64,000 nt of DNA from Paracoccus alcaliphilus. Lineage in GTDB: Bacteria > Pseudomonadota > Alphaproteobacteria > Rhodobacterales > Rhodobacteraceae. A program made the translations under genes and the position numbers. Below the pieces are notes generated by a model. It searched no databases. It worked only from the letters and a program-made list of their open reading frames with translations, and was not told the origin of the DNA. This document shows positions 1-64,000 of the stretch, one piece after another. Location of the stretch: positions 2,862,001-2,926,000 of the forward strand of contig NZ_CP067124.1 of assembly GCF_028553725.1 (NCBI RefSeq), written 5' to 3'. Positions within the stretch are counted from its first letter, which is position 1. The number at the start of each line of letters is the position of its first letter.

Positions 1-306
1 GAGACCGATGTCGTGACCGACAATGATGGCAGCGTGGCCGGGCTGCTGGCGAAATATGCTAATTACCTCACCTCGGATGTTGTCAAAATCCGGTACGACA
101 CGGACGAGACGGCCAAGACCCTTGAGCCACAGCTCGTCAAAAAGAACGGGCTGACAACCATAAATGCGGTACTCGGCAAGACTTTCACCGACGAAGCGAG
201 CGCCATCGAATACATGGTCAAGAACAAGGCAGATGTAGCCTTGAGGTTCTTCGAGACCACCGTGGATTGGTCCGTGCCGGACTATATAGCCGATGCCATC
301 CGCTAG
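1..306 (+). CDS. C-terminal part of an OLD-family ATP-dependent nuclease (TOPRIM end), cut by the window edge
   Basis: The reading frame is open from base 1, so only about 101 C-terminal residues are visible. The segment begins with a VTDNDGS stretch; a DxD motif in this setting is typical of the TOPRIM domain of OLD-family nucleases, and the TLEPQLV stretch after it also fits that family. Such proteins join an ABC-type ATPase to a TOPRIM nuclease. The stop overlaps the next gene, a UvrD-like helicase, by 14 bases, which implies translational coupling. An OLD nuclease followed by a UvrD helicase is the arrangement of Gabija (GajA-GajB) antiphage systems, but the ATPase half lies outside the window, so the family assignment is inference. 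The GC content is visibly lower than in the chromosomal half. Confidence 0.6.
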   Translation, partial: ETDVVTDNDGSVAGLLAKYANYLTSDVVKIRYDTDETAKTLEPQLVKKNGLTTINAVLGKTFTDEASAIEYMVKNKADVALRFFETTVDWSVPDYIADAIR

Positions 307-920
307 CCGCATCGTTATAGCCGCCGCCGGCGGCGGCAAGACCACCCGCGTCGTCGATCAGGCGCTAGGTGCTGACACAGGCATTACGGCGCTTGTGACA
401 TACACGCGGAATAATATCCGCGAGATCGGGCTCAAGATGCATGAACGCTCAAGGGCGATCCCTCCGCATGTCGAGGTGATTTCGTGGTACACGTTCCTCT
501 TGCATGAACTGGCCCGCCCCTACCAGTCAGCAATGCACTCCCGCAGGATCGATGGATTTTTTTGGACCGAAGGAAAGTCGGTCATTTATGCGCCGGAGGC
601 CAACACGGCAGCACATTATTTTTCCGATGGCCGCCTAATCTACTCCGATAAAATCTCGAAGTTCATCTGCGCGTGCGACGCCAAATCCGGCGGTTCGGTG
701 ATGCGAAGGTTGCGGCAGCGGTTTGCCCATATCATCATCGACGAAATTCAGGACATGGCGGGCTACGACCTAGATTTGCTGGAGCTGATGCTCAGGTCGA
801 ACGTCAGGGTGACGTTCGTCGGCGATCACCGCCAAGCCACCTTTGCCACCAACAATGCTCCGAAGAACAAGGCTTTCCGAGGCCCGGCTATCATCAATAA
901 GTTCGAAGCATGGAAGAAGG
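293..920 (+). pseudogene. UvrD-like superfamily 1 helicase, 5' part (interrupted by the IS6100 unit)
   Basis: This part encodes the N-terminal helicase core. Motif I is AAAGGGKTT at about residues 10-18, motif II is DEIQD, and motif III is VGDHRQATF. The frame is open to the end of IS6100 and would finish with a few IS-encoded residues. Joining base 920 to base 7302, which removes the IS6100 unit and one copy of the 8-bp duplication, restores one continuous 360-codon frame ending at 7756, so the gene was intact before insertion. Its start overlaps the upstream nuclease gene. At 360 residues it is shorter than what I recall for GajB helicases (about 500), so it may be a distinct small subfamily. 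Confidence 0.75.
913..920. repeat. Left target-site duplication of the IS6100 unit
   Basis: The octamer gaagaagg directly precedes the left IS6100 copy and is repeated directly after the right copy at 7294-7301. An 8-bp duplication is the size expected for IS6-family insertion. Confidence 0.9.
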
Positions 921-1800
921 GGCTCTGTTGCAAAAATCGTGAAGCTTGAGCATGCTTGGCGGAGATTGGACGGACGGAACGATGACGGATTTCAAGTGGC
1001 GCCATTTCCAGGGTGATGTGATCCTGTGGGCGGTGCGCTGGTATTGTCGCTATCCGATCAGCTATCGCGACCTTGAGGAAATGCTGGCGGAACGCGGCAT
1101 TTCGGTCGACCATACGACGATCTATCGCTGGGTCCAGTGCTACGCCCCGGAGATGGAGAAGCGGCTGCGCTGGTTCTGGCGGCGTGGCTTTGATCCGAGC
1201 TGGCGCCTGGATGAAACCTACGTCAAGGTGCGGGGCAAGTGGACCTACCTGTACCGGGCAGTCGACAAGCGGGGCGACACGATCGATTTCTACCTGTCGC
1301 CGACCCGCAGCGCCAAGGCAGCGAAGCGGTTCCTGGGCAAGGCCCTGCGAGGCCTGAAGCACTGGGAAAAGCCTGCCACGCTCAATACCGACAAAGCGCC
1401 GAGCTATGGTGCAGCGATCACCGAATTGAAGCGCGAAGGAAAGCTGGACCGGGAGACGGCCCACCGGCAGGTGAAGTATCTCAATAACGTGATCGAGGCC
1501 GATCACGGAAAGCTCAAGATACTGATCAAGCCGGTGCGCGGTTTCAAATCGATCCCCACGGCCTATGCCACGATCAAGGGATTCGAAGTCATGCGAGCCC
1601 TGCGCAAAGGACAGGCTCGCCCCTGGTGCCTGCAGCCCGGCATCAGGGGCGAGGTGCGCCTTGTGGAGAGAGCTTTTGGCATTGGGCCCTCGGCGCTGAC
1701 GGAGGCCATGGGCATGCTCAACCACCATTTCGCAGCAGCCGCCTGATCGGCGCAGAGCGACAGCCTACCTCTGACTGCCGCCAATCTTTGCAACAGAGCC
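921..1800 (+). mobile_element. IS6100: IS6100, left copy (880 bp)
   Basis: The element begins ggctctgttgcaaa and ends with the inverted complement tttgcaacagagcc, giving 14-bp terminal inverted repeats. Its length of 880 bp matches IS6100. It encodes one intact transposase and is in the same orientation as the right copy. On its right side it abuts a 152-bp Tn402 IRt fragment, as in In4-type integrons. Confidence 0.95.
982..1746 (+). CDS. tnpA: IS6100 transposase (IS6 family, DDE)
   Basis: A 254-residue transposase that carries out replicative cointegrate formation. The catalytic DDE triad is visible in LDETYVKV, NTDKAPSY and NVIEADHG, and a helix-turn-helix region (the YRDLEEML segment onward) lies near the N-terminus. 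I chose the ATG at 982 because MTDFKWRHF is the usual IS6100 start; an upstream in-frame start would add 12 residues. The product appears identical to that of the right copy, so both are potentially active. Confidence 0.95.
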   Translation: MTDFKWRHFQGDVILWAVRWYCRYPISYRDLEEMLAERGISVDHTTIYRWVQCYAPEMEKRLRWFWRRGFDPSWRLDETYVKVRGKWTYLYRAVDKRGDTIDFYLSPTRSAKAAKRFLGKALRGLKHWEKPATLNTDKAPSYGAAITELKREGKLDRETAHRQVKYLNNVIEADHGKLKILIKPVRGFKSIPTAYATIKGFEVMRALRKGQARPWCLQPGIRGEVRLVERAFGIGPSALTEAMGMLNHHFAAAA

Positions 1801-1952
1801 TCCGTCGCCATGCTCACCTCGCTTTGGTGCACACGAGTATTGAGCATAGTCGAGATTGGTGCAGATCACTTCTGATATTGAACTGTCAGGAGCTGGCTGC
1901 ACAACAGCCATTACGCCCAATCAACTGGTGCAGTCGTCTTCTGAAAATGACA
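1801..1952 (+). repeat. Tn402-type IRt end fragment (152 bp) next to IS6100
   Basis: The segment runs from the right edge of IS6100 to a 25-bp terminal repeat at 1928-1952, whose complement begins tgtcattttcagaagacg. That is the IRt end of Tn402-like class 1 integrons. A 152-bp IRt fragment beside IS6100 is the arrangement I recall from In4. The outer end faces right, toward a second integron end. Confidence 0.8.
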
Positions 1953-1994
1953 TGCAGGGCGTGTCGCAAAACTTAGGACTTATGCGACGCTTAC
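1953..1994. other. 42-bp spacer between two integron ends, with a resolvase-site-like palindrome
   Basis: This short spacer separates IRt (left) from IRi (right). Positions 1963-1988 form an interrupted inverted repeat with gtcgca and tgcgac arms, the size and shape of a serine-resolvase binding site. Tn402-family elements are known to insert preferentially in res sites, so this is probably a scrap of a res region. No resolvase gene remains beside it. Confidence 0.5.
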
Positions 1995-2019
1995 TGTCGT
2001 TTTCAGAAGACGGCTGCAC
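1995..2019. repeat. IRi, outer inverted repeat of the class 1 integron 5' conserved segment
   Basis: A 25-bp repeat beginning tgtcgttttcagaagacg, identical in layout to the IRi end of class 1 integrons. It marks the left edge of the 5' conserved segment. The remainder of that segment, 2020-2196, holds no gene and leads into the 3' end of intI1. Confidence 0.9.
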
Positions 2020-2196
2020 TGAACGTCAGAAGCCGACTGCACTATAGCAGCGGAGGGGTTGGATCCATCAGGCAACGACGGGCTGCTGCCGGCCATCAGC
2101 GGACGCAGGGAGGACTTTCCGCAACCGGCCGTTCGATGCGGCACCGATGGCCTTCGCGCAGGGGTAGTGAATCCGCCAGGATTGACTTGCGCTGCC

Positions 2197-3210
2197 CTAC
2201 CTCTCACTAGTGAGGGGCGGCAGCGCATCAAGCGGTGAGCGCACTCCGGCACCGCCAACTTTCAGCACATGCGTGTAAATCATCGTCGTAGAGACGTCGG
2301 AATGGCCGAGCAGATCCTGCACGGTTCGAATGTCGTAACCGCTGCGGAGCAAGGCCGTCGCGAACGAGTGGCGGAGGGTGTGCGGTGTGGCGGGCTTCGT
2401 GATGCCTGCTTGTTCTACGGCACGTTTGAAGGCGCGCTGAAAGGTCTGGTCATACATGTGATGGCGACGCACGACACCGCTCCGTGGATCGGTCGAATGC
2501 GTGTGCTGCGCAAAAACCCAGAACCACGGCCAGGAATGCCCGGCGCGCGGATACTTCCGCTCAAGGGCGTCGGGAAGCGCAACGCCGCTGCGGCCCTCGG
2601 CCTGGTCCTTCAGCCACCATGCCCGTGCACGCGACAGCTGCTCGCGCAGGCTGGGTGCCAAGCTCTCGGGTAACATCAAGGCCCGATCCTTGGAGCCCTT
2701 GCCCTCCCGCACGATGATCGTGCCGTGATCGAAATCCAGATCCTTGACCCGCAGTTGCAAACCCTCACTGATCCGCATGCCCGTTCCATACAGAAGCTGG
2801 GCGAACAAACGATGCTCGCCTTCCAGAAAACCGAGGATGCGAACCACTTCATCCGGGGTCAGCACCACCGGCAAGCGCCGCGACGGCCGAGGTCTTCCGA
2901 TCTCCTGAAGCCAGGGCAGATCCGTGCACAGCACCTTGCCGTAGAAGAACAGCAAGGCCGCCAATGCCTGACGATGCGTGGAGACCGAAACCTTGCGCTC
3001 GTTCGCCAGCCAGGACAGAAATGCCTCGACTTCGCTGCTGCCCAAGGTTGCCGGGTGACGCACACCGTGGAAACGGATGAAGGCACGAACCCAGTGGACA
3101 TAAGCCTGTTCGGTTCGTAAGCTGTAATGCAAGTAGCGTATGCGCTCACGCAACTGGTCCAGAACCTTGACCGAACGCAGCGGTGGTAACGGCGCAGTGG
3201 CGGTTTTCAT
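2197..3210 (-). CDS. intI1: Class 1 integron integrase IntI1
   Basis: A full-length 337-residue tyrosine recombinase that inserts and excises gene cassettes at attI1 and attC. The catalytic core is visible: GTGMRISE (Arg), HTLRHSFAT (H-x-x-R) and the TMIYTH nucleophile tyrosine. The IntI-specific extra segment lies between the conserved boxes ([11 protein letters not shown] region). It reads away from the cassette array, and the cassette promoter Pc lies inside its coding sequence on the opposite strand. The frame is intact, so it is probably active. Confidence 0.97.
3095..3123 (+). promoter_or_regulatory. Pc cassette promoter, weak variant (PcW)
   Basis: The -35 box tggaca and -10 box taagct are separated by 17 bases, inside intI1 on the opposite strand. 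This pair is the known weak Pc version. It should drive aadA2. Confidence 0.88.
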
Positions 3211-3213
3211 GGC

Positions 3214-3239
3214 TTGTTATGACTGTTTTTTTGTACAGT
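3214..3239 (+). promoter_or_regulatory. P2 promoter position, inactive (14-bp spacer)
   Basis: The ttgtta and tacagt boxes are present but only 14 bases apart. Active P2 has a three-G insertion that makes the spacer 17, and that insertion is absent here. Confidence 0.8.
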
Positions 3240-3288
3240 CTATGCCTCGGGCATCCAAGCAGCAAGCGCGTTACGCCGTGGGTCGATG

Positions 3289-3353
3289 TTTGATGTTATG
3301 GAGCAGCAACGATGTTACGCAGCAGGGCAGTCGCCCTAAAACAAAGTTAGACA
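3289..3353 (+). other. attI1: attI1 recombination site
   Basis: The region between intI1 and the first cassette ends in the crossover core gttagac at 3346-3352. The outer limits are set by the known attI1 length of about 65 bp. Confidence 0.85.
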
Positions 3354-3355
3354 TC

Positions 3356-4147
3356 ATGAGGGAAGCGGTGACCATCGAAATTTCGAACCAACTATCAGAG
3401 GTGCTAAGCGTCATTGAGCGCCATCTGGAATCAACGTTGCTGGCCGTGCATTTGTACGGCTCCGCAGTGGATGGCGGCCTGAAGCCATACAGCGATATTG
3501 ATTTGTTGGTTACTGTGGCCGTAAAGCTTGATGAAACGACGCGGCGAGCATTGCTCAATGATCTTATGGAGGCTTCGGCTTTCCCTGGCGAGAGCGAGAC
3601 GCTCCGCGCTATAGAAGTCACCCTTGTCGTGCATGACGACATCATCCCGTGGCGTTATCCGGCTAAGCGCGAGCTGCAATTTGGAGAATGGCAGCGCAAT
3701 GACATTCTTGCGGGTATCTTCGAGCCAGCCATGATCGACATTGATCTAGCTATCCTGCTTACAAAAGCAAGAGAACATAGCGTTGCCTTGGTAGGTCCGG
3801 CAGCGGAGGAATTCTTTGACCCGGTTCCTGAACAGGATCTATTCGAGGCGCTGAGGGAAACCTTGAAGCTATGGAACTCGCAGCCCGACTGGGCCGGCGA
3901 TGAGCGAAATGTAGTGCTTACGTTGTCCCGCATTTGGTACAGCGCAATAACCGGCAAAATCGCGCCGAAGGATGTCGCTGCCGACTGGGCAATAAAACGC
4001 CTACCTGCCCAGTATCAGCCCGTCTTACTTGAAGCTAAGCAAGCTTATCTGGGACAAAAAGAAGATCACTTGGCCTCACGCGCAGATCACTTGGAAGAAT
4101 TTATTCGCTTTGTGAAAGGCGAGATCATCAAGTCAGTTGGTAAATGA
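3356..4147 (+). CDS. aadA2: Aminoglycoside (3'')(9) adenylyltransferase, AadA2 type (streptomycin/spectinomycin resistance)
   Basis: Transfers AMP to streptomycin and spectinomycin in the cytoplasm. The 263-residue product has the nucleotidyltransferase motif GSAVDGGLKPYSDIDLLV, and its sequence matches AadA2 rather than AadA1 (for example VTIEISNQLSEVL and the C-terminus IIKSVGK). The frame is also open upstream, but ATG 3356 directly follows the attI1 core, the normal cassette position. It is the only cassette in the array and is expressed from Pc, here a weak version. The four-residue N-terminal variation (MREA) is common among aadA cassettes. Confidence 0.95.
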   Translation: MREAVTIEISNQLSEVLSVIERHLESTLLAVHLYGSAVDGGLKPYSDIDLLVTVAVKLDETTRRALLNDLMEASAFPGESETLRAIEVTLVVHDDIIPWRYPAKRELQFGEWQRNDILAGIFEPAMIDIDLAILLTKAREHSVALVGPAAEEFFDPVPEQDLFEALRETLKLWNSQPDWAGDERNVVLTLSRIWYSAITGKIAPKDVAADWAIKRLPAQYQPVLLEAKQAYLGQKEDHLASRADHLEEFIRFVKGEIIKSVGK

Positions 4148-4148
4148 T

Positions 4149-4207
4149 GTCTAACAATTCGTTCAAGCCGACCGCGCTACGCGCGGCGGCTTAACTCCGG
4201 CGTTAGA
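4149..4207 (+). other. attC site of the aadA2 cassette
   Basis: The roughly 60-bp site runs from gtctaac to cgttaga and contains the inner inverted repeat accgcgctacgcgcggcgg. It lies just after the aadA2 stop. Confidence 0.85.
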
Positions 4208-4310
4208 TGCACTAAGCACATAATTGCTCACAGCCAAACTATCAGGTCAAGTCTGCTTTTATTATTTTTAAGCGTGCATAATAAGCCCTACACAAATTGG
4301 GAGATATATC

Positions 4311-4658
4311 ATGAAAGGCTGGCTTTTTCTTGTTATCGCAATAGTTGGCGAAGTAATCGCAACATCCGCATTAAAATCTAGCGAGGGCTTTACTAAGCTT
4401 GCCCCTTCCGCCGTTGTCATAATCGGTTATGGCATCGCATTTTATTTTCTTTCTCTGGTTCTGAAATCCATCCCTGTCGGTGTTGCTTATGCAGTCTGGT
4501 CGGGACTCGGCGTCGTCATAATTACAGCCATTGCCTGGTTGCTTCATGGGCAAAAGCTTGATGCGTGGGGCTTTGTAGGTATGGGGCTCATAATTGCTGC
4601 CTTTTTGCTCGCCCGATCCCCATCGTGGAAGTCGCTGCGGAGGCCGACGCCATGGTGA
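4311..4658 (+). CDS. qacEdelta1: QacEdelta1, truncated small multidrug-resistance efflux protein
   Basis: A four-helix inner-membrane SMR-type proton antiporter for quaternary ammonium compounds. The 115-residue product starts [19 protein letters not shown], with the family glutamate (GEV) in helix 1. The last part of helix 4 is replaced by [13 protein letters not shown], the hallmark of the 3' conserved segment version, which confers reduced resistance. It overlaps sul1 by 7 bases. Confidence 0.97.
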
Positions 4659-5491
4659 CGGTGTTCGGCATTCTGAATCTCACCGAGGACTCCTTCTTCG
4701 ATGAGAGCCGGCGGCTAGACCCCGCCGGCGCTGTCACCGCGGCGATCGAAATGCTGCGAGTCGGATCAGACGTCGTGGATGTCGGACCGGCCGCCAGCCA
4801 TCCGGACGCGAGGCCTGTATCGCCGGCCGATGAGATCAGACGTATTGCGCCGCTCTTAGACGCCCTGTCCGATCAGATGCACCGTGTTTCAATCGACAGC
4901 TTCCAACCGGAAACCCAGCGCTATGCGCTCAAGCGCGGCGTGGGCTACCTGAACGATATCCAAGGATTTCCTGACCCTGCGCTCTATCCCGATATTGCTG
5001 AGGCGGACTGCAGGCTGGTGGTTATGCACTCAGCGCAGCGGGATGGCATCGCCACCCGCACCGGTCACCTTCGACCCGAAGACGCGCTCGACGAGATTGT
5101 GCGGTTCTTCGAGGCGCGGGTTTCCGCCTTGCGACGGAGCGGGGTCGCTGCCGACCGGCTCATCCTCGATCCGGGGATGGGATTTTTCTTGAGCCCCGCA
5201 CCGGAAACATCGCTGCACGTGCTGTCGAACCTTCAAAAGCTGAAGTCGGCGTTGGGGCTTCCGCTATTGGTCTCGGTGTCGCGGAAATCCTTCTTGGGCG
5301 CCACCGTTGGCCTTCCTGTAAAGGATCTGGGTCCAGCGAGCCTTGCGGCGGAACTTCACGCGATCGGCAATGGCGCTGACTACGTCCGCACCCACGCGCC
5401 TGGAGATCTGCGAAGCGCAATCACCTTCTCGGAAACCCTCGCGAAATTTCGCAGTCGCGACGCCAGAGACCGAGGGTTAGATCATGCCTAG
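4652..5491 (+). CDS. sul1: Sulfonamide-insensitive dihydropteroate synthase Sul1
   Basis: Condenses p-aminobenzoate with the pterin pyrophosphate in folate synthesis while excluding sulfonamides. The 279-residue product starts [15 protein letters not shown] and shows DHPS motifs ([38 protein letters not shown]). I chose ATG 4652 from the known Sul1 start; the frame also extends upstream into qacEdelta1. It is part of the integron 3' conserved segment and appears full length. Confidence 0.97.
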
Positions 5492-5618
5492 CATTCACCT
5501 TCCGGCCGCCCGCTAGCGGACCCTGGTCAGGTTCCGCGAAGGTGGGCGCAGACATGCTGGGCTCGTCAGGATCAAACTGCACTATGAGGCGGCGGTTCAT
5601 ACCGCGCCAGGGGAGCGA

Positions 5619-6119
5619 ATGGACAGCGAGGAGCCTCCGAACGTTCGGGTCGCCTGCTCGGGTGATATCGACGAGGTTGTGCGGCTGATGCACGACGCTG
5701 CGGCGTGGATGTCCGCCAAGGGAACGCCCGCCTGGGACGTCGCGCGGATCGACCGGACATTCGCGGAGACCTTCGTCCTGAGATCCGAGCTCCTAGTCGC
5801 GAGTTGCAGCGACGGCATCGTCGGCTGTTGCACCTTGTCGGCCGAGGATCCCGAGTTCTGGCCCGACGCCCTCAAGGGGGAGGCCGCATATCTGCACAAG
5901 CTCGCGGTGCGACGGACACATGCGGGCCGGGGTGTCAGCTCCGCGCTGATCGAGGCTTGCCGCCATGCCGCGCGAACGCAGGGGTGCGCCAAGCTGCGGC
6001 TCGACTGCCACCCGAACCTGCGTGGCCTATACGAGCGGCTCGGATTCACCCACGTCGACACTTTCAATCCCGGCTGGGATCCAACCTTCATCGCAGAACG
6101 CCTAGAACTCGAAATCTAA
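5619..6119 (+). CDS. Orf5 GNAT-family acetyltransferase of the integron 3' conserved segment
   Basis: A 166-residue protein with a GNAT fold; the acetyl-CoA-binding segment is LAVRRTHAGRGVSSALIEA and the late motif is LYERLGF. It is the standard orf5 that follows sul1 in class 1 integrons. Its substrate is unknown. Its presence shows that the 3' conserved segment extends well past sul1, as in In4. Confidence 0.92.
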   Translation: MDSEEPPNVRVACSGDIDEVVRLMHDAAAWMSAKGTPAWDVARIDRTFAETFVLRSELLVASCSDGIVGCCTLSAEDPEFWPDALKGEAAYLHKLAVRRTHAGRGVSSALIEACRHAARTQGCAKLRLDCHPNLRGLYERLGFTHVDTFNPGWDPTFIAERLELEI

Positions 6120-6413
6120 CGTCCGTTCGGGCATCGAGGTCCATGTCGGGGTGGGACGGGCCCGTGGCTTCAAGATCACTTGCAGTCCGACCGCGATGTC
6201 TTGGTTGCGCGAGAGGTTGTCGATATCCTCCACTTCCATCATCAACCCTGGATAATGCCGCCGCCGTCATCGCCGCCGACGCCCGTGCCGGGCTTTTCGG
6301 GCCTGTCAGGCTTGCTCGGCCTTCAGCCTGCCTGGGCGAGATCTCCGGCGGACGGATTAACGGCGGAGCTTCGCCGCCTTTCGTGCGTGTGAAGGCCGAA
6401 GATAGTTCTCTCA
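6120..6413 (+). other. End of the 3' conserved segment; no intact gene
   Basis: These 294 bases between orf5 and the right IS6100 copy contain only fragmentary frames. The position corresponds to the partial orf6 region of In4-type integrons, cut by IS6100. Nothing else is recognisable. Confidence 0.6.
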
Positions 6414-7293
6414 GGCTCTGTTGCAAAAATCGTGAAGCTTGAGCATGCTTGGCGGAGATTGGACGGACGGAACGATGACGGATTTCAAGTGGCGCCATTT
6501 CCAGGGTGATGTGATCCTGTGGGCGGTGCGCTGGTATTGTCGCTATCCGATCAGCTATCGCGACCTTGAGGAAATGCTGGCGGAACGCGGCATTTCGGTC
6601 GACCATACGACGATCTATCGCTGGGTCCAGTGCTACGCCCCGGAGATGGAGAAGCGGCTGCGCTGGTTCTGGCGGCGTGGCTTTGATCCGAGCTGGCGCC
6701 TGGATGAAACCTACGTCAAGGTGCGGGGCAAGTGGACCTACCTGTACCGGGCAGTCGACAAGCGGGGCGACACGATCGATTTCTACCTGTCGCCGACCCG
6801 CAGCGCCAAGGCAGCGAAGCGGTTCCTGGGCAAGGCCCTGCGAGGCCTGAAGCACTGGGAAAAGCCTGCCACGCTCAATACCGACAAAGCGCCGAGCTAT
6901 GGTGCAGCGATCACCGAATTGAAGCGCGAAGGAAAGCTGGACCGGGAGACGGCCCACCGGCAGGTGAAGTATCTCAATAACGTGATCGAGGCCGATCACG
7001 GAAAGCTCAAGATACTGATCAAGCCGGTGCGCGGTTTCAAATCGATCCCCACGGCCTATGCCACGATCAAGGGATTCGAAGTCATGCGAGCCCTGCGCAA
7101 AGGACAGGCTCGCCCCTGGTGCCTGCAGCCCGGCATCAGGGGCGAGGTGCGCCTTGTGGAGAGAGCTTTTGGCATTGGGCCCTCGGCGCTGACGGAGGCC
7201 ATGGGCATGCTCAACCACCATTTCGCAGCAGCCGCCTGATCGGCGCAGAGCGACAGCCTACCTCTGACTGCCGCCAATCTTTGCAACAGAGCC
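6414..7293 (+). mobile_element. IS6100: IS6100, right copy (880 bp)
   Basis: Same ends and orientation as the left copy, and the encoded transposase appears identical. Its left edge truncates the integron 3' conserved segment; its right edge abuts the helicase gene, with the duplicated octamer at 7294-7301. Confidence 0.95.
6475..7239 (+). CDS. tnpA: IS6100 transposase, second copy
   Basis: A 254-residue DDE transposase whose sequence appears identical to the product of 982-1746, with the same start (MTDFKWRHF) and catalytic motifs. Two identical direct copies 5.5 kb apart allow loss of the integron by homologous recombination, which would leave a single IS6100 in the helicase gene. Confidence 0.95.
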   Translation: MTDFKWRHFQGDVILWAVRWYCRYPISYRDLEEMLAERGISVDHTTIYRWVQCYAPEMEKRLRWFWRRGFDPSWRLDETYVKVRGKWTYLYRAVDKRGDTIDFYLSPTRSAKAAKRFLGKALRGLKHWEKPATLNTDKAPSYGAAITELKREGKLDRETAHRQVKYLNNVIEADHGKLKILIKPVRGFKSIPTAYATIKGFEVMRALRKGQARPWCLQPGIRGEVRLVERAFGIGPSALTEAMGMLNHHFAAAA

Positions 7294-7301
7294 GAAGAAG
7301 G
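7294..7301. repeat. Right target-site duplication of the IS6100 unit
   Basis: The octamer gaagaagg matches 913-920 exactly. Confidence 0.9.
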
Positions 7302-7756
7302 CAGGACTAGTCTCGATTGACTACGAGAGCGAAACTTACCGCTGCAATCAGGCGCTTGCTAATCTTGGCGACAGCTTCTTCCCGAACGAGCCGAAAACGA
7401 AATCACTCAATGGCACGATCACAGGACACGACGGCGTGTTCCTCGTCAAAAGTGCCGACGTGGACGCCTACATGCATCAGTTCGCGCCGCAGGCTCTACG
7501 CTACTCCGCAGCAACGAACTGCGAGCTTCCCGGAGTCATGAATTTTGGAGAATCGAAAGGGCTCACGTTCGACCGCGTCATGATCTACCCGCACGGACTT
7601 GCTAAGAAATGGCTGAAAACCGGAGACCTCACTCATGTAGCTAAGTCGGTGGCGAAGATGTATGTTGCATCAACACGCGCGCGGTATAGTGTCGCGTTTG
7701 TCTATGACGGCGCGACCTGTGCTATCCCCGCCACTCGGTGGATGGCAGTCGTCTGA
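7302..7756 (+). pseudogene. UvrD-like helicase, 3' part (after the IS6100 unit)
   Basis: In frame with the 5' part once the insertion is removed. It encodes the C-terminal helicase half: GESKGLTFDRVMIYP (motif V-like) and YVASTRARYSVAFVYD (motif VI, with the conserved TRAR arginines). The stop TGA at 7754-7756 overlaps the ATG of the next gene by one base (tgatg). As it stands no start signal is evident, so the fragment is probably silent unless IS6100 supplies transcription and an internal ATG at about 7436 is used. Confidence 0.75.
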
Positions 7757-7913
7757 TGGGCAACATCAAAACCAACTCAGCACCTAAAATCGCCTGTATC
7801 GGCTGGGGTTCGCTCATATGGGAGCCGCGTGATTTGCCTATAATTGGCGATTGGCATTCTAACGGGCCTAGCCTTCCGGTGGAGTTTGCTCGGCAATCCT
7901 CCGCAGATCATAT
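7756..7913 (+). pseudogene. Gamma-glutamylcyclotransferase-like protein, 5' part (interrupted by IS66 element)
   Basis: This part encodes 52 complete residues plus two bases, including IACIGWGSLIWEPRDLPI, which resembles the N-terminal GSL motif of the GGCT/ChaC fold, and LPVEFARQSS. The frame stops two codons' worth of bases into the IS66 element. Joining base 7913 to 10448 restores a 192-residue protein. The one-base overlap with the helicase stop shows it is the third gene of the operon. The enzymatic role is unknown; GGCT-like folds act on gamma-glutamyl amines or glutathione in some families. Confidence 0.6.
7906..7913. repeat. Left target-site duplication of the IS66-family element
   Basis: The octamer gatcatat lies directly before the element and again at 10440-10447. 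Eight bases is the IS66-family duplication length. Confidence 0.9.
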
Positions 7914-7933
7914 GTAAGCGCGACGTTGCGGCC

Positions 7934-9499
7934 CTATGCTGCGAGGCTTGACGGCTGGTTGAAGCGCCATGGCATGAGGTCTTCGATACCGCTTTGTGGG
8001 TGACCGTCGAGGATGGCGCGCAGTGTGGCGGCGAGATAGTCGACCGGGTTCACGTCGGACATCTTGCAGGTAGCGACCAGCGAGGCGAGCATAGCCCAGT
8101 TTTCGGCGCCGACTTCATTCCCGGCGAAGAGTGCATTTTTTCTTGTCAGGGCAATCGGCCTGATCTGGTTCTCGACCGGGTTGGTGTCGAGCTCCAGCAT
8201 GCCGTGCTCGAGGAAGCGGATCAGTCCGGGCCAGTGCGCGAGGGAGTAGCGGATGTCTTCGGCAAGCTGGGATTTCTGCGGTATGCGCGAGAGTTGGGCT
8301 TCCAGCCAGGGTTTCAGCGCCGCGATGATCGGGGCCGAATGCTCACGCCGGGCAGCAAGGCGCATAGCGGCCTCCTTGCTCCGCACGGACTTCTCGATCT
8401 GATAAAGCAGCGCGATCTGGCGCAGCATTTCCTCGGCAATGGGTGAACCATCGCTCTCGAAGCGCTTTACGAAGCGGCGGCGGACATGGGTCCAGCAATA
8501 GACCAGTTGCCACGGGCCATTGTCGCGCGCGATCTCGGTCATCGCGTTGTAGGACTGGTAGGCGTCGCATTGCAGGAAGCGGCCGTGGTATCCGGCGAGG
8601 AAGTTCAGCGGATGCGCCTTACCCCGGCCAGGGGCATAGTGGAAGAGCACGATGGGTGGGCCAGCCCCGCCATGGCCGCGATCATCGGATACGACGGCCC
8701 AGAAGAATCCGCTCTTGGTGCGTTTCAGGCCCGGTTCCAGCACCGGCGCGCGGGTTTCATCCACGAAGATGCGGTCTGCGCCACGCAGATGGGCACGCAT
8801 CTGGTTGATGACGGGCATCAGGTGGAAACAGGCGCGCCCGACCCAGTTGCCGAGTGTGCCGCGGTCCAGATCGATCCCTTGCCGCTTGAAGATCTCGGCC
8901 TGCCGATAAAACGGCAGGTGGTCACCGAACTTCGAGACGATAATCCAGGCGATGAAGAGTTCCGTGGGCAGCCCGCCGGGCACGACATGCTCGGGGGCAT
9001 GGGCCTGCGCGACAGCTTGCGAGCAACGGCGGCAGGCGTATTTCGGGCGCCGCGTGACCAGCACCCGGAACTGGGCGGGGATCACGTCGAGACGTTCGGA
9101 CACGTCTTCCCCGATCCTGGACATCTCGCCGCAACCGCAGGGACAGAGCGTGCTGGCAGGCTCGATCACGCGCTCAACCCGAGGCAGATGGGACGGCAGA
9201 TGCCCGCGGTTGCGCTTGGGCTTGCGGGGTGTTTCCCCGCGCGCCCGCTGCATCGCCGCTTCGGCCTTTTCTTGTGCTGCCTCGAGCACACCTTGAGCAA
9301 ATTCGGCATCTTCCAGGGGCAGGTTGAACTGGTCGGGCGAGAGCTTTTCGGAGCGCTTGCCGAATTTCTCGCGCTGCGCCGCGTGCAGGATATCCTGCAG
9401 CCGCCGATTGGCCTCTTGCGTCTCGGCCAGCGTCGCCTCCACCTCGGCGAGGCGGGCCTTCAGCAGGGCGTTTTCGCGCGCAAGATCAGCTGTTTCCAT
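7934..9499 (-). CDS. tnpC: IS66 transposase TnpC
   Basis: The 521-residue main transposase of IS66 elements. It has an N-terminal leucine-rich coiled coil (METADLARENALLKARLAEVE onward, about residues 1-45), a zinc-binding segment (CPCGCGEM ... CRRCS), and the catalytic DDE region with VDETRAP, QCDAYQSYN and LDTNPVENQIRP. I chose ATG 9499 because the coiled coil starts there; the frame extends 40 residues further upstream without homology-like character. It follows tnpB with a gap of 68 bases. Confidence 0.93.
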   Translation of the reverse strand: METADLARENALLKARLAEVEATLAETQEANRRLQDILHAAQREKFGKRSEKLSPDQFNLPLEDAEFAQGVLEAAQEKAEAAMQRARGETPRKPKRNRGHLPSHLPRVERVIEPASTLCPCGCGEMSRIGEDVSERLDVIPAQFRVLVTRRPKYACRRCSQAVAQAHAPEHVVPGGLPTELFIAWIIVSKFGDHLPFYRQAEIFKRQGIDLDRGTLGNWVGRACFHLMPVINQMRAHLRGADRIFVDETRAPVLEPGLKRTKSGFFWAVVSDDRGHGGAGPPIVLFHYAPGRGKAHPLNFLAGYHGRFLQCDAYQSYNAMTEIARDNGPWQLVYCWTHVRRRFVKRFESDGSPIAEEMLRQIALLYQIEKSVRSKEAAMRLAARREHSAPIIAALKPWLEAQLSRIPQKSQLAEDIRYSLAHWPGLIRFLEHGMLELDTNPVENQIRPIALTRKNALFAGNEVGAENWAMLASLVATCKMSDVNPVDYLAATLRAILDGHPQSGIEDLMPWRFNQPSSLAA

Positions 9500-9567
9500 G
9501 GCGGGAAGTGAATCACAGGATGCCCTTGCAGGCCAGCAAAAACAGGCGTTTCGACGCAGCCTGCCAG

Positions 9568-9924
9568 TCACCCCGCCGCCAGCGGGCGCCGCGCCCGTTC
9601 GGGTCGGACCAGCCGCCAATCCACGCCCTCAAACAGCGCTGCAAACTGCGCTCCGGACATGCGCATGACCCCGTCGCGCACCTGTGGCCAGACGAACTTG
9701 CCGCCCTCGAGCCGCTTGTGAACCAGCACCATCCCGGTCTGATCCCAGATCAAGAGCTTGATCCGATCCGCCCGCTTCGCTCGGAACACAAAGGCGGCTC
9801 CGCAGAACGGGTCCATCCCGAACATCTCCTGCACCGCCAGTGCCAGACCGTCGATCCCCTTGCGAAAGTCGACAGGCCGGGTCGCCACGAAGACCTTCAC
9901 CGGGCCGCCCTGGCCGAACATCAC
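9568..9924 (-). CDS. tnpB: IS66 accessory protein TnpB (Orf2)
   Basis: A 118-residue IS66 Orf2 protein, recognised from VKVFVATRPVDFRKGIDGL and the KLLIWDQTGMVLVHKRLE core. It is required for IS66 transposition, but its biochemical role is unclear. Its ATG overlaps the tnpA stop by 4 bases. Confidence 0.93.
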   Translation of the reverse strand: MMFGQGGPVKVFVATRPVDFRKGIDGLALAVQEMFGMDPFCGAAFVFRAKRADRIKLLIWDQTGMVLVHKRLEGGKFVWPQVRDGVMRMSGAQFAALFEGVDWRLVRPERARRPLAAG

Positions 9925-10337
9925 GACGCCGCTGCCCGTGCCGCGCGGATTGCCCGGGTCAGTTGGCCCTCGTCGACACCAGGACCCGCGCGGATGGCGA
10001 TGTCGCCCACCACGATTTCGAGATCGGACCCGGCGACAGCCGCCGAAGCCTCAGTCGCGCTGTCATCAACCACCAGTTCCGCGAAGAACGGCAAGGCCGC
10101 CACGCTTTCGGGCACCACCAAATTACCTTTGCGTATCTGCTTGCGCCAATCGTAAATCTGCCAGCGGGTCGTGCCGTGCTTGCGCGCAGTATCTGCGACC
10201 GTCACCCCGGGCATCATGCTCTCCGCCGCGATCCGCGCCCGCTCTGCCTTCGTCCGCCGCCGACGACCGCTTGGCCCCCCGATCACCTCAAGCCGCGAGA
10301 CCCCGACGCCTATAGAGCCGTCCAATTGGACGCCCAT
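9921..10337 (-). CDS. tnpA: IS66 accessory protein TnpA (Orf1, helix-turn-helix)
   Basis: A 138-residue DNA-binding protein with a helix-turn-helix in MPGVTVADTARKHGTTRWQI followed by the YDWRKQIRKG recognition segment, typical of IS66/IS3-type Orf1. I chose ATG 10337 because GGAGAG lies about 10 bases upstream; an upstream TTG would add eight residues. Confidence 0.88.
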   Translation of the reverse strand: MGVQLDGSIGVGVSRLEVIGGPSGRRRRTKAERARIAAESMMPGVTVADTARKHGTTRWQIYDWRKQIRKGNLVVPESVAALPFFAELVVDDSATEASAAVAGSDLEIVVGDIAIRAGPGVDEGQLTRAIRAARAAAS

Positions 10338-10439
10338 TTTGCCGTCTCTCTCCAAATCCAAAACCTCCGCTGCACATGTCCAGCGGAGAATGAAGGCATC
10401 AACTCAAAAATGGCAGGAGGGGATCGGCGTCGCGCTTAC

Positions 10440-10447
10440 GATCATAT
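10440..10447. repeat. Right target-site duplication of the IS66-family element
   Basis: The octamer gatcatat matches 7906-7913 exactly. Confidence 0.9.
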
Positions 10448-10868
10448 CACACTCGTCATAGTTGAAAGCGATCATCGCGTTCCCACGCTGTGGGCCGAGT
10501 TGAATGTGGAGACCGTCGCTCAAGCCGTTGAGGCGCTCAGGGTAAGGGAGGGCGTGCCCTATGAAAGTTCAATCGGCCGTTGGCCTAACGATACTCAAAA
10601 AGAATATCTATCGAGCGATGCTATAGCCGAGTGGGCAACAGCGAATGGAGTGCAGGCAGTTGTATGGACCGCGCTGCTGCCGGGAATGAAGGGAAATAGG
10701 GGTTCGATTCCAACCCTGGACGAATTAACCGTCCACCTCGCAAAGCTGGAAGGCTCAGCTCTCTCAAAAGCCAAAATCTACATAGCGAATGCGCCGTCTC
10801 AGATAGCCACGCCTTATCGGCAAGACCTTGCCAAGGCTTGCGAAACCTCGTCGAGCGATACGCTATGA
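10448..10868 (+). pseudogene. Gamma-glutamylcyclotransferase-like protein, 3' part
   Basis: Continues the frame of 7756-7913 once the IS66 element is removed (junction residues DHITLVIVESDHRVPTLW). It includes VQAVVWTALLPGMKGN and a charged C-terminus. The stop TGA overlaps the ATG of the next gene (atga at 10865-10868), so the four-gene operon organisation continues to the right of the insertion. Confidence 0.6.
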
Positions 10869-12556
10869 CAGATGGCGGCCGTAAGTTTTCTGAGCTGCGT
10901 CACGACCTGCTTGATCCACAAGCGGACCACTATGAGGTGCCTTTGACATTCGCCGCGACGCTGCGTGCGCACGGTTCATATGAGACCACGCGCTTCGTGC
11001 TGCGCCTCAGCCCGAAAAATCATGAGCTGGTGGATAAGCTTGAGGTAAACGCATACGGCGACGGTCCCATCCCTTGGGAAGCGATACAGGCTTACTCGAC
11101 CTACATTCACGAGACCATACACTGGTGGCAGCATGTGGGCTCGACGTCAGGACTGCTGCTGAGCCTGAGCTATTTCTCGCAGCTACATTCGACAATGGAC
11201 GAGCTTCGGGAATGCCTGAAAAGGTTTGGCCCGATCAAATCGCTGAAACGATATACCGATGAGGTGTTGCTGGACGAAGGATGGGAGGCTCAGGAAAAGC
11301 TCGCTCCAGCAAACTTTGCTGTAAATAATGCGCTCGATATATTCTACTATAAATCATACGCTCTTCGCCCAAGGCAGGCAATACAATGGATGATTAAAGA
11401 TAATCATTTCGAAGACATTGGATATATGTATAGCATCGTTTACGGACAGCTTATCGGCTTGGTTTCAGGTGCTATCGATCCAGAATTCCAATTTTTGCCA
11501 AGCCTAGAGCGCCTCAGCGAAGAAACTCTTCGCTTACATACAGAAGGCCATGAGGGGTTTGTAAAAAACTCAAACGTGCATCTTCCTTATGTTGGACTTC
11601 ACGCGATTTACGAAGGGCAGGCACGTTTCATTCAGCTTGATTTTCTTAATCGCGCGCGGGACGAGCCGTTGACCTGCGAGGAGTGGCGAACCGAGGGCTA
11701 TCTCTCAGGCATATACGTTGAGGCTTTTGAAAGCTTCCTGAAGCATACGGAAACGGAATGGCCCTCTTCTCTTTCCGACCCGATTGTCCCGCTTTTCCTT
11801 TTGGTGTGCGATCTCGCGATCAATCCTACGCGCGGGCTCCCGTTTGATTTCGGCCATTTGGAAAACTTGATCCACCACGTCGATGTAGGAATACGGTTTG
11901 CCGAATTTTGCTTCGCGATCAAAGACGCACCGAATTTGAAATCCGCGATAAAGAAATTATCTTTAGAGGAATATGTTGAGGTTTCAAGCGAGCTTTGTAA
12001 AGCGCGCCATTACGACCATCCAATGGCAGCTTTGGAAGAGGTAGTGCGATGGGCGGAGGAATATCCGCTTGTTCAGCGGCTTATGGAGGAGCACCGGACA
12101 TTCAAATTCAACCCTGAGAACCTGAATATCAGAGTCTTTCTTTCGCACTACATTTCGATGTGTAAAGACAAGTACGAACATCCGCACTTTTTCTGCTGGC
12201 CGGGGGCATATATGGCAGGTCATCCGAGCGAGGTGGATTTCCGACAAGTATGGTTGCGCCACTTGTCGCTGTTTAGCGACAAGGCCGACAAGGACGGGGT
12301 ATACCCCCGAAAATGGCCCGACCGCTCTGAAAAGGCTGTGATGGAAACCTTCAATCGCTTTTATGGCACGATGGCGCTCTATGAATTAACCGAGCAATGG
12401 ATTTTGCGCGATGGGCCGTTCAATTGTGATTTTAGCTGGATGTCTGACAATTACGATGAACAGTCTTTCAGAGGCTGGGCAAATGACAGTTTCAGAAAGG
12501 CTTTCGGGGCTGATCTTTCCGCGTTCAAAATTCTAGGCTCCAAGCCGCAGACGTAA
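10865..12556 (+). CDS. Putative zinc metalloprotease-like protein with HEXXH motif, fourth gene of the operon
   Basis: A 563-residue protein that I do not recognise as a named family. It has a classical zinc motif HETIH at about residues 82-86, in THETIHWWQH, and a downstream YEGQARF segment (around residue 247) whose glutamate could be the third metal ligand, as in gluzincins. No signal peptide or membrane segment is visible, so it is probably cytosolic. I chose ATG 10865 because it overlaps the preceding stop by 4 bases. It lies in an operon with an OLD nuclease and a helicase and may be a protease effector; this is inference. It is the only complete gene of the operon within the window. 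Confidence 0.6.
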   Translation: MTDGGRKFSELRHDLLDPQADHYEVPLTFAATLRAHGSYETTRFVLRLSPKNHELVDKLEVNAYGDGPIPWEAIQAYSTYIHETIHWWQHVGSTSGLLLSLSYFSQLHSTMDELRECLKRFGPIKSLKRYTDEVLLDEGWEAQEKLAPANFAVNNALDIFYYKSYALRPRQAIQWMIKDNHFEDIGYMYSIVYGQLIGLVSGAIDPEFQFLPSLERLSEETLRLHTEGHEGFVKNSNVHLPYVGLHAIYEGQARFIQLDFLNRARDEPLTCEEWRTEGYLSGIYVEAFESFLKHTETEWPSSLSDPIVPLFLLVCDLAINPTRGLPFDFGHLENLIHHVDVGIRFAEFCFAIKDAPNLKSAIKKLSLEEYVEVSSELCKARHYDHPMAALEEVVRWAEEYPLVQRLMEEHRTFKFNPENLNIRVFLSHYISMCKDKYEHPHFFCWPGAYMAGHPSEVDFRQVWLRHLSLFSDKADKDGVYPRKWPDRSEKAVMETFNRFYGTMALYELTEQWILRDGPFNCDFSWMSDNYDEQSFRGWANDSFRKAFGADLSAFKILGSKPQT

Positions 12557-12810
12557 ATGGCAGGGGCGAAGTCCATCCAAACGTTGAATGCGCGCGGCAA
12601 TGTCATGCTTTAGGTCACGTGCGACTATTTTAGAAAGCCGCCGATTCTAAGCTATGACCCGATATTCTGGTAGCGGCACACGGCAGCTTCCCACTCCATT
12701 CCCGACAAAACTACCACTGATTGTCACCTCTACTTGGAATACTTCCATTTCGGTTCTTGCTTGATCATTCTCGGCCCCGTACGCTCTTCGTCGCAGCGGG
12801 GGGCTGAACA
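12557..12810. other. Intergenic region before the TIR locus
   Basis: These 254 bases are relatively AT-rich and contain only short frames. They probably hold the promoter of the next two genes, but I cannot point to a clear -35/-10 pair. Confidence 0.5.
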
Positions 12811-13848
12811 ATGGCAAAGCGTTTTCCATGGAAAAGAAATTACCTTATAATTCCGCCGTTTGTGCAGAGCGCACTTAATGACATTGACGGCGACTTCATC
12901 GCTGTCGCTGCGACAAAGAAAATCAAACGTGAAGATATTGAAGCGGGGCAGTATAGTCACGCTGGATTAAGCATAGACGGCTCCTTCATCATCGCCGTTG
13001 GTCCAACCCACCCCCCTGCCGATGCAGGAAAGTGGTCTGAGCGGAACGCTTATGGCTGGGACCGTAAGCGTGAGGATTGGCCGATGGTCCAGAAGACATG
13101 GACCTTCGAGTCACCCAACTTCGGGGACGGCGCGCGCAACGGCTGGACAATGCGTTCTTGGACAAAAGACGTTTACCAGCACCAAATTTTTGAACCGCAG
13201 GGCATGACCATCGAAGCGAGTGTACTTGAAGATAGAGGCGGCGAGCAGGTGGTAGTCAAATTTGCTCTCGCGCCCATGCTTAGCCGAAGCGCAGCCGAGT
13301 TCGACTTAATGCTGCTTTGGGCGATCAACGTCCTGCAAGAGAATACGGGCGTCACGGGCGTGTTCGCGAGCGACGCGACGCGCGAAGAATACATTTCAAC
13401 CGTCGCGCTGGACTGGCAAATTTTCCCGCCGGGCAACGCTGACGAAGTTGTTGCTCGCTTGTTGGGATCGGCCGATCCGACGAACGCCGCCGACTTTGAG
13501 AAGCATGTTCGCGAGCGGGTGCGACTGTTCGAGGGTTTCGAGCCGAGGGCCTACATACGCGGTCAGGGCGGCTTCGGCTCATATTTCGGAGCACAGTTTG
13601 CTGACGATTTAGTCGTGTTCGAGAACCTTAGATACGGCAACGCGGTCTATTTGCTGTATCAAGATTGGAATGAAGCATCGCAACGGTCGCGGCTCGATCT
13701 TCTCCGCGATCAGGACGCACACTTTGATCGCGTAGTGCATACTGATGGATGGCAAGATAGGCTTGTATCACTGTTGCACGATAAGCTCTTTGAACGCGGC
13801 CTACGGCGGCGGCGGAGTGGCTACCGGTCAAAACGTAGCGGCCGCTGA
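12811..13848 (+). CDS. Unknown protein paired with a TIR-domain protein
   Basis: A 345-residue protein with no family that I recognise. It starts MAKRFPWKRNYLIIPPF and lacks a signal peptide or membrane helices. The C-terminus is very basic (GLRRRRSGYRSKRSGR). The middle contains an aromatic, mixed alpha/beta-like segment (FDLMLLWAINVLQENTGVTGVFASD). It lies 62 bases upstream of a TIR-domain gene on the same strand, so it may be its sensor or regulatory partner. That role rests on gene position only. Confidence 0.5.
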   Translation: MAKRFPWKRNYLIIPPFVQSALNDIDGDFIAVAATKKIKREDIEAGQYSHAGLSIDGSFIIAVGPTHPPADAGKWSERNAYGWDRKREDWPMVQKTWTFESPNFGDGARNGWTMRSWTKDVYQHQIFEPQGMTIEASVLEDRGGEQVVVKFALAPMLSRSAAEFDLMLLWAINVLQENTGVTGVFASDATREEYISTVALDWQIFPPGNADEVVARLLGSADPTNAADFEKHVRERVRLFEGFEPRAYIRGQGGFGSYFGAQFADDLVVFENLRYGNAVYLLYQDWNEASQRSRLDLLRDQDAHFDRVVHTDGWQDRLVSLLHDKLFERGLRRRRSGYRSKRSGR

Positions 13849-13910
13849 CTTGCTGGAAAACAACTTCAACGTTCCGACAGAACAGTGGATGAGCAGGAGG
13901 GGGAGAGCAT

Positions 13911-14627
13911 ATGGCTAGATGTACTGCACCAGTAAGGGGACACCGCTCGGCGGCGGCGGCAGCCGACTGCCCCGCATGCGGAGGGCGTTATGGTCGCTCG
14001 GGGGGGTATGGCAGCTACGGCAGTTACAGTGATTATAGTAGCTATCGGCCATCTCCCACCCCTTCTTCGTCGGTTAACCGGGGCGGTGGCAGTTCGGGGC
14101 AGCGCAGCTCAAAGCCGCGCTGGTCCCCATCGAGTTCCGGGGTGTGGTACACGACTGAAGAAGTGAGGACACTTACTCCTGTCCGTGAATCTGTCGAAAG
14201 CCTCGCAGTTTCGCAGCCTGATCTCCGAGACGTTTTCCTGTGCCACGCGTGGGATGACCGACAGGGGGCCGCGAAAGACCTTCATGACCTTCTCGAAGCG
14301 CGCGGTGTTCGCGTGTGGTTTAGCGAAAAGGACCTCGGCCTTGGGGTGCCAATGATGCGGGCGATTGACAAGGGCTTGGTGAACTCTCGCGTAGGTATCG
14401 TGCTGGTTACGCCGGCCATGTTGCGTCGCCTACCGGCAGAAGGTGTCGCGGACAAAGAGCTTTCAGCGCTTCTTCGACGTGAGCGGCTCGTGCCAGTTGT
14501 ACACGGAACGACGTACGAGGAACTTGAGAAGGTCAGCCTTCTACTAGCGTCTCGGGCTGGGTTGAACACTGCCGAAGAATCTATGGCGGCAGTTGCGGCT
14601 AAGATTGCCGAGTTGGTCGCGGCTTAG
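13911..14627 (+). CDS. TIR-domain protein with zinc-knuckle-like N-terminus
   Basis: A 238-residue protein. Residues C4, H11, C20 and C23 could bind zinc. A low-complexity Gly/Ser/Tyr-rich linker follows (about 28-85). The C-terminal half is a TIR domain: DVFLCHAWDDRQGAAKDLHD, then VRVWFSEKDLGLGVPMMRAI and VGIVLVTPAM, with a candidate catalytic glutamate in DKELSALL. Prokaryotic TIR domains often degrade NAD or make signalling nucleotides in antiphage defence. The ribosome binding site aggaggggg precedes the start. Whether this one is an NADase is not shown by sequence alone. Confidence 0.8.
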   Translation: MARCTAPVRGHRSAAAAADCPACGGRYGRSGGYGSYGSYSDYSSYRPSPTPSSSVNRGGGSSGQRSSKPRWSPSSSGVWYTTEEVRTLTPVRESVESLAVSQPDLRDVFLCHAWDDRQGAAKDLHDLLEARGVRVWFSEKDLGLGVPMMRAIDKGLVNSRVGIVLVTPAMLRRLPAEGVADKELSALLRRERLVPVVHGTTYEELEKVSLLLASRAGLNTAEESMAAVAAKIAELVAA

Positions 14628-15166
14628 GAAAATCGGGTGATAAGCGGGTTGAGCGTCCGAACTCGGGACTAGGTGCCACCAGATCGCGATTGTGCCTGAA
14701 AGGCGGGTTTCATGGAATGTCCGCTGGAACCCGCTACTCCGCTTCGCACCCCATTTTAGCCATTCGTTCTTGCTTCAATTTAGAGGGCTATAGCGTAGGT
14801 GTAGTTCTCCGTTTCGTCGGCTTCGGCCCGCCACTTGCCCTCGCGAAAGCGTTCTCCCCATCCGGCTCCGGCCGGATTTTTCCGTTGTTTTCGAGGGTTA
14901 TGCGGGAAGAGCTGAGCACCGTGCCTGCCGCGCGGCGGCACGGAAGCGGTCTCTCAGGGTCGATATTCTCCGGACCTGATGACTGCGCCAGTTTGGTGAA
15001 TTCTTCACAAGACATTGAATTTACAGAGGTTAATCTCCTGCCTGCTGAACACTTCGATTTCAGGGACATTCTTTGAGAAGGAACAGAAATCGAACCTTTG
15101 GTCGAATTACGAAGTGGCTGGGCTGTCCCTTCGACCCTCGAGTGGGACTTGTGTGGTGATGCCCGA
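14628..15166. other. 539-bp region without a convincing gene
   Basis: Frames of about 130-150 codons exist on both strands but lack recognisable domains, and the two overlap each other. The minus-strand frame (about 14788-15234) has a basic tail KRRTTPTL that could be a decayed protein end. Nothing firm can be assigned. Confidence 0.4.
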
Positions 15167-15496
15167 TCATCGAGAAACCCCTGACCGATTTCCGGCCAAG
15201 CGGTGCTTCTCATGTTCACGCCAGCGGGGCACATGCGCTGTCATCAGCGCCTTGAAGACTTTGCCATGGTTGGGAACCCGTAGATGCAGCAACTCGTGTG
15301 CGATCACGAAGTCCTGGAAGCACTTCTCCTGATCGGCCAGATCCTCGGCAAGTGTGACGATACCGCCGGTTGAGCATGATCCCCACTTGCGCGTCATGCG
15401 CTGGATTCGGACAATGCGCGGTGTCGCCTTCAGACGCTCACACCAGTAGTCGACCCGGGCGCGGAGAGAGGCGCGTCGGTCTTCAGGACTCGGCAT
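15167..15496 (-). CDS. YgjP-like metallopeptidase domain protein (M48-type, SprT-like)
   Basis: A 109-residue protein with the zinc motif [11 protein letters not shown] (HEXXH plus downstream H), preceded by [10 protein letters not shown], the signature of YgjP/SprT-like peptidases. Such genes commonly follow hsdR in type I restriction-modification loci, as here: its start overlaps the stop of an HsdR remnant by 14 bases. It appears complete, but its operon upstream is truncated, so expression is uncertain. Confidence 0.8.
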
Positions 15497-15884
15497 CGTG
15501 ATCGCCGTCGAGGAGGATCGCCAGCACCAGATCTACAACCCGGCCGCGATCCTCTTTGCCGAGCCCGAGAAGCGGGCGGTAGAGGGTGGCGCGCAGCTTC
15601 CGACGTTCGTCGTCATTGACCCTGGCGTTCGGGAAACGATGCATCTCAGTTTCCGCGTCGCGCGCCAGTTCCATGGCAGAAATGCCGGCGTTACGGAGAG
15701 GTTCGTCGTCCTTGAGGTTCCAGTAGACACCAAACGCTCGCGCGGAGAGCCCGCTATCCTTGGCGGCCTTGATCGCCTCCTCCTTTTCCTTTGCCAGCGC
15801 CGCCAGCATGTCCATGGCCGCGAGACCAGTGGTGTTTCGATTCTCCAGATCCTTCAGGATCCGCTCGGCCCGGTCCTTCGCCGA
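15483..15884 (-). pseudogene. hsdR: C-terminal remnant of type I restriction endonuclease subunit HsdR
   Basis: The open frame encodes about 133 residues that resemble the extreme C-terminus of HsdR ([21 protein letters not shown] ... [13 protein letters not shown]). A stop codon at 15885-15887 and the loss of similarity upstream show that the ATPase and nuclease parts are gone. No hsdM or hsdS is present. It is a relic of a type I restriction system. Confidence 0.65.
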
Positions 15885-15955
15885 CTACGGCGTCATGCGG
15901 GATCAGGCGCGCGCTTGCACTCGCCCCTGACGGCTATCGACTGGCTGCTCGGAAC

Positions 15956-16429
15956 TCAGGCTGCGTCATAGCTCGAGAAAACTTCGGTCGATCCGTCACG
16001 CCAGATCAGGAACACCTCGTAAGCCTCGCGCTCGGTTTCCGGACCCATGCCGGGCGAACCGTAGGGCATCCCCGGCACCGCGAGCCCGATGGAGTCCGGG
16101 CGTTCCTCCAGCAGCCGACGGATATCGGCTGGCGGAACATGACCTTCGATCATGTAGCCCGCGATCCTGCCGGTGTGGCACGAACCCATCTCTTGCGGGA
16201 TCCCGTTGTCGAGCTTGTAGCGGGCGAGCGCCGTTCCCATGCTCTCCTCGACCGTCACCTCGAACCCGTCGGCCTGAACGATCTCGACCCAGGCAGAGCA
16301 ACATCCGCAATTTGGGTCCTTGAGCACATGAAGAGCAGGTCTTGCGTCGGCCACCGCGGGAACAGCGGCGGCGACCGAGGCAGCGCATGCGCCCAGCATC
16401 AAGCCTCGACGGGTAAATTTCAGTTTCAT
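15956..16429 (-). CDS. DUF411 metal-binding protein, exported
   Basis: A protein of about 157 residues with a Tat-like signal (FTRRGLMLGACAASVAAA) and the DUF411 cysteine motif DPNCGCCSAWV. DUF411 proteins occur in copper and other metal resistance clusters as periplasmic metal-binding proteins. The C-terminal region (GMPYGSPGMGPE) is methionine-rich. I chose ATG 16429 because the signal sequence begins there. It lies downstream of and in the same direction as copA, 120 bases away, so it could be part of the same transcript. Confidence 0.85.
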   Translation of the reverse strand: MKLKFTRRGLMLGACAASVAAAVPAVADARPALHVLKDPNCGCCSAWVEIVQADGFEVTVEESMGTALARYKLDNGIPQEMGSCHTGRIAGYMIEGHVPPADIRRLLEERPDSIGLAVPGMPYGSPGMGPETEREAYEVFLIWRDGSTEVFSSYDAA

Positions 16430-16549
16430 TTCTTCCTCCATTCTTTGAGGCATCGCCTGCGATTTTCCCGGTGCTTCATGGCATCTGTCCGCGAAGCTTT
16501 ACCTCACGCACCGGGCTCTTTCCATGCGGCAGCATTTCTCAGTTCCTCA

Positions 16550-19063
16550 TCATCGGCCGACGTCAGCCATCGGAGCACGGAAGCGCTTCAGCCTCAGTGC
16601 ATTGCCCATCACGAACACGCTCGACATCGCCATGGCACCCGCCGCCAGGACCGGAGACAGGAGCCATCCGAAGGTGGGATAGAGCGCCCCGGCTGCAACC
16701 GGGATGAGCGCGGTGTTGTAGGCGAAGGCCCAGAACAGGTTCTGCCGGATGTTCCGGATCGTCGCCTTTGACAGCGCGATCGCATTCGGAACGCCCTTGA
16801 GGCTGCCCGACATGAGGACGACATCGGCGGCCTCGATGGCGATGTCGGTTCCGGTGCCGATGGCGATGCCGACATCCGCCTCGGCCAATGCGGGCGCGTC
16901 GTTGATGCCGTCCCCGACATAGGCAAGCCCGCCATGTTGGCGCTTCAGCGCCCTGACGGCCTCCACCTTGCCGTCCGGCAGCACCTCGGCCACGACCTCG
17001 TCGATCCCGAGCTGTCGTGCGATGGCGTCCGCCGTGCGCCGGTTGTCGCCGGTGATCATCGCCACCTTCAATCCGAGATCGTGCAGGGCCCGGATGGCCT
17101 CCGGCGTGGACGGCTTGATGGGATCGGCGACGGCGATGATTGCGGCGAGCTCGCCCTCGACAGCGGCATAGAGCGGCGACTTGCCCTCGTCGGCCAGTCG
17201 CGCGGCGATTGTGGCGAATGCACCGACATCGAGCCCGAGCTTCTCCATGAACCGGTCGGCACCGACCTCGACGTGGCGTCCGCCGACATCGGCGCTGACG
17301 CCATAGCCCGTCACGCTCTCGAACCGGGTCAGATCGGACAGCTTCAACCCGTCTGCCTCGGCGGCTTCGACGATGGCGCGCGCGATCGGATGCTCCGATT
17401 TCACCTCGACGGAAGCGATCAGTGCCAGAACGTTGTTGCGGGCATGACCACCGGTGGTCTCAAGGTCAGTCAGAGTGGGCTTGCCTTCGGTCAATGTTCC
17501 GGTCTTGTCGAGCGCGACCACGCGGGCGTCCTTGAGCGACTGCAGCGCTTCGCCCTTGCGGAACAGCACGCCCAACTCCGCGCCGCGCCCGGTTCCGACC
17601 ATGATCGACGTGGGTGTCGCGAGGCCCATCGCGCAAGGGCACGCGATGATCAGCACGGCAACCGCATTGACGAGCGCGAAGGTGATCGCAGGCTCCGGGC
17701 CGAAGATCGCCCAGACAAGGAAAGTGAGCGCGGCCGCCGCCATGACGGCAGGCACGAACCACAGCGTCACGCGATCAACGAGCGCCTGGATGGGAAGCTT
17801 GGAGCCCTGAGCCTCCTCGACCATACGGATGATCTGCGCGAGCATGGTGTCGGCGCCGACCGCGGTTGCGCGGAAGGTGAGTGCGCCGGTCTGGTTGACG
17901 GTTCCACCCACCACGGTCGCGCCAGCCCGCTTCTCGACCGGCACCGGCTCTCCGGTGATCATGGCTTCGTCGACGAAGGACGCGCCCTCGACGACCTCGC
18001 CGTCCACGGCGATCCGCTCCCCGGGTCGGACATCGACAAGGTCGCCTGTCACGACGTCGCCAAGCGCCACCTCGACAACCCTGTCATCGCGGCGGACGCG
18101 GGCCGTCTTCGGCTGGAGACCGACAAGGCGCTTGATCGCTTCCGAGGTCCTGCCCTTGGCCCGAGCCTCCAGGTAGCGACCGAGAAGGATCAGCGTGACA
18201 ATGACGGCGGCCGCCTCGAAATAGACGTTCACCGTTCCTGCGGGCAAAAGCTGCGGCGTGAATGTCGCCACAACCGAGTAGGTCCAGGCGGCCAGCGTGC
18301 CGACGGCGACGAGCGAATTCATGTCCGGCGCGGCCTTGATGAGCGCCGACAGGCCGATCCGGTAAAACCGCAGGCCCGGCCAGAACAGCACCACTGTCGT
18401 CAGAACGAACTGCAGGTACCAGCTTTCGCGCATGCCGATGGTGGTCATGACGAGGTCATGGACGGCCGGGATCAGGTGCGAGCCCATCTCCAGCACGAAC
18501 ACCGGCAGCGTCAGGATGGCCGCAACAGTGACGTCGCGGCCCAGGGCCGCTTGCTCCGCCTGCTTGCGGGACGCATGGGCCTCGTCGTCTTCGTTCCCGC
18601 TTACCGTCCGAGCCTCATACCCCGCAGAGGCGACTGCTGCGACGAGATCGCGATCCGTGACAGTGCCGGAAGTCGAGAGCGAAGCACGTTCGGTCGCCAG
18701 ATTCACGGTGGCGGATGCGACGCCCGGAACTGCGAGCAGCGCCTTTTCCACACGCCCCACGCAGGACGCGCAGGTCATGCCATCGATGGCGAGCGTGACC
18801 CTGCGGCCTGGAACCTCGTAGCCTGCGTCTTCGATCGCCTGGACCAGCCTGGCCTGATCGACAGGCTGGACCAAGGTTACATCGGCACGCTCGGTGGCGA
18901 GGTTGACCGTCGCCTTTCCCACGCCTTCAACGCGGTTCAAGGCCTTCTCGACTCGCCCGACGCAGGACGCACAGGTCATCCCGACGACCGGTAGCGAAAC
19001 GGTGGCAAGTTTTGGTGTCAGGTTGGAAGCGATCTTGGCGCTTCCTGTCGCGTGGACGTTCAT
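16550..19063 (-). CDS. copA: Copper-exporting P1B-type ATPase with two HMA domains
   Basis: An 837-residue inner-membrane pump that exports Cu(I) from the cytoplasm. Two N-terminal heavy-metal domains each carry GMTCASC (about residues 28-34 and 95-101). Eight membrane segments follow, with the CPC metal site ([13 protein letters not shown]), the actuator TGEP, the phosphorylation motif DKTGTLTEG, the SEHPIA histidine-proline motif and the hinge [17 protein letters not shown] chose ATG 19063 because GGAG lies 6 bases upstream. It is transcribed from a CueR-type promoter at 19096-19126, back to back with copZ. Confidence 0.95.
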
Positions 19064-19095
19064 CGTCAACTCCATTGGCGAGTGCTGTTGGAGCT

Positions 19096-19126
19096 CTTCT
19101 GCTCTTTCCAGTCACTGGAAGGTCAA
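19096..19126 (-). promoter_or_regulatory. CueR-type promoter/operator for copA
   Basis: Reading leftward, -35 ttgacc and a -10-like cagaag are separated by 19 bases containing the dyad ttccagtgactggaa. An overlong 19-bp spacer with an internal dyad is the signature of MerR-family activation. Confidence 0.82.
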
Positions 19127-19153
19127 CACCCGATTTCGTGTTGATGTCGCCCC

Positions 19154-19184
19154 TTGACCTTCCACCAACTGGAAGCCCCATCTT
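19154..19184 (+). promoter_or_regulatory. CueR-type promoter/operator for copZ
   Basis: The boxes ttgacc and catctt are separated by 19 bases containing ttccaccaactggaa. It diverges from the copA promoter 28 bases away. Confidence 0.82.
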
Positions 19185-19216
19185 GAAAGGTAAGCAGAAC
19201 CCTTCAGGAGAGTGCC

Positions 19217-19414
19217 ATGCAGTTCCAGATCGACAACATGACGTGCGGCGGCTGCGCCAGGAGCGTCACCAAGGCGATCCATTCGGTCGATCCGCAGGCG
19301 AAGGTCGACATCGATTTGCCCCAGAAGCGGGTGACCGTGGAGTCGGGCGTCGATCGATCTGCTGTTGCGTCCGTGCTCGAGGACGCCGGGTTCTCGCCTC
19401 GCCCCGCGGCATGA
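19217..19414 (+). CDS. copZ: CopZ-like copper chaperone (HMA domain)
   Basis: A 65-residue single heavy-metal-associated domain with NMTCGGCARSV binding Cu(I) through its CxxC pair. It probably delivers copper to CopA or to the CueR regulator in the cytoplasm. A ribosome binding site (aggag) lies about 8 bases upstream. It faces away from copA and is under its own CueR-type operator. Confidence 0.92.
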   Translation: MQFQIDNMTCGGCARSVTKAIHSVDPQAKVDIDLPQKRVTVESGVDRSAVASVLEDAGFSPRPAA

Positions 19415-19512
19415 CGCTCGGCCAATAGTCAGAAGCAGCGCCAAGAGGAACGCGCTTACTTGAAGCGGGTTGTAACTGCTGAGTAAGCGTCTTCCCTGGT
19501 GGATAACCATTG

Positions 19513-19890
19513 ATGAAAAAATCAGCGCGGATTTCGAACCTGGCAATGGCAGCGTTACTGGCGCTGGCATTCGCCTTCGTCTGGCCGCCTGCCAACTTTG
19601 GCTCCCCATCATCCTATGATCACGCAGCGCAAGCGGAAGCCCATACTCACCAGGCTCATGCCAAACCGAGCGACCAGCACAGCCTTGTCACCGTTCAGAT
19701 GGACGCCGACTGTGATGCTGCGGCACTAGGCTGTTGCATGATGGCTCATTGCTGTCCGGGGATTTCCGTCGCCCCGCATGAAATGACCACGATGGCTGTC
19801 TGCGACGAGACGACGACGGCAGCGGCGGTGTGGGGCCTAGGCAGCGACCCAGGGGTGATCCTCCCCCCTCCGCGACGTCCGTGGCTTTGA
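19513..19890 (+). CDS. Small exported His/Cys-containing protein of unknown function
   Basis: A 125-residue protein with an N-terminal hydrophobic signal (LAMAALLALAFAFVWPP), then a His-rich stretch (AEAHTHQAHAK) and a cysteine/methionine cluster (GCCMMAHCCPG) that could bind copper. Its place between copZ and the DUF305 gene suggests a periplasmic or outer-surface role in copper handling. I recognise no family. I chose ATG 19513; the TTG just before it is less likely. Confidence 0.7.
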   Translation: MKKSARISNLAMAALLALAFAFVWPPANFGSPSSYDHAAQAEAHTHQAHAKPSDQHSLVTVQMDADCDAAALGCCMMAHCCPGISVAPHEMTTMAVCDETTTAAAVWGLGSDPGVILPPPRRPWL

Positions 19891-19926
19891 TCGCTCGACA
19901 AACCAATACATTCAGGAGACCTCAAG

Positions 19927-20421
19927 ATGACTATCGCAAAGACGATCCTTGCCGCGGCTGTCGCCGCAACCGCCTTCTCGGCACCTGCTCTGGCGCAGGA
20001 CGCGGAATTCCAGCTCCCCGAGCAGTGCACGACAGCTGCAGCCTCGGGTGGCATGGACCATTCGGCCATGGGCCACGGTGGCATGCACGGCGATCAAGCC
20101 GGCGGCATGGACGCGGGCATGATGGAGATGATGGGCATGGGAGGCATGGACCTCGAATCCATGCCCGAGCATGTGCAGGAGAACATGCGCAAGATGATGA
20201 TCACGATGCCGGCCATGCACGAAGGCATGATGATGGAGGATGCCGACGTTGCCTTCGCCTGTGGAATGATCGCCCATCATCAGGGCGCCATCGACATGGC
20301 CGAGGTTTTGCTCGAGCACGGCGACGATCCGCAGATGCGCGCGCTCGCCGAGGAGATCATCGCGGCACAGGGCCCCGAGATCGAGCGGATGACCACGTGG
20401 CTCGCTGAAAGCGCCAACTAA
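19927..20421 (+). CDS. DUF305 family copper-binding protein, periplasmic (CopM-like)
   Basis: A 164-residue protein with a Sec signal ending near SAPALAQ, a very Met/His-rich segment (about residues 45-105), and the DUF305 helical core FACGMIAHHQGAIDMAEVLL, whose histidines and methionines bind copper in related CopM proteins. The start is supported by an upstream caggag. It probably sequesters periplasmic copper. It follows the small His/Cys protein by 36 bases and precedes the regulator. Confidence 0.88.
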   Translation: MTIAKTILAAAVAATAFSAPALAQDAEFQLPEQCTTAAASGGMDHSAMGHGGMHGDQAGGMDAGMMEMMGMGGMDLESMPEHVQENMRKMMITMPAMHEGMMMEDADVAFACGMIAHHQGAIDMAEVLLEHGDDPQMRALAEEIIAAQGPEIERMTTWLAESAN

Positions 20422-20483
20422 AGCCTCGCTGGCCGCGCGGGACAACCCTCGCGGCCACTTCTGTCCGCGCGCATCGAAATCAC

Positions 20484-20514
20484 TTGAGCTTCCAGCGGCT
20501 GGAACGCTTATGTT
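20484..20514 (+). promoter_or_regulatory. CueR-type promoter/operator for the regulator gene
   Basis: The boxes ttgagc and tatgtt are separated by 19 bases that contain ttccagcggctggaa. This suggests autoregulation of the MerR-family gene that starts at 20542. Confidence 0.78.
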
Positions 20515-20541
20515 GGCGGGAGCAGTGATGGAGATGCCGCC

Positions 20542-20940
20542 ATGAACATTGGAACAGCCGCCAGGCAATCGGGCCTGCCGCCCAAGACGATCCGCTACTA
20601 CGAGGACATCGGGCTCCTGACGGCCGACCGGGCTGCGAACGGCTACCGTGACTATTCCAACGAGGACGTCCACCGGCTGCGCTTCGTCCAGCGGTCCCGC
20701 AGCCTCGGGTTTTCGGTCGAGGAATGCAGGCAGCTGCTTTCCCTCTATACCGACCGCGACCGCGCCAGCGCGGATGTGAAGGCGATCGCCACCGAAAAGC
20801 TCGGCGAGATCGACCGCAAGATCGCGGAACTGACCGGGCTGCGGGAGATGCTCGGGCATCTGGTCGAAACCTGTCATGGCGACGCCCGCCCCGAATGCCC
20901 GATCATCGACGGGCTCTCGGGAAAGTCGCGCGACCATTAG
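20542..20940 (+). CDS. cueR: MerR-family copper-responsive regulator (CueR-like)
   Basis: A 132-residue regulator. The N-terminal winged helix is MNIGTAARQSGLPPKTIRYYEDIGLL, followed by a dimerisation helix, and the C-terminal metal loop is CHGDARPEC, two cysteines separated by seven residues as in CueR-type Cu(I)/Ag(I)/Au(I) sensors. It should twist promoters with 19-bp spacers; four such promoters lie within 5.5 kb of the gene, including its own. Confidence 0.92.
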   Translation: MNIGTAARQSGLPPKTIRYYEDIGLLTADRAANGYRDYSNEDVHRLRFVQRSRSLGFSVEECRQLLSLYTDRDRASADVKAIATEKLGEIDRKIAELTGLREMLGHLVETCHGDARPECPIIDGLSGKSRDH

Positions 20941-20956
20941 GACTCAGGGGATCGGA

Positions 20957-21067
20957 ATGATGATGGGCGACGGCATGATGTGGGGAATGGGACTGTGGGG
21001 CCTTGTGGTCGCTGTCCTCTTGGCGCTCGCCGTCGCCGCTCTCGTCAAATACGTTTTCTTTCGCTGA
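20957..21067 (+). CDS. Small Met/Gly-rich membrane protein (36 residues)
   Basis: It begins MMMGDGMMWGMG and is followed by one hydrophobic helix and a basic end (KYVFFR). It lies 16 bases after the regulator stop, and its stop overlaps the start of the cytochrome gene (tgatg). The methionine-rich periplasm-side segment fits a copper-related role. Similar short proteins occur in copper clusters, but no function is established here. Confidence 0.7.
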   Translation: MMMGDGMMWGMGLWGLVVAVLLALAVAALVKYVFFR

Positions 21068-21567
21068 TGGCCGGGTCCTGGCGCAGACGGGCGCACCGGA
21101 TGCCGGTCAAACCTATCTTGCCCGACCTACTTCTGTTGCCCGCATTGTCCGCGTTGATCGGGCTCATGCCGCTTCCGGCCGCGGCGTTCCTTCACGCATC
21201 CGAGACAGATACCGGTGCCGGCCGCGCGCTTTACGTAGAGCACTGCGCGGCCTGCCACGGCGTCGATCTGGAGGGACAGCCCGACTGGCGCAGCTCCGAC
21301 GCCAACGGCCTCTATCCCGCGCCGCCCCATGATGAGACCGGCCACACCTGGCATCATGATGATGCGATGCTCATCGACTACATCACTCGAGGCGGTCAGG
21401 CTGTCCTGGACGACATGGACGTGACCTTCACGTCGGGCATGCCGGGCTTCGGTTCTGTGCTGGACCAGAGCGAGATCGAAGCGATTCTGGACTACATCAA
21501 GTCAACATGGCCCCAGCACATTCGCGACGCGCAGGCGCAGCGGTCGAACGCGGCCTCCGCTGATTGA
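21067..21567 (+). CDS. c-type cytochrome, single haem
   Basis: A 166-residue protein with an N-terminal signal (LLLLPALSALIGLMPLPAAA), haem-attachment motif CAACH at about residues 60-64, and a distal methionine candidate in FTSGMPGFG. It acts in the periplasm as an electron carrier. ATG 21067 overlaps the preceding stop; a later ATG at 21100 would give a cleaner signal peptide. It shares the operon with cueR. Related small cytochromes are frequent in copper and multicopper-oxidase clusters. Confidence 0.85.
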   Translation: MAGSWRRRAHRMPVKPILPDLLLLPALSALIGLMPLPAAAFLHASETDTGAGRALYVEHCAACHGVDLEGQPDWRSSDANGLYPAPPHDETGHTWHHDDAMLIDYITRGGQAVLDDMDVTFTSGMPGFGSVLDQSEIEAILDYIKSTWPQHIRDAQAQRSNAASAD

Positions 21568-21583
21568 TCGCCATCGGATTGAG

Positions 21584-22195
21584 TCAGGCCTTCCGGAAGA
21601 GCGCGAAGTGGAACCGCTGCACGCTGTCCCACGGCGTTCGGTGTTCGTGGCTCAGCGATCGGACGAGCCAATAGGCGCTACCCAGCCGTTCCGAAAGCAG
21701 GGCCGCATCATAACGTGCGACCGGCAAGCCGCTGCACGACGACGGACCATCTGGCGCGAACGTTCCGATGATGGCGTGGCCGCCGGGGACAAGGGCCCGA
21801 TCCATGCCCCGGAGATAGGCGTCCTGATCGGAAGCCTCGGTCAGGAAATGGAACGCGGCCCGATCATGCCAGACGTCAAATCGGCCGGAGGGCTGCCAGT
21901 GCAGGACGTCTGCCACCACCCACTCGACCGGTGCATCCGGCGATAGCCGCGCGCGCGCCGTGCGCAAGGCGGTTTCGGAGAGATCGAGAACCGTTATGCG
22001 GCGGAACCCCTGGTCCAGCAGGCAATCCACCAGCCTCGTTGAGCCGGCACCGACATCGACGATGGCCGCATCCTTGCCCGCGCCTGTCTCCGCTATGAGG
22101 TCGAGCGATACCTGCGGACGGTCCTCGAACCAGTTTGTCTCGGCCTCCTGCTTGCTCTGGTAGACGCCTTCCCAGCGGTTCGGTGTCTCGGCCAT
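21584..22195 (-). CDS. Class I SAM-dependent methyltransferase
   Basis: A 203-residue protein with motif I VDVGAGSTRLVDCLL and motif II-like VLDLSETAL. The N-terminal ETNWFEDRP segment recalls methyltransferases found in metal and metalloid clusters. ATG 22195 has GAGGGA 6 bases upstream. It starts 11 bases after the stop of the second copper ATPase on the same strand, so the two probably form one transcript. The substrate is unknown. Confidence 0.85.
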   Translation of the reverse strand: MAETPNRWEGVYQSKQEAETNWFEDRPQVSLDLIAETGAGKDAAIVDVGAGSTRLVDCLLDQGFRRITVLDLSETALRTARARLSPDAPVEWVVADVLHWQPSGRFDVWHDRAAFHFLTEASDQDAYLRGMDRALVPGGHAIIGTFAPDGPSSCSGLPVARYDAALLSERLGSAYWLVRSLSHEHRTPWDSVQRFHFALFRKA

Positions 22196-22205
22196 CGTCA
22201 ATCCC

Positions 22206-24572
<2,367 letters not shown>

Positions 24573-24630
24573 GGTGTTCTCCTTTCGCGGTCTCAGCCGC
24601 GTGAAGGCCGATGTTCGGGCCTTCAGGATC

Positions 24631-24661
24631 AATGTGCTCCTTCCTGTCACTGGAAGGTCAA
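24631..24661 (-). promoter_or_regulatory. CueR-type promoter/operator for the second copper ATPase
   Basis: Reading leftward, -35 ttgacc and -10 cacatt are separated by 19 bases containing ttccagtgacaggaa. This is the fourth operator of the same form in the island. Confidence 0.82.
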
Positions 24662-25203
24662 GGTCTGATTGAACCAACCGCCGTCATAGCACATCGATGC
24701 ATTGAGCTATGCTTGAGGACGCCCCACCGTCTTAAGGAAATCAATAACTTAAGGTGGAGAAGGTTGGATATCAGGCCCATTCCCTCCGCCACATTCAAAT
24801 CGCGAACCCACGACGAGGCCCCTGACAGGGCCTTTTTTCTTTCTGTTTCAAAGGAGTTTAGCCGAGCCATCCGACTTTCGGAGACTGGGCGATGGCCCGA
24901 AATCGGTCTCTGAACGCTCTGCGTCTCTTTCCACCCGCCCTTCACCAAGATCGAGGCGGATTCAAAAGGTGACGTTCTTTCAGCCACTTGGCAGAATCGG
25001 ATTGAGCCGGGGTTGAGGCGGGTTCGACCGCTGTCGATGCGATCAGAGACACCTGAGGGCGGCGTGGTTGTGCGGGGTGGCGCGAAGTCCTTGATGACAA
25101 TCCAGCTTCTCCCTCATAGCGTGGAGCAATGTCGAACGGGCCTTGGACGGATGAGAAAACGGCCTGACCGCCGCCAGCTGATGTCCATGTGATCCGGATT
25201 TTG
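24662..25203. other. Intergenic region right of the copper island
   Basis: About 540 bases with no convincing gene. It contains a terminator-like hairpin at 24816-24838 and a change in base composition, and may be an old junction of the copper segment. Nothing else is recognisable. Confidence 0.5.
24816..24838 (+). terminator. Rho-independent terminator-like hairpin
   Basis: The stem aggccc/gggcct with a six-base loop is followed by a run of T. No gene ending just upstream on the plus strand is evident, so it probably belonged to a lost transcript. Confidence 0.6.
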
Positions 25204-26808
25204 ATGATGCATTTTTCTGCCGAAGACCTGCTTTCCGCCCTTCTCGAAGCGGCGCCCCGCCCGACTGTTGAGGCGCCGCGCGATGCGCGCGGCCTTTACG
25301 GCCTCGTCGATCATCTTGGTGATCTTCGCTATATCGGATCGACCAGTTCGACCGATCAGACCTTCCATGAACGGATCCACCAGCGCCATCGGACCGGCTC
25401 GGAAGGTATGAGCCACTACTTCTCGCAGATGTACAACACCGGCCGAATGTGGCGCGACCGCAAGGATGCGCTGACCAAGGCCGATGGCGATATCGCCAAA
25501 GCGCTGCGCAACGAATTTGTCGTCGATCACTGCCGGGCGGTCTGGCTGCCCCTGCCTGACGCCGTCGATATCGCCCGGCTGGAGGCGGAGGTGCTTTCCC
25601 TCGCGCCCGACCACGCCATTGCCTGGAACCGGCGCCGGACGCAGACCTATGATGAACCGACCGATCTGGTCGAAGCCACGCTGAGCCGCCTTGGATGGGG
25701 CGCACGGGAACTGGCGGCCATCGAGCGGCAGCGGCTGCGCTTCCTTGTCGCTATGGCCCGCAGCGGCGCGGCACCAGCGCCGAAGCCCGCGCCCATCCGG
25801 CTGGCCCGTGTCGCTCCCTTTCCGAAGGGCCCGTTCCGCTTCTTCGCGCTGGATGTCGAGACGGCGAATACTGACCGCGGGAGCATCTGCCAGATTGGCA
25901 TGGCCTGCGTGCGCCCCGACAATTCCATCGAGACCTGGACGACCTATGTTGATCCGCAGGTGGATCGCTGGGTGTTCACCTATCTGCACGGGATCAGCGC
26001 CCGCACGGTCCAAGGCGCCCCGACCTTTGCCGAAGTTCTGCCAGTCCTGCAAAGTGCCTTGCAGGGTACGACTGTCTATCAGCACTCGGGCTTTGACCGC
26101 AGCGCGGTCGCTGCCGCTTGCGGAAACCGTGGCCTGCCGATCCCGCAGTGGGACTGGCGCGACAGCGTCCATGTTGCCCGCGCCGCCTGGCCCGAGTTGC
26201 GGGGCAACGGTGGACACGGCCTTGCAAGCCTCAAGCAGCGTCTTGGCCTGGTATTCGATCACCATGACGCAGGCGAGGATGCCCGCGCGGCGGCAGAGGT
26301 CGTTCTGCGCGCCGAGGGCGTTCAGCCTCTCCGCGCAGAGGCCCCGGTGCAGGCCGCGCAGAACCCGATTGCGGACGACGATGATTTTGATCTGATCGAG
26401 GGTGACGACCACATCGTGATGGCTGTGTCCGAACCTGCGGCGGCACCAATGCCGTCAGGCCCGATCCGGCACCCGCATGCCGGACGCCACATCGGTACGA
26501 CCGAAATCACGCAGGGCAACATCGACAACAACCACATCTATCTGCGGAGCTTCTTCGAGAAGTTCCCAGCCGATGCAATCGGCGGATCGAACCGTGCCTC
26601 AGCCGCCCGGCGCGAGATTGCCGTCGACTGGGGCGGAGGCGCTGCGGTCATGACCGACCTCGACGGCGCGAAGCGGTTCTTCCGCAAGCGCAGCTGGATT
26701 CGCGAATTCTTCGAGGCGAACGGCACGCGAGCCGGGGACATGGTGACGGTCGAGGAGGTCGCGCCATACAGCTATCGTGTGGCGCACCAGCGGCGCTCCC
26801 CAGAATAA
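25204..26808 (+). CDS. GIY-YIG plus DEDDh exonuclease fusion protein
   Basis: A protein of about 534 residues with three visible parts. The N-terminus (about 25-120) is GIY-YIG-like (GLYGLVDHLGDLRYIGSTSS). The middle (about 205-370) is a DnaQ-type 3'-5' exonuclease: FALDVETAN (Exo I), then QHSGFDRSAV (Exo II) and HHDAGEDARAAAEV (Exo III, DEDDh). The C-terminus (about 420-534) has a conserved-looking domain (AVDWGGGAAVMTD ... WIREFFEANGTRAGD) that may bind DNA. Two nuclease chemistries in one chain suggest DNA repair or defence. The start could be 25204 or 25207. Confidence 0.75.
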   Translation: MMHFSAEDLLSALLEAAPRPTVEAPRDARGLYGLVDHLGDLRYIGSTSSTDQTFHERIHQRHRTGSEGMSHYFSQMYNTGRMWRDRKDALTKADGDIAKALRNEFVVDHCRAVWLPLPDAVDIARLEAEVLSLAPDHAIAWNRRRTQTYDEPTDLVEATLSRLGWGARELAAIERQRLRFLVAMARSGAAPAPKPAPIRLARVAPFPKGPFRFFALDVETANTDRGSICQIGMACVRPDNSIETWTTYVDPQVDRWVFTYLHGISARTVQGAPTFAEVLPVLQSALQGTTVYQHSGFDRSAVAAACGNRGLPIPQWDWRDSVHVARAAWPELRGNGGHGLASLKQRLGLVFDHHDAGEDARAAAEVVLRAEGVQPLRAEAPVQAAQNPIADDDDFDLIEGDDHIVMAVSEPAAAPMPSGPIRHPHAGRHIGTTEITQGNIDNNHIYLRSFFEKFPADAIGGSNRASAARREIAVDWGGGAAVMTDLDGAKRFFRKRSWIREFFEANGTRAGDMVTVEEVAPYSYRVAHQRRSPE

Positions 26809-26851
26809 GGAATGGCTGGCGATGGAGGCTTGGCTTCCGCGCACCTGAAGG

Positions 26852-27012
26852 TCAGCCGAGCGCACGCTCGGCCTGTTCCTGCCAAGTCTCCCCCGCAAGA
26901 ACGCTCAGATCGTAGAGGCTGACCGCCGAGGCCTCGCGTCCGCAGGTCAGCCGCTTCAGCACCTCGGGCGCGAGATAGGCCACCGACAAGAGCCTGAAGC
27001 GGATCGCAGTCG
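26852..27012 (-). pseudogene. C-terminal remnant resembling a serine recombinase
   Basis: The frame encodes about 54 residues (LLSVAYLAPEVLKRLTCGRE ... ETWQEQAERALG) that resemble the C-terminal tails of resolvase/recombinase family proteins. It runs into the IS5-type remnant at about 27013, which would have truncated it. The catalytic domain is absent. The assignment is from memory of the family and is tentative. Confidence 0.4.
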
Positions 27013-27889
27013 ATACGACCGTGATGGAGAAAAACATCGCCCATCCGACGGATGCCCGGCTTTACGAGCGCGCCCGGGCTCTGATGGTCGGTCTGGCGAA
27101 GGAGGCCGGGATCGAGTTGCGCCAGAGCTATGCCCGTCTTGCACCGCGGCTGGCCATCCAGGTCGGGCGCTACGCCCATGCCCGCCAGTTCAAGCGCATG
27201 CGCAGGGCCCTGCGCCAGTTCAAGGGCTATGCCGGCAGGATCCGCCGGGACCTGCGCCGGCATTTGCAGGACATTCCGCAAGGCCCCCTGCGCGAGAGGG
27301 TTCTGGACGCGCTCTGGCTGGTCGGGCGCCTGCTGGAACAGGGGCCGAAGAGCAAAGACAAGCTCTTTTCCCTGCATGAGCCCGAGGTCGATTGCATCTC
27401 CAAGGGCAAGGCGCGGGTCCGCTACGAATTCGGCACCAGGGTCAGCCTCGCGACCACCCTCGACGGCGGCTTCATGGTCGGCGCCCGCAGCTTTCCCGGC
27501 AACCCTTATGATGGCCACACCCCGGCACCTGCACTGGAGCAGGTCGCGATCCTGACCGATACGAGGCCCAGCCTCGCCGTGGTCGACCGCGCCATGGCGT
27601 GGGCACCACCAAGATCCTGATCAGCGGCATGCGGCGCGGCATCACGCCGTTACTGGCCAAGTTCCTGAAACGACGCAGCGCCATCGAACCCGAAATCGGT
27701 CACATGAAGAGTGACGGACGTCTTGCCAGATGTCCGCTGAAGGGCCGCATCGGCGACGCGGTCTTCGCCGTTCTCTGTGCCTGTGGCCACAATATCCGCA
27801 AGATCCTGGCCCATATCAGGGCGCTTTGGGCCCTGCTACTCCATCTGATTGCGGTAACCACCTGGCGCGAAAGGCCCCTTCACAGGTAA
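27013..27889 (+). pseudogene. Decayed IS5-family transposase (5' truncated and frameshifted)
   Basis: The frame begins inside a transposase (AHPTDARLYERARALMVGLA ... CISKGKARVRYEFGTRVS) and breaks at about 27597, where a stretch of about 10 bases that should encode GYR in DRGYRGHG is missing. The protein resumes in another frame (TTKILISGMRRG ... HNIRKILAHIRA). The N-terminus is missing. It is a dead element fragment at the edge of the accessory region. Confidence 0.75.
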
Positions 27890-28088
27890 GCATTGCCCGC
27901 CTGACACGGTTGTTCAGAGCCGACAACCTGGCCTATGCCACAGCAACTGCGAAAGACTGGACATCCGCCCGGCCTTTTTCGTGACAGCATATGCGGAACG
28001 TATCCGGCGGCTTGTCCGCCCAGCCTTTCCGCCCCCTCGATGGGGGTGGAAAGGCTGCGCCCGGCCGGGACGGAAGGCAGCCGCGCGG
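27890..28088. other. Junction region with hairpin downstream of aroB
   Basis: No gene. An inverted repeat at 28021-28057 (stem cagcctttcc with ggaaaggctg) lies just past the aroB stop and may end its transcript, although no T-run follows. This is roughly where accessory DNA gives way to conserved chromosomal genes. Confidence 0.5.
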
Positions 28089-29198
28089 TCAGTCGCGCGC
28101 CGACGCCAGAACCTTATGCAGAACCTCGCCCCGCACGTCGTCGCTGACGAAAGCCTCACCGATGTCGCGGGCCAGAACGAAGCGCAGGCGGCCATCGACC
28201 ACCTTCTTGTCCTGACCCATCAGCGCGATCAGCGCCGCGTCATCGGGCAAATTGTCCGCGATATCCGACAGCCGCGACGGCATCCCCATCTGCCGCAGAT
28301 GTTCCAGCACGCGCGACGGTGCCTCCTGGCTGCACAGGCCCATCCGCGCCGACAGATCGAAGGCCAGCGCACAGCCGATCGCCACCCCTTCGCCATGCAG
28401 CAGCCGGTCGGAATAGCCGGTCGCGGCCTCCAGCGCATGGCCAAAGGTATGGCCCAGATTCAGCAGCGCGCGTTCACCCTGCTCGGTCTCGTCGCGGGTC
28501 ACGATCCCGGCCTTCATCCGCACCGAATGGGCCACGGCATAAAGCCGTGCATCCATGTCGCACGACAGGTTCGGCGCGTTCTTTTCCAGCCAGCCGAAGA
28601 ATTCCGCATCCCCCAGCAGCCCGTATTTCGCCACCTCGCCATAGCCCGCCAGAAAATCGCGCGGGCGCAGCGTGTCCAGCACCGCGATATCGGCCAGCAC
28701 CAGCGAGGGCTGGTGAAACGCCCCGATCAGGTTCTTGCCGTGGGCCGAGTTGATGCCGGTCTTGCCGCCGACGCTGCTGTCCACCTGCGCCAGCAGCGAA
28801 GTCGGGACCTGCACGAAACGCACCCCGCGCCGCAGGATTGCGGCAGCGAAACCGACCAGATCGCCGATCACGCCGCCACCGAAGGCAATGACGATATCGC
28901 GACGCTCGATCTTCTGTTCCAGCAGCCAGTCCACGACCCGCATCAGATGCGGCCAGCTTTTGGTGGCCTCTCCGGCAGGCAGGCTCAGCGCCACGCTGTC
29001 GATCCCATCGGCCTTCAGCGCCTGCTGCAACCGCGCCAGATGCAGCGCCGCCACGGTCTCGTCGCTGACGATGGCCACGCGGGGACGCTGCAACAGCGGC
29101 GCGATTTCGGCGCCCGCGCGGTCGATCAGACCGGGGCCGATGCGCACGTCATAGGCGCGATCCCCCAGCGGCACATGAACGGTGGCTGTCTCGGTCAT
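28089..29198 (-). CDS. aroB: 3-dehydroquinate synthase
   Basis: Converts DAHP to 3-dehydroquinate, the second step of the shikimate pathway, in the cytoplasm. The 369-residue product shows the NAD-binding FGGGVIGDLVGFAA, the metal and substrate region VPTSLLAQVDSSVGGKTGIN, and the zinc ligands in NLGHTFGHALE. ATG 29198 overlaps the aroK stop by 4 bases, so the longer upstream frame is not used. Confidence 0.96.
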   Translation of the reverse strand: MTETATVHVPLGDRAYDVRIGPGLIDRAGAEIAPLLQRPRVAIVSDETVAALHLARLQQALKADGIDSVALSLPAGEATKSWPHLMRVVDWLLEQKIERRDIVIAFGGGVIGDLVGFAAAILRRGVRFVQVPTSLLAQVDSSVGGKTGINSAHGKNLIGAFHQPSLVLADIAVLDTLRPRDFLAGYGEVAKYGLLGDAEFFGWLEKNAPNLSCDMDARLYAVAHSVRMKAGIVTRDETEQGERALLNLGHTFGHALEAATGYSDRLLHGEGVAIGCALAFDLSARMGLCSQEAPSRVLEHLRQMGMPSRLSDIADNLPDDAALIALMGQDKKVVDGRLRFVLARDIGEAFVSDDVRGEVLHKVLASARD

Positions 29199-29743
29199 TT
29201 CATCTCCAGCAGGTCGGGTTGGGTCTTGCGGATCGCCTCGAGCAACCGGCTGGTCGCGGCCTCGACCGTCTCGCCGGATTGCGAGGGGAAACTCATCTCG
29301 GCCAGTGCATAGACCGGATTGCGCGCAGCCAGCAACTCGGTCAGCACCGCCTTGGGGTTGCTGGTCTGCAACAGCGGCCGTGTCTGGCGTTGGCGGACCC
29401 GGTGCCACAGCGTCTCCAGATCGCAGTTCAGCCAGATCGACAGCGCCTGCGCCGAGATCAGCTCGCGGTTTTCGGCCCGCATCCATGCCCCGCCGCCGGT
29501 CGAGATCACCCCCGGCGTGCCCTTCAGCAGCCGCGCCAGCACCTGCGTTTCGCGGTCACGGAAAAACGCCTCGCCGTCGCGGGCGAAAATCTCGCTGATG
29601 CTCATCGCGGCGGCGGATTCGATCTCGACATCGGAATCGGTGAAACCGACATGCAGCCGCCGGGCCAGTTCGGTTCCGATCACGGTCTTGCCCGCGCCCA
29701 TCATGCCGATCAGGACGATATGACGCTTCAGCCGGCCCTTCAT
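29195..29743 (-). CDS. aroK: Shikimate kinase
   Basis: Phosphorylates shikimate using ATP. The 182-residue product has Walker A GMMGAGKTVIG, the shikimate-binding DSD motif in FTDSDVEIE, and STGGGAW. It is translationally coupled to aroB (atga), the usual alphaproteobacterial aroK-aroB pair. I chose ATG 29743 over the TTG two codons upstream. Confidence 0.95.
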   Translation of the reverse strand: MKGRLKRHIVLIGMMGAGKTVIGTELARRLHVGFTDSDVEIESAAAMSISEIFARDGEAFFRDRETQVLARLLKGTPGVISTGGGAWMRAENRELISAQALSIWLNCDLETLWHRVRQRQTRPLLQTSNPKAVLTELLAARNPVYALAEMSFPSQSGETVEAATSRLLEAIRKTQPDLLEMK

Positions 29744-29881
29744 CCGCAACAGTCCCCCATTTCAGTCTCACAATTGCCGTGAATGGCGTGATCTTTCGGA
29801 AATTGCCATATATATTCGGGTTGACCGGCGAAAGACCGGGTCCGGCAAGGACGAAAAGGCAGGAAACAAGGGGCAAGACCG

Positions 29882-30064
29882 ATGCGGCTGCTGAAGCTTG
29901 TGGTGGTGGTGATTCTGGCGGCCGTGGTCGCTCTGGTGGGCTATGCCTATTTTGGCGACATGGAGCCCCGGCAGAGAGAGGTTCGCGTGCCGGTGACGGA
30001 TGCCGCGCCTGCCGCCGGCGACACTGCCGCGACCGATAGCGAGACCGATGCCGACAGCGAATAG
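29882..30064 (+). CDS. Small single-pass membrane protein
   Basis: A 60-residue protein with one N-terminal membrane helix (LLKLVVVVILAAVVALVGYAYF) and an acidic, Ala/Asp/Thr-rich tail. It is divergent from aroK, and its 3' end overlaps the next gene by 17 bases. No function is known to me. Confidence 0.7.
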   Translation: MRLLKLVVVVILAAVVALVGYAYFGDMEPRQREVRVPVTDAAPAAGDTAATDSETDADSE

Positions 30065-31532
30065 AGCGTCATATGACCTGATCGCCGCCACCGCGCTGTG
30101 GCTGGCCATAAGTGCCGGGGCGGCGCTGGCACAGCAACAGCCGCTGTCGGCCAGCGACTGGCTGTCGGGCAGCGTGCAAGCCCCCGAGCGCGAAAGCTCG
30201 GCCTGGCGGCCCGGCGATGCCTCGCCTCCGGGGATGGGGCCGGGGGCGGTTCAGCCGGTGGCGGAATCCGGCGCCGTGGGCGAGGTTCAGGTGACCCGGC
30301 TGGATGGCGGCGATCCCGATGCGGGCGGCACCATCACCGCCCGCCGCGCCGGTCTGCCGCGCGATCTGTGGCAGGGCAGCGATGCGCAGGTGCTGGCGCC
30401 GCTGATCCTGCAAACCCCGGCCCGCCTGCCCGCGATGAATGTGCTGCTGCGCCGGGTGTTGACCGCGCAGCTGACGCCTCCGACCGGCGCCGATGGCAGT
30501 CGTCGCGGCCATCTGTTTCTGGCCCGGGCCGACCGGCTGCTGGACATGGGCGCGCTGGAACAGGCGCAGGCGCTGCTGGTGACGGCGGGGCCGGGCGATC
30601 CCGAAGTGTTCCGCCGCCTGTTCGACATCGCCCTGCTGGAGGGCGACGAGACCCGCGCCTGCGACATCATGAATGGCACGCCTGGCATCGCCCCCAGCTT
30701 TGCCGCGCGGATCTTCTGTCTGGCGCAGGGCGGCGACTGGGCCGCCGCCGCCGTCAGCCTGCACGGTGCCGAAATTCTGGGCCTGATCGACGAGCGGCAG
30801 GCGATCATGCTGACCCATTTTCTGGACGATGCCTTCGTTGACAGCGATGACGTTCTGGACCCCGCCGAACGCATGACGCCGCTGGATTTCCGCATCCACG
30901 AGGCGATCGGTCAGCCGCTGCCGACCTCGCCGCTGCCGGTGGCCTTCGCGCAATCCGACCTGCGGCTGAACAGCGGCTGGAAGGCCCGGCTGGAGGCCGC
31001 CGAGCGTCTGGCCCGCGCCGGGGCGATTCCCGCCGCCCGGCTGCGCCAGATCTATGCCGAACAGAAGCCCGCGGCGTCGGGCGGGGTCTGGGAACGCGCC
31101 AGCGCCATGCGCACGCTGGAGGCCGCTATGGCCGCCGGTGATGTCAGCACCGCCCTGCCCCGCGCCTTCGACGAATTCCGCGGCGCGGGCATGGCCGATG
31201 TGCTGGCGTCGATGGTGGCGGCGGATCTGCCCGAAACCACCGAGGGCCGCGCGGCCGAGATCGCCGGCTGGCTGCGGCAATGGCACGGGTTGCCCGTCGC
31301 CGATCCCGTCGCCGCCGATGACGCCCTGACCGCCGATCCCGTCCACCCCCCCGCCGAGGCGCGCGGAGAGGCGCTTCTGGCTGCGCTGGCCGATATCGAC
31401 GCCGGGCTTGACGGTGATCTGACGCGGGCCGGGCGCGGGCTGGCGATGCTGACGGCGCTGGGGCTGGATGAGGATGCCGATCTGGCCCGCGCGCAACTGT
31501 CGCTGCAACCCCTGATCGGGCCCGAGAACTGA
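30048..31532 (+). CDS. Hypothetical exported protein, alpha-helical, upstream of xerD
   Basis: A 494-residue protein with an N-terminal signal (LIAATALWLAISAGAALAQ) and an Ala/Leu-rich helical body resembling repeat proteins. No catalytic motif is visible. It lies between aroK and xerD, and its stop overlaps the xerD start by one base (tgatg), so the two are cotranscribed. Uncharacterised proteins of this type occupy the same position in related genomes as far as I recall. Confidence 0.75.
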   Translation: MPTANRASYDLIAATALWLAISAGAALAQQQPLSASDWLSGSVQAPERESSAWRPGDASPPGMGPGAVQPVAESGAVGEVQVTRLDGGDPDAGGTITARRAGLPRDLWQGSDAQVLAPLILQTPARLPAMNVLLRRVLTAQLTPPTGADGSRRGHLFLARADRLLDMGALEQAQALLVTAGPGDPEVFRRLFDIALLEGDETRACDIMNGTPGIAPSFAARIFCLAQGGDWAAAAVSLHGAEILGLIDERQAIMLTHFLDDAFVDSDDVLDPAERMTPLDFRIHEAIGQPLPTSPLPVAFAQSDLRLNSGWKARLEAAERLARAGAIPAARLRQIYAEQKPAASGGVWERASAMRTLEAAMAAGDVSTALPRAFDEFRGAGMADVLASMVAADLPETTEGRAAEIAGWLRQWHGLPVADPVAADDALTADPVHPPAEARGEALLAALADIDAGLDGDLTRAGRGLAMLTALGLDEDADLARAQLSLQPLIGPEN

Positions 31533-32506
31533 TGGCCTCGGTCCTGCCCAAAGGCGATGGCACCGCGATCTCGGCCTTTCTGGATGCGCAGGCCGCCGAG
31601 GCCGGGGCGGCGCGCAATACGCTGCTGGCCTACGGGCGCGATCTGCGCGACCTGTCCGAATGGCTGGCGCGGCGCGATCTGTCGCTGGCCGGACTGACCC
31701 GCGAAATCGTCAAGGATTATCTGGCCTTTTGCGATGCGCAGGGCCTGTCGCGGGCAACGCGGGCGCGGCGGCTGTCCTCGATCCGCCAGTTCACCCGCTT
31801 CGCGCTGGAGGAAGGCTGGCGCGAGGACGATCCCGCCATCCGCATCAGTGGCCCCGGCCGCCCCCGCCGCCTGCCCAAGACGCTGGACCAGGCCGAGATC
31901 GAGGCAATGCTGGCCGCCGCCCCGGGCATCGGTCGCAAGCCCTCGGACCGGGTGCGCAACCTGTGCCTGATCGAGCTGCTCTATGCCACTGGCATGCGCG
32001 TCAGCGAGCTGGTTGCCCTGCCCGTCGCCGCCTGCCGGGGCGATCCCGCCGTGCTGCTGATCCGCGGCAAGGGCGGCAAGGAAAGGCTGGTGCCGCTGAC
32101 CCCGCCCGCGCGGCAGGCGCTGACCGACTGGCTGCAATTGCGCGACAACCCGCCCGAGGGCAGCCCTCTGGCCCGGCTGATCGCGGGGCGCGGCGCGCGC
32201 TGGCTGTTTCCCGCGCCGGGTGCGGCGGGACATATGCCGCGTCAAAGCTTTGGCCGGTTGCTGAACGACATCGCGGTGGCGGCGGACGTCGATCCGTCCC
32301 GCGTCACCCCGCATGTGATCCGCCACGCCTTCGCAACGCATCTGCTGGAAGGCGGCGCCGACCTGCGCAGTATCCAGACGCTGCTGGGCCATGCCGATCT
32401 GGGCACGACCGAGATCTATACCCATGTGCTGGACGAGCGTATGCGCGATCTGGTGCTGAACCACCACCCGCTGGCCCGCAACGACCCCGCAAGGGACGAG
32501 GATTAA
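31532..32506 (+). CDS. xerD: Site-specific tyrosine recombinase XerD
   Basis: Resolves chromosome dimers at dif together with XerC. The 324-residue product has a SAM-like N-terminal domain (AARNTLLAYGRDLRDLSEWL) and the catalytic residues in ATGMRVSEL, HVIRHAFATHLL, LLGHADLGTT and the nucleophile in EIYTHV. It is coupled to the preceding gene and converges on the next one, overlapping by 4 bases. Confidence 0.93.
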   Translation: MASVLPKGDGTAISAFLDAQAAEAGAARNTLLAYGRDLRDLSEWLARRDLSLAGLTREIVKDYLAFCDAQGLSRATRARRLSSIRQFTRFALEEGWREDDPAIRISGPGRPRRLPKTLDQAEIEAMLAAAPGIGRKPSDRVRNLCLIELLYATGMRVSELVALPVAACRGDPAVLLIRGKGGKERLVPLTPPARQALTDWLQLRDNPPEGSPLARLIAGRGARWLFPAPGAAGHMPRQSFGRLLNDIAVAADVDPSRVTPHVIRHAFATHLLEGGADLRSIQTLLGHADLGTTEIYTHVLDERMRDLVLNHHPLARNDPARDED

Positions 32507-34464
32507 GCCGCCGCGCCCTGCCTTGGCCCGCGCCCCGGCTGACCGGTCTGGTCCAGCGCCATCGAAATCCGCCGCTGCTGACGCTGCATCAACGGGCTGT
32601 CCGGTCGCTGTTCCAGCGCCTGCTGCATGATATTCCGGGCCTGATGCGGCTTTCCCGCCTCGGCCAGCCGCCGCGCCATGGACAGTTGCAGCAGGGACGG
32701 ATCCTCGGCCAGTTGCAGCGCCTCGCGCATATGCCCGATGCCGCGCTGCACATTGCCCAGCCGGAAGCAGGTATCAGCCAGCCGCTTGCGGATCAATGCA
32801 TCCTCGGGGTGCAACCTTTCCAGCCAGTGCAGCATCCGCAGCGCGCGGGCATAGCGCCCGTGCAGCGACAGGATCGCCGCGGCCAGCCCGATTCGCTGCG
32901 CGTCCTCTTCGGTGTCAGGGGCTGCGGGCTCCTGCCCTTCGGTCAGTGCCTTGTCCATCTCTCGCGGAACAGGACCAAGGCCGCGTAGCTTCAGATGAAT
33001 GTCGGGACCGCCGACCAGCGGGCGGCGCGCTGCATCATCGTCCAGCAGTTCCTCCCAATCAGCCAGATAGAACCATGGCCGCAGAATCGTGCTTTCCTCG
33101 CCGGTTTCGGTCAATTCCGGCGCAAGTCGGTGCGGAAACATCATCGCCCGCGATAACGGCCCATCACCTCCCAGCAGTTCCGCCGCCATCTGGCCCGTCC
33201 AAGGGGTATCGCCTGCCGCCTGCGAAAAAACCAGCGACAGAAATTCGTGCGCCGATGCCTCGCTGTCGGGATCGGCCTGAACATGCATCGCCACCAGCAT
33301 GCTTCGGCAATGCTTGCGGTCGCGGCCAGCCATTCGCGGATCTGACATCCCGGCGCGGGCCGTGCGGCGTGCCTCGGGCAGTCGCCCCGCCGCCACCAGA
33401 CATTCCGCCTGAATGCGCCGCACGAAGGGATGGGCCTGCATCAGCGCCTCGCGGTCCTTCAGCGCATCGGCCAGCCGCCCCGCCTGCCCCTGCCCGATGG
33501 CGTGGCGAGAGGCATATTGCAGCGATTGCGCCAGATCGCCGGGGGCGAAAAAGCTGTCCGGCGCGTCGATGACCCGGTCCAGCAGCGCCTGATAGGCCGC
33601 GATCCGCTGCTCGGGCGACAGGTTCTGCGGCAGGGGCACGAATTCGGCCTTGCCGATCGAGGCCGCCGCCAGCGAAAAGGCGCTGCCGCTGGAGGCCCCG
33701 ATCCGGGCGCAGCGCGACATGATCAGCAGTTCCAGCATGTCGCGCTCGGTCGCCGTCAGCTTGTCCATGTCCAGCAGGCTGTCGATGGGCATGATCCGGT
33801 CGTTGCCCGCCGCCATGTGACGCGCCGCCGCCGGGGTATCGGTAAAGACGATCACCGCACCAGGCTGGGCATCGGCCCAGATCCGCAAAAACTCGTCCGG
33901 GGCGAATTTGGCCGCCCATGAGCTGAGCGACCACGGGTCGCCGTCCAGTAGATCGCCGCGCCGCATATGGATCGCCGCCGCCTGCGCCAGCCCGCCATCG
34001 ACCCGTCTGGACAGCCGCTTTTCGGCGCGGGCAAGGATTTTGGCCAGACGCGGCGCCAGCGGCAGATCAGTGGCCAGCGCGGCAATCTCGGCACGTGCGG
34101 CATCGGGCGGCTCGCCCATGAAGGAGATGACATCGAAAGCCGCATCGCTGACGAAACGCTCGCCCACCCCAAGGCGCTGGCGCATATGGTCGGCGTCCAG
34201 CTTTTTTGCCAGCAGACCAAGATCACCACGCCCCGACAGATCCGGGGCCCTGTCCACGACAGAGATGTGGCGGGCGACGAAATCCTTGTCCAGAAACTCT
34301 CGTGGGTCGGTCAGTTCGGGATAGGGGCCGCCCGGCTCGGACAGCCAGATGAAGCGCGCCGGGCAATCGAATTTGCGCCCCAGCCGCAGAACGTTCAGCA
34401 GCCCGGTCAGACGTGCGCCGATCCGGTCCTTGCGAAAGCCGATGATTGCGGGAAATTCGCTCAT
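32503..34464 (-). CDS. Putative fucosyltransferase-like protein with repeat C-terminus
   Basis: A 653-residue protein. The N-terminal third includes [13 protein letters not shown], an HxRxGD-type motif known from fucosyltransferase families, and a [13 protein letters not shown] segment as in their C-terminal lobes. The remainder is helical with TPR-like repeats ([22 protein letters not shown]). The family is inferred; the substrate is unknown and it could modify a surface glycan. I chose ATG 34464 because the fold-like sequence ([16 protein letters not shown]) begins there. Confidence 0.55.
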
Positions 34465-34576
34465 GGAAAAGGTCCGTTCTGTTGCCGGAGGGACGCTAGC
34501 CCTGAACCCTCGCGCTTGCAACCGCACGGCTTCATGCCTAACAGGTTTGCAAAGTCACCAGCCCAGAGGGACCGCC

Positions 34577-36598
34577 ATGGACATCGACGCCCGCCGCAAG
34601 GCCGACCCCGAACATTGGAAACTGGCCAGCGCGATCCGCGTGCTGGCGATGGACGCGGTCGAGGCCGCCAATTCCGGCCATCCCGGCATGCCGATGGGCA
34701 TGGCCGATGTGGCGACGGTGTTGTTCCGCAACCACCTGAAATTCGACGCATCCGCCCCCAACTGGTTCGACCGCGACCGTTTCGTGCTGTCGGCGGGCCA
34801 CGGCTCGATGCTGATCTATGCGTTGCTGCACCTGACCGGATACGAGCAGATGTCGCTGGAGCAGATCCGCAATTTCCGCCAATGGGGCGCGATCACCGCG
34901 GGCCATCCGGAATACGGTCATGTGGAAGGCGTCGAGACCACCACCGGCCCGCTGGGTCAGGGCATCGCGACCTCGGTCGGCATGGCCATGGCCGAAGAGG
35001 CGATGCGCGCCGAATTCGGGCCGGAACTGTGCGACCACCGCACCTGGGTCATCGCCGGCGACGGCTGCCTGATGGAAGGCATCAGTCAGGAGGCCGTGGG
35101 TCTGGCGGGCGCGCAGGGCCTGGGCCGGCTGATCGTGCTGTGGGACAATAACGACATCACCATCGACGGCCGGGTCAGCCTGTCGGACCGCACCGACCAA
35201 CTGGCGCGCTTTGCGGCCTCGGGCTGGCGGGTGCTGTCCTGCGACGGCCATGACGCCGCCGACATCGACCGCGCCCTGACCGAAGCCGCGCAGGACGATG
35301 GCCGCCCGGTGCTGGTGTCGTGCAAGACCATCATCGGCTTCGGCGCGCCCACCCGGGCCGACAGCGCCAAGGCCCACGGCTCGCCCCTTGGGGCCGACGA
35401 GATCGCCGCCACCCGCAAGGCCTATGGCTGGGACGGCGTGGCCTTCGAGATCCCCGAGGACATCGCCGCCGACTGGCGCGCGATCGGCGCGAAAGGCGCC
35501 GGGGCCCGCAAGGCATGGAACGCCCGCGTCGATGCGCTGACCGGCGATTCCCGTGCCGAATTCAGCCGCCGCATCGGCGACGACGTGAACCCGCAACTGG
35601 CCCCGGCCATCGCCGCGCTGAAACAGCAGACGGTGGATGCCAAGCCCAAGGTCGCCACCCGCAAGGCCAGCGAGAATGTGCTGGAAGTGCTTAACCCGCA
35701 TATGCCGGAAAACTTCGGCGGCTCGGCCGACCTGACCGGATCGAACAACACCAAGACCTCGGATCAGGGGATATTCAACGCCGAAAACCGTCTGGGCCGC
35801 TATATCCATTACGGCATCCGCGAGCATGGCATGGCCGCGGCGATGAACGGCATCTGGCTGCATGGCGGTTTCCGCCCCTATGGCGGCACCTTCATGTGCT
35901 TCACCGATTACGCGCGCGGCGCAATGCGGCTGTCGGCGCTGATGGGGCTGCCGGTGGTCTATGTGATGACCCATGACAGCATCGGTCTGGGCGAGGACGG
36001 CCCGACCCACCAGCCGGTCGAGCATCTGGCCATCTGCCGCGCCACCCCGAACACGCTGACCCTGCGCCCCTGCGATCAGATCGAGACCGCCGAGGCCTGG
36101 GAAATCGCGTTATCGCAGAAATCGACGCCTTCGGTTCTGGCCCTGTCGCGACAGAACCTGCCCTTGCTGCGCGAAGAGGGTTCGGGCGAGAACCTGACGG
36201 CGAAAGGCGCCTATGTGCTGCGCGAGGCCAGCGCCGCGCCTGCGGTGGTGCTGATGGCGACGGGTTCCGAGGTCGAGATCGCGGTGGCCGCGCGCGAGGC
36301 GCTGGAACAGGGCGGCACGCCAACCCGCGTGGTCTCGGTCCCCTCGATGGAGCTGTTCCGCGCGCAATCCGCCGATTACCGCCGCGAGGTTCTGCCGGAA
36401 AACTCCGTGCGCATCGCCGTCGAGGCCGCCATTCGCCAGCCTTGGGACTGGCTGTTGCTGGGCGAGCGCGGGCGCGAGGAGAAATCCGATTTCGTCGGCA
36501 TGACCGGCTTTGGCGCCTCGGCCCCGGCGCCGACCCTTTACAAGGAGTTCGGGATCACCCCGGAGGCCGTGGTCGAGAAGGTCCGGGCGCTGCTTTAA
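34577..36598 (+). CDS. tkt: Transketolase
   Basis: Thiamine-pyrophosphate enzyme of the pentose phosphate pathway and Calvin cycle. The 673-residue product shows the TPP motif [13 protein letters not shown] ... DNN, the N-terminal [12 protein letters not shown], and the transketolase signature in the pyrimidine-binding domain ([13 protein letters not shown]). ATG 34577 has gaggg upstream. It is followed by a strong terminator at 36605-36627. Confidence 0.96.
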
Positions 36599-36604
36599 GG
36601 GATT

Positions 36605-36627
36605 CCTGCCTCCGGCGGGGATTTTTT
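36605..36627 (+). terminator. Rho-independent terminator of tkt
   Basis: A six-base stem (cctgcc with ggcggg, three-base loop) is followed by a run of six T, seven bases after the tkt stop. Confidence 0.85.
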
Positions 36628-36696
36628 CACACCAGAGATGCAGCCGGTTTTTCGGGTCCGGCTGTGTCTTTTTGGGTTTGATCATGGGGTGCGGTG

Positions 36697-37620
36697 ATGC
36701 GGGTTCTGGCGCGGGCCTTTGCGCTGATGGGGCGCGAACGCGACGGGCTGCGCCAGCCCGGAAATGACCAGCCCACAGGCATCGCGCTGCTGTTGCTGGC
36801 GGTGCTGGGATTCACCCTGATGGATGCGACGGCCAAGGCGCTGACGCAGGATTATCATCCAGTGCAGGTGGTCTGGACGCGCTTTGTCGGCAATCTGATG
36901 ATCTTCGCGGTGATCTTTCGGGGGCGTCTGCTGGTGCAGTTGCGCACCCGCCAGCCCGGGATGCAATTCGCGCGGGCGCTGATGCAGCTGGCCTCGGTCG
37001 GGTTGTTCTTTACCTCGTTGCAATTCATCGGGCTGGCCGAGGCCACCGCGATCATGGATATCAACCCGGTGCTGATCACCCTGGGGGCGGCGCTGTTTCT
37101 GGGCGAGAGGATCGGGCCGCGCCGCATTGCCGGGATCGCCGCCGCGCTGGTCGGGGCGATGCTGATCATCCGTCCGAGTCCGGGCGTGTTCGAGGTGGCG
37201 GCGCTGCTGCCGCTGGCCGGGGCCTTCACCTATGCCGCAGGCGCCTTGCTGACGCGGATGGTGCGCAGCGATTCCGTCGCCACCTCGGTCACCTGGTCGG
37301 CGGTGGTGGGCACGGTGGCGACATCGCTGCTGGTGCCATTCCTGTGGCAGCCGGTCGCGCGGGGCGATCTGTGGCTGTTTCTGGCGCTGGCGCTGTTCGG
37401 CACGCTGAGCCAGTGGTTTCTGGTCCGCGCCTTCAGCATGGCCGAGGCCGGGGCGCTGGCGCCCTTCGGCTATACCGGGTTGTTATGGGCAGGTGTCTGG
37501 GGCTGGTTGTTCTTTGGCCAGTTCCCTGATCTCTGGACCATCGGCGGGGCGGCGATTATCGTGGCGGCGGGTCTTTATGTCTGGTCGCGTGAGGCGCAGG
37601 CGGCGAAAGCGAAAGAATGA
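36697..37620 (+). CDS. DMT-family (EamA) transporter
   Basis: A 307-residue inner-membrane protein with about ten predicted helices in two EamA repeats (TGIALLLLAVLGFTLMDATA and LLPLAGAFTYAAGALLTRM). It probably exports a small metabolite; the substrate is unknown. Its stop overlaps the next gene by 4 bases (atga), indicating an operon. Confidence 0.88.
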   Translation: MRVLARAFALMGRERDGLRQPGNDQPTGIALLLLAVLGFTLMDATAKALTQDYHPVQVVWTRFVGNLMIFAVIFRGRLLVQLRTRQPGMQFARALMQLASVGLFFTSLQFIGLAEATAIMDINPVLITLGAALFLGERIGPRRIAGIAAALVGAMLIIRPSPGVFEVAALLPLAGAFTYAAGALLTRMVRSDSVATSVTWSAVVGTVATSLLVPFLWQPVARGDLWLFLALALFGTLSQWFLVRAFSMAEAGALAPFGYTGLLWAGVWGWLFFGQFPDLWTIGGAAIIVAAGLYVWSREAQAAKAKE

Positions 37621-38486
37621 GCGATACGACACCTTCCCTGATCGACCGGCTGACCAATGGCGTCTTTCTGGGGCTGATGGGTCTGGCCCGGCTGCTGCCC
37701 TATGAGCGGCGCATTCCCGCGATCGGCTGGTTCTTTTCCCGGGTCATTGCGCCCGTTGCCGGATGGCGGCAGCGGATCCGCGACAACCTGGCGATGGCGC
37801 GGCCCGATCTGGATCGTGCCGAGGTCGAGGCGCTGGTGCGGGCGGTGCCCGACAATGCCGGGCGGTCGCTGGCCGAGATCTATTCCGGGGACGAGTTCAC
37901 CGCCCGTATCCGCGAGCGCGGCGTGATCGAGGGGCCGGGGCTGGTGGCGCTGGAACAGGCATTCGAGAGCCAGCGTCCGGTGATTCTGGCCTGCGCGCAT
38001 TTCGGCAATTACGATGCGATGCGGGCGATGCTGGTGGCGCGGGGCTGGCCGGTCGGCGCGCTGTACCGGCCGATGAACAACGAGGCCTTCAACCGTCATT
38101 ACGTCCCCGCCATCACCGCCATTGCCGAGCCGCTGTTTCCGCGTGGCCGGGCCGGGCTGGCGGCGATGATCCGCTTTCTGAAGGGCGGCGGCTGGCTGGC
38201 GCTGGGTTTCGATCAATATGACCGTCACGCCACCGAGCTGCGCTTTTTCGACCTGCCGACGCGGACCGTTCTGACACCGGCCGATCTGGCGCTGCGCCAT
38301 GATGCGCTACTGGTGCCGATCAACGGTATCCGTCAGCCGAACGGGCTGGATTTCCGCATCCATATCGGCGACCCGGTCGAACATGGCGAGCCGCGCGACA
38401 TGATGCAGGCGCTGAATGACGGGCTGGAGATGCTGATCCGCCGCCATATGGAACAATGGTTCTGGATCCACCGGCGCTGGAAGTGA
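37617..38486 (+). CDS. Lysophospholipid/lipid A acyltransferase family protein (LpxL/HtrB-like)
   Basis: A 289-residue membrane-associated acyltransferase with the HxxxxD catalytic motif in CAHFGNYDAM and the C-terminal EQWFWIHRRWK typical of LpxL/HtrB proteins. It acylates lipid A or a related lipid at the inner membrane. It is coupled by atga to the transporter gene upstream. The exact lipid is not deducible. Confidence 0.88.
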   Translation: MSDTTPSLIDRLTNGVFLGLMGLARLLPYERRIPAIGWFFSRVIAPVAGWRQRIRDNLAMARPDLDRAEVEALVRAVPDNAGRSLAEIYSGDEFTARIRERGVIEGPGLVALEQAFESQRPVILACAHFGNYDAMRAMLVARGWPVGALYRPMNNEAFNRHYVPAITAIAEPLFPRGRAGLAAMIRFLKGGGWLALGFDQYDRHATELRFFDLPTRTVLTPADLALRHDALLVPINGIRQPNGLDFRIHIGDPVEHGEPRDMMQALNDGLEMLIRRHMEQWFWIHRRWK

Positions 38487-38489
38487 AGG

Positions 38490-38510
38490 CCCCGCCGGGA
38501 TGCGGCGGGG
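38490..38510. terminator. Terminator-like hairpin between convergent genes
   Basis: A perfect 8-bp stem (ccccgccg with cggcgggg, five-base loop) lies between the acyltransferase stop and the DAHP synthase stop. No T-run follows, so it may act in both directions as a weak terminator. Confidence 0.5.
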
Positions 38511-38522
38511 CGAAAGGCGGGG

Positions 38523-39929
38523 TCAAACGGCGCGAACCTGCCCATGCGGGGCGGCGGCTTCGCGGCGGTCGCGCAGTTCCTCGGCCACGAGGAAAGCCAG
38601 TTCCAGCGACTGGCTGGCATTCAGGCGCGGATCGCAGGCGGTGTGATAGCGGTCGGACAGATCCTCGTCCTTGACCGCGCGCACGCCGCCGGTGCATTCG
38701 GTCACGTCCTGACCGGTCATCTCGAAATGGACGCCGCCCGGAATCGTGCCCTCGGCGCGGTGGATGGCAAAGAACTCGCGCACCTCGCGCAGCACCGAAT
38801 CGAAGGGCCGGGTCTTGTAGCCCGAAGCCGATTTGATCGTGTTGCCATGCATCGGATCGCAGGACCAGACGACATTCGCGCCCTCTTGCTGGACGGTCCG
38901 GATCAGGCGCGGCAGATGATCGCCCACCTGCCCCGCGCCGAAGCGCGCGATCAGCGTCAGCCGGCCCGCCTCGTTGCCAGGGTTCAGCTTCGCCATCAGC
39001 ACCTTGAGGTCATCCGCCGTGGTCGAGGGGCCGCATTTCAGCCCGATCGGGTTCTGCACCCCGCGACAGAATTCGACATGTGCGCCATCGGGCTGCCGGG
39101 TGCGGTCGCCGATCCAGATCATGTGGCCCGATCCCGCCACAGGCAGGCCGGTGGTCGAATCGGTGCGGGCCAGCGCCTCTTCGTATTCCAGCAAGAGCGC
39201 CTCGTGGCTGGTATAGAAATCGACCTTGGACAGCTGATGCGCGGTGTCGGAGTTGACCCCCGCCGCCTGCATGAAGGCCATCGCGTCGCGGATCCGGTCG
39301 GCGATGTCGCGATATTTCGCGGCCTCGGGACCGCCGGTGAAGTCCGCGATCCAGCTTTGCACGCGATGCATGTCGGCAAACCCGCCGGTCGAGAAGGCGC
39401 GCAGCAGGTTCAGCGACGCCGCTGCCTGCGTATAGGCCGCCAGCATCCGCTGCGGATCGGGGATGCGTGCCTCGGGCGTGAAGTCGAAGCCATTGATGAT
39501 GTCGCCGCGATAGCTGGGCAGTTCGACCCCATCCATCACCTCGGTGGGCGCCGAACGCGGCTTGGCGAACTGGCCCGCCATCCGGCCGACCTTGATCACC
39601 GGCAGTTGCGCCCCCCAGGTTAGTACCACCGCCATTTGCAGCAGGACCATGAAGGTGTCGCGCAGGTTGTCGGCGCTGAATTCGGAAAAGCTTTCGGCGC
39701 AGTCCCCGCCCTGCAACAGGAAGGCACGGCCTGCCGCCACCTCGGCCAGTTGCTGACGCATGCGCCGCGCCTCTCCCGCAAAGACCAGCGGCGGATAGCG
39801 GCGCAACTGCGCCTCGACCGTGGCCAGCGCCTGCGCGTCGGTATATTCGGGCATCTGGATGCGCGGATAGGCGCGCCAGCCGGCCTTGTCCCAGCTTTGG
39901 GTGGCGGTCGTGCGGTTCTCCTGCGTCAT
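38523..39929 (-). CDS. aroG: Class II 3-deoxy-7-phosphoheptulonate (DAHP) synthase
   Basis: Catalyses the first step of the shikimate pathway from phosphoenolpyruvate and erythrose 4-phosphate. The 468-residue product is of the plant-like class II type: [30 protein letters not shown] and CDPMHGNT (metal and PEP binding). ATG 39929 follows a ggagcag stretch. It is monocistronic and divergent from the GlxA-type regulator. Confidence 0.95.
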
Positions 39930-40070
39930 GGCATCTGCTCCTTGGGAATGCTGGGGCTGATATAGTCGCAAGCGCCGCGTGATGAAAGGGAAGAAACCCC
40001 GAAGATCCCCCCCTTGCGGCAAAGGGGTTTCGCGCTGATATTCGGGCACCTGAACGCGCGAGACAGCCCG

Positions 40071-41048
40071 ATGCCATCCGTCAAACCAAAACGCTTTACC
40101 TTTCTGCTGCTGGATCATTTCACAATGCTGCCCTTCAGCGCCGTGATCGAGCCGCTGCGGCTGGCCAACCGCGCCAGCGAGACGCTGCAATATGAATGGC
40201 GGCTGGTCGGGCCGTGGGGCGCTTTCGCCACCTGCTCGAACGGGACGCGAATCGTGCTGGATGGCGGGCTGAGCGACGATGTGCCGGTTTCGCGCGATGA
40301 TGTGGTGATCGTCTGCGGCGGCACCAATATCGCCAGTCAGGCGACCAAGCCGGTGCTGAACTGGCTGCGCCGGCAGTCGCGCGGCGGGGCGACCATCGCA
40401 GGGGTCTGCACCGGCGCCTGGATCATGGCCGAGGCGGGCCTGCTGGACGGGCGCAAGGCGACGATCCACTGGGAAAACCACGACGGCTTTGCCGAGGCCT
40501 TCCCCGAGGTGGACCTTTACCGCTCGGTCTTCGTCAATGACGGCAACCGGCTGACGGCGGCGGGCGGCACCTCTTCGATCGACCTGATGCTGCACCTGAT
40601 CGCTCAGGCCCTGGGCGAGGCGATCGCCTCCGAGATCGCCGACCAGATGCTGCATACCGCGATCCGCAGCGATCAGGACCATCAGCGCCTGTCGATCCCG
40701 ACCCGGATCGGCGTGCGCCATCCGCGTCTGGCCGCCGTGATCGCACGGATGGAGGCCAATCTGGAGGACCCGATCAGCCCCGCCGAACTGGCCGCAGATG
40801 CGGGCATGTCCACCCGGCAGCTGGAGCGGTTGTTCCGCCGCTATCTGAACCGCAGCCCCAAGCGGTACTATATGGAAACCCGGCTGGCGCGGGCGCGCAA
40901 CCTGCTGATGCAGACCGAAATGTCGATCATCGAGGTGGCGCTGGCCTCGGGCTTTTCCAGTCCCTCGCATTTCTCGAAATGCTATCGCGCGCGTTACGGC
41001 AGCACGCCCTATCGCCAGCGCGGCACTGGCACCACCGGCACCGGCTGA
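40071..41048 (+). CDS. GlxA-type AraC-family transcriptional regulator with amidase-like domain
   Basis: A 325-residue regulator. The N-terminal DJ-1/PfpI-like sensor domain contains [17 protein letters not shown], and the C-terminal AraC domain contains two helix-turn-helix units ([20 protein letters not shown] and [20 protein letters not shown]). Family members sense quaternary amines or amino acids such as glycine betaine, carnitine or arginine; the ligand here is unknown. I chose ATG 40071 from the family N-terminus. Confidence 0.9.
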
Positions 41049-41192
41049 ATCCATAACGCGAAAAATTTTCGCGAAACCGGCCGGTATTAATCCTTCATTA
41101 ACCTCTTGGCTTTACCTCGAAACGAGGGGCCGGACGGTGAACGCCCCATGAACAAGGTCCGGGCCAACCGGGCGCGGTCATGAGGCGGTGGA

Positions 41193-42287
41193 ATGGCGTA
41201 TGAGGTGACAGTGTTATCCGTATCGGCCCCGATCCCCACGGGCGGCAGTGCCTCTGGTCCGTGGGGATACCAGGCCGGTCAGACCATCGAATTCACCGAC
41301 CCGACGCTGCACCGGATCGAAATCCAGGACGACGATCCGAATTTCGATTCGCAGTTTTACCAACGCGACGACCAGCAGACCGTCGCGGAAGAAGTCACCA
41401 TCGGGAACCTTTACATCCCCGCAGGAACACGCCTTTCGACCTATCTCGCGTCGGTCATCGCGGATGAGGATGGCAACCAGTATTTCGTGATGTTCCCGCG
41501 GCAGGCGGAACCGGGCAGCTTCGGGGCCGAACTGGGCAGCAAGACCGAACTGCTGATCCTGCCTTATAATGGCGGGCAGGCACCCCACGAGGTCCCGTTT
41601 GACCCGGTGGCAAAAACCTACACGATGGTGCGGGTACTGAACAGGCCCGCCGATATGTCGGTCCCCTACGGCGTGCCCTGCTTTGCCGGCGGCACCGTGA
41701 TCGACACCCAGCTTGGTCCGCGCCGGATCGAGGCGCTGCAACCCGGCGACATGATCCGCACCCGCGACAACGGAATGCGCTGGCTGTGCTGGATTGGCTC
41801 GGTCGAACTGACCTGCGACCAGTTGCAGCAGCGGCCCAACCTGCGCCCAATCCGCATCCGCGCGGGGGCGCTGGCCCCCGGCATCCCGGCGCAGGATCTG
41901 ACCGTCTCGCCGCAGCATCGAATGCTGATCCGCTCCTCCCTCTGCGCCCGCCTGTTCGGAGAGGTCGAGATGCTGGTCGCCGCCAAGCACCTGCTGGAAC
42001 TGCCGGGGATCGAGGTTGTCCAGCCCGACACCGGCATCCGTTATTGGCACATGCTGTTCGACGGGCACGAGGTCGTGCATTCCAACGGCGCATGGAGCGA
42101 AAGCCTGTTCACCGGCCCTCAGGCGCTGAAATCCATCAGTCCGGCGGCGCGGCGCGAAATCCTTGAACTGTTTCCCGAGCTGGCGGCGCCGGGCTTCACC
42201 CCACGCGGCGCAAGGCGTTTCGCCACCGGACGAGAGGGCCGCAAACTGGCCCGCCACGCCGGACGCGCCTTAATACGGCAGGACTGA
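41193..42287 (+). CDS. Hint (Hedgehog/intein)-domain protein
   Basis: A 364-residue protein. The N-terminal 170 residues are acidic with no recognised fold. The Hint module begins at CFAGGTVIDT (about residue 166, catalytic cysteine) and continues with GDMIRTRDNG, LTVSPQHRMLI and HEVVHSNGAWSESLF. Hint domains cleave the chain at the cysteine. Proteins of this type are common in Rhodobacteraceae, sometimes attached to secreted proteins. No signal peptide is seen. Its role is unknown. Confidence 0.85.
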   Translation: MAYEVTVLSVSAPIPTGGSASGPWGYQAGQTIEFTDPTLHRIEIQDDDPNFDSQFYQRDDQQTVAEEVTIGNLYIPAGTRLSTYLASVIADEDGNQYFVMFPRQAEPGSFGAELGSKTELLILPYNGGQAPHEVPFDPVAKTYTMVRVLNRPADMSVPYGVPCFAGGTVIDTQLGPRRIEALQPGDMIRTRDNGMRWLCWIGSVELTCDQLQQRPNLRPIRIRAGALAPGIPAQDLTVSPQHRMLIRSSLCARLFGEVEMLVAAKHLLELPGIEVVQPDTGIRYWHMLFDGHEVVHSNGAWSESLFTGPQALKSISPAARREILELFPELAAPGFTPRGARRFATGREGRKLARHAGRALIRQD

Positions 42288-42344
42288 CCCATCTTGCCCG
42301 GCCCGGCCCTTGCCCGGCCCAGTGCGATTTGCATAAGTCGCGCC

Positions 42345-42863
42345 ATGACCATCACCATCCGCCCTGCCCGCTTTCCTGCGGAAACCGACAGCGTCCGCCA
42401 CCTGTTCCGCCTCTATGCCGAAGGATTGGGGCTGGATCTGGGCTTTCAGGATTTCGAGGCCGAACTGGCCGCCCTGCCCGGAAAATATGCGCCGCCCGCA
42501 GGTGCCACCCTGCTGGCAGAGCGTTCCGACGGGCTGGTGCTGGGCTGCGTCGCGATGCGCCCGCATGACGGCCCCACCTGCGAGATGAAGCGGCTGTTCC
42601 TGCGCCCCGAAGCGCGCGGGCTGGGCCTTGGCCACAAGCTGGCGCAGGCCATCATCCAAAGCGCGCGGGATGTCGGCTATCGCCGGATGGTGCTGGACAC
42701 GCTGGCGACGATGCAGGGCGCGCTGGCCGTCTATCGCGGGCTGGGGTTCCAGCCGATCCCGCCCTATTATCACAACCCGCTGGAAGGCGTGGTCTTCATG
42801 GCGCTGGATCTGGCGCCCGCCTATCAGCGAACAGTGATGCGCCCATCCAGAACGGGCGCGTAA
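42345..42863 (+). CDS. GNAT-family N-acetyltransferase
   Basis: A 172-residue protein with acetyl-CoA-binding segment EARGLGLGHKLAQAII and YRGLGFQPIPPYYHNP. The substrate is unknown. Its 3' end overlaps the convergent 5'-nucleotidase gene by 40 bases. ATG 42345 was chosen from the GNAT fold start (TITIRPARF). Confidence 0.88.
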   Translation: MTITIRPARFPAETDSVRHLFRLYAEGLGLDLGFQDFEAELAALPGKYAPPAGATLLAERSDGLVLGCVAMRPHDGPTCEMKRLFLRPEARGLGLGHKLAQAIIQSARDVGYRRMVLDTLATMQGALAVYRGLGFQPIPPYYHNPLEGVVFMALDLAPAYQRTVMRPSRTGA

Positions 42864-44425
42864 TCCGCCCCCTGTGCGGCCAGATATTCGGCCAGAACCT
42901 CGGCCAGATCGGGGCCGAAATCATAGGCATTCTGCGCCTTTGTGGCAAAAACCTGATAACCGTCCCCGCCCGACCGCATATAGTTGTTCGACGCCACCCC
43001 ATAGGTTTCATCGGGCTGGATCGGCACCCATTCCTCGCCCTGTTGCACCAGAACCTCGCTGATCCGGCTGCCCGGCGCGGCCGCCGGATCGACCGTGTAT
43101 TTCAGCCCGGCCACCTGCGCGAACCGGCCCGCGCCTTCCTCATACTGGCTGGCGCCGTTTTCCAGTGCCTCGACCACATCGGCACCGTTCAGCTGAAAGG
43201 TCGCCAGCGTGTTCTGGAACGGCAGCACCGTATAGACCTCGCCCATTGTCACCGGCCCGGCATCGATCGAGGCCCGCAACCCGCCGCCATTGGCAATCGC
43301 GATCGAGACCCCCTGATCCCTCACCCGGTCCAGCATCGCATCCGCGACCAGCGATCCCATCTCGCATTCGCGCGCCCGACAGTTCACCCGGTCGCCATCG
43401 ATGGGCGCGGCGGTCTGTGCCACCACCTGCTGGCGCAATTCCTCGATGGGCGCGGCCATTTCCTGCACCCGCGCCAGCAGCCCCGCATCGGGCTCGACCG
43501 AGGCGTCCAGCAGCACCGGCTGACCCGCAATATCGGTCACATTGCCCGCATCATCGAAGGTCAGCGTCAGATGCCCGATATATTTCGAATAGGCATAGGC
43601 GGTTACCACCGGAACCTCGACACCGTCCGGCCCCGCAACAAGGGTCGGATATGGCCCCTCGGCCCCGTCCATATCGCCCAGCAGGGTATGCGAATGGCCG
43701 CCGACAACGGCATCCAGCCCGGCTACTTCAGCGGCAAAATCCTGATCGCGCAGATAGCCGACATGGGTCAGCGCGATGATCTTGTCGACACCCTGTTCGG
43801 TCAGTGCCTGAACCCCGGCCTTCAGGCTTTCCATATCATCGACAAAGATCACATCGTCACCGGGCGATGCCGTTTCAGGCGTGTCCATCGCCAACGCCGA
43901 GATGATCCCGACCCGGTCGCCGCCCACATCCAGCACCAATGCGCGCTCGACCTTGTCCTTCAGCAGATCCGACTGGGACAGATCCAGATTCGAGGATATG
44001 ACCGGAAAATCAGCGCCTTCCAGCAGAACATTCAAGCCCTCATTGCCATCGTCGAACTCGTGGTTGCCGATCGCCATCGCGTCATAGCCGATGGCATTCA
44101 TGAACTCGACCACCTCCTCGCCCTTATAGGTCGTATAGAACAGGCTGCCCTGATACTGATCGCCCGCATCCAGAACGATGACATGGCCGCCATCCGCCGT
44201 GATCTGGTCGCGCAATTCGTTGATCTTGGTGGCAATCCGCGCCACGCCCCCGAAACATTCCCCCGCGGCCGAGGTTTCCGCGTCGCAGGTGCTGTCGAAG
44301 GCGTTGATCTCTTCGATGCGGCTGTGAACGTCATTCGTATGCAGGATATGCAGGACCATCTCGGCCTGCGCGGCCCCGGCATACAGCGCGGCAGCACAAA
44401 CCGCAGTCAGAAGGCGACGCTTCAT
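42824..44425 (-). CDS. Periplasmic 5'-nucleotidase / UshA-family metallophosphatase
   Basis: A 533-residue exported enzyme with a signal peptide (LLTAVCAAALYAGAAQA). The metallophosphatase domain has HTNDVHSR, DAGDQYQGS, GNHEFDDG, and GGHSHTLL; the C-terminal nucleotidase domain has SIAIANGGGLRASI and NNYMRSGGDGYQVF. It hydrolyses nucleotides or related phosphoesters outside the cytoplasm. I chose ATG 44425 over the upstream ATG because the signal begins there. Confidence 0.93.
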   Translation of the reverse strand: MKRRLLTAVCAAALYAGAAQAEMVLHILHTNDVHSRIEEINAFDSTCDAETSAAGECFGGVARIATKINELRDQITADGGHVIVLDAGDQYQGSLFYTTYKGEEVVEFMNAIGYDAMAIGNHEFDDGNEGLNVLLEGADFPVISSNLDLSQSDLLKDKVERALVLDVGGDRVGIISALAMDTPETASPGDDVIFVDDMESLKAGVQALTEQGVDKIIALTHVGYLRDQDFAAEVAGLDAVVGGHSHTLLGDMDGAEGPYPTLVAGPDGVEVPVVTAYAYSKYIGHLTLTFDDAGNVTDIAGQPVLLDASVEPDAGLLARVQEMAAPIEELRQQVVAQTAAPIDGDRVNCRARECEMGSLVADAMLDRVRDQGVSIAIANGGGLRASIDAGPVTMGEVYTVLPFQNTLATFQLNGADVVEALENGASQYEEGAGRFAQVAGLKYTVDPAAAPGSRISEVLVQQGEEWVPIQPDETYGVASNNYMRSGGDGYQVFATKAQNAYDFGPDLAEVLAEYLAAQGADYAPVLDGRITVR

Positions 44426-44575
44426 GGCTGATTCCCCTTTCACCCTGTTGGACGGATGCTGCCAGCTTGGCCCAAGCGGCAGCGTCGGTCAAACATCCAG
44501 ATGACATCCGCGAAATGACGCGATGATGACCGCCGGCATCTTGACCCGCCACCCCCCGCGGCTGCAAATGCGGGC

Positions 44576-44911
44576 ATGTTGATCTACAAGATTTTCCGCC
44601 CCTCGGAATGGGCCACGATGCAGGCGCAGGGTGAAACCGCTGGCGCCCCGGTCGATATCACCGATGGCTATGTGCATTTCTCGACCGCCGGACAGGTGCC
44701 GGGAACGCTGGCCCGACATTTCGCGGATGAGGGCGAATTGTATCTGCTGGCCTGCAACGCCGACACGCTGGGGGCCGATCTGCGCTGGGAACCGGCCCGC
44801 GGAGGCGCGCTGTTCGCGCATCTCTATCGCCCCCTGCGGATGGCGGATGTGCTGTGGACGCGGCTGATCTCCCCCGGACCCGACGGCCACCAGACCGGAG
44901 AGCTGGAATGA
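44576..44911 (+). CDS. DUF952 protein
   Basis: A 111-residue protein with the DUF952 signature [10 protein letters not shown] ... [15 protein letters not shown] and [16 protein letters not shown]. The biochemical role is unknown; distant relation to ADP-ribosyltransferase-like folds has been suggested for some DUF952 members. Its stop overlaps pyrD by 4 bases, a pairing usual in this group. Confidence 0.9.
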
Positions 44912-45966
44912 ACATCATCGAGCGGCTGGGCCTGACCGCGCTGCACCGGCTGGACCCCGAGCGGGCGCATGACCTGTCGATCCGCGCACTGGCTGCCGGG
45001 CTCGTGCCCCTGCCCGGCGCGCCGGTCACATCGGAGCGGCTGCGTATCGAACTGGCCGGGCTCAGCCTCCCCAACCCGGTCGGGCTGGCGGCGGGGTATG
45101 ACAAGAACGCCCGCGCCACCCGTGCGCTGATGACTGCGGGCTTCGGCTTTGTCGAACTGGGCGCGGCCACCCCGCGCCCGCAGTCCGGAAATCCCCGCCC
45201 CCGCCTGTTCCGGCTTCGCCAGGACGCCGCGATCATCAACCGTTTCGGCTTCAATAACGAGGGCGCGCAGGCGATTGCCGCACGGCTGCGCAAACGGCCT
45301 GCGGGCATACCGGTCGGGCTGAATATCGGCGCGAACAAGGACAGCGCCGACCGCGCCGCCGATTTCGCCGAGGTCGTGCGCATCGCCGGAAACGCCGCCG
45401 ATTTCCTGACGGTCAATGTCTCCTCGCCCAATACCGAAAAACTGCGCGATCTGCAGGGCGCGCAGGCGCTGGCCGCCCTTCTGACCGGCGTGATCGAGGC
45501 CCGCGACCAGTTGCAGTCCCGCCCCCCGGTCTTCGTCAAGATCGCGCCCGATCTGGATGACGCCGGCCTTGCCGATATCGCCGCCGTCGCAAGGGAAACC
45601 GGCGTACAAGCCATCATCGCCACCAACACAACCCTCTCGCGTGAAGGTCTCAGCGACGCGCAACGCGATCAGACGGGCGGGCTGTCGGGTGCACCGCTCT
45701 TTACCCGCTCGACACAGGTTCTGGCGCGGCTCTACCGCGAAACCGGCGGCACGATCCCGCTGATCGGCGTCGGCGGAATCGGATCGACGGAACAGGCGTG
45801 GCAAAAACTGCGCGCCGGGGCCAGCGCGGTGCAGATCTATTCCGCATTGATCTATCAAGGCTTTTCGCTGGCGGCAAAGATTGCTCAGGAACTGGACGCC
45901 CGGCTTCAACGCGACAGGCTGTCCCTCAACGAACTGACCGGCAGCGGCACCACAGACTGGTTCTGA
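44908..45966 (+). CDS. pyrD: Dihydroorotate dehydrogenase, quinone-dependent (class 2)
   Basis: Oxidises dihydroorotate to orotate in pyrimidine synthesis and passes electrons to quinone at the inner membrane. The 352-residue product has the class 2 N-terminal helical extension (residues 1-45), LAAGYDKNA for FMN, the catalytic serine region [11 protein letters not shown], and [12 protein letters not shown]. It is coupled to the DUF952 gene upstream (atga). Confidence 0.96.
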
Positions 45967-45986
45967 CCGCCCCCATCTTTGGTGCA

Positions 45987-46020
45987 TAAATATCCCGGGG
46001 GTCCGGGGGGGGACCCCCGG
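45987..46020. repeat. GC-rich intergenic hairpin repeat, copy 1
   Basis: After aaatat follow ccgggggt and, after a ten-base loop, acccccgg (45995-46002 and 46013-46020). A second, similar element lies at 57157-57191. It sits between convergent pyrD and the corC gene and may terminate both. Confidence 0.6.
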
Positions 46021-46041
46021 GCGGTGCCGCATACAGCCGGC

Positions 46042-46977
46042 TTATCGCATCAGCCGCACTGCTTCGGCGGCGGTTTCGGCGGCCTGTTGCGCTTCGGGCA
46101 TGCGCATCCGCACACGCTTGATGCGGCGGGGATCGGCCTCGACGATCTCGAATTCGGCACCGGAATCATGGACGATCACCTCGCCCTCTTCCGGCACCCG
46201 GTCGGCCAGCGCGATCACCAGACCGCCGATCGTGTCGATATCCTCTTCCTCTTCCGCGTCGAACAGGCGCAGGCCGGTCTCGGATTCGACCTCGTCCAGC
46301 GGCGCGCGGGCACGGATCAGCCACTGGCCGGGCTTTTCCTGCACCCACAGCACATCATGGCCTTCGTCATGCTCGTCCTCGATCTCGCCGATGACCTGCT
46401 CGATCAGATCTTCGATGGTGACCAACCCGTCCACGCCGCCATATTCGTCGATCACCAGCGCCATATGGATGCGTTTCTGCTGCATCTGCTGCAACAGCAC
46501 GCCAATCGACATCGAGGGCGGCACATAAAGCAAGGGGCGCAGCATCGGCCGCAGATCGAAATCGCTTTCGTGGCCAAAGCCGTGCTTCAGCGCCAGATCC
46601 TTCAGGTGGATCATCCCCAGCGGACTGTCCAGAGAGCCTTCATAGACCGGCACACGGGAAAAGCCGTGCTCGCGGAACATGCCGACCAGTTCCTCCAGCG
46701 ATACCGTGTCGGGCGCGGCGACCAGTTCGGCCTTGGGCACCGCGACATCATCGACCCGCATCCGTCGCAGATTCAGGATGCTTGGCGCGTCGGATTGATT
46801 GCCGTTCCGGGCGGCCTGCTCTTCCCCGCCATCGTCATTTCCGGTCAAGGCGCCGAAAAAGCGGCCGAAAAAGCCTTTTGGACTGGGAAGATCGCGGCCA
46901 TCGCCACCAACACCATCTGCCGCCCCCGCAGGCGAATCGCCCAAGGGGTGGTCAGGTAATCGCGGCTCGGAATTCAT
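46042..46977 (-). CDS. CorC/HlyC-type CBS-domain protein
   Basis: A 311-residue soluble protein with two CBS domains (VPKAELVAA ... FSRVPVYEGSLDSPLG and HMALVIDEYGGVDGLVTIED) and a C-terminal transporter-associated domain (TIGGLVIALADRVPEEGE). It lacks the membrane DUF21 domain, so it resembles CorC, linked to Mg/Co efflux. It is last in a ybeZ-ybeY-ybeX order, overlapping ybeY by 4 bases. Confidence 0.93.
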   Translation of the reverse strand: MNSEPRLPDHPLGDSPAGAADGVGGDGRDLPSPKGFFGRFFGALTGNDDGGEEQAARNGNQSDAPSILNLRRMRVDDVAVPKAELVAAPDTVSLEELVGMFREHGFSRVPVYEGSLDSPLGMIHLKDLALKHGFGHESDFDLRPMLRPLLYVPPSMSIGVLLQQMQQKRIHMALVIDEYGGVDGLVTIEDLIEQVIGEIEDEHDEGHDVLWVQEKPGQWLIRARAPLDEVESETGLRLFDAEEEEDIDTIGGLVIALADRVPEEGEVIVHDSGAEFEIVEADPRRIKRVRMRMPEAQQAAETAAEAVRLMR

Positions 46978-47474
46978 CGCATTTCCTCTTGATAGGGATC
47001 GGGAATCTTCAGGGTCTGAAGGATAGAACGCTCCGCCGCCTCCATCGTTTCGGCATCCGGATCGTTTTCGTGGTCATAGCCCAGCAGGTGCAGCACCGCA
47101 TGGACCAGAAGATGGCTGACATGGTGATCGAAGGGTTTGCCCTGCGCCTCGGCCTCGGCCCGGCAGGTCTCCCAGGCGATGGCGATATCGCCCAGTTCCG
47201 CCTGATCGGGCAGATTGGGACGCGCGCCGGGTTCATGCGCGGGATGATCGACCGAGGGCCAGGACAGCACATTCGTCGCCCGCGCCTTGCCACGGAAATC
47301 GGCATTCAGCGCGGCGATGCGGGCATCGTCGCAGCCCATCACCACGACCTCGGCCTCACGCAAGCAATGCCAGACCAGCGCGGCATTCACCGCGCTGCCG
47401 GCAAGGGCCTCAAGGCCCGCTTTCCCCCATCGCTCATCCTCGATGACGGTATCGACGCATATATCGTCAGGCAT
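46974..47474 (-). CDS. ybeY: Endoribonuclease YbeY (rRNA maturation factor)
   Basis: A 166-residue metal-dependent RNase for 16S rRNA 3' processing and ribosome quality control. The zinc motif is HAVLHLLGYDH (HxxxHxxxxxH). I chose ATG 47474, which overlaps the phoH stop by 8 bases. It forms an operon with phoH upstream and the CorC-type gene downstream. Confidence 0.95.
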   Translation of the reverse strand: MPDDICVDTVIEDERWGKAGLEALAGSAVNAALVWHCLREAEVVVMGCDDARIAALNADFRGKARATNVLSWPSVDHPAHEPGARPNLPDQAELGDIAIAWETCRAEAEAQGKPFDHHVSHLLVHAVLHLLGYDHENDPDAETMEAAERSILQTLKIPDPYQEEMR

Positions 47475-48543
47475 CGTCTCGCTTTGGCCGACGGGGCACA
47501 TAGGTGCCACGCGACTCCTCGGTTTCCCCCCTTGCCAGCGCGGCCTCGGTCTCGGCGTCATAGGCCTCGATGATCCGGGCGACAAGCGGGTGGCGCACGA
47601 CATCGCGCGCGGTGAAATAGCTGAAACTGATTCCCTTCACCCCGTCAAGGATCTTTTCAGCCTCGACCAGCCCCGATCCCATGCCGCGCGGCAGGTCGAT
47701 CTGGGTGCGGTCACCGGTGATGACCATGCGCGATCCCTCGCCCAGACGGGTCAGGAACATCTTCATCTGCATGGTGGTGGCGTTCTGCGCCTCGTCCAGC
47801 ACCACAAAGCTGTTGGCCAGCGTCCGCCCGCGCATGAAGGCCAGCGGCGCGATCTCGATGCGCTTTTCCTCGATCAGCTTCTGCATCTGCTTGCCGGGCA
47901 GGAAATCGTTCAGCGCATCGTAAAGCGGCTGCATATAGGGATCGACCTTGTCCTTCATGTCGCCGGGCAGAAAGCCCAGACGCTCTCCCGCCTCGACGGC
48001 GGGGCGCGACAGGACGATCCGGTCCACATGGCCGCCGATCAGCATGGTGACGCCGACCGCCACGGCCAGATAGGTCTTGCCAGTGCCCGCAGGTCCGATG
48101 CCGAAGGCCAGTTCGTTCTCGAACAGCGCCCGGACATAGGCCTTCTGCGCCTCGGTGCGCGGCTCGACCGATTTCTTGCGGGTACGCAATTCGTAATTGC
48201 CGGATGCGAACATCTCCAGCTGGGCCGTGGGCGAGGCATCGCCGCCCTCTTCGATGCCCATGCGCAGCGCGGCTTCGATCTCGGGCAGGGCGACGGTGCG
48301 GCCCTGCTCCAGCCGGGCATAGAGACCGCGCAGCAATTGCGCCGCCTCGGCCTGCGCCTCGGGACCGCCGACGATGGCAAGCTGGTTGCCGCGTCGCAGG
48401 ATGTGAATCCCAAGGGCCTCTTCGATCCGCGCCAGATGCCGGTCATTGGCACCGCAAAGATCGATCAGCAGTCGATTGTCGGGGAATTCCAGCAGGGTTT
48501 CGGCTGGATGGCTTGCGACGGGTGGCGTAGGCGTCAGGCCCAA
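47467..48543 (-). CDS. ybeZ: PhoH-family ATPase (YbeZ)
   Basis: A 358-residue protein with an N-terminal KH-like segment and a PhoH ATPase domain: Walker A IGPAGTGKTYLAVA, Walker B NSFVVLDEAQNAT. In this gene order it works with YbeY in RNA processing. The start at 48543 gives the expected N-terminal length. It is first in the ybeZ-ybeY-corC operon. Confidence 0.94.
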   Translation of the reverse strand: MGLTPTPPVASHPAETLLEFPDNRLLIDLCGANDRHLARIEEALGIHILRRGNQLAIVGGPEAQAEAAQLLRGLYARLEQGRTVALPEIEAALRMGIEEGGDASPTAQLEMFASGNYELRTRKKSVEPRTEAQKAYVRALFENELAFGIGPAGTGKTYLAVAVGVTMLIGGHVDRIVLSRPAVEAGERLGFLPGDMKDKVDPYMQPLYDALNDFLPGKQMQKLIEEKRIEIAPLAFMRGRTLANSFVVLDEAQNATTMQMKMFLTRLGEGSRMVITGDRTQIDLPRGMGSGLVEAEKILDGVKGISFSYFTARDVVRHPLVARIIEAYDAETEAALARGETEESRGTYVPRRPKRDDA

Positions 48544-48670
48544 AATAATCTCCGGCTAGAGTCGTCTGTCATGTATGGTGGCAATCGCAAAGGATTCGCA
48601 CAAGATGCAGTTATCGGATTGTGAAGCTTCGGTGACGCAGGCCCTGTAAATCCGGCTGAAATCCGCGCCC

Positions 48671-49390
48671 TCATGGCGGCGTCACAGCCAGCGGGCCCAG
48701 AAATCCGGCCAGCGGTGCCGCGTCCCGCATCGCCGAAACCGGACCATCCCAGGCAATGTGGCCGTCCTGCAACAGCGCCACCCGGTCACCGATCACCCGC
48801 ACCGATTCCATGTCATGGGTGATGGTGATGGCGGTCGCCCCGGTCTCGGTCACGATGCCCCGGATCAGCGCATTGATCCGCGCCGCCCGGATCGGGTCCA
48901 GCCCGGTCGTGGGCTCGTCAAAGAAGATCACCTGCGGATCGTCGGCAATGGCGCGCGCCAGCCCGGCCCGTTTCGCCATGCCGCCCGACAGCTCGGCAGG
49001 CATCAGATCGGCGGTTTCCGGCCCCAGCCCGACCCGCGCCATCTTGTCCAGCGCGATGGGCCGCGCCTGCCTGTCCGGCATGCGCTGACGCAGGCGAAAG
49101 GCGACGTTCTGCCAGACGGTCAGGCTGTCGAACAGCGCCGCGCCCTGAAACAGCATCCCGAACTGCGCCATGAAGGCCGGACGGGTCGAGCGGTCCAGCG
49201 GCCGACCCTGCCACAGCACCTGCCCCGCATCCGGCGCCTCCAGCCCGAGGATGCATTTCAGCAGCACCGATTTGCCCATGCCGGACTGGCCGATCACGCA
49301 CAGGCTCTCGCCCTGCGCGACGTCAAGGTCGATGCCATCCAGCACCGCCCTGCCACCGAAACGCTTGTGCAGCCCGCGAACGCCGATCAT
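48671..49390 (-). CDS. mlaF: ABC transporter ATP-binding protein, MlaF-like
   Basis: A 239-residue ATPase with Walker A GQSGMGKSVLL, signature LSGGMAKRAG, Walker B VIFFDEPTTGLD and the H-loop THDM. It powers the MlaFEDB phospholipid transporter that maintains outer-membrane lipid asymmetry. ATG 49390 overlaps mlaE by 4 bases. No mlaD or mlaB follows within the operon here. Confidence 0.9.
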   Translation of the reverse strand: MIGVRGLHKRFGGRAVLDGIDLDVAQGESLCVIGQSGMGKSVLLKCILGLEAPDAGQVLWQGRPLDRSTRPAFMAQFGMLFQGAALFDSLTVWQNVAFRLRQRMPDRQARPIALDKMARVGLGPETADLMPAELSGGMAKRAGLARAIADDPQVIFFDEPTTGLDPIRAARINALIRGIVTETGATAITITHDMESVRVIGDRVALLQDGHIAWDGPVSAMRDAAPLAGFLGPLAVTPP

Positions 49391-50157
49391 CGGAAGAACA
49401 GCCCGGTCAGGATGAAATTCGCAGCCAATATGCCGACGGCGGCGACCACCACGGCGGATTTCGTGGCCCGCCCGACCCCCGCCGCGCCGCGTCCCGCATG
49501 CAGCCCGAACCAGCAGCCGCTGAGCGCGACGACAAAGCCGAAAACCGCGCCTTTCAGCAGGCCCGACAGCACGTCCCAGACCTCCAGATAGGCCCAGCTG
49601 TTGGCGATATAGCTGGCCGAGACGAAGCCGAGCGATTGCGTGCCGACCAGCCAGCCGCCCATGATGCCGATGATATCGCCGACCGCGACCAGCAGCGGCA
49701 CGGTCAGGATCGCCGCCCACAGCCGCGGCGTGACCAGCCAGCCCATCGGATCGGTGGAGAGCGTAACCAGCGCGTCGATCTGTTCGGTCACCTTCATCGT
49801 GCCGATCTCGGCGGCGAAGCTGCTGGCGACGCGGGCGGCGACCATCAGCCCGCCCAGCACCGGGCCAAGCTCGCGCACCATGCCGATGGCGACGATGGCG
49901 GGCACCACGTCGCTGGCCTGAAAGCGCGCGCCGCCAGAGTGGATCTGCAAGGCCAGCGCCGCGCCGGTGAACAGCGCCGTCAGCCCGACCACCGGCAGCG
50001 ACAGCCAGCCGACCTGCACCAGTTGCGCGGCAAAGGCGCGGGCGTGAAAGGGCCGCCACGCGAACAGCCCGCGCAGGGCGAACAGCGTCACCGCGCCGAT
50101 GGATCGCAGCAGGCGAAGACTGGCCCGTCCGGTCAGCCGGACCGGGTTCACAGCCAT
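49387..50157 (-). CDS. mlaE: ABC transporter permease, MlaE-like
   Basis: A 256-residue inner-membrane permease with five or six helices and the MlaE core VAARVASSFAAEIGTMKVTEQIDAL. It partners MlaF for phospholipid transport. Its start overlaps the alr stop by 10 bases, giving an alr-mlaE-mlaF transcription unit. Confidence 0.92.
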   Translation of the reverse strand: MAVNPVRLTGRASLRLLRSIGAVTLFALRGLFAWRPFHARAFAAQLVQVGWLSLPVVGLTALFTGAALALQIHSGGARFQASDVVPAIVAIGMVRELGPVLGGLMVAARVASSFAAEIGTMKVTEQIDALVTLSTDPMGWLVTPRLWAAILTVPLLVAVGDIIGIMGGWLVGTQSLGFVSASYIANSWAYLEVWDVLSGLLKGAVFGFVVALSGCWFGLHAGRGAAGVGRATKSAVVVAAVGILAANFILTGLFFR

Positions 50158-51164
50158 GTCCGGGGATAGCGGTTCCCCAGCGAGGTCAATATCTCGTACC
50201 CGATGGTGCCGGCGAAATAAGCAACTGCGTCAATGGGTTGTTCGTCACATATCAGGTCCAGCGCCTCCGGCACCTGCGACAGGGCGCTGACATCGGCGGT
50301 AATCAGGTCCATCGACACGCGCCCGACGATCGGACAGGCCACGCCCCCGGCATAGAGGCTGGCCCCGCTGGAAGACAGCGCGCGCAGCACCCCATCGGCA
50401 TAGCCCGCCGCAACCGTCGCGACGCGGGTCGCCGCGCCCGCATACCATGTCGCGCCATAGCCCACCAATTCGCCCGGCTGAACGGAGCGGGTCTGGATCA
50501 CCGGCAGCGACAGGCGCACCACCTGCCGCGCATCCGCGAAGGGCATCCCGCCATAAAGACCGACACCGGGCCGCACCAGATCGAAATGGTAATCCGGCCC
50601 CAGCAGGATTCCCCCGGTCGCCGCCAGCGACAGCGGTACGTCGCAGCCCTCGGTCATCTGTCGAAAGGCGGTCAGCTGGGCGGCATTGGCAGGGTGGTCG
50701 GGCTCATCGGCGCAGGCCAGATGCGACATGATGAAATCGGGGCGCGCGGCGATGGCCTCGTCGCGCAGACCGGCCCATTCGGCGGGTTCCATCCCCAGAC
50801 GGTTCATGCCGGAATCAAGCTGGATCGCGAAGGGCTGGCCGGGCCGCGTGGTGCGGTCGCGGAAGAACTGCTCGGGACTGTTCAGCACCGGCACCAGCCC
50901 GGTCAGATCCTCGCCCGCCATATGTCCCGACAGCACGTTGATCCGCGCGTCATCAGGCAGCAGGGGACGGATCGCCCGGCCCTCTTGCGCCAGCGCCACG
51001 AAGAAATCCCGCGCCCCGGCTTCATAGAGCGCAGGCGCCACATGTGCGGCCCCCAGCCCGTAACCATCGGCCTTGACGACCGCAGCGGCGCGCGCGCCGG
51101 GGGCTTTGGCCGCCAGCGCCTTCCAGTTGGCCACGATGGCCCCGATATCGATCTGCAAACCCAT
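50148..51164 (-). CDS. alr: Alanine racemase
   Basis: PLP-dependent interconversion of L- and D-alanine for peptidoglycan. The 338-residue product has the PLP lysine in AAVVKADGYGLGA, the catalytic tyrosine in VGYGATW, and the conserved VRPGVGLYGG and VSMDLITAD. The start is either 51170 or 51164; the latter has AGGG at better spacing. It is the first gene of the alr-mlaEF unit. Confidence 0.95.
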   Translation of the reverse strand: MGLQIDIGAIVANWKALAAKAPGARAAAVVKADGYGLGAAHVAPALYEAGARDFFVALAQEGRAIRPLLPDDARINVLSGHMAGEDLTGLVPVLNSPEQFFRDRTTRPGQPFAIQLDSGMNRLGMEPAEWAGLRDEAIAARPDFIMSHLACADEPDHPANAAQLTAFRQMTEGCDVPLSLAATGGILLGPDYHFDLVRPGVGLYGGMPFADARQVVRLSLPVIQTRSVQPGELVGYGATWYAGAATRVATVAAGYADGVLRALSSSGASLYAGGVACPIVGRVSMDLITADVSALSQVPEALDLICDEQPIDAVAYFAGTIGYEILTSLGNRYPRTWL

Positions 51165-51225
51165 GCGCATCCCTTGCTGCCGGATCCTAGAAAATGTCGA
51201 TAATCACGCCACAATCAATTGATAT

Positions 51226-52305
51226 CTATCGGTTAAATCCGCCCGCCACGCTTGGCACATCGCCGGGGACAAAACCGTAATGCTTCAGCCAGCGCAGATC
51301 GGATTCAAAGAAGGCGCGCAGGTCGGGGATGCCGTATTTCAGCATCGCGATCCGGTCGATCCCCATCCCGAAGGCAAAGCCCTGCCACTCGTTTGGGTCG
51401 ATCCCGCCCGCACGCAGCACATTGGGATGAACCATGCCGGAACCCAGGACCTCCAGCCAGTCATCGCCCTCGCCCACCTTCAGCGCGCCGCCGTTCCATG
51501 AGCACTGGATATCGACCTCGGCCGAGGGTTCGGTGAAGGGGAAATGCGACGCGCGGAAGCGGGTCTTGACCCGTGTGCCGAAATAGGCCGAGAAAAACTC
51601 CTCCAGCACCCATTTCAGCTGTGCCATGGAGATGTCGCGACCGATGGCCAGCCCCTCGATCTGATGGAACATCGGCGTATGGGTCTGGTCCATATCCATG
51701 CGATAGACGCGGCCCGGACAGATCACCCGGATCGGCGCGCCCTGTTCCTGCATCGCCCGGATCTGCACAGGAGAGGTATGGGTGCGCAGCACATGCGGCG
51801 GGCGGTCATCGTCAGGCGCGCGGTGCATGAAGAAGGTGTCATGTTCCTGCCGCGCGGGATGTTCGGGGGCGATGTTCAGCGCGTCAAAATTATACCAGTC
51901 GGTTTCGACCTGCGGCCCCTCGGCCACGGCGAATCCCATATCGGCAAAGATGGCGGTGACTTCCTCAGTCACCTGGCTGACCGGATGGATCGTGCCTGCT
52001 GGACGGGTCCGGCCCGGCAGCGTCACGTCCAGCCATTCGCCGGCCAGACGCGCCTCAAGCGCCGCGTCGTCCAGCGAGGCACGGCGCGCGCGCAGGGCCG
52101 CGTCGATCTCGTCGCGCAATTCGTTCAGGGCGCGGCCGGTGGTCTGGCGTTCCTCAGGGCTCATCCGGCCCAGTTCGCGCATCTTCAGGCTGATCTCGCC
52201 CTTCTTGCCCAGTGCGGCAAGGCGCACCTCCTCGATCGAGGCGGAATCGCCTGCGGATTTGATGCGGTCCAGCCATTGCTGGCGGAGGGGGTTCAGATCA
52301 TCCAT
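51226..52305 (-). CDS. pheS: Phenylalanyl-tRNA synthetase alpha subunit
   Basis: A 359-residue class II synthetase subunit. The N-terminal coiled coil (about 1-90) binds tRNA; the catalytic domain shows [14 protein letters not shown] (motif 2), [10 protein letters not shown] and the motif 3 region [17 protein letters not shown]. It charges tRNA-Phe with the beta subunit. The beta-subunit gene pheT is not next to it, as the next gene downstream is alr. Confidence 0.96.
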
Positions 52306-52377
52306 CGTCTTGCCTCGGCGTCCTTGTCGGCGCCTGCGTTAGCACTTGTCGGCGCAATGGGAAAGCCTTGGGCGCGA

Positions 52378-53739
52378 TCAGCGCGGGGTGACGTTCAGCC
52401 AGACCCCGCCACCGGGGCGCAGGGTCAGGATCATCTGCGGATGCGGCTGCCGTCCGGGGATCGCGGTGAAACGGAACCGCGACAGCAACGTGGCAAGGAT
52501 GATGACCGCCTCTTGCACGGCGAAACCGGCGCCGATGCAGATGCGCGGCCCGGCCCCGAAGGGCAGAAAGGCAAAGCGGTCGGGCGTGGTCAGGAAACGG
52601 TCGGGATCGAAGGCATCGGGGCGGTCCCACAGCAGATGATGGCGGTGCAGCGCATAGATCGGCAGCATCACCGTATCGCCGGGACGCACCTCTCGTCCGC
52701 ACAGCCGGTCCTGCACCTGCGCCGTGCGCGACAGAAAGGCGGCGGGGGGATAAAGCCGCAGCGCCTCGTTCACGATGCGGTGGATCAGGGGCAAGGCACC
52801 CAGATCGGTGGCGCTGGCGGTGCGGCCTTGCAGCGCGTCACGGGCCTCGGCTGCGGCGCGTTCCTGCACGGCCGGGTCGAAGGCACACAGATACAGCGCC
52901 CATGCCAGCGTCAGCGCCGTCGTCTCGTGCCCGGCGACGATGAAGGTCAGCAGGTTGTCGCGCAATTCGTCGCGGGTCATGGCGCGGCGGGTCTCGGGGT
53001 CCTGCGCCTCCAGCAGCAGGTCCAGCAGATCGGGCGGGCCATCGCTGCGGGCGGCCTCGGACCGGGCCTGAATGGCGCGGTCAGCAATCGCCTTCATCCG
53101 CTTCAGCCCGCCCCCGGTCATCAGCCGCCCCGGACGCGGCACCCATGCGGGCAGGCCCAGAATGTCGAACAGCGAAACCTTGGCGGCCTGCGCGATATAG
53201 CCTTCGACCGCCGCATGCACGCCGTCGCGGTCGAACCCGCCCTGCCCCGAAAAGGTCACGTCCGAGATCACCTCGAAGGTGGCGGCGACGGTTTCGGCAA
53301 AGATATCGACCGGCCCGCCCTCCGCACCCAGCCTGCGGCAAGAGGCATCGGCGGCGGCAGACATCACCGGCCCCAGCGCCTCGACATTGCGCGGAGCAAA
53401 GGTCGGGGCCATGGCGCGGCGCTGCCAGCGCCAATGCGCGCCCTCGGCCACGAACAGGCTGTCACCGATGGCCGGTTTCAGCAGCAGCTTGGTGGTGACG
53501 GACTTGGGATAATCCTCGACCCGGTCCTTCAGGATATGGCGCAGCGATTCGGGGTCCACCACCATATGCCAGCGAATCCCCAGCCGCCCCGAGACGATGG
53601 GCTGGTGCAGGGCCAGTTCCGGGATCAACTCCAGCAGATTGCGCCGGGCGGTCATGGCGGTGGCCAGCAGCCCCAGCGGGCGGTCGGCCAGCGCGACCCT
53701 GACCGGCAGCGCATCTGTCGTGGCGGTTGCGGCACTCAT
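52378..53739 (-). CDS. Cytochrome P450
   Basis: A 453-residue haem monooxygenase, probably soluble. The I-helix oxygen motif is AGHETTALTLAW, the ExxR motif is NEALR, and the haem-cysteine loop is FGAGPRICIGAGFA. It is transcribed leftward between rplT and pheS, downstream of the rplT terminator, so it has its own promoter. The substrate is unknown. Its position within a ribosomal/tRNA-synthetase locus is unusual. Confidence 0.93.
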   Translation of the reverse strand: MSAATATTDALPVRVALADRPLGLLATAMTARRNLLELIPELALHQPIVSGRLGIRWHMVVDPESLRHILKDRVEDYPKSVTTKLLLKPAIGDSLFVAEGAHWRWQRRAMAPTFAPRNVEALGPVMSAAADASCRRLGAEGGPVDIFAETVAATFEVISDVTFSGQGGFDRDGVHAAVEGYIAQAAKVSLFDILGLPAWVPRPGRLMTGGGLKRMKAIADRAIQARSEAARSDGPPDLLDLLLEAQDPETRRAMTRDELRDNLLTFIVAGHETTALTLAWALYLCAFDPAVQERAAAEARDALQGRTASATDLGALPLIHRIVNEALRLYPPAAFLSRTAQVQDRLCGREVRPGDTVMLPIYALHRHHLLWDRPDAFDPDRFLTTPDRFAFLPFGAGPRICIGAGFAVQEAVIILATLLSRFRFTAIPGRQPHPQMILTLRPGGGVWLNVTPR

Positions 53740-53791
53740 GGCACCAGCATAGCCGCCGCGCGCGCCTTGGCAACGCGCCACATGGCCAACG

Positions 53792-53823
53792 AAAAAGGCC
53801 CGTCCGGGCGGGGACGGGCCTTT
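53792..53823 (-). terminator. Rho-independent terminator of rpmI-rplT
   Basis: Reading leftward, a strong stem (aaaggcccgtcc with ggacgggcc) is followed by a run of T, 22 bases past the rplT stop. Confidence 0.8.
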
Positions 53824-53845
53824 CGGAAATCGAATGCAGCGCGTC

Positions 53846-54205
53846 TTACGCGGCGGCCTTCGCCTTTTCGACGATGGCGCCGAACGCTTCGGGCTCATTC
53901 ACGGCCAGATCGGCCAGAACCTTGCGGTCAACCTCGATCCCGGCTTTCGCCAGCAGGTTGATGAAGCGCGAATAGGTCAAGTCGGCATCGACCAGACGCA
54001 CGGCGGCGTTGATGCGCTGGATCCACAGGGCGCGGAAATTGCGCTTGCGGGTCTTGCGGTCGCGGGTGGCGTACTGGTTCGCCTTGTCCACAGCCTGCGT
54101 GGCGGTGCGGAAGTTGCGCGAACGGGCGCCGTAATAGCCTTTCGCCTGCTCAAGAACCTTCTTGTGGCGGGCGTGGGTGACCTTGCCGGATTTAACTCGT
54201 GCCAT
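53846..54205 (-). CDS. rplT: 50S ribosomal protein L20
   Basis: A 119-residue basic ribosomal protein that binds 23S rRNA and is essential for 50S assembly. It starts [20 protein letters not shown], and the family motif [11 protein letters not shown] is seen as [13 protein letters not shown]. It is preceded by rpmI with a 15-base gap, the universal rpmI-rplT pair. Confidence 0.97.
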
Positions 54206-54220
54206 GTTTCAGTTCCTCGA

Positions 54221-54421
54221 TCAGCGGTTATAGGGCATGTATTTCTTGACGATTTTGGCATCAGCTTCGCTGAGAACCGTCGTCCCGCGCGCGTCACGAA
54301 TGAATTTCGTGGTGCGCTTGATCATGCCGTGGCGCTTGCCGGCCTGGGCGGATTTCACCTTGCCCGTGGCCGTGAACGAGAACCGCTTCTTGGCGGCCGC
54401 TTTGGTCTTCATCTTCGGCAT
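54221..54421 (-). CDS. rpmI: 50S ribosomal protein L35
   Basis: A 66-residue basic protein with the family start [14 protein letters not shown] and the HGMIKRT motif. It is cotranscribed with rplT. An AT-poor leader of about 60 bases lies upstream; I cannot identify a leader structure in it. Confidence 0.97.
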
Positions 54422-54516
54422 TTTCGTCTCCTTGCGTCAGAGTGAACGCGCGACTCGGCAATGCCATTCCGGCCGGCCGCACGGGTAGTGGAAGCGCGCC
54501 CTATAAGCGCATCGGA

Positions 54517-54798
54517 TCAGTTTGACAAGGGCAGTTCAGCCCCGGCGGCATCCGTATCGGGCGCCATATCGGTCGCGGGGGCAACCTCGCCCCCCGTCAA
54601 CCGCGTCCAGGCATCGCAGATATGCGCCAGCCGGAACGGCTGTGGCGCCAGCCACGCCCCCGACAGCAGCGCCACGATGGCCAGCACCAGCAGAATCGCC
54701 CCCGCCCGGGGCGGGCGCATCTGCAACAGCTGGATGACCGCCACAATTACCGACAGCACGCCAAGGGCGACCCCGCCAAGCAACAGAAGATCGGACAT
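54517..54798 (-). CDS. Small membrane protein of unknown function
   Basis: A 93-residue protein with two hydrophobic helices (LLLLGGVALGVLSVIVAVIQ and AGAILLVLAIVALLSGAWLA) and an acidic, Ala/Pro-rich tail. It lies between pyk and rpmI on the same strand. No family recognised. Confidence 0.65.
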   Translation of the reverse strand: MSDLLLLGGVALGVLSVIVAVIQLLQMRPPRAGAILLVLAIVALLSGAWLAPQPFRLAHICDAWTRLTGGEVAPATDMAPDTDAAGAELPLSN

Positions 54799-54842
54799 GA
54801 GATCGCCCTTTCGCTTATCGCGTCAATACCGTTGCCAAGGGC

Positions 54843-56288
54843 TTATTCCGGATCGGATGCGAAGATCAAGCGTTCGTCGCAGGGCGCGATCCGCAGGATA
54901 TTGGTCGTGCCCGGCACGTTGAAGGGCACCCCGGCCATGACCACGACCTGCCGCGTCTCATCGGCGAAACCGAAGCTGCGGGCGGCGCGGGTGGCGTTGA
55001 CCACCGCCTCCTTGAAGCGGCTGAGCTGCGGCGTGCTGACGCAATGCGTCCCCCAGGTCAGGCACAACCGGCGCAGCACCTGGTCGATCGAGCTCAGCGC
55101 GATGATCGGCACCCGGGGCCGTTCGCGCGCCACCAGACTGACGGTCTTGCCCGATTGGGTAAAGGCGCAGATGGCGGCGATGTCGGTCGTCTCGGCAATC
55201 TCGCGCGCGGCGGTGACGATGGCATCGGCGACGCTGTGCAGCTCGGCCTTGCGCGAGGCCTCGATGATGGCGCGATAATTCGCATCCGCCTCGACCGAGC
55301 GGGCGACACTGTCCATGGTGGTGACCGCCTCGATCGGCCAGGCACCGGCGGCGCTTTCGGCAGACAGCATCACCGCATCCGCACCCTCATAGATCGCGTT
55401 GGCCACGTCGCTGACCTCGGCACGGGTCGGCATCGGGCTTTCGACCATCGATTCCAGCATCTGCGTGGCGACGATCACCGGCTTCGCGGCCGAGCGGCAC
55501 CTGCGCACCAGACGCTTCTGGATCGGCGGCACCGAATGGACCGGCAGTTCGACCCCCAGATCGCCCCGCGCCACCATGATCCCGTCCGAGACCTGCAGGA
55601 TCTCGTCAAAGGCGTGAACGGCGGCGGGCTTTTCGATCTTGGACATGACGGCGGCACGGCCACCGGCCAGACGCTTGGCCTCCTCGACATCCTCGGGGCG
55701 CTGCACGAAGGACAGCGCCAGCCAGTCCACGCCCATCTCGCAGGCGAATTCCAGATCGGCGCGGTCCTTGTCGGACAACGCGGCCAGAGGCAGCACCACA
55801 TCGGGCACGTTCACGCCCTTGCGTTCGGAAATCATCCCGCCCACCGTCACCGTGCAATTGGCGAAATCATCGCCGCAATCCTCGACCCGCAGACGGATCT
55901 TGCCATCATTGACCAACAGCTCACTGCCCGCCACCAGCGCCTGAAAGATCTCGGGATGGGGCAGTTGCACGCGCGAGGCGTCACCCGGCTCGGGCGACAG
56001 ATCGAAACGGAAGGCATCGCCCTCGGCCAGATCATGCCCGCCCGATGCGAATTGTCCCACCCGCAGCTTCGGCCCCTGCAGGTCGGCCAGAATGGCGATG
56101 GGGCGCCCGGTCTCGGCCTCGATCTCGCGGATGGCGGCATGGCGGGCGCGGTGGTCGTCCTGGCTGCCATGGCTCATGTTCAGGCGGAACACATCGGCGC
56201 CGGCATCGAACAGCTTGCGGATCATCTCCTTGTCGCTGGAAGCCGGTCCCAGTGTTGCCACGATCTTTACATTGCGATGTCGTCTCAT
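54843..56288 (-). CDS. pyk: Pyruvate kinase
   Basis: Transfers phosphate from phosphoenolpyruvate to ADP, the last glycolytic step. The 481-residue product shows KIVATLGPASS, the catalytic lysine region VMSKIEKPAAV, MVARGDLGVELP and the ATQMLESM motif. I chose ATG 56288 (MRRHRNVKIVATLG). It is transcribed alone, divergent from the amidohydrolase gene. Confidence 0.96.
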   Translation of the reverse strand: MRRHRNVKIVATLGPASSDKEMIRKLFDAGADVFRLNMSHGSQDDHRARHAAIREIEAETGRPIAILADLQGPKLRVGQFASGGHDLAEGDAFRFDLSPEPGDASRVQLPHPEIFQALVAGSELLVNDGKIRLRVEDCGDDFANCTVTVGGMISERKGVNVPDVVLPLAALSDKDRADLEFACEMGVDWLALSFVQRPEDVEEAKRLAGGRAAVMSKIEKPAAVHAFDEILQVSDGIMVARGDLGVELPVHSVPPIQKRLVRRCRSAAKPVIVATQMLESMVESPMPTRAEVSDVANAIYEGADAVMLSAESAAGAWPIEAVTTMDSVARSVEADANYRAIIEASRKAELHSVADAIVTAAREIAETTDIAAICAFTQSGKTVSLVARERPRVPIIALSSIDQVLRRLCLTWGTHCVSTPQLSRFKEAVVNATRAARSFGFADETRQVVVMAGVPFNVPGTTNILRIAPCDERLIFASDPE

Positions 56289-56381
56289 GATCCTGCCCTT
56301 CAACGTTTAGCGCTATCTATTCAGAAAATCGCGATGCGGCAACTGGCGTCTTGGCAATCTCTGCCCTATTCAGCAGTAAGG

Positions 56382-57140
56382 ATGAAAGATGAACGCGACA
56401 TGAAGGAACGCGCCTGCCGGATCAGCGGCGAGGATCGGCCGTCACGCTGGCTGATCACCTGCGATCACGCCACCAACCGCGTACCCGACTGGATCAATGA
56501 CGGCGATCTGGGCATCGCGCCCGCCGATATGGCGCGCCATATCGCCTATGACGTGGGCGCGGCGGGACTGGCCACCAAACTGGCCGAGCGGCTGGACGCC
56601 CCGGCGATCTTCTCGGATTTCTCGCGGCTGGTGATCGACCCGAACCGGGGTGAGGACGACCCCACCCTCTTGATGCGGCTTTACGACGGCACCATCATCC
56701 CCGCCAACCAGCATGCCGACGCGGCCGAGCGCGAACGCCGCCTGACGCGCCTCCACCGCCCCTATCACGCCGCGCTGGGGGCGCTGGCCGCGCGCCACCC
56801 CGCACGCTGCGTCTGCGCCGTCCACAGCTTCACCCCGCAACTGCGCGGCCGCCCGCCCCGGCCCTGGCAGATCGGCATCCTCTATTCGCATCGCGACGCC
56901 CGCCTTGGCCCGGCCATGGTGCAGGCCTGCCGCGCCGAGGGCTGGATCACCGGCGAAAACCAACCCTATTCCGGCCATCTCGACGGCGATTCCATCGACC
57001 GCCACGCCCTGGCCCATGACCGCCCCAACCTGCTGATAGAACTGCGCAACGACCTGATCGCCACACCCGAGGGTCAGGCCGAATGGGCCCACCGCCTCGC
57101 CCCCGTCATCACCCGCACATTGGCGCAAACCGGCCTCTGA
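56382..57140 (+). CDS. N-formylglutamate amidohydrolase-like protein
   Basis: A 252-residue (or 246, from ATG 56400) zinc hydrolase of the N-formylglutamate amidohydrolase family, seen in LITCDHATNRVPDW, YDVGAAGLATKL, FSRLVIDPNR and VHSFTPQLRG. Members act in histidine degradation or related pathways, but no hut gene is nearby, so the substrate is open. The start is uncertain. Confidence 0.88.
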   Translation: MKDERDMKERACRISGEDRPSRWLITCDHATNRVPDWINDGDLGIAPADMARHIAYDVGAAGLATKLAERLDAPAIFSDFSRLVIDPNRGEDDPTLLMRLYDGTIIPANQHADAAERERRLTRLHRPYHAALGALAARHPARCVCAVHSFTPQLRGRPPRPWQIGILYSHRDARLGPAMVQACRAEGWITGENQPYSGHLDGDSIDRHALAHDRPNLLIELRNDLIATPEGQAEWAHRLAPVITRTLAQTGL

Positions 57141-57156
57141 CCCCTCGCACTCCTGA

Positions 57157-57191
57157 AAAATACCTCGGGGGTCCGGGGGCAGCGCCCCCGG
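57157..57191. repeat. GC-rich intergenic hairpin repeat, copy 2
   Basis: After aaatacc follow ccgggggc, loop agc and gcccccgg (57173-57191), after the shared cgggggtcc box. It matches the layout of the element at 45987-46020 and lies between convergent genes. Confidence 0.6.
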
Positions 57192-57221
57192 CCATCGCGG
57201 GACGCAAGCGCCCGTTTCCCC

Positions 57222-58082
57222 TCAGATCGCCGTCTTGCGGCTCTCTTCCAGATAGATCTCGCGCAGGCGCTTCGCCACCGGGCCGGGCGCACCATCCCCC
57301 ACCGACACGCCGTCGATCCCGACCACCGGCATCACGAAGGCCGAGGCCGAGGTCGCGAAGGCCTCGTCCGCCGCCTGCGCCTCGGCGATGGTAAAGCTGC
57401 GCTCCTCGATCCGCATCTGCGCCTCTTTCGCCAGCCGCAGCACCGCCGCGCGGGTGATGCCGTGCAGGATGTCATGGCTCAGCTCTCGCGTGACGATCAC
57501 CCCGTCCTTGACGATATAGACGTTGTTCGAACTGCCCTCGGTCACCTTGCCATCCTCGACCAGCCAGGCATCGTCGCAACCGCGCGCCTTGGCCTCCATC
57601 TTCGCCATCGAGGGATAGAGCAGCTGCACCGTCTTGATGTCGCGACGCCCCCAGCGCAGATCCTCGACACTGGCGACTTTCCAGCCGGTCCGCGCGGCGG
57701 GCTGATCGGCCAGACCCGGCTTTGACTGGGTGAACATGACCACGGTCGGGCGCGTGTCCTTCGGCGGATAGGCGAAATCGCGATCGCCCGGATTGCCGCG
57801 CGTCACCTGCAGATAGATCAGCCCGTCGGTGATGCCGTTGCGGGCGACCAGTTCGCGATGCGCGGCCAGATAATCCGCATCCGCCAGCGGATTGGCGATC
57901 TCCAGCGCGTCCAGCGAACGGTTCAGCCGTGCCAGATGGCCGTCGAAGTCCAGCAGCTTGCCATCCAGCACGCTGACCACCTCATAGACACCATCGGCCA
58001 TCAGGAACCCGCGGTCAAAGACCGAAACCTTCGCCTCGTCCTCGGGCAGGTAATCGCCATTCACATAGACTGTCCGCGTCAT
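57222..58082 (-). CDS. D-amino-acid transaminase (class IV aminotransferase)
   Basis: A 286-residue PLP enzyme of fold type IV. The PLP lysine lies in DIKTVQLL, and VFDRGFLMADGVYEVVSV and EGSSNNVYIV are family blocks. It resembles D-amino-acid transaminases more than branched-chain aminotransferases. I chose ATG 58082. It provides D-glutamate or D-alanine equivalents. A branched-chain type cannot be excluded. Confidence 0.88.
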   Translation of the reverse strand: MTRTVYVNGDYLPEDEAKVSVFDRGFLMADGVYEVVSVLDGKLLDFDGHLARLNRSLDALEIANPLADADYLAAHRELVARNGITDGLIYLQVTRGNPGDRDFAYPPKDTRPTVVMFTQSKPGLADQPAARTGWKVASVEDLRWGRRDIKTVQLLYPSMAKMEAKARGCDDAWLVEDGKVTEGSSNNVYIVKDGVIVTRELSHDILHGITRAAVLRLAKEAQMRIEERSFTIAEAQAADEAFATSASAFVMPVVGIDGVSVGDGAPGPVAKRLREIYLEESRKTAI

Positions 58083-58273
58083 GCCGCATCCTTTCCTTCC
58101 TCGTCGGTGGCGCCGGTCCTGCGCCCATTCGCCGCTTGCGTCAAGCACCTGTCAGGCGCCGCAGGTCATCTTGCAGTTGCAGCATAACGGCATCAGATTT
58201 TTCGCACTTGCGGCATCGGGCGCGAAAGATTATTGCTCTGATCAGCCAGTTCACGACATATGAGGACCCGACC

Positions 58274-59233
58274 ATGAGCTTTCGTATGCAACCCCTGCCC
58301 CCGGCGCGTCTCAATCGCTGCCAGTTGTTCGGCCCAGGTTCCCGCGAAAGCCTGTTCGAGAAGATGGCGAAATCCGACGCCGACGTGATCAACCTCGATC
58401 TCGAGGATTCGGTGGCGCCCGACGACAAGGATCAGGCCCGCCGCAACATCATTCAGGCCATCGGCGACATCGACTGGGGAGCCAAGACGCTGTCGGTCAG
58501 GATCAACGGGCTGGACACGCCCTTCTGGTATCGCGACGTGGTGGACCTGCTGGAACAGGCGGGCGAGCGGCTGGACCAGATCATGATTCCCAAGGCCGGG
58601 AACGCCAGCGACATCTATGCCGTCGATGCGCTGGTCACCGCCGTCGAGCGCGCAAAGGGCCGCACGAAGCCGATCCATTTCGAGGCGATCATCGAAACCT
58701 CGGCCGGGATCTGCCATGTCGAGGACATCGCCGCCGCCTCGCCCCGGATGCAGGCGATCAGCCTTGGCGCGGCCGATTTCGCCGCCTCGATGGGCATGGC
58801 CACGACCGGCATCGGCGGGACGCAGGAAAACTATTACATGATCCGCGAGGGGCAGAAATACTGGCCCGATCCGTGGCACTGGGCGCAGACCGCCATCGTC
58901 GCCGCCTGCCGCACGCATGGGCTGCTGCCGGTCGATGGTCCCTTCGGCGATTTCAGCGACAGTGACGGCTTTGTCGCGCAGGCCCGCCGTTCCGCGACGC
59001 TTGGCATGGTCGGCAAATGGGCGATCCATCCCAGCCAGATCGCGCTGGCCAACGAGGTTTTTTCACCCTCGGAAGCGGCGGTGACCGAGGCACGCGAGAT
59101 CCTGGCCGCGATGGAGGAAGCCAAGCGTTCCGGCGCCGGCGCCACGGTCTACAAGGGCCGTCTGGTCGATATCGCGTCCATAAAACAGGCAGAGGTGATT
59201 GTGCGTCAGGCGGAAATGCTGCAAAAGGCGTAA
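58274..59233 (+). CDS. mcl1: L-malyl-CoA/beta-methylmalyl-CoA lyase
   Basis: A 319-residue CoA ester lyase that is nearly identical in layout to the Rhodobacter Mcl1 enzyme of the ethylmalonyl-CoA pathway. It cleaves beta-methylmalyl-CoA to glyoxylate and propionyl-CoA, and malyl-CoA to glyoxylate and acetyl-CoA. Motifs include NLDLEDSVAP, DQIMIPKAG, EAIIETSAG and GGTQENYYM. Its presence supports growth on acetate or C1/C2 compounds without isocitrate lyase. The start has a good upstream gagg. Confidence 0.95.
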   Translation: MSFRMQPLPPARLNRCQLFGPGSRESLFEKMAKSDADVINLDLEDSVAPDDKDQARRNIIQAIGDIDWGAKTLSVRINGLDTPFWYRDVVDLLEQAGERLDQIMIPKAGNASDIYAVDALVTAVERAKGRTKPIHFEAIIETSAGICHVEDIAAASPRMQAISLGAADFAASMGMATTGIGGTQENYYMIREGQKYWPDPWHWAQTAIVAACRTHGLLPVDGPFGDFSDSDGFVAQARRSATLGMVGKWAIHPSQIALANEVFSPSEAAVTEAREILAAMEEAKRSGAGATVYKGRLVDIASIKQAEVIVRQAEMLQKA

Positions 59234-59290
59234 CGGAATCACAAGCGGGGTGGCCCTGTGGAGGGGGTCGCGCCGCGACGTGGGAGGAGG

Positions 59291-59321
59291 AACGGGCTCT
59301 GCGCTGTCGCAGGGCCCGTTT
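59291..59321 (+). terminator. Terminator-like hairpin after mcl1
   Basis: An imperfect stem aacgggctctgcg with cgcagggcccgtt around a four-base loop lies 58 bases past the mcl1 stop, followed by a short T-run. Confidence 0.55.
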
Positions 59322-59402
59322 CGTATCAGAACTTCCAAAACCAGCCCCGAAAAGAGAAATCCGCTTCCGTCCGCAGTCTTGCCCCTGTCCCGGGGCTGTG
59401 CG

Positions 59403-59550
59403 AATGTCGCCCCGTTCTCAGGGCGGGGTGGAAATCCCCACCGGCGGTAAGCAGAAATGCAAGCCCGCGAGCGCCTTCGCAAACCGAAGGGTCAGCAGAT
59501 CTGGTGCAATTCCAGAGCCGACGGTGACAGTCCGGATGGAAGAGAATGTG
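59403..59550 (+). promoter_or_regulatory. FMN riboswitch (RFN element)
   Basis: The conserved blocks of the RFN element are present in order: ttctcagggcggggtg, ccccaccggcggtaa, agcccgcgagcgc, gtcagcagatctggtg, ccgacggtgacagtccgg and atggaagagaa. It senses FMN and controls the downstream ribH, whose start lies about 77 bases after it. Confidence 0.93.
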
Positions 59551-59626
59551 CCGTGCAAGCCGCGCCTGCGGTCTTGCGGGCATGTGATCGCCTTGGGTGA
59601 CGTGTCGCTTGGCCAAAGGAGATCAC

Positions 59627-60061
59627 ATGGCACACACCCGTTTCGCATTCATCAAGGCCGGCTGGCATGCCGAAATCGTCGATCAGGCGCTTGCGGGCTT
59701 TCTGGAACTGATCCCGCAGGATCGGGTCGATGTCTTCGACGTCCCCGGCGCCTTCGAGATGCCGCTGCTGGCCCGCGATCTGGCCCGGACCGGCAAATAT
59801 GCGGCGGTGGCTGCGGCGGCGCTGGTCGTGGATGGTGGCATCTACCGCCATGATTTCGTGGCGCAGGCGGTGGTCAGCGGGCTGATGCAGGCGGGGCTGG
59901 ACAGCGATGTGCCGGTGCTGTCGGTGTCCCTGACGCCGCATCACTATCAGGAAACTGATCATCACAACCGCATCTATCGCGACCATTTCGTGGCCAAGGG
60001 CCGCGAGGCCGCCGAAGCCGCGCTGAAGATCACCGAAACGCGCAAGGCGCTGCGATCCTGA
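59627..60061 (+). CDS. ribH: 6,7-dimethyl-8-ribityllumazine synthase, type II (RibH2-like)
   Basis: Condenses the ribityl-diamine with the butanone phosphate in riboflavin synthesis. The 144-residue product has AFIKAGWHAEIVDQAL, GAFEMPLLARDLA and VLSVSLTPHHY, and lacks part of the loop of the icosahedral RibH1 type, matching RibH2 proteins of Rhizobiales. AAAGGAG precedes the start. It stands apart from other rib genes but under an FMN riboswitch. Confidence 0.9.
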   Translation: MAHTRFAFIKAGWHAEIVDQALAGFLELIPQDRVDVFDVPGAFEMPLLARDLARTGKYAAVAAAALVVDGGIYRHDFVAQAVVSGLMQAGLDSDVPVLSVSLTPHHYQETDHHNRIYRDHFVAKGREAAEAALKITETRKALRS

Positions 60062-60104
60062 TCGGGGTGAGGGTGGGACGGCCTTTGGCCGGGGCCACCC
60101 GCCC

Positions 60105-61058
60105 TTACCCGCGCCGCAATCTGCGAAACAGGGCCGAGGCGCCCCAGCCTGCACCGATCGCGACCGCCAGCGACATCAGCCCGTAAAGAAAGGGCTGATC
60201 GAAGGCCAGCCGATACAGCCAGCGTTCCAGCCCCACCTTGCGCACGTTGATCGGGGCCACGAACACATCCATCACCTGCCCGTCGCGCAGCAGGAAAATG
60301 CGGGTCTTGTAGGCGCCCTCGATCAGGTTCGCGGGCAGGCTGACATCGGCGCGAAACAGCGTCTGGTCGATCAGATGCACCCCGGCCTCGTCCAGCCGAT
60401 ACAGGTCGTGCTCCTCGCGCAGGCGCATCAGTGCTTGGGTGAAGGGCACGATATTATCGACTTCCTCGGTTCCGGCGAAGGCCCGCAGCGCCAGCGGGAT
60501 CGAGATGCGGTAACGCGCATCCCATTCCGGCAGCAGGATGCTGTCCAGCGGAGCGGTCGAGGCCACGGCATAGAAATTCGGCGCCGCCGCCACCCGCACC
60601 GATTCGGTGTTCATCCAGATGCCCAGCCTGCGCGCCTTGCGCCAGACGGTGACGGCGGTCGAGGGGGCCTCGACGGTGACGATGACCTGCAAGGGCGGGC
60701 CGGACGGGATCGGCGTTTCGCGCTTGATCGCGCCATAGATCAGGATGTCCGAGCCGTCAAAGCTGGCGGTGATGGCGACCGAGTCGCTGGACAGGCCCGC
60801 CACGACCTGCTCGGCCGGGGACACGTCCACCGGCGCGCCGGGCGTGTCGCCCGCTTCGACGGCCTCGGTGGTGGATTGCGCCTCGGTCTCGGCCTCCGAG
60901 GCCAATGGCTCGACATCGCGGGGCGCGCTCGGGCGGGGCAAGGTCTCTTGCGGGGCCAGATCGGGCACCAGCGACCCCTGCCCGCCCTGATCCTGCGCCA
61001 GTGCCGCAACCGCCCAGACCAGCGCCGCCAGCCCGACGACCGCCCCCCGCCCCCTCAC
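60105..61058 (-). CDS. TIGR02186-family membrane protein
   Basis: A 317-residue protein with an N-terminal signal, a Pro/Glu-rich region (about 25-85), a beta-rich central part (ITASFDGSDILIYGAIKRE) and one C-terminal membrane helix (FLYGLMSLAVAIGAGWGA). TIGR02186 proteins are uncharacterised and usually follow a TauE/SafE exporter, as here with a 4-base overlap. Its role is presumably coupled to that exporter. Confidence 0.88.
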   Translation of the reverse strand: MRGRGAVVGLAALVWAVAALAQDQGGQGSLVPDLAPQETLPRPSAPRDVEPLASEAETEAQSTTEAVEAGDTPGAPVDVSPAEQVVAGLSSDSVAITASFDGSDILIYGAIKRETPIPSGPPLQVIVTVEAPSTAVTVWRKARRLGIWMNTESVRVAAAPNFYAVASTAPLDSILLPEWDARYRISIPLALRAFAGTEEVDNIVPFTQALMRLREEHDLYRLDEAGVHLIDQTLFRADVSLPANLIEGAYKTRIFLLRDGQVMDVFVAPINVRKVGLERWLYRLAFDQPFLYGLMSLAVAIGAGWGASALFRRLRRG

Positions 61059-61975
61059 GACCGGATCCCGGCGCTGATGGCATAAAGCTCGTCCGGGGTC
61101 AGGAACAGGTCCAGCGCCAGCTTGCCGCAGACCGCCAGCACCAGCAGTGCCAGCAGGATGCGCAACTGCTCGGCCCGCAATTTCGCGCCAAGCGTGGTGC
61201 CGAACTGCGCCCCCACCACGCCACCGAGAATCAGCAGCACGGCCAGCATGATATCGACGGTGTTATAGCTGACGGCGTGCATCACCGTGGTAAAGGCGGT
61301 GACGAAGGTGATCTGGAACAGCGAGGTGCCGACGACGACCTTGGTCGGCATCCCCAGCAGATAGATCATCGCGGGCACCATGATGAAGCCGCCGCCCACG
61401 CCCATGATCGCCGCCAGAACCCCCACGACCAGCCCGACCAGCAGCGGCGGGATGACGCTGATATAAAGGCCCGAGGCGCGGAACTTCATCTTGAACGGCA
61501 GCCGGTGAACCCAGTTGTGGTCATGCAGCCGCCGCCTGCGGGTGGCGGGATTGCGCGACCGGCGCAGGGCGCGGACGCTTTCCTGCAACATCATCATCCC
61601 GATCAGGCCCAGAAAGACGACATAGCAAAGCTGCACCACCAGATCGACCTGACCCAGCCCCTGCAGGACATTGAACACCGCAACCCCCAGCCCCGAGCCG
61701 ACCAGCCCGCCCGCCATCAGCACCCAGCCCATGGGGAAATCGACCGACTTGCGCTTGACATGCGCCAGCACGCCCGACACCGACGAGGCCACGACCTGAT
61801 TGGCCCCGGTGGCCACCGCGATCGGGGGCGGGATGCCGATGAAGAACAGCAGCGGCGTGATCAGAAAGCCGCCGCCCACGCCGAACAGCCCGCTCATCAA
61901 CCCGACCAGCCCGCCAAGCCCGACAAGGGTAAAGGCGTTGACGGAAACTTCGGCAATGGGAAGGTAAATCTGCAT
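61055..61975 (-). CDS. Sulfite exporter TauE/SafE family protein
   Basis: A 306-residue inner-membrane protein with about eight helices and two repeats of the TauE motif (GLFGVGGGFLITPLLFFIGI and AAIMGVGGGFIMVPAMIYLLG). It exports sulfite or sulfoacetate-like anions; the substrate here is unknown. It is first in the pair with the TIGR02186 gene. Confidence 0.9.
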   Translation of the reverse strand: MQIYLPIAEVSVNAFTLVGLGGLVGLMSGLFGVGGGFLITPLLFFIGIPPPIAVATGANQVVASSVSGVLAHVKRKSVDFPMGWVLMAGGLVGSGLGVAVFNVLQGLGQVDLVVQLCYVVFLGLIGMMMLQESVRALRRSRNPATRRRRLHDHNWVHRLPFKMKFRASGLYISVIPPLLVGLVVGVLAAIMGVGGGFIMVPAMIYLLGMPTKVVVGTSLFQITFVTAFTTVMHAVSYNTVDIMLAVLLILGGVVGAQFGTTLGAKLRAEQLRILLALLVLAVCGKLALDLFLTPDELYAISAGIRS

Positions 61976-62124
61976 GTCCTGCGCGCGTCTGAGTTATCAA
62001 AGGATGCAACGGCTGGCGGGGCAGGTCAAACGCCTTTCAGGCACCTATCGCGGGTTGAAGCGTGAACGGCGCAAGGCTAAGCATGACCAAGCCAGCATGC
62101 ACGCAGAACAAGGGCCGGACATCC

Positions 62125-62979
62125 ATGCGTATTCTCATCACCAATGACGATGGCATCAATGCGCCGGGCCTTGAGGTTCTGACCGAGATCGCGACCCGGA
62201 TCGCAGGCCCCGGCGGCGAGGTCTGGACCGTCGCCCCCGCCTTCGAGCAATCCGGCGTCGGGCATTGCATCAGCTATTCCCATCCAACGCTGTTGGCACA
62301 ACTGGACAAGCGCCGCTTTGCCGCCGAAGGCAGCCCCGCCGATTGCGTTCTGGCGGCGCTGGCCGATGTGATGGCCGACAACCCGCCCGATCTGGTGTTG
62401 TCCGGCGTCAATCGCGGCAATAACGCGGGCGAGAACGCGATGTATTCGGGCACCATCGGCGGTGCGATGGAGGCCGCGCTTCAGGGTCTGCCCGCCATTG
62501 CCCTGTCGCAATATCTGGGCCCCGAAACACAAACGCTTGACGATCCCTTTCAATGCGCCCGCGCTCATGGCCCGGAAATCATCCGTCGCCTGCTGGCACA
62601 GGCGAATTGGGGCGCGGTCAGCGATTACCGATTGTTCTACAACGTGAATTTCCCGCCCCTGCCCGCCAATGCCGTGCGCGGCCTGCGGGTTTCCCCGCAA
62701 GGGCGTCGTCAGGACAGCAATTTCGGGGTGGTTCCCTACAGTGCGCCCAATGGCCGCCGCTTCATGTGGGTGGCGGGCGGATCGCAGCATGCCCCCGCCC
62801 AGCCGGGCAGCGACGTGATGGTGAACATGGAGGGTTACGTTTCGGTCACGCCGATGCGCGCCGACCTGACCTGCCACCACTCGCTGGCGGCGTTGGATCG
62901 GGCGCTGGACCCCGACCTGCCCCCCATCGACACCGACCAGCTGCCGGATCGCAAAATCGAGGTGACCGAGTCCCGATGA
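62125..62979 (+). CDS. surE: 5'/3'-nucleotidase SurE
   Basis: A 284-residue metal-dependent survival protein hydrolysing nucleoside monophosphates. The metal site is [15 protein letters not shown], and [14 protein letters not shown] and [11 protein letters not shown] are family motifs. I chose ATG 62125 from the family start. It is followed by pcm with a 4-base overlap, the surE-pcm-nlpD order known from many proteobacteria. Confidence 0.95.
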
Positions 62980-63635
62980 CCCATGAGGAGGACGATGACA
63001 GCCCGGCCGAGCGCAAGATGCGCTTTCTGTTCCAGCTGCGCTCGCGCGGGGTGACCGATCCGCGCGTGCTGGAGGCGATGGAGCGGATCGACCGGGGTCT
63101 GTTCGTGCGCGGCCAGTTCTCGGATCGCGCCTATGAGGATACGCCGCTGCCGATCCCCTGCGGCCAGACGATCAGCCAGCCCTCGGTCGTGGGGCTGATG
63201 ACGCAGGCGCTGAACCCCGGGTCGCGCGACACCGTGCTGGAGGTCGGCACCGGCTCGGGCTATCAGGCCGCCGTGCTGTCGGGGCTGTGCCGCCGGGTCT
63301 ATACCGTGGACCGCCACCGCCGTCTGGTGCAGGAGGCCGAGGCGATCTTTCAGCGCATCGGCCTGTTCAACATCACCGCGCAGGTGGCCGACGGATCGCG
63401 CGGGTTGCCCGATCAGGCGCCCTTCGACCGCATCCTTGTGACCGCCGCCGCCGAGGATCCGCCCGGTCCGTTGTTGGCACAGCTGAAGATCGGCGGTATC
63501 ATGGTCGTGCCTGTCGGGCAGTCAGACGCCGTGCAGACGCTGATCCGCGTCACTCGATCCGAAAGCGGCTTCGACTATGACGAGTTGCGACAGGTGCGCT
63601 TCGTGCCGCTGGTCGAGGGGTTGGGACAGACATGA
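62976..63635 (+). CDS. pcm: Protein-L-isoaspartate O-methyltransferase
   Basis: A 219-residue repair enzyme that methylates L-isoaspartyl residues. Motifs seen are [16 protein letters not shown] (substrate) and [15 protein letters not shown] (SAM). It is coupled to surE (atga). The usual third gene, a LysM lipoprotein, follows at 63670. Confidence 0.96.
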
Positions 63636-63669
63636 CCCCCATGCCGGGCATGTTCATGAGGACGATTGT

Positions 63670-64000
63670 ATGAGCAGTATTTTCAGGCACAGCATTGTTG
63701 GGCCCAGCCCTTCCGGACGCGGCATCGCCGGGCGCGGTATCTTCAGGCGGGGGTGGGGGCCATATGTCCCGGCCAGCGCGCTGATGGTCCTTCTGGCATC
63801 CTGCGGCACCAATGGCCGGTTCGATCCCGATTTTCGCGGCTGGATGCCCGGATCGCTCAGCACCGCCGAGGCCGCTGCCACCGCCGCGCCGCGTCCCGCC
63901 CCCGATGCGCGGGGGATAATCACCTTCCCGAACTATCAGGTCGCCGTGGCACGCGAGGGCGACACCGTGGCCAGCGTCGCCACCCGCATCGGGCTGGGCG
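63670..64000 (+). CDS. LysM lipoprotein, NlpD-like, cut by the window edge
   Basis: An open frame of about 110 residues reaching the end of the window. A lipoprotein signal with lipobox LLASC lies near residue 45, preceded by a long basic Gly/Arg N-terminus, so the real start may be later. The final residues (VAREGDTVASVATRIGLG) begin a LysM domain. In the surE-pcm-nlpD order this is expected to be a peptidoglycan-binding M23-type protein that activates amidases. Confidence 0.8.
   Translation, partial: MSSIFRHSIVGPSPSGRGIAGRGIFRRGWGPYVPASALMVLLASCGTNGRFDPDFRGWMPGSLSTAEAAATAAPRPAPDARGIITFPNYQVAVAREGDTVASVATRIGLG

What the first reader, a model, noticed from the sequence alone, without database searches (positions are those of the whole stretch)
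1..12556. Four-gene overlapping operon (OLD nuclease, UvrD helicase, GGCT-like, HEXXH protein), doubly interrupted by mobile elements
Seen: the four genes overlap at every junction (14 bases, tgatg, and atga after removing the insertions). The first two recall the Gabija nuclease-helicase pair, but the added GGCT-like and HEXXH proteins are not part of Gabija as I know it. Nuclease, helicase, possible amide-bond chemistry and possible protease in one operon suggest a larger defence system. Both insertions leave perfect 8-bp duplications, so the ancestral genes can be rebuilt. Defence function is inference.
Basis: partly seen in the sequence, partly recalled or inferred. Interest (0 to 1): 0.82.

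Follow-up and report, generated by a model that had tools for sequence, protein, structure and literature searches.

The report
Gabija defence operon with two add-ons
A known two-gene bacterial anti-phage system (Gabija) here shares one operon with two extra genes, a small enzyme of an amide-cleaving fold and a predicted zinc protease from a family with no database name, and related extra genes turn up beside Gabija systems elsewhere; in this genome the operon has been broken by two jumping elements.

Summary
Kaistia adipata carries the same four genes uninterrupted and practically identical, so intact proteins were studied without joining pieces. Genes 1-2 are a short-type Gabija pair (PADLOC GajA 778 bits; both GajB pieces match). 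Genes 3-4 match no Pfam, PADLOC or NCBIfam family. Gene 3 has the ChaC/GGCT fold. Gene 4 (family M) keeps HExxH and EGQA motifs in nearly all of 83 aligned rows and has no recognised fold. The four genes occur uninterrupted in 3 other records; GajAB-M without gene 3 in 2 more. A GajA-GajB pair lies in the held flank of 13 of 79 M loci (0.05-0.1 expected), from five GajA subfamilies; gene 3 follows yet another, canonical pair on a viral contig. Against a fixed system: 66 of 79 M loci show no pair, 24 of 26 gene-3 loci without M have no OLD gene upstream, and 10 of 10 further short GajAB loci lack both. Best reading: Gabija extended by portable accessory genes, probably a protease arm (inferred); in this genome very likely dead.

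The parts
1..306 (+). gene 1, 3' end of gajA-like OLD nuclease gene (whole gene G000:C1:2860708-2862306, 532 aa, GTG start)
   Evidence: PADLOC GajA PDLC00102 777.6 bits over 1-532; Pfam AAA_15 and OLD-like_TOPRIM
293..920 (+). gene 2, 5' piece of gajB-like SF1 helicase gene
   Evidence: PADLOC GajB PDLC00148 268 bits, profile 1-215 of 369; overlaps gene 1 by 14 bases
913..920 (.). target duplication GAAGAAGG, left copy
   Evidence: sequence; single copy in L005 7812-7819
921..7293 (.). inserted unit: IS6-family copy (921-1800), integron integrase (2197-3210 -), AadA-type gene (within 3140-4147 +), QacE gene (4311-4658 +), Sul1 gene (within 4565-5491 +), ORF without NCBIfam match (5619-6119 +), IS6-family copy (6414-7293)
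   Evidence: absent from L005
7294..7301 (.). target duplication GAAGAAGG, right copy
   Evidence: sequence
7302..7756 (+). gene 2, 3' piece
   Evidence: PADLOC GajB PDLC00148 176.5 bits, profile 218-366 of 369
7756..7913 (+). gene 3, 5' piece of GGCT-fold protein (motif GWGSLIW)
   Evidence: sequence; intact relatives P0128, L005 8274-8852
7906..7913 (.). target duplication GATCATAT, left copy
   Evidence: sequence; single copy in L005 8424-8431
7914..10439 (.). inserted IS66-family element (transposase 7934-9619 -)
   Evidence: absent from L005
10440..10447 (.). target duplication GATCATAT, right copy
   Evidence: sequence
10448..10868 (+). gene 3, 3' piece
   Evidence: 139-residue piece finds 67 relatives, intact close ones 192 aa
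10865..12556 (+). gene 4 (family M), 563 aa, intact; predicted zinc metallopeptidase
   Evidence: 940 relatives counted; HExxH at 11108-11122, Glu of EGQA at 11612-11614, kept in 81-83 of 83 rows; no Pfam/PADLOC/NCBIfam match and no sequence match among solved structures

Best explanation
This is a Gabija anti-phage system of the short GajA/GajB type (532 and about 360 residues) extended, in one operon with overlapping genes, by two portable accessory genes: a GGCT-fold enzyme (gene 3) and a predicted zinc metallopeptidase of an unnamed family (gene 4, M). Shown here: the identities of genes 1-2, the operon, the recurrence of the set and of its parts, and the disruption in this genome. Inferred: GajAB does what it does in characterised Gabija (DNA nicking that needs GajB in the cell), and M is a second, proteolytic arm or a protease that switches or processes the GajAB complex; gene 3 would act on a gamma-glutamyl-type amide and tune or protect that arm. 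The add-ons seem to be swapped between Gabija backbones rather than inherited strictly with them. In the window genome genes 2 and 3 are broken, so the system is very likely inactive; the insert that broke gene 2 carries drug-resistance genes. Likelihood: 'Gabija plus functionally linked accessories' about 0.6; M as an effector or processing protease about 0.4; any specific role for gene 3 about 0.2.
Against: 66 of 79 M loci have no Gabija pair in the held flank (up to 9 kb a side, often less); M sits among phage genes without Gabija in two Pantoea plasmids. Short GajAB without M or gene 3: 10 of 10 further fetched plasmid and viral loci; 1765 plasmid records match GajB but only 9 match M. 24 of 26 gene-3 loci without M have no OLD/GajA gene directly upstream. 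M is found in the window genome alone among 385 class and 398 phylum genomes. AB and M identities are incongruent (L005-L007: A 76, B 67, M 82; L005-L012: A 80, B 72.5, M 59), so co-evolution is not shown. No solved fold resembles M, its third zinc ligand is a guess, and the M of L007, in an otherwise open operon, has Tyr for the first His. The 13 loci are not all independent, and the pairs of L024/L025 score weakly (24-34 bits to the seeds).
Confidence: 0.6

Rival explanations
1. Ordinary Gabija with independent passengers: genes 3 and 4 are separate defence-island genes (M a stand-alone anti-phage or anti-plasmid gene) that happen to be cotranscribed after gajB, without working with it.
For: 66 of 79 M loci and 24 of 26 gene-3 loci without M show no Gabija pair or upstream OLD gene; M beside other defence-type genes, e.g. 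an hsdR-like protein in L031 (425 bits) and a giant protein in L015 with weak DUF626/Avs4 matches; M among phage structural genes; AB and M incongruent.
Against: Overlapping or near-touching genes in six operons (L005, L006, L007, L012, L018, L026), association with several Gabija subfamilies on both strands, gene 3 behind an unrelated canonical Gabija.
Confidence: 0.27
2. Gene 3 and gene 4 are a toxin/immunity or enzyme/regulator pair of their own (gene 3 restraining M), parked behind Gabija.
For: Gene 3-M pairs without GajAB in L060 and in L011 (where only about 2.7 kb before gene 3 is held); start/stop overlap between them.
Against: Only 5 of the 79 M loci have a gene-3 relative beside M, and the GajAB-M operons L012 and L026 lack it; gene 3 occurs without M in 26 fetched loci.
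Confidence: 0.08
3. Genes 3 and 4 are housekeeping genes caught in the operon.
For: Gene-3 relatives sit in ordinary-looking plasmid surroundings in Pantoea and Caballeronia; the fold is that of a metabolic enzyme family.
Against: No housekeeping family matches; M in 1 of 385 and 1 of 398 genomes sampled.
Confidence: 0.03

Closest known systems
Gabija (GajA-GajB; class 2 OLD nucleases)
   Same: OLD ATPase-TOPRIM gene followed by an SF1 (UvrD-like) helicase gene in one operon; best PADLOC matches GajA PDLC00102 and GajB PDLC00148.
   Different: Shorter GajB (about 360 residues against 494 in the solved GajB) and two further genes, which the passages of the three Gabija papers that I saw do not mention.
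ChaC / gamma-glutamylcyclotransferase family
   Same: Gene 3 has this fold and a GWGSLIW motif that aligns with the YGSLIW of ChaC proteins; an invariant Glu87.
   Different: No match to Pfam ChaC or GGCT in 26 of 26 relatives; Tyr of the YGS motif is Trp in 24 of 26; substrate unknown. The window genome has two ChaC-family genes elsewhere.
HExxH zinc metallopeptidases (gluzincin-like)
   Same: HExxH plus a downstream EGxA motif, near-invariant in 83 rows of M. That EGxA is a usual third-ligand motif is recalled, not tested.
   Different: No sequence or fold match to any; about 160 residues between HExxH and EGQA.
Lone-OLD systems
   Same: OLD nuclease gene with an accessory gene; gene 3 also follows a lone OLD in L153.
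   Different: A helicase gene is present in the window operon.

Membership tests
Gabija | GajA: ABC ATPase plus OLD-type TOPRIM | tested here: met
   Pfam AAA_15, OLD-like_TOPRIM; PADLOC GajA 777.6 bits over 532 residues
Gabija | GajB: UvrD/Rep-like SF1 helicase encoded next to gajA | tested here: met
   Both pieces match PDLC00148; intact relatives carry PF00580; 14-base overlap with gajA
Gabija | Four-subdomain GajB with both accessory subdomains | tested here: inconclusive
   Only the length is known (360 against 494 residues); no model of GajB was made
Gabija | 4:4 GajA-GajB complex and sequence-guided nicking | not testable with these tools
   needs biochemistry; described for B. cereus in PMC10781630 (passages seen)
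Gabija | Anti-phage protection | not testable with these tools
   no experiment; genes 2 and 3 are broken here
ChaC / GGCT | GGCT fold | tested here: met
ChaC / GGCT | Sequence membership (Pfam ChaC, GGCT) and YGS motif | tested here: not met
   0 of 26 relatives match ChaC or GGCT models (only four weak unrelated families listed); Tyr replaced by Trp in 24 of 26, Ser 26 of 26. So: GGCT-like fold, not filed as ChaC
ChaC / GGCT | Catalytic glutamate | tested here: inconclusive
   Glu87 invariant in 26 of 26, but hhalign aligned only a 12-column stretch around GWGSLIW to ChaC and a global run gave nothing usable
HExxH zinc metallopeptidase | HExxH | tested here: met
   81-82 of 83 rows; exceptions L007 (YETVH) and L016 (stretch missing from the open frame used)
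HExxH zinc metallopeptidase | Third zinc ligand near the HExxH helix in space | tested here: inconclusive
   Glu250 in 83 of 83, but distances in the model could not be read
HExxH zinc metallopeptidase | Known peptidase fold | tested here: inconclusive

The most novel reading that the evidence does not exclude
M is a protease arm of Gabija: an unnamed helical zinc metallopeptidase that several unrelated GajA/GajB subfamilies have recruited independently, giving Gabija a DNA-cutting and a protein-cutting output (or a proteolytic switch), with the GGCT-fold enzyme as a further recruited partner.
Probability: 0.33. Interest if true: 0.8.

Novelty: new variant of a known kind. Interest (0 to 1): 0.6.

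Why it matters
[quoted passage not shown] An accessory gene that joins several Gabija subfamilies would give a genetic handle on how infection is turned into protection. M has at least 940 relatives and, in the 83 rows aligned here, a near-invariant metal motif, yet no Pfam, NCBIfam or PADLOC entry matched. The window also shows a defence operon broken by, among others, a resistance-carrying transposon, while an intact twin exists in another genus.

Tried and rejected
Searching the M neighbours with the window's own GajAB found pairs in few loci; seeds from other subfamilies and PADLOC showed the wider pattern. Clustering the same-strand operon neighbours of M gave, apart from GajA, GajB and gene 3 (5 loci each), no partner cluster shared by more than 4 loci. 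The idea that small genes before M elsewhere are distant gene-3 homologues failed: among operon neighbours only L005, L006, L007, L011 and L060 score; L065 is marginal. M has no relative in the phage collection and one weak PHROG match (E 0.0075). Fold searches with M gave only noise. Sampling genomes was unproductive: GajB 3 of 385, M 1 of 385 and 1 of 398, gene 3 10 of 398, window genome included in each. Paper searches on Gabija with protease, metallopeptidase, accessory-gene or integron terms, on metalloprotease/HEXXH with anti-phage or defense-island terms, and on GGCT or ChaC with toxin, anti-phage or phage-defense terms listed nothing that describes such an operon (I saw listings with the first lines of abstracts: 15 of 21, 15 of 576, 4 of 4, 3 of 3, 12 of 247, 3 of 3, 8 of 323, 8 of 143 papers; no bioRxiv held). 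Four papers were opened for passages only. The Poisson figures assume independent loci and 4-Mb genomes and are rough. In the M tree rows L010, L025, L027, L035, L044, L081 (best M frame under 400 residues) and L084 (same layout as L012) were left out; the 83 rows include the window and its identical twin L005. In one search only the 120 best M (of 940), 119 of the 120 best B listed (of 2512; one has no contig length) and all 67 G could be compared.
Full report
WHAT IS THERE. Other contigs of that genome resemble Paracoccus plasmids (79% identity over 98% of a 12-kb query to P. zhejiangensis; repABC genes like those of P. yeei and others), so the host is probably a Paracoccus or a close relative. 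Gene 1 begins 1.3 kb before the window and is intact.

THE INSERTIONS. The first, 921-7293, is bounded by two direct IS6-family copies of 880 bases (IS6100 is a recalled name) and holds integron integrase, AadA-type, QacE and Sul1 genes. The second, 7914-10439, is IS66. Kaistia adipata DSM 17808 (L005) carries the same stretch uninterrupted: its BLAST matches 2971-7819, 7812-8431 and 8424-12817 meet window -3928..920, 7294..7913 and 10440..14833 at 100, 100 and 99.98% identity and overlap by exactly 8 bases at both sites. So both insertions are recent and an uninterrupted twin exists in another genus. Because the insert carries drug-resistance genes, I left the pieces unjoined and used natural relatives.

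GENES 1 AND 2. GajA: 777.6 bits to PADLOC PDLC00102 over the whole 532 residues; the two GajB pieces match consecutive parts (1-215 and 218-366 of 369) of PDLC00148. By eye gene 1 shows GNNECGKS, LIEEAE and VEGPSDE, and gene 2 AAGGGKTT, IIIDEIQDM, VGDHRQAT and TRARYSVAF (their roles as Walker, TOPRIM and SF1 motifs are recalled). GajB of this type is about 360 residues; the solved B. cereus GajB has 494 and showed no helicase activity (passages of PMC10681800). GajA and GajB form a 4:4 complex and both are needed in the cell (passages of PMC10781630). GajB relatives are common: 2512 proteins and 1765 plasmid records, all under 60% identity.

GENE 4 (M). 940 relatives (a lower bound, as candidates were capped). 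No Pfam, PADLOC or NCBIfam match for the window protein, and only weak, scattered Pfam matches (best E 0.025) among 28 relatives. In 83 aligned rows, whose record titles name proteobacteria, bacteroidetes, acidobacteria, verrucomicrobia, planctomycetes and others, His82-Glu83-x-x-His86 is kept in 81-82 and Glu250-Gly-Gln-Ala in 83. The model is helical (mean pLDDT 83.5, pTM 0.88), without a recognised fold. A zinc metallopeptidase is the likeliest reading; the third ligand is inferred.

CO-OCCURRENCE. A scan of one genome per species gave 79 M loci. Operons: GajAB-gene3-M in L005 (Kaistia), L006 (Brucella sp. 21LCYQ03) and L007 (Sphingobium MAG); GajAB-M in L012 (Paracoccus aurantiacus) and L026 (Maritimibacter); GajB-M with a GajA tail at the contig end in L018 (Bradyrhizobium). 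Tail-to-tail: L017, L059 and, as fragments, L019. Elsewhere in the flank: L013, L024, L025, L058. That is 13 of 79. PADLOC scans place the window and L058 (GajA), L017 (with L018 for GajB), L013, L059 and L024 in five best-scoring GajA subfamilies (PDLC00102, 04168, 00065, 00095, 00086); a Rhizobium plasmid (L090) adds a sixth (PDLC00072) 5 kb from M. L005-L007, L012, L019, L025 and L026 were assigned by similarity to seeds, not by PADLOC; L024/L025 score weakly there. With Gabija in about 15% of genomes (passage of PMC10568477), 1.27 Mb of flank should hold 0.05 pairs, or 0.1 at twice that density. On the M tree the state changes at least 9 times.

GENE 3 BEYOND M. I looked at 26 gene-3 loci without M: 8 viral (all found), 9 of 20 plasmid records and 9 genomic (all found besides the window; one, L154, has a stop inside gene 3). 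One, viral contig L110, has a canonical Gabija pair ending 20 bases upstream (GajA PDLC00070 779.8 bits, GajB PDLC00117 789.4 bits); one, L153, a lone OLD gene 68 bases upstream (PADLOC Old 195 bits). The other 24 gave no OLD/GajA hit, some with little upstream DNA held; L120 has a 1140-residue helicase 151 bases upstream with partial RTasHel and GajB matches. Gene 3 is therefore mostly a separate enzyme that sometimes joins OLD systems.

AGAINST A FIXED SYSTEM. Short GajAB without M or gene 3: L099-L103 on plasmids (5 of 1765 records fetched) and L105-L109 on viral contigs, 10 of 10 besides L104, which repeats L012; L105 and L107 hold under 700 bases behind gajB. L095 and L096 are 4-kb loci of two genomes of the class sample, in which M was found in no genome but the window's. 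M lies among phage genes, without Gabija, in two Pantoea plasmids. AB and M are incongruent. In the protein collections, contig lengths shared between lists exceed offset controls (M-B 9 against 1.0; M-G 7 against 0.28; G-B 5 against 0.4), though equal length is only indirect evidence of the same contig.

HOW IT MOST LIKELY WORKS. Shown: a Gabija pair with two additions in overlapping frames, shared with L006 at 93-95% DNA identity from about 260 bases before gene 1 to 76 bases after gene 4. Inferred: on infection GajAB cuts DNA as in studied Gabija; M, activated or delivered by the complex, cleaves proteins as a second output or processes the complex; gene 3 acts on a gamma-glutamyl-type bond. 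The strongest rival is that M and gene 3 are independent defence genes in a shared operon. In this genome genes 2 and 3 are interrupted, so protection by this copy is not expected.

VERDICT. It is a new variant of Gabija with portable accessories, of moderate to high interest because M is a large unnamed family that recurs beside several Gabija subfamilies.

Noticed in passing
window 12811-14627: TIR gene (13911-14627; PADLOC ThsB PDLC00424, 391 bits) behind an ORF with no match in Pfam, PADLOC, NCBIfam or PHROGs (12811-13848); both lie in DNA 99.97-99.98% identical in L010 and L005, so perhaps a second, two-gene TIR defence system on the same element.
   Followed up: partly
window 11541-14836 against L010; window -3928 to 14833 (and -7230 to -5665) against L005: Near-identical DNA (99.9-100%, inserts apart) in Kaistia and in an uncultured Paracoccus: a recently transferred segment. 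An RlxS-type relaxase (662 bits, below the model's cut-off) lies upstream at L002 9659-11737; neighbouring ORFs look like replication and transfer genes by eye, not tested.
   Followed up: partly
L092 and L093 (Pantoea plasmids with phage genes): M stands between PAAR/hypothetical and capsid/tail genes at the same place in two plasmids, like a phage cargo gene.
   Followed up: no
L110 3374-7552 (viral contig): Canonical GajA-GajB followed by a gene-3 relative; an integrase-like ORF lies at 1-1029 (by eye).
   Followed up: yes
L153 7308-13077: Lone OLD gene followed by a gene-3 relative; 1.4 kb on, two ORFs, the second reverse-transcriptase-like by its YADD motif (by eye, not tested).
   Followed up: partly
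L007 8986-10686: M of an otherwise open four-gene operon has Tyr for the first His of HExxH.
   Followed up: no
L089 537-7809: In a Mesorhizobium plasmid M lies about 3.4 kb from a multiubiquitin/E2/ThiF cluster and directly after a DUF3800 gene.
   Followed up: no
window 16550-24677: Block with two ORFs that look like heavy-metal P-type ATPases (by eye, not scanned).
   Followed up: no
window 28485-28569: ARAGORN calls a tRNA with a stop-type anticodon (tta) inside an ORF that looks like aroB; probably a false call.
   Followed up: no
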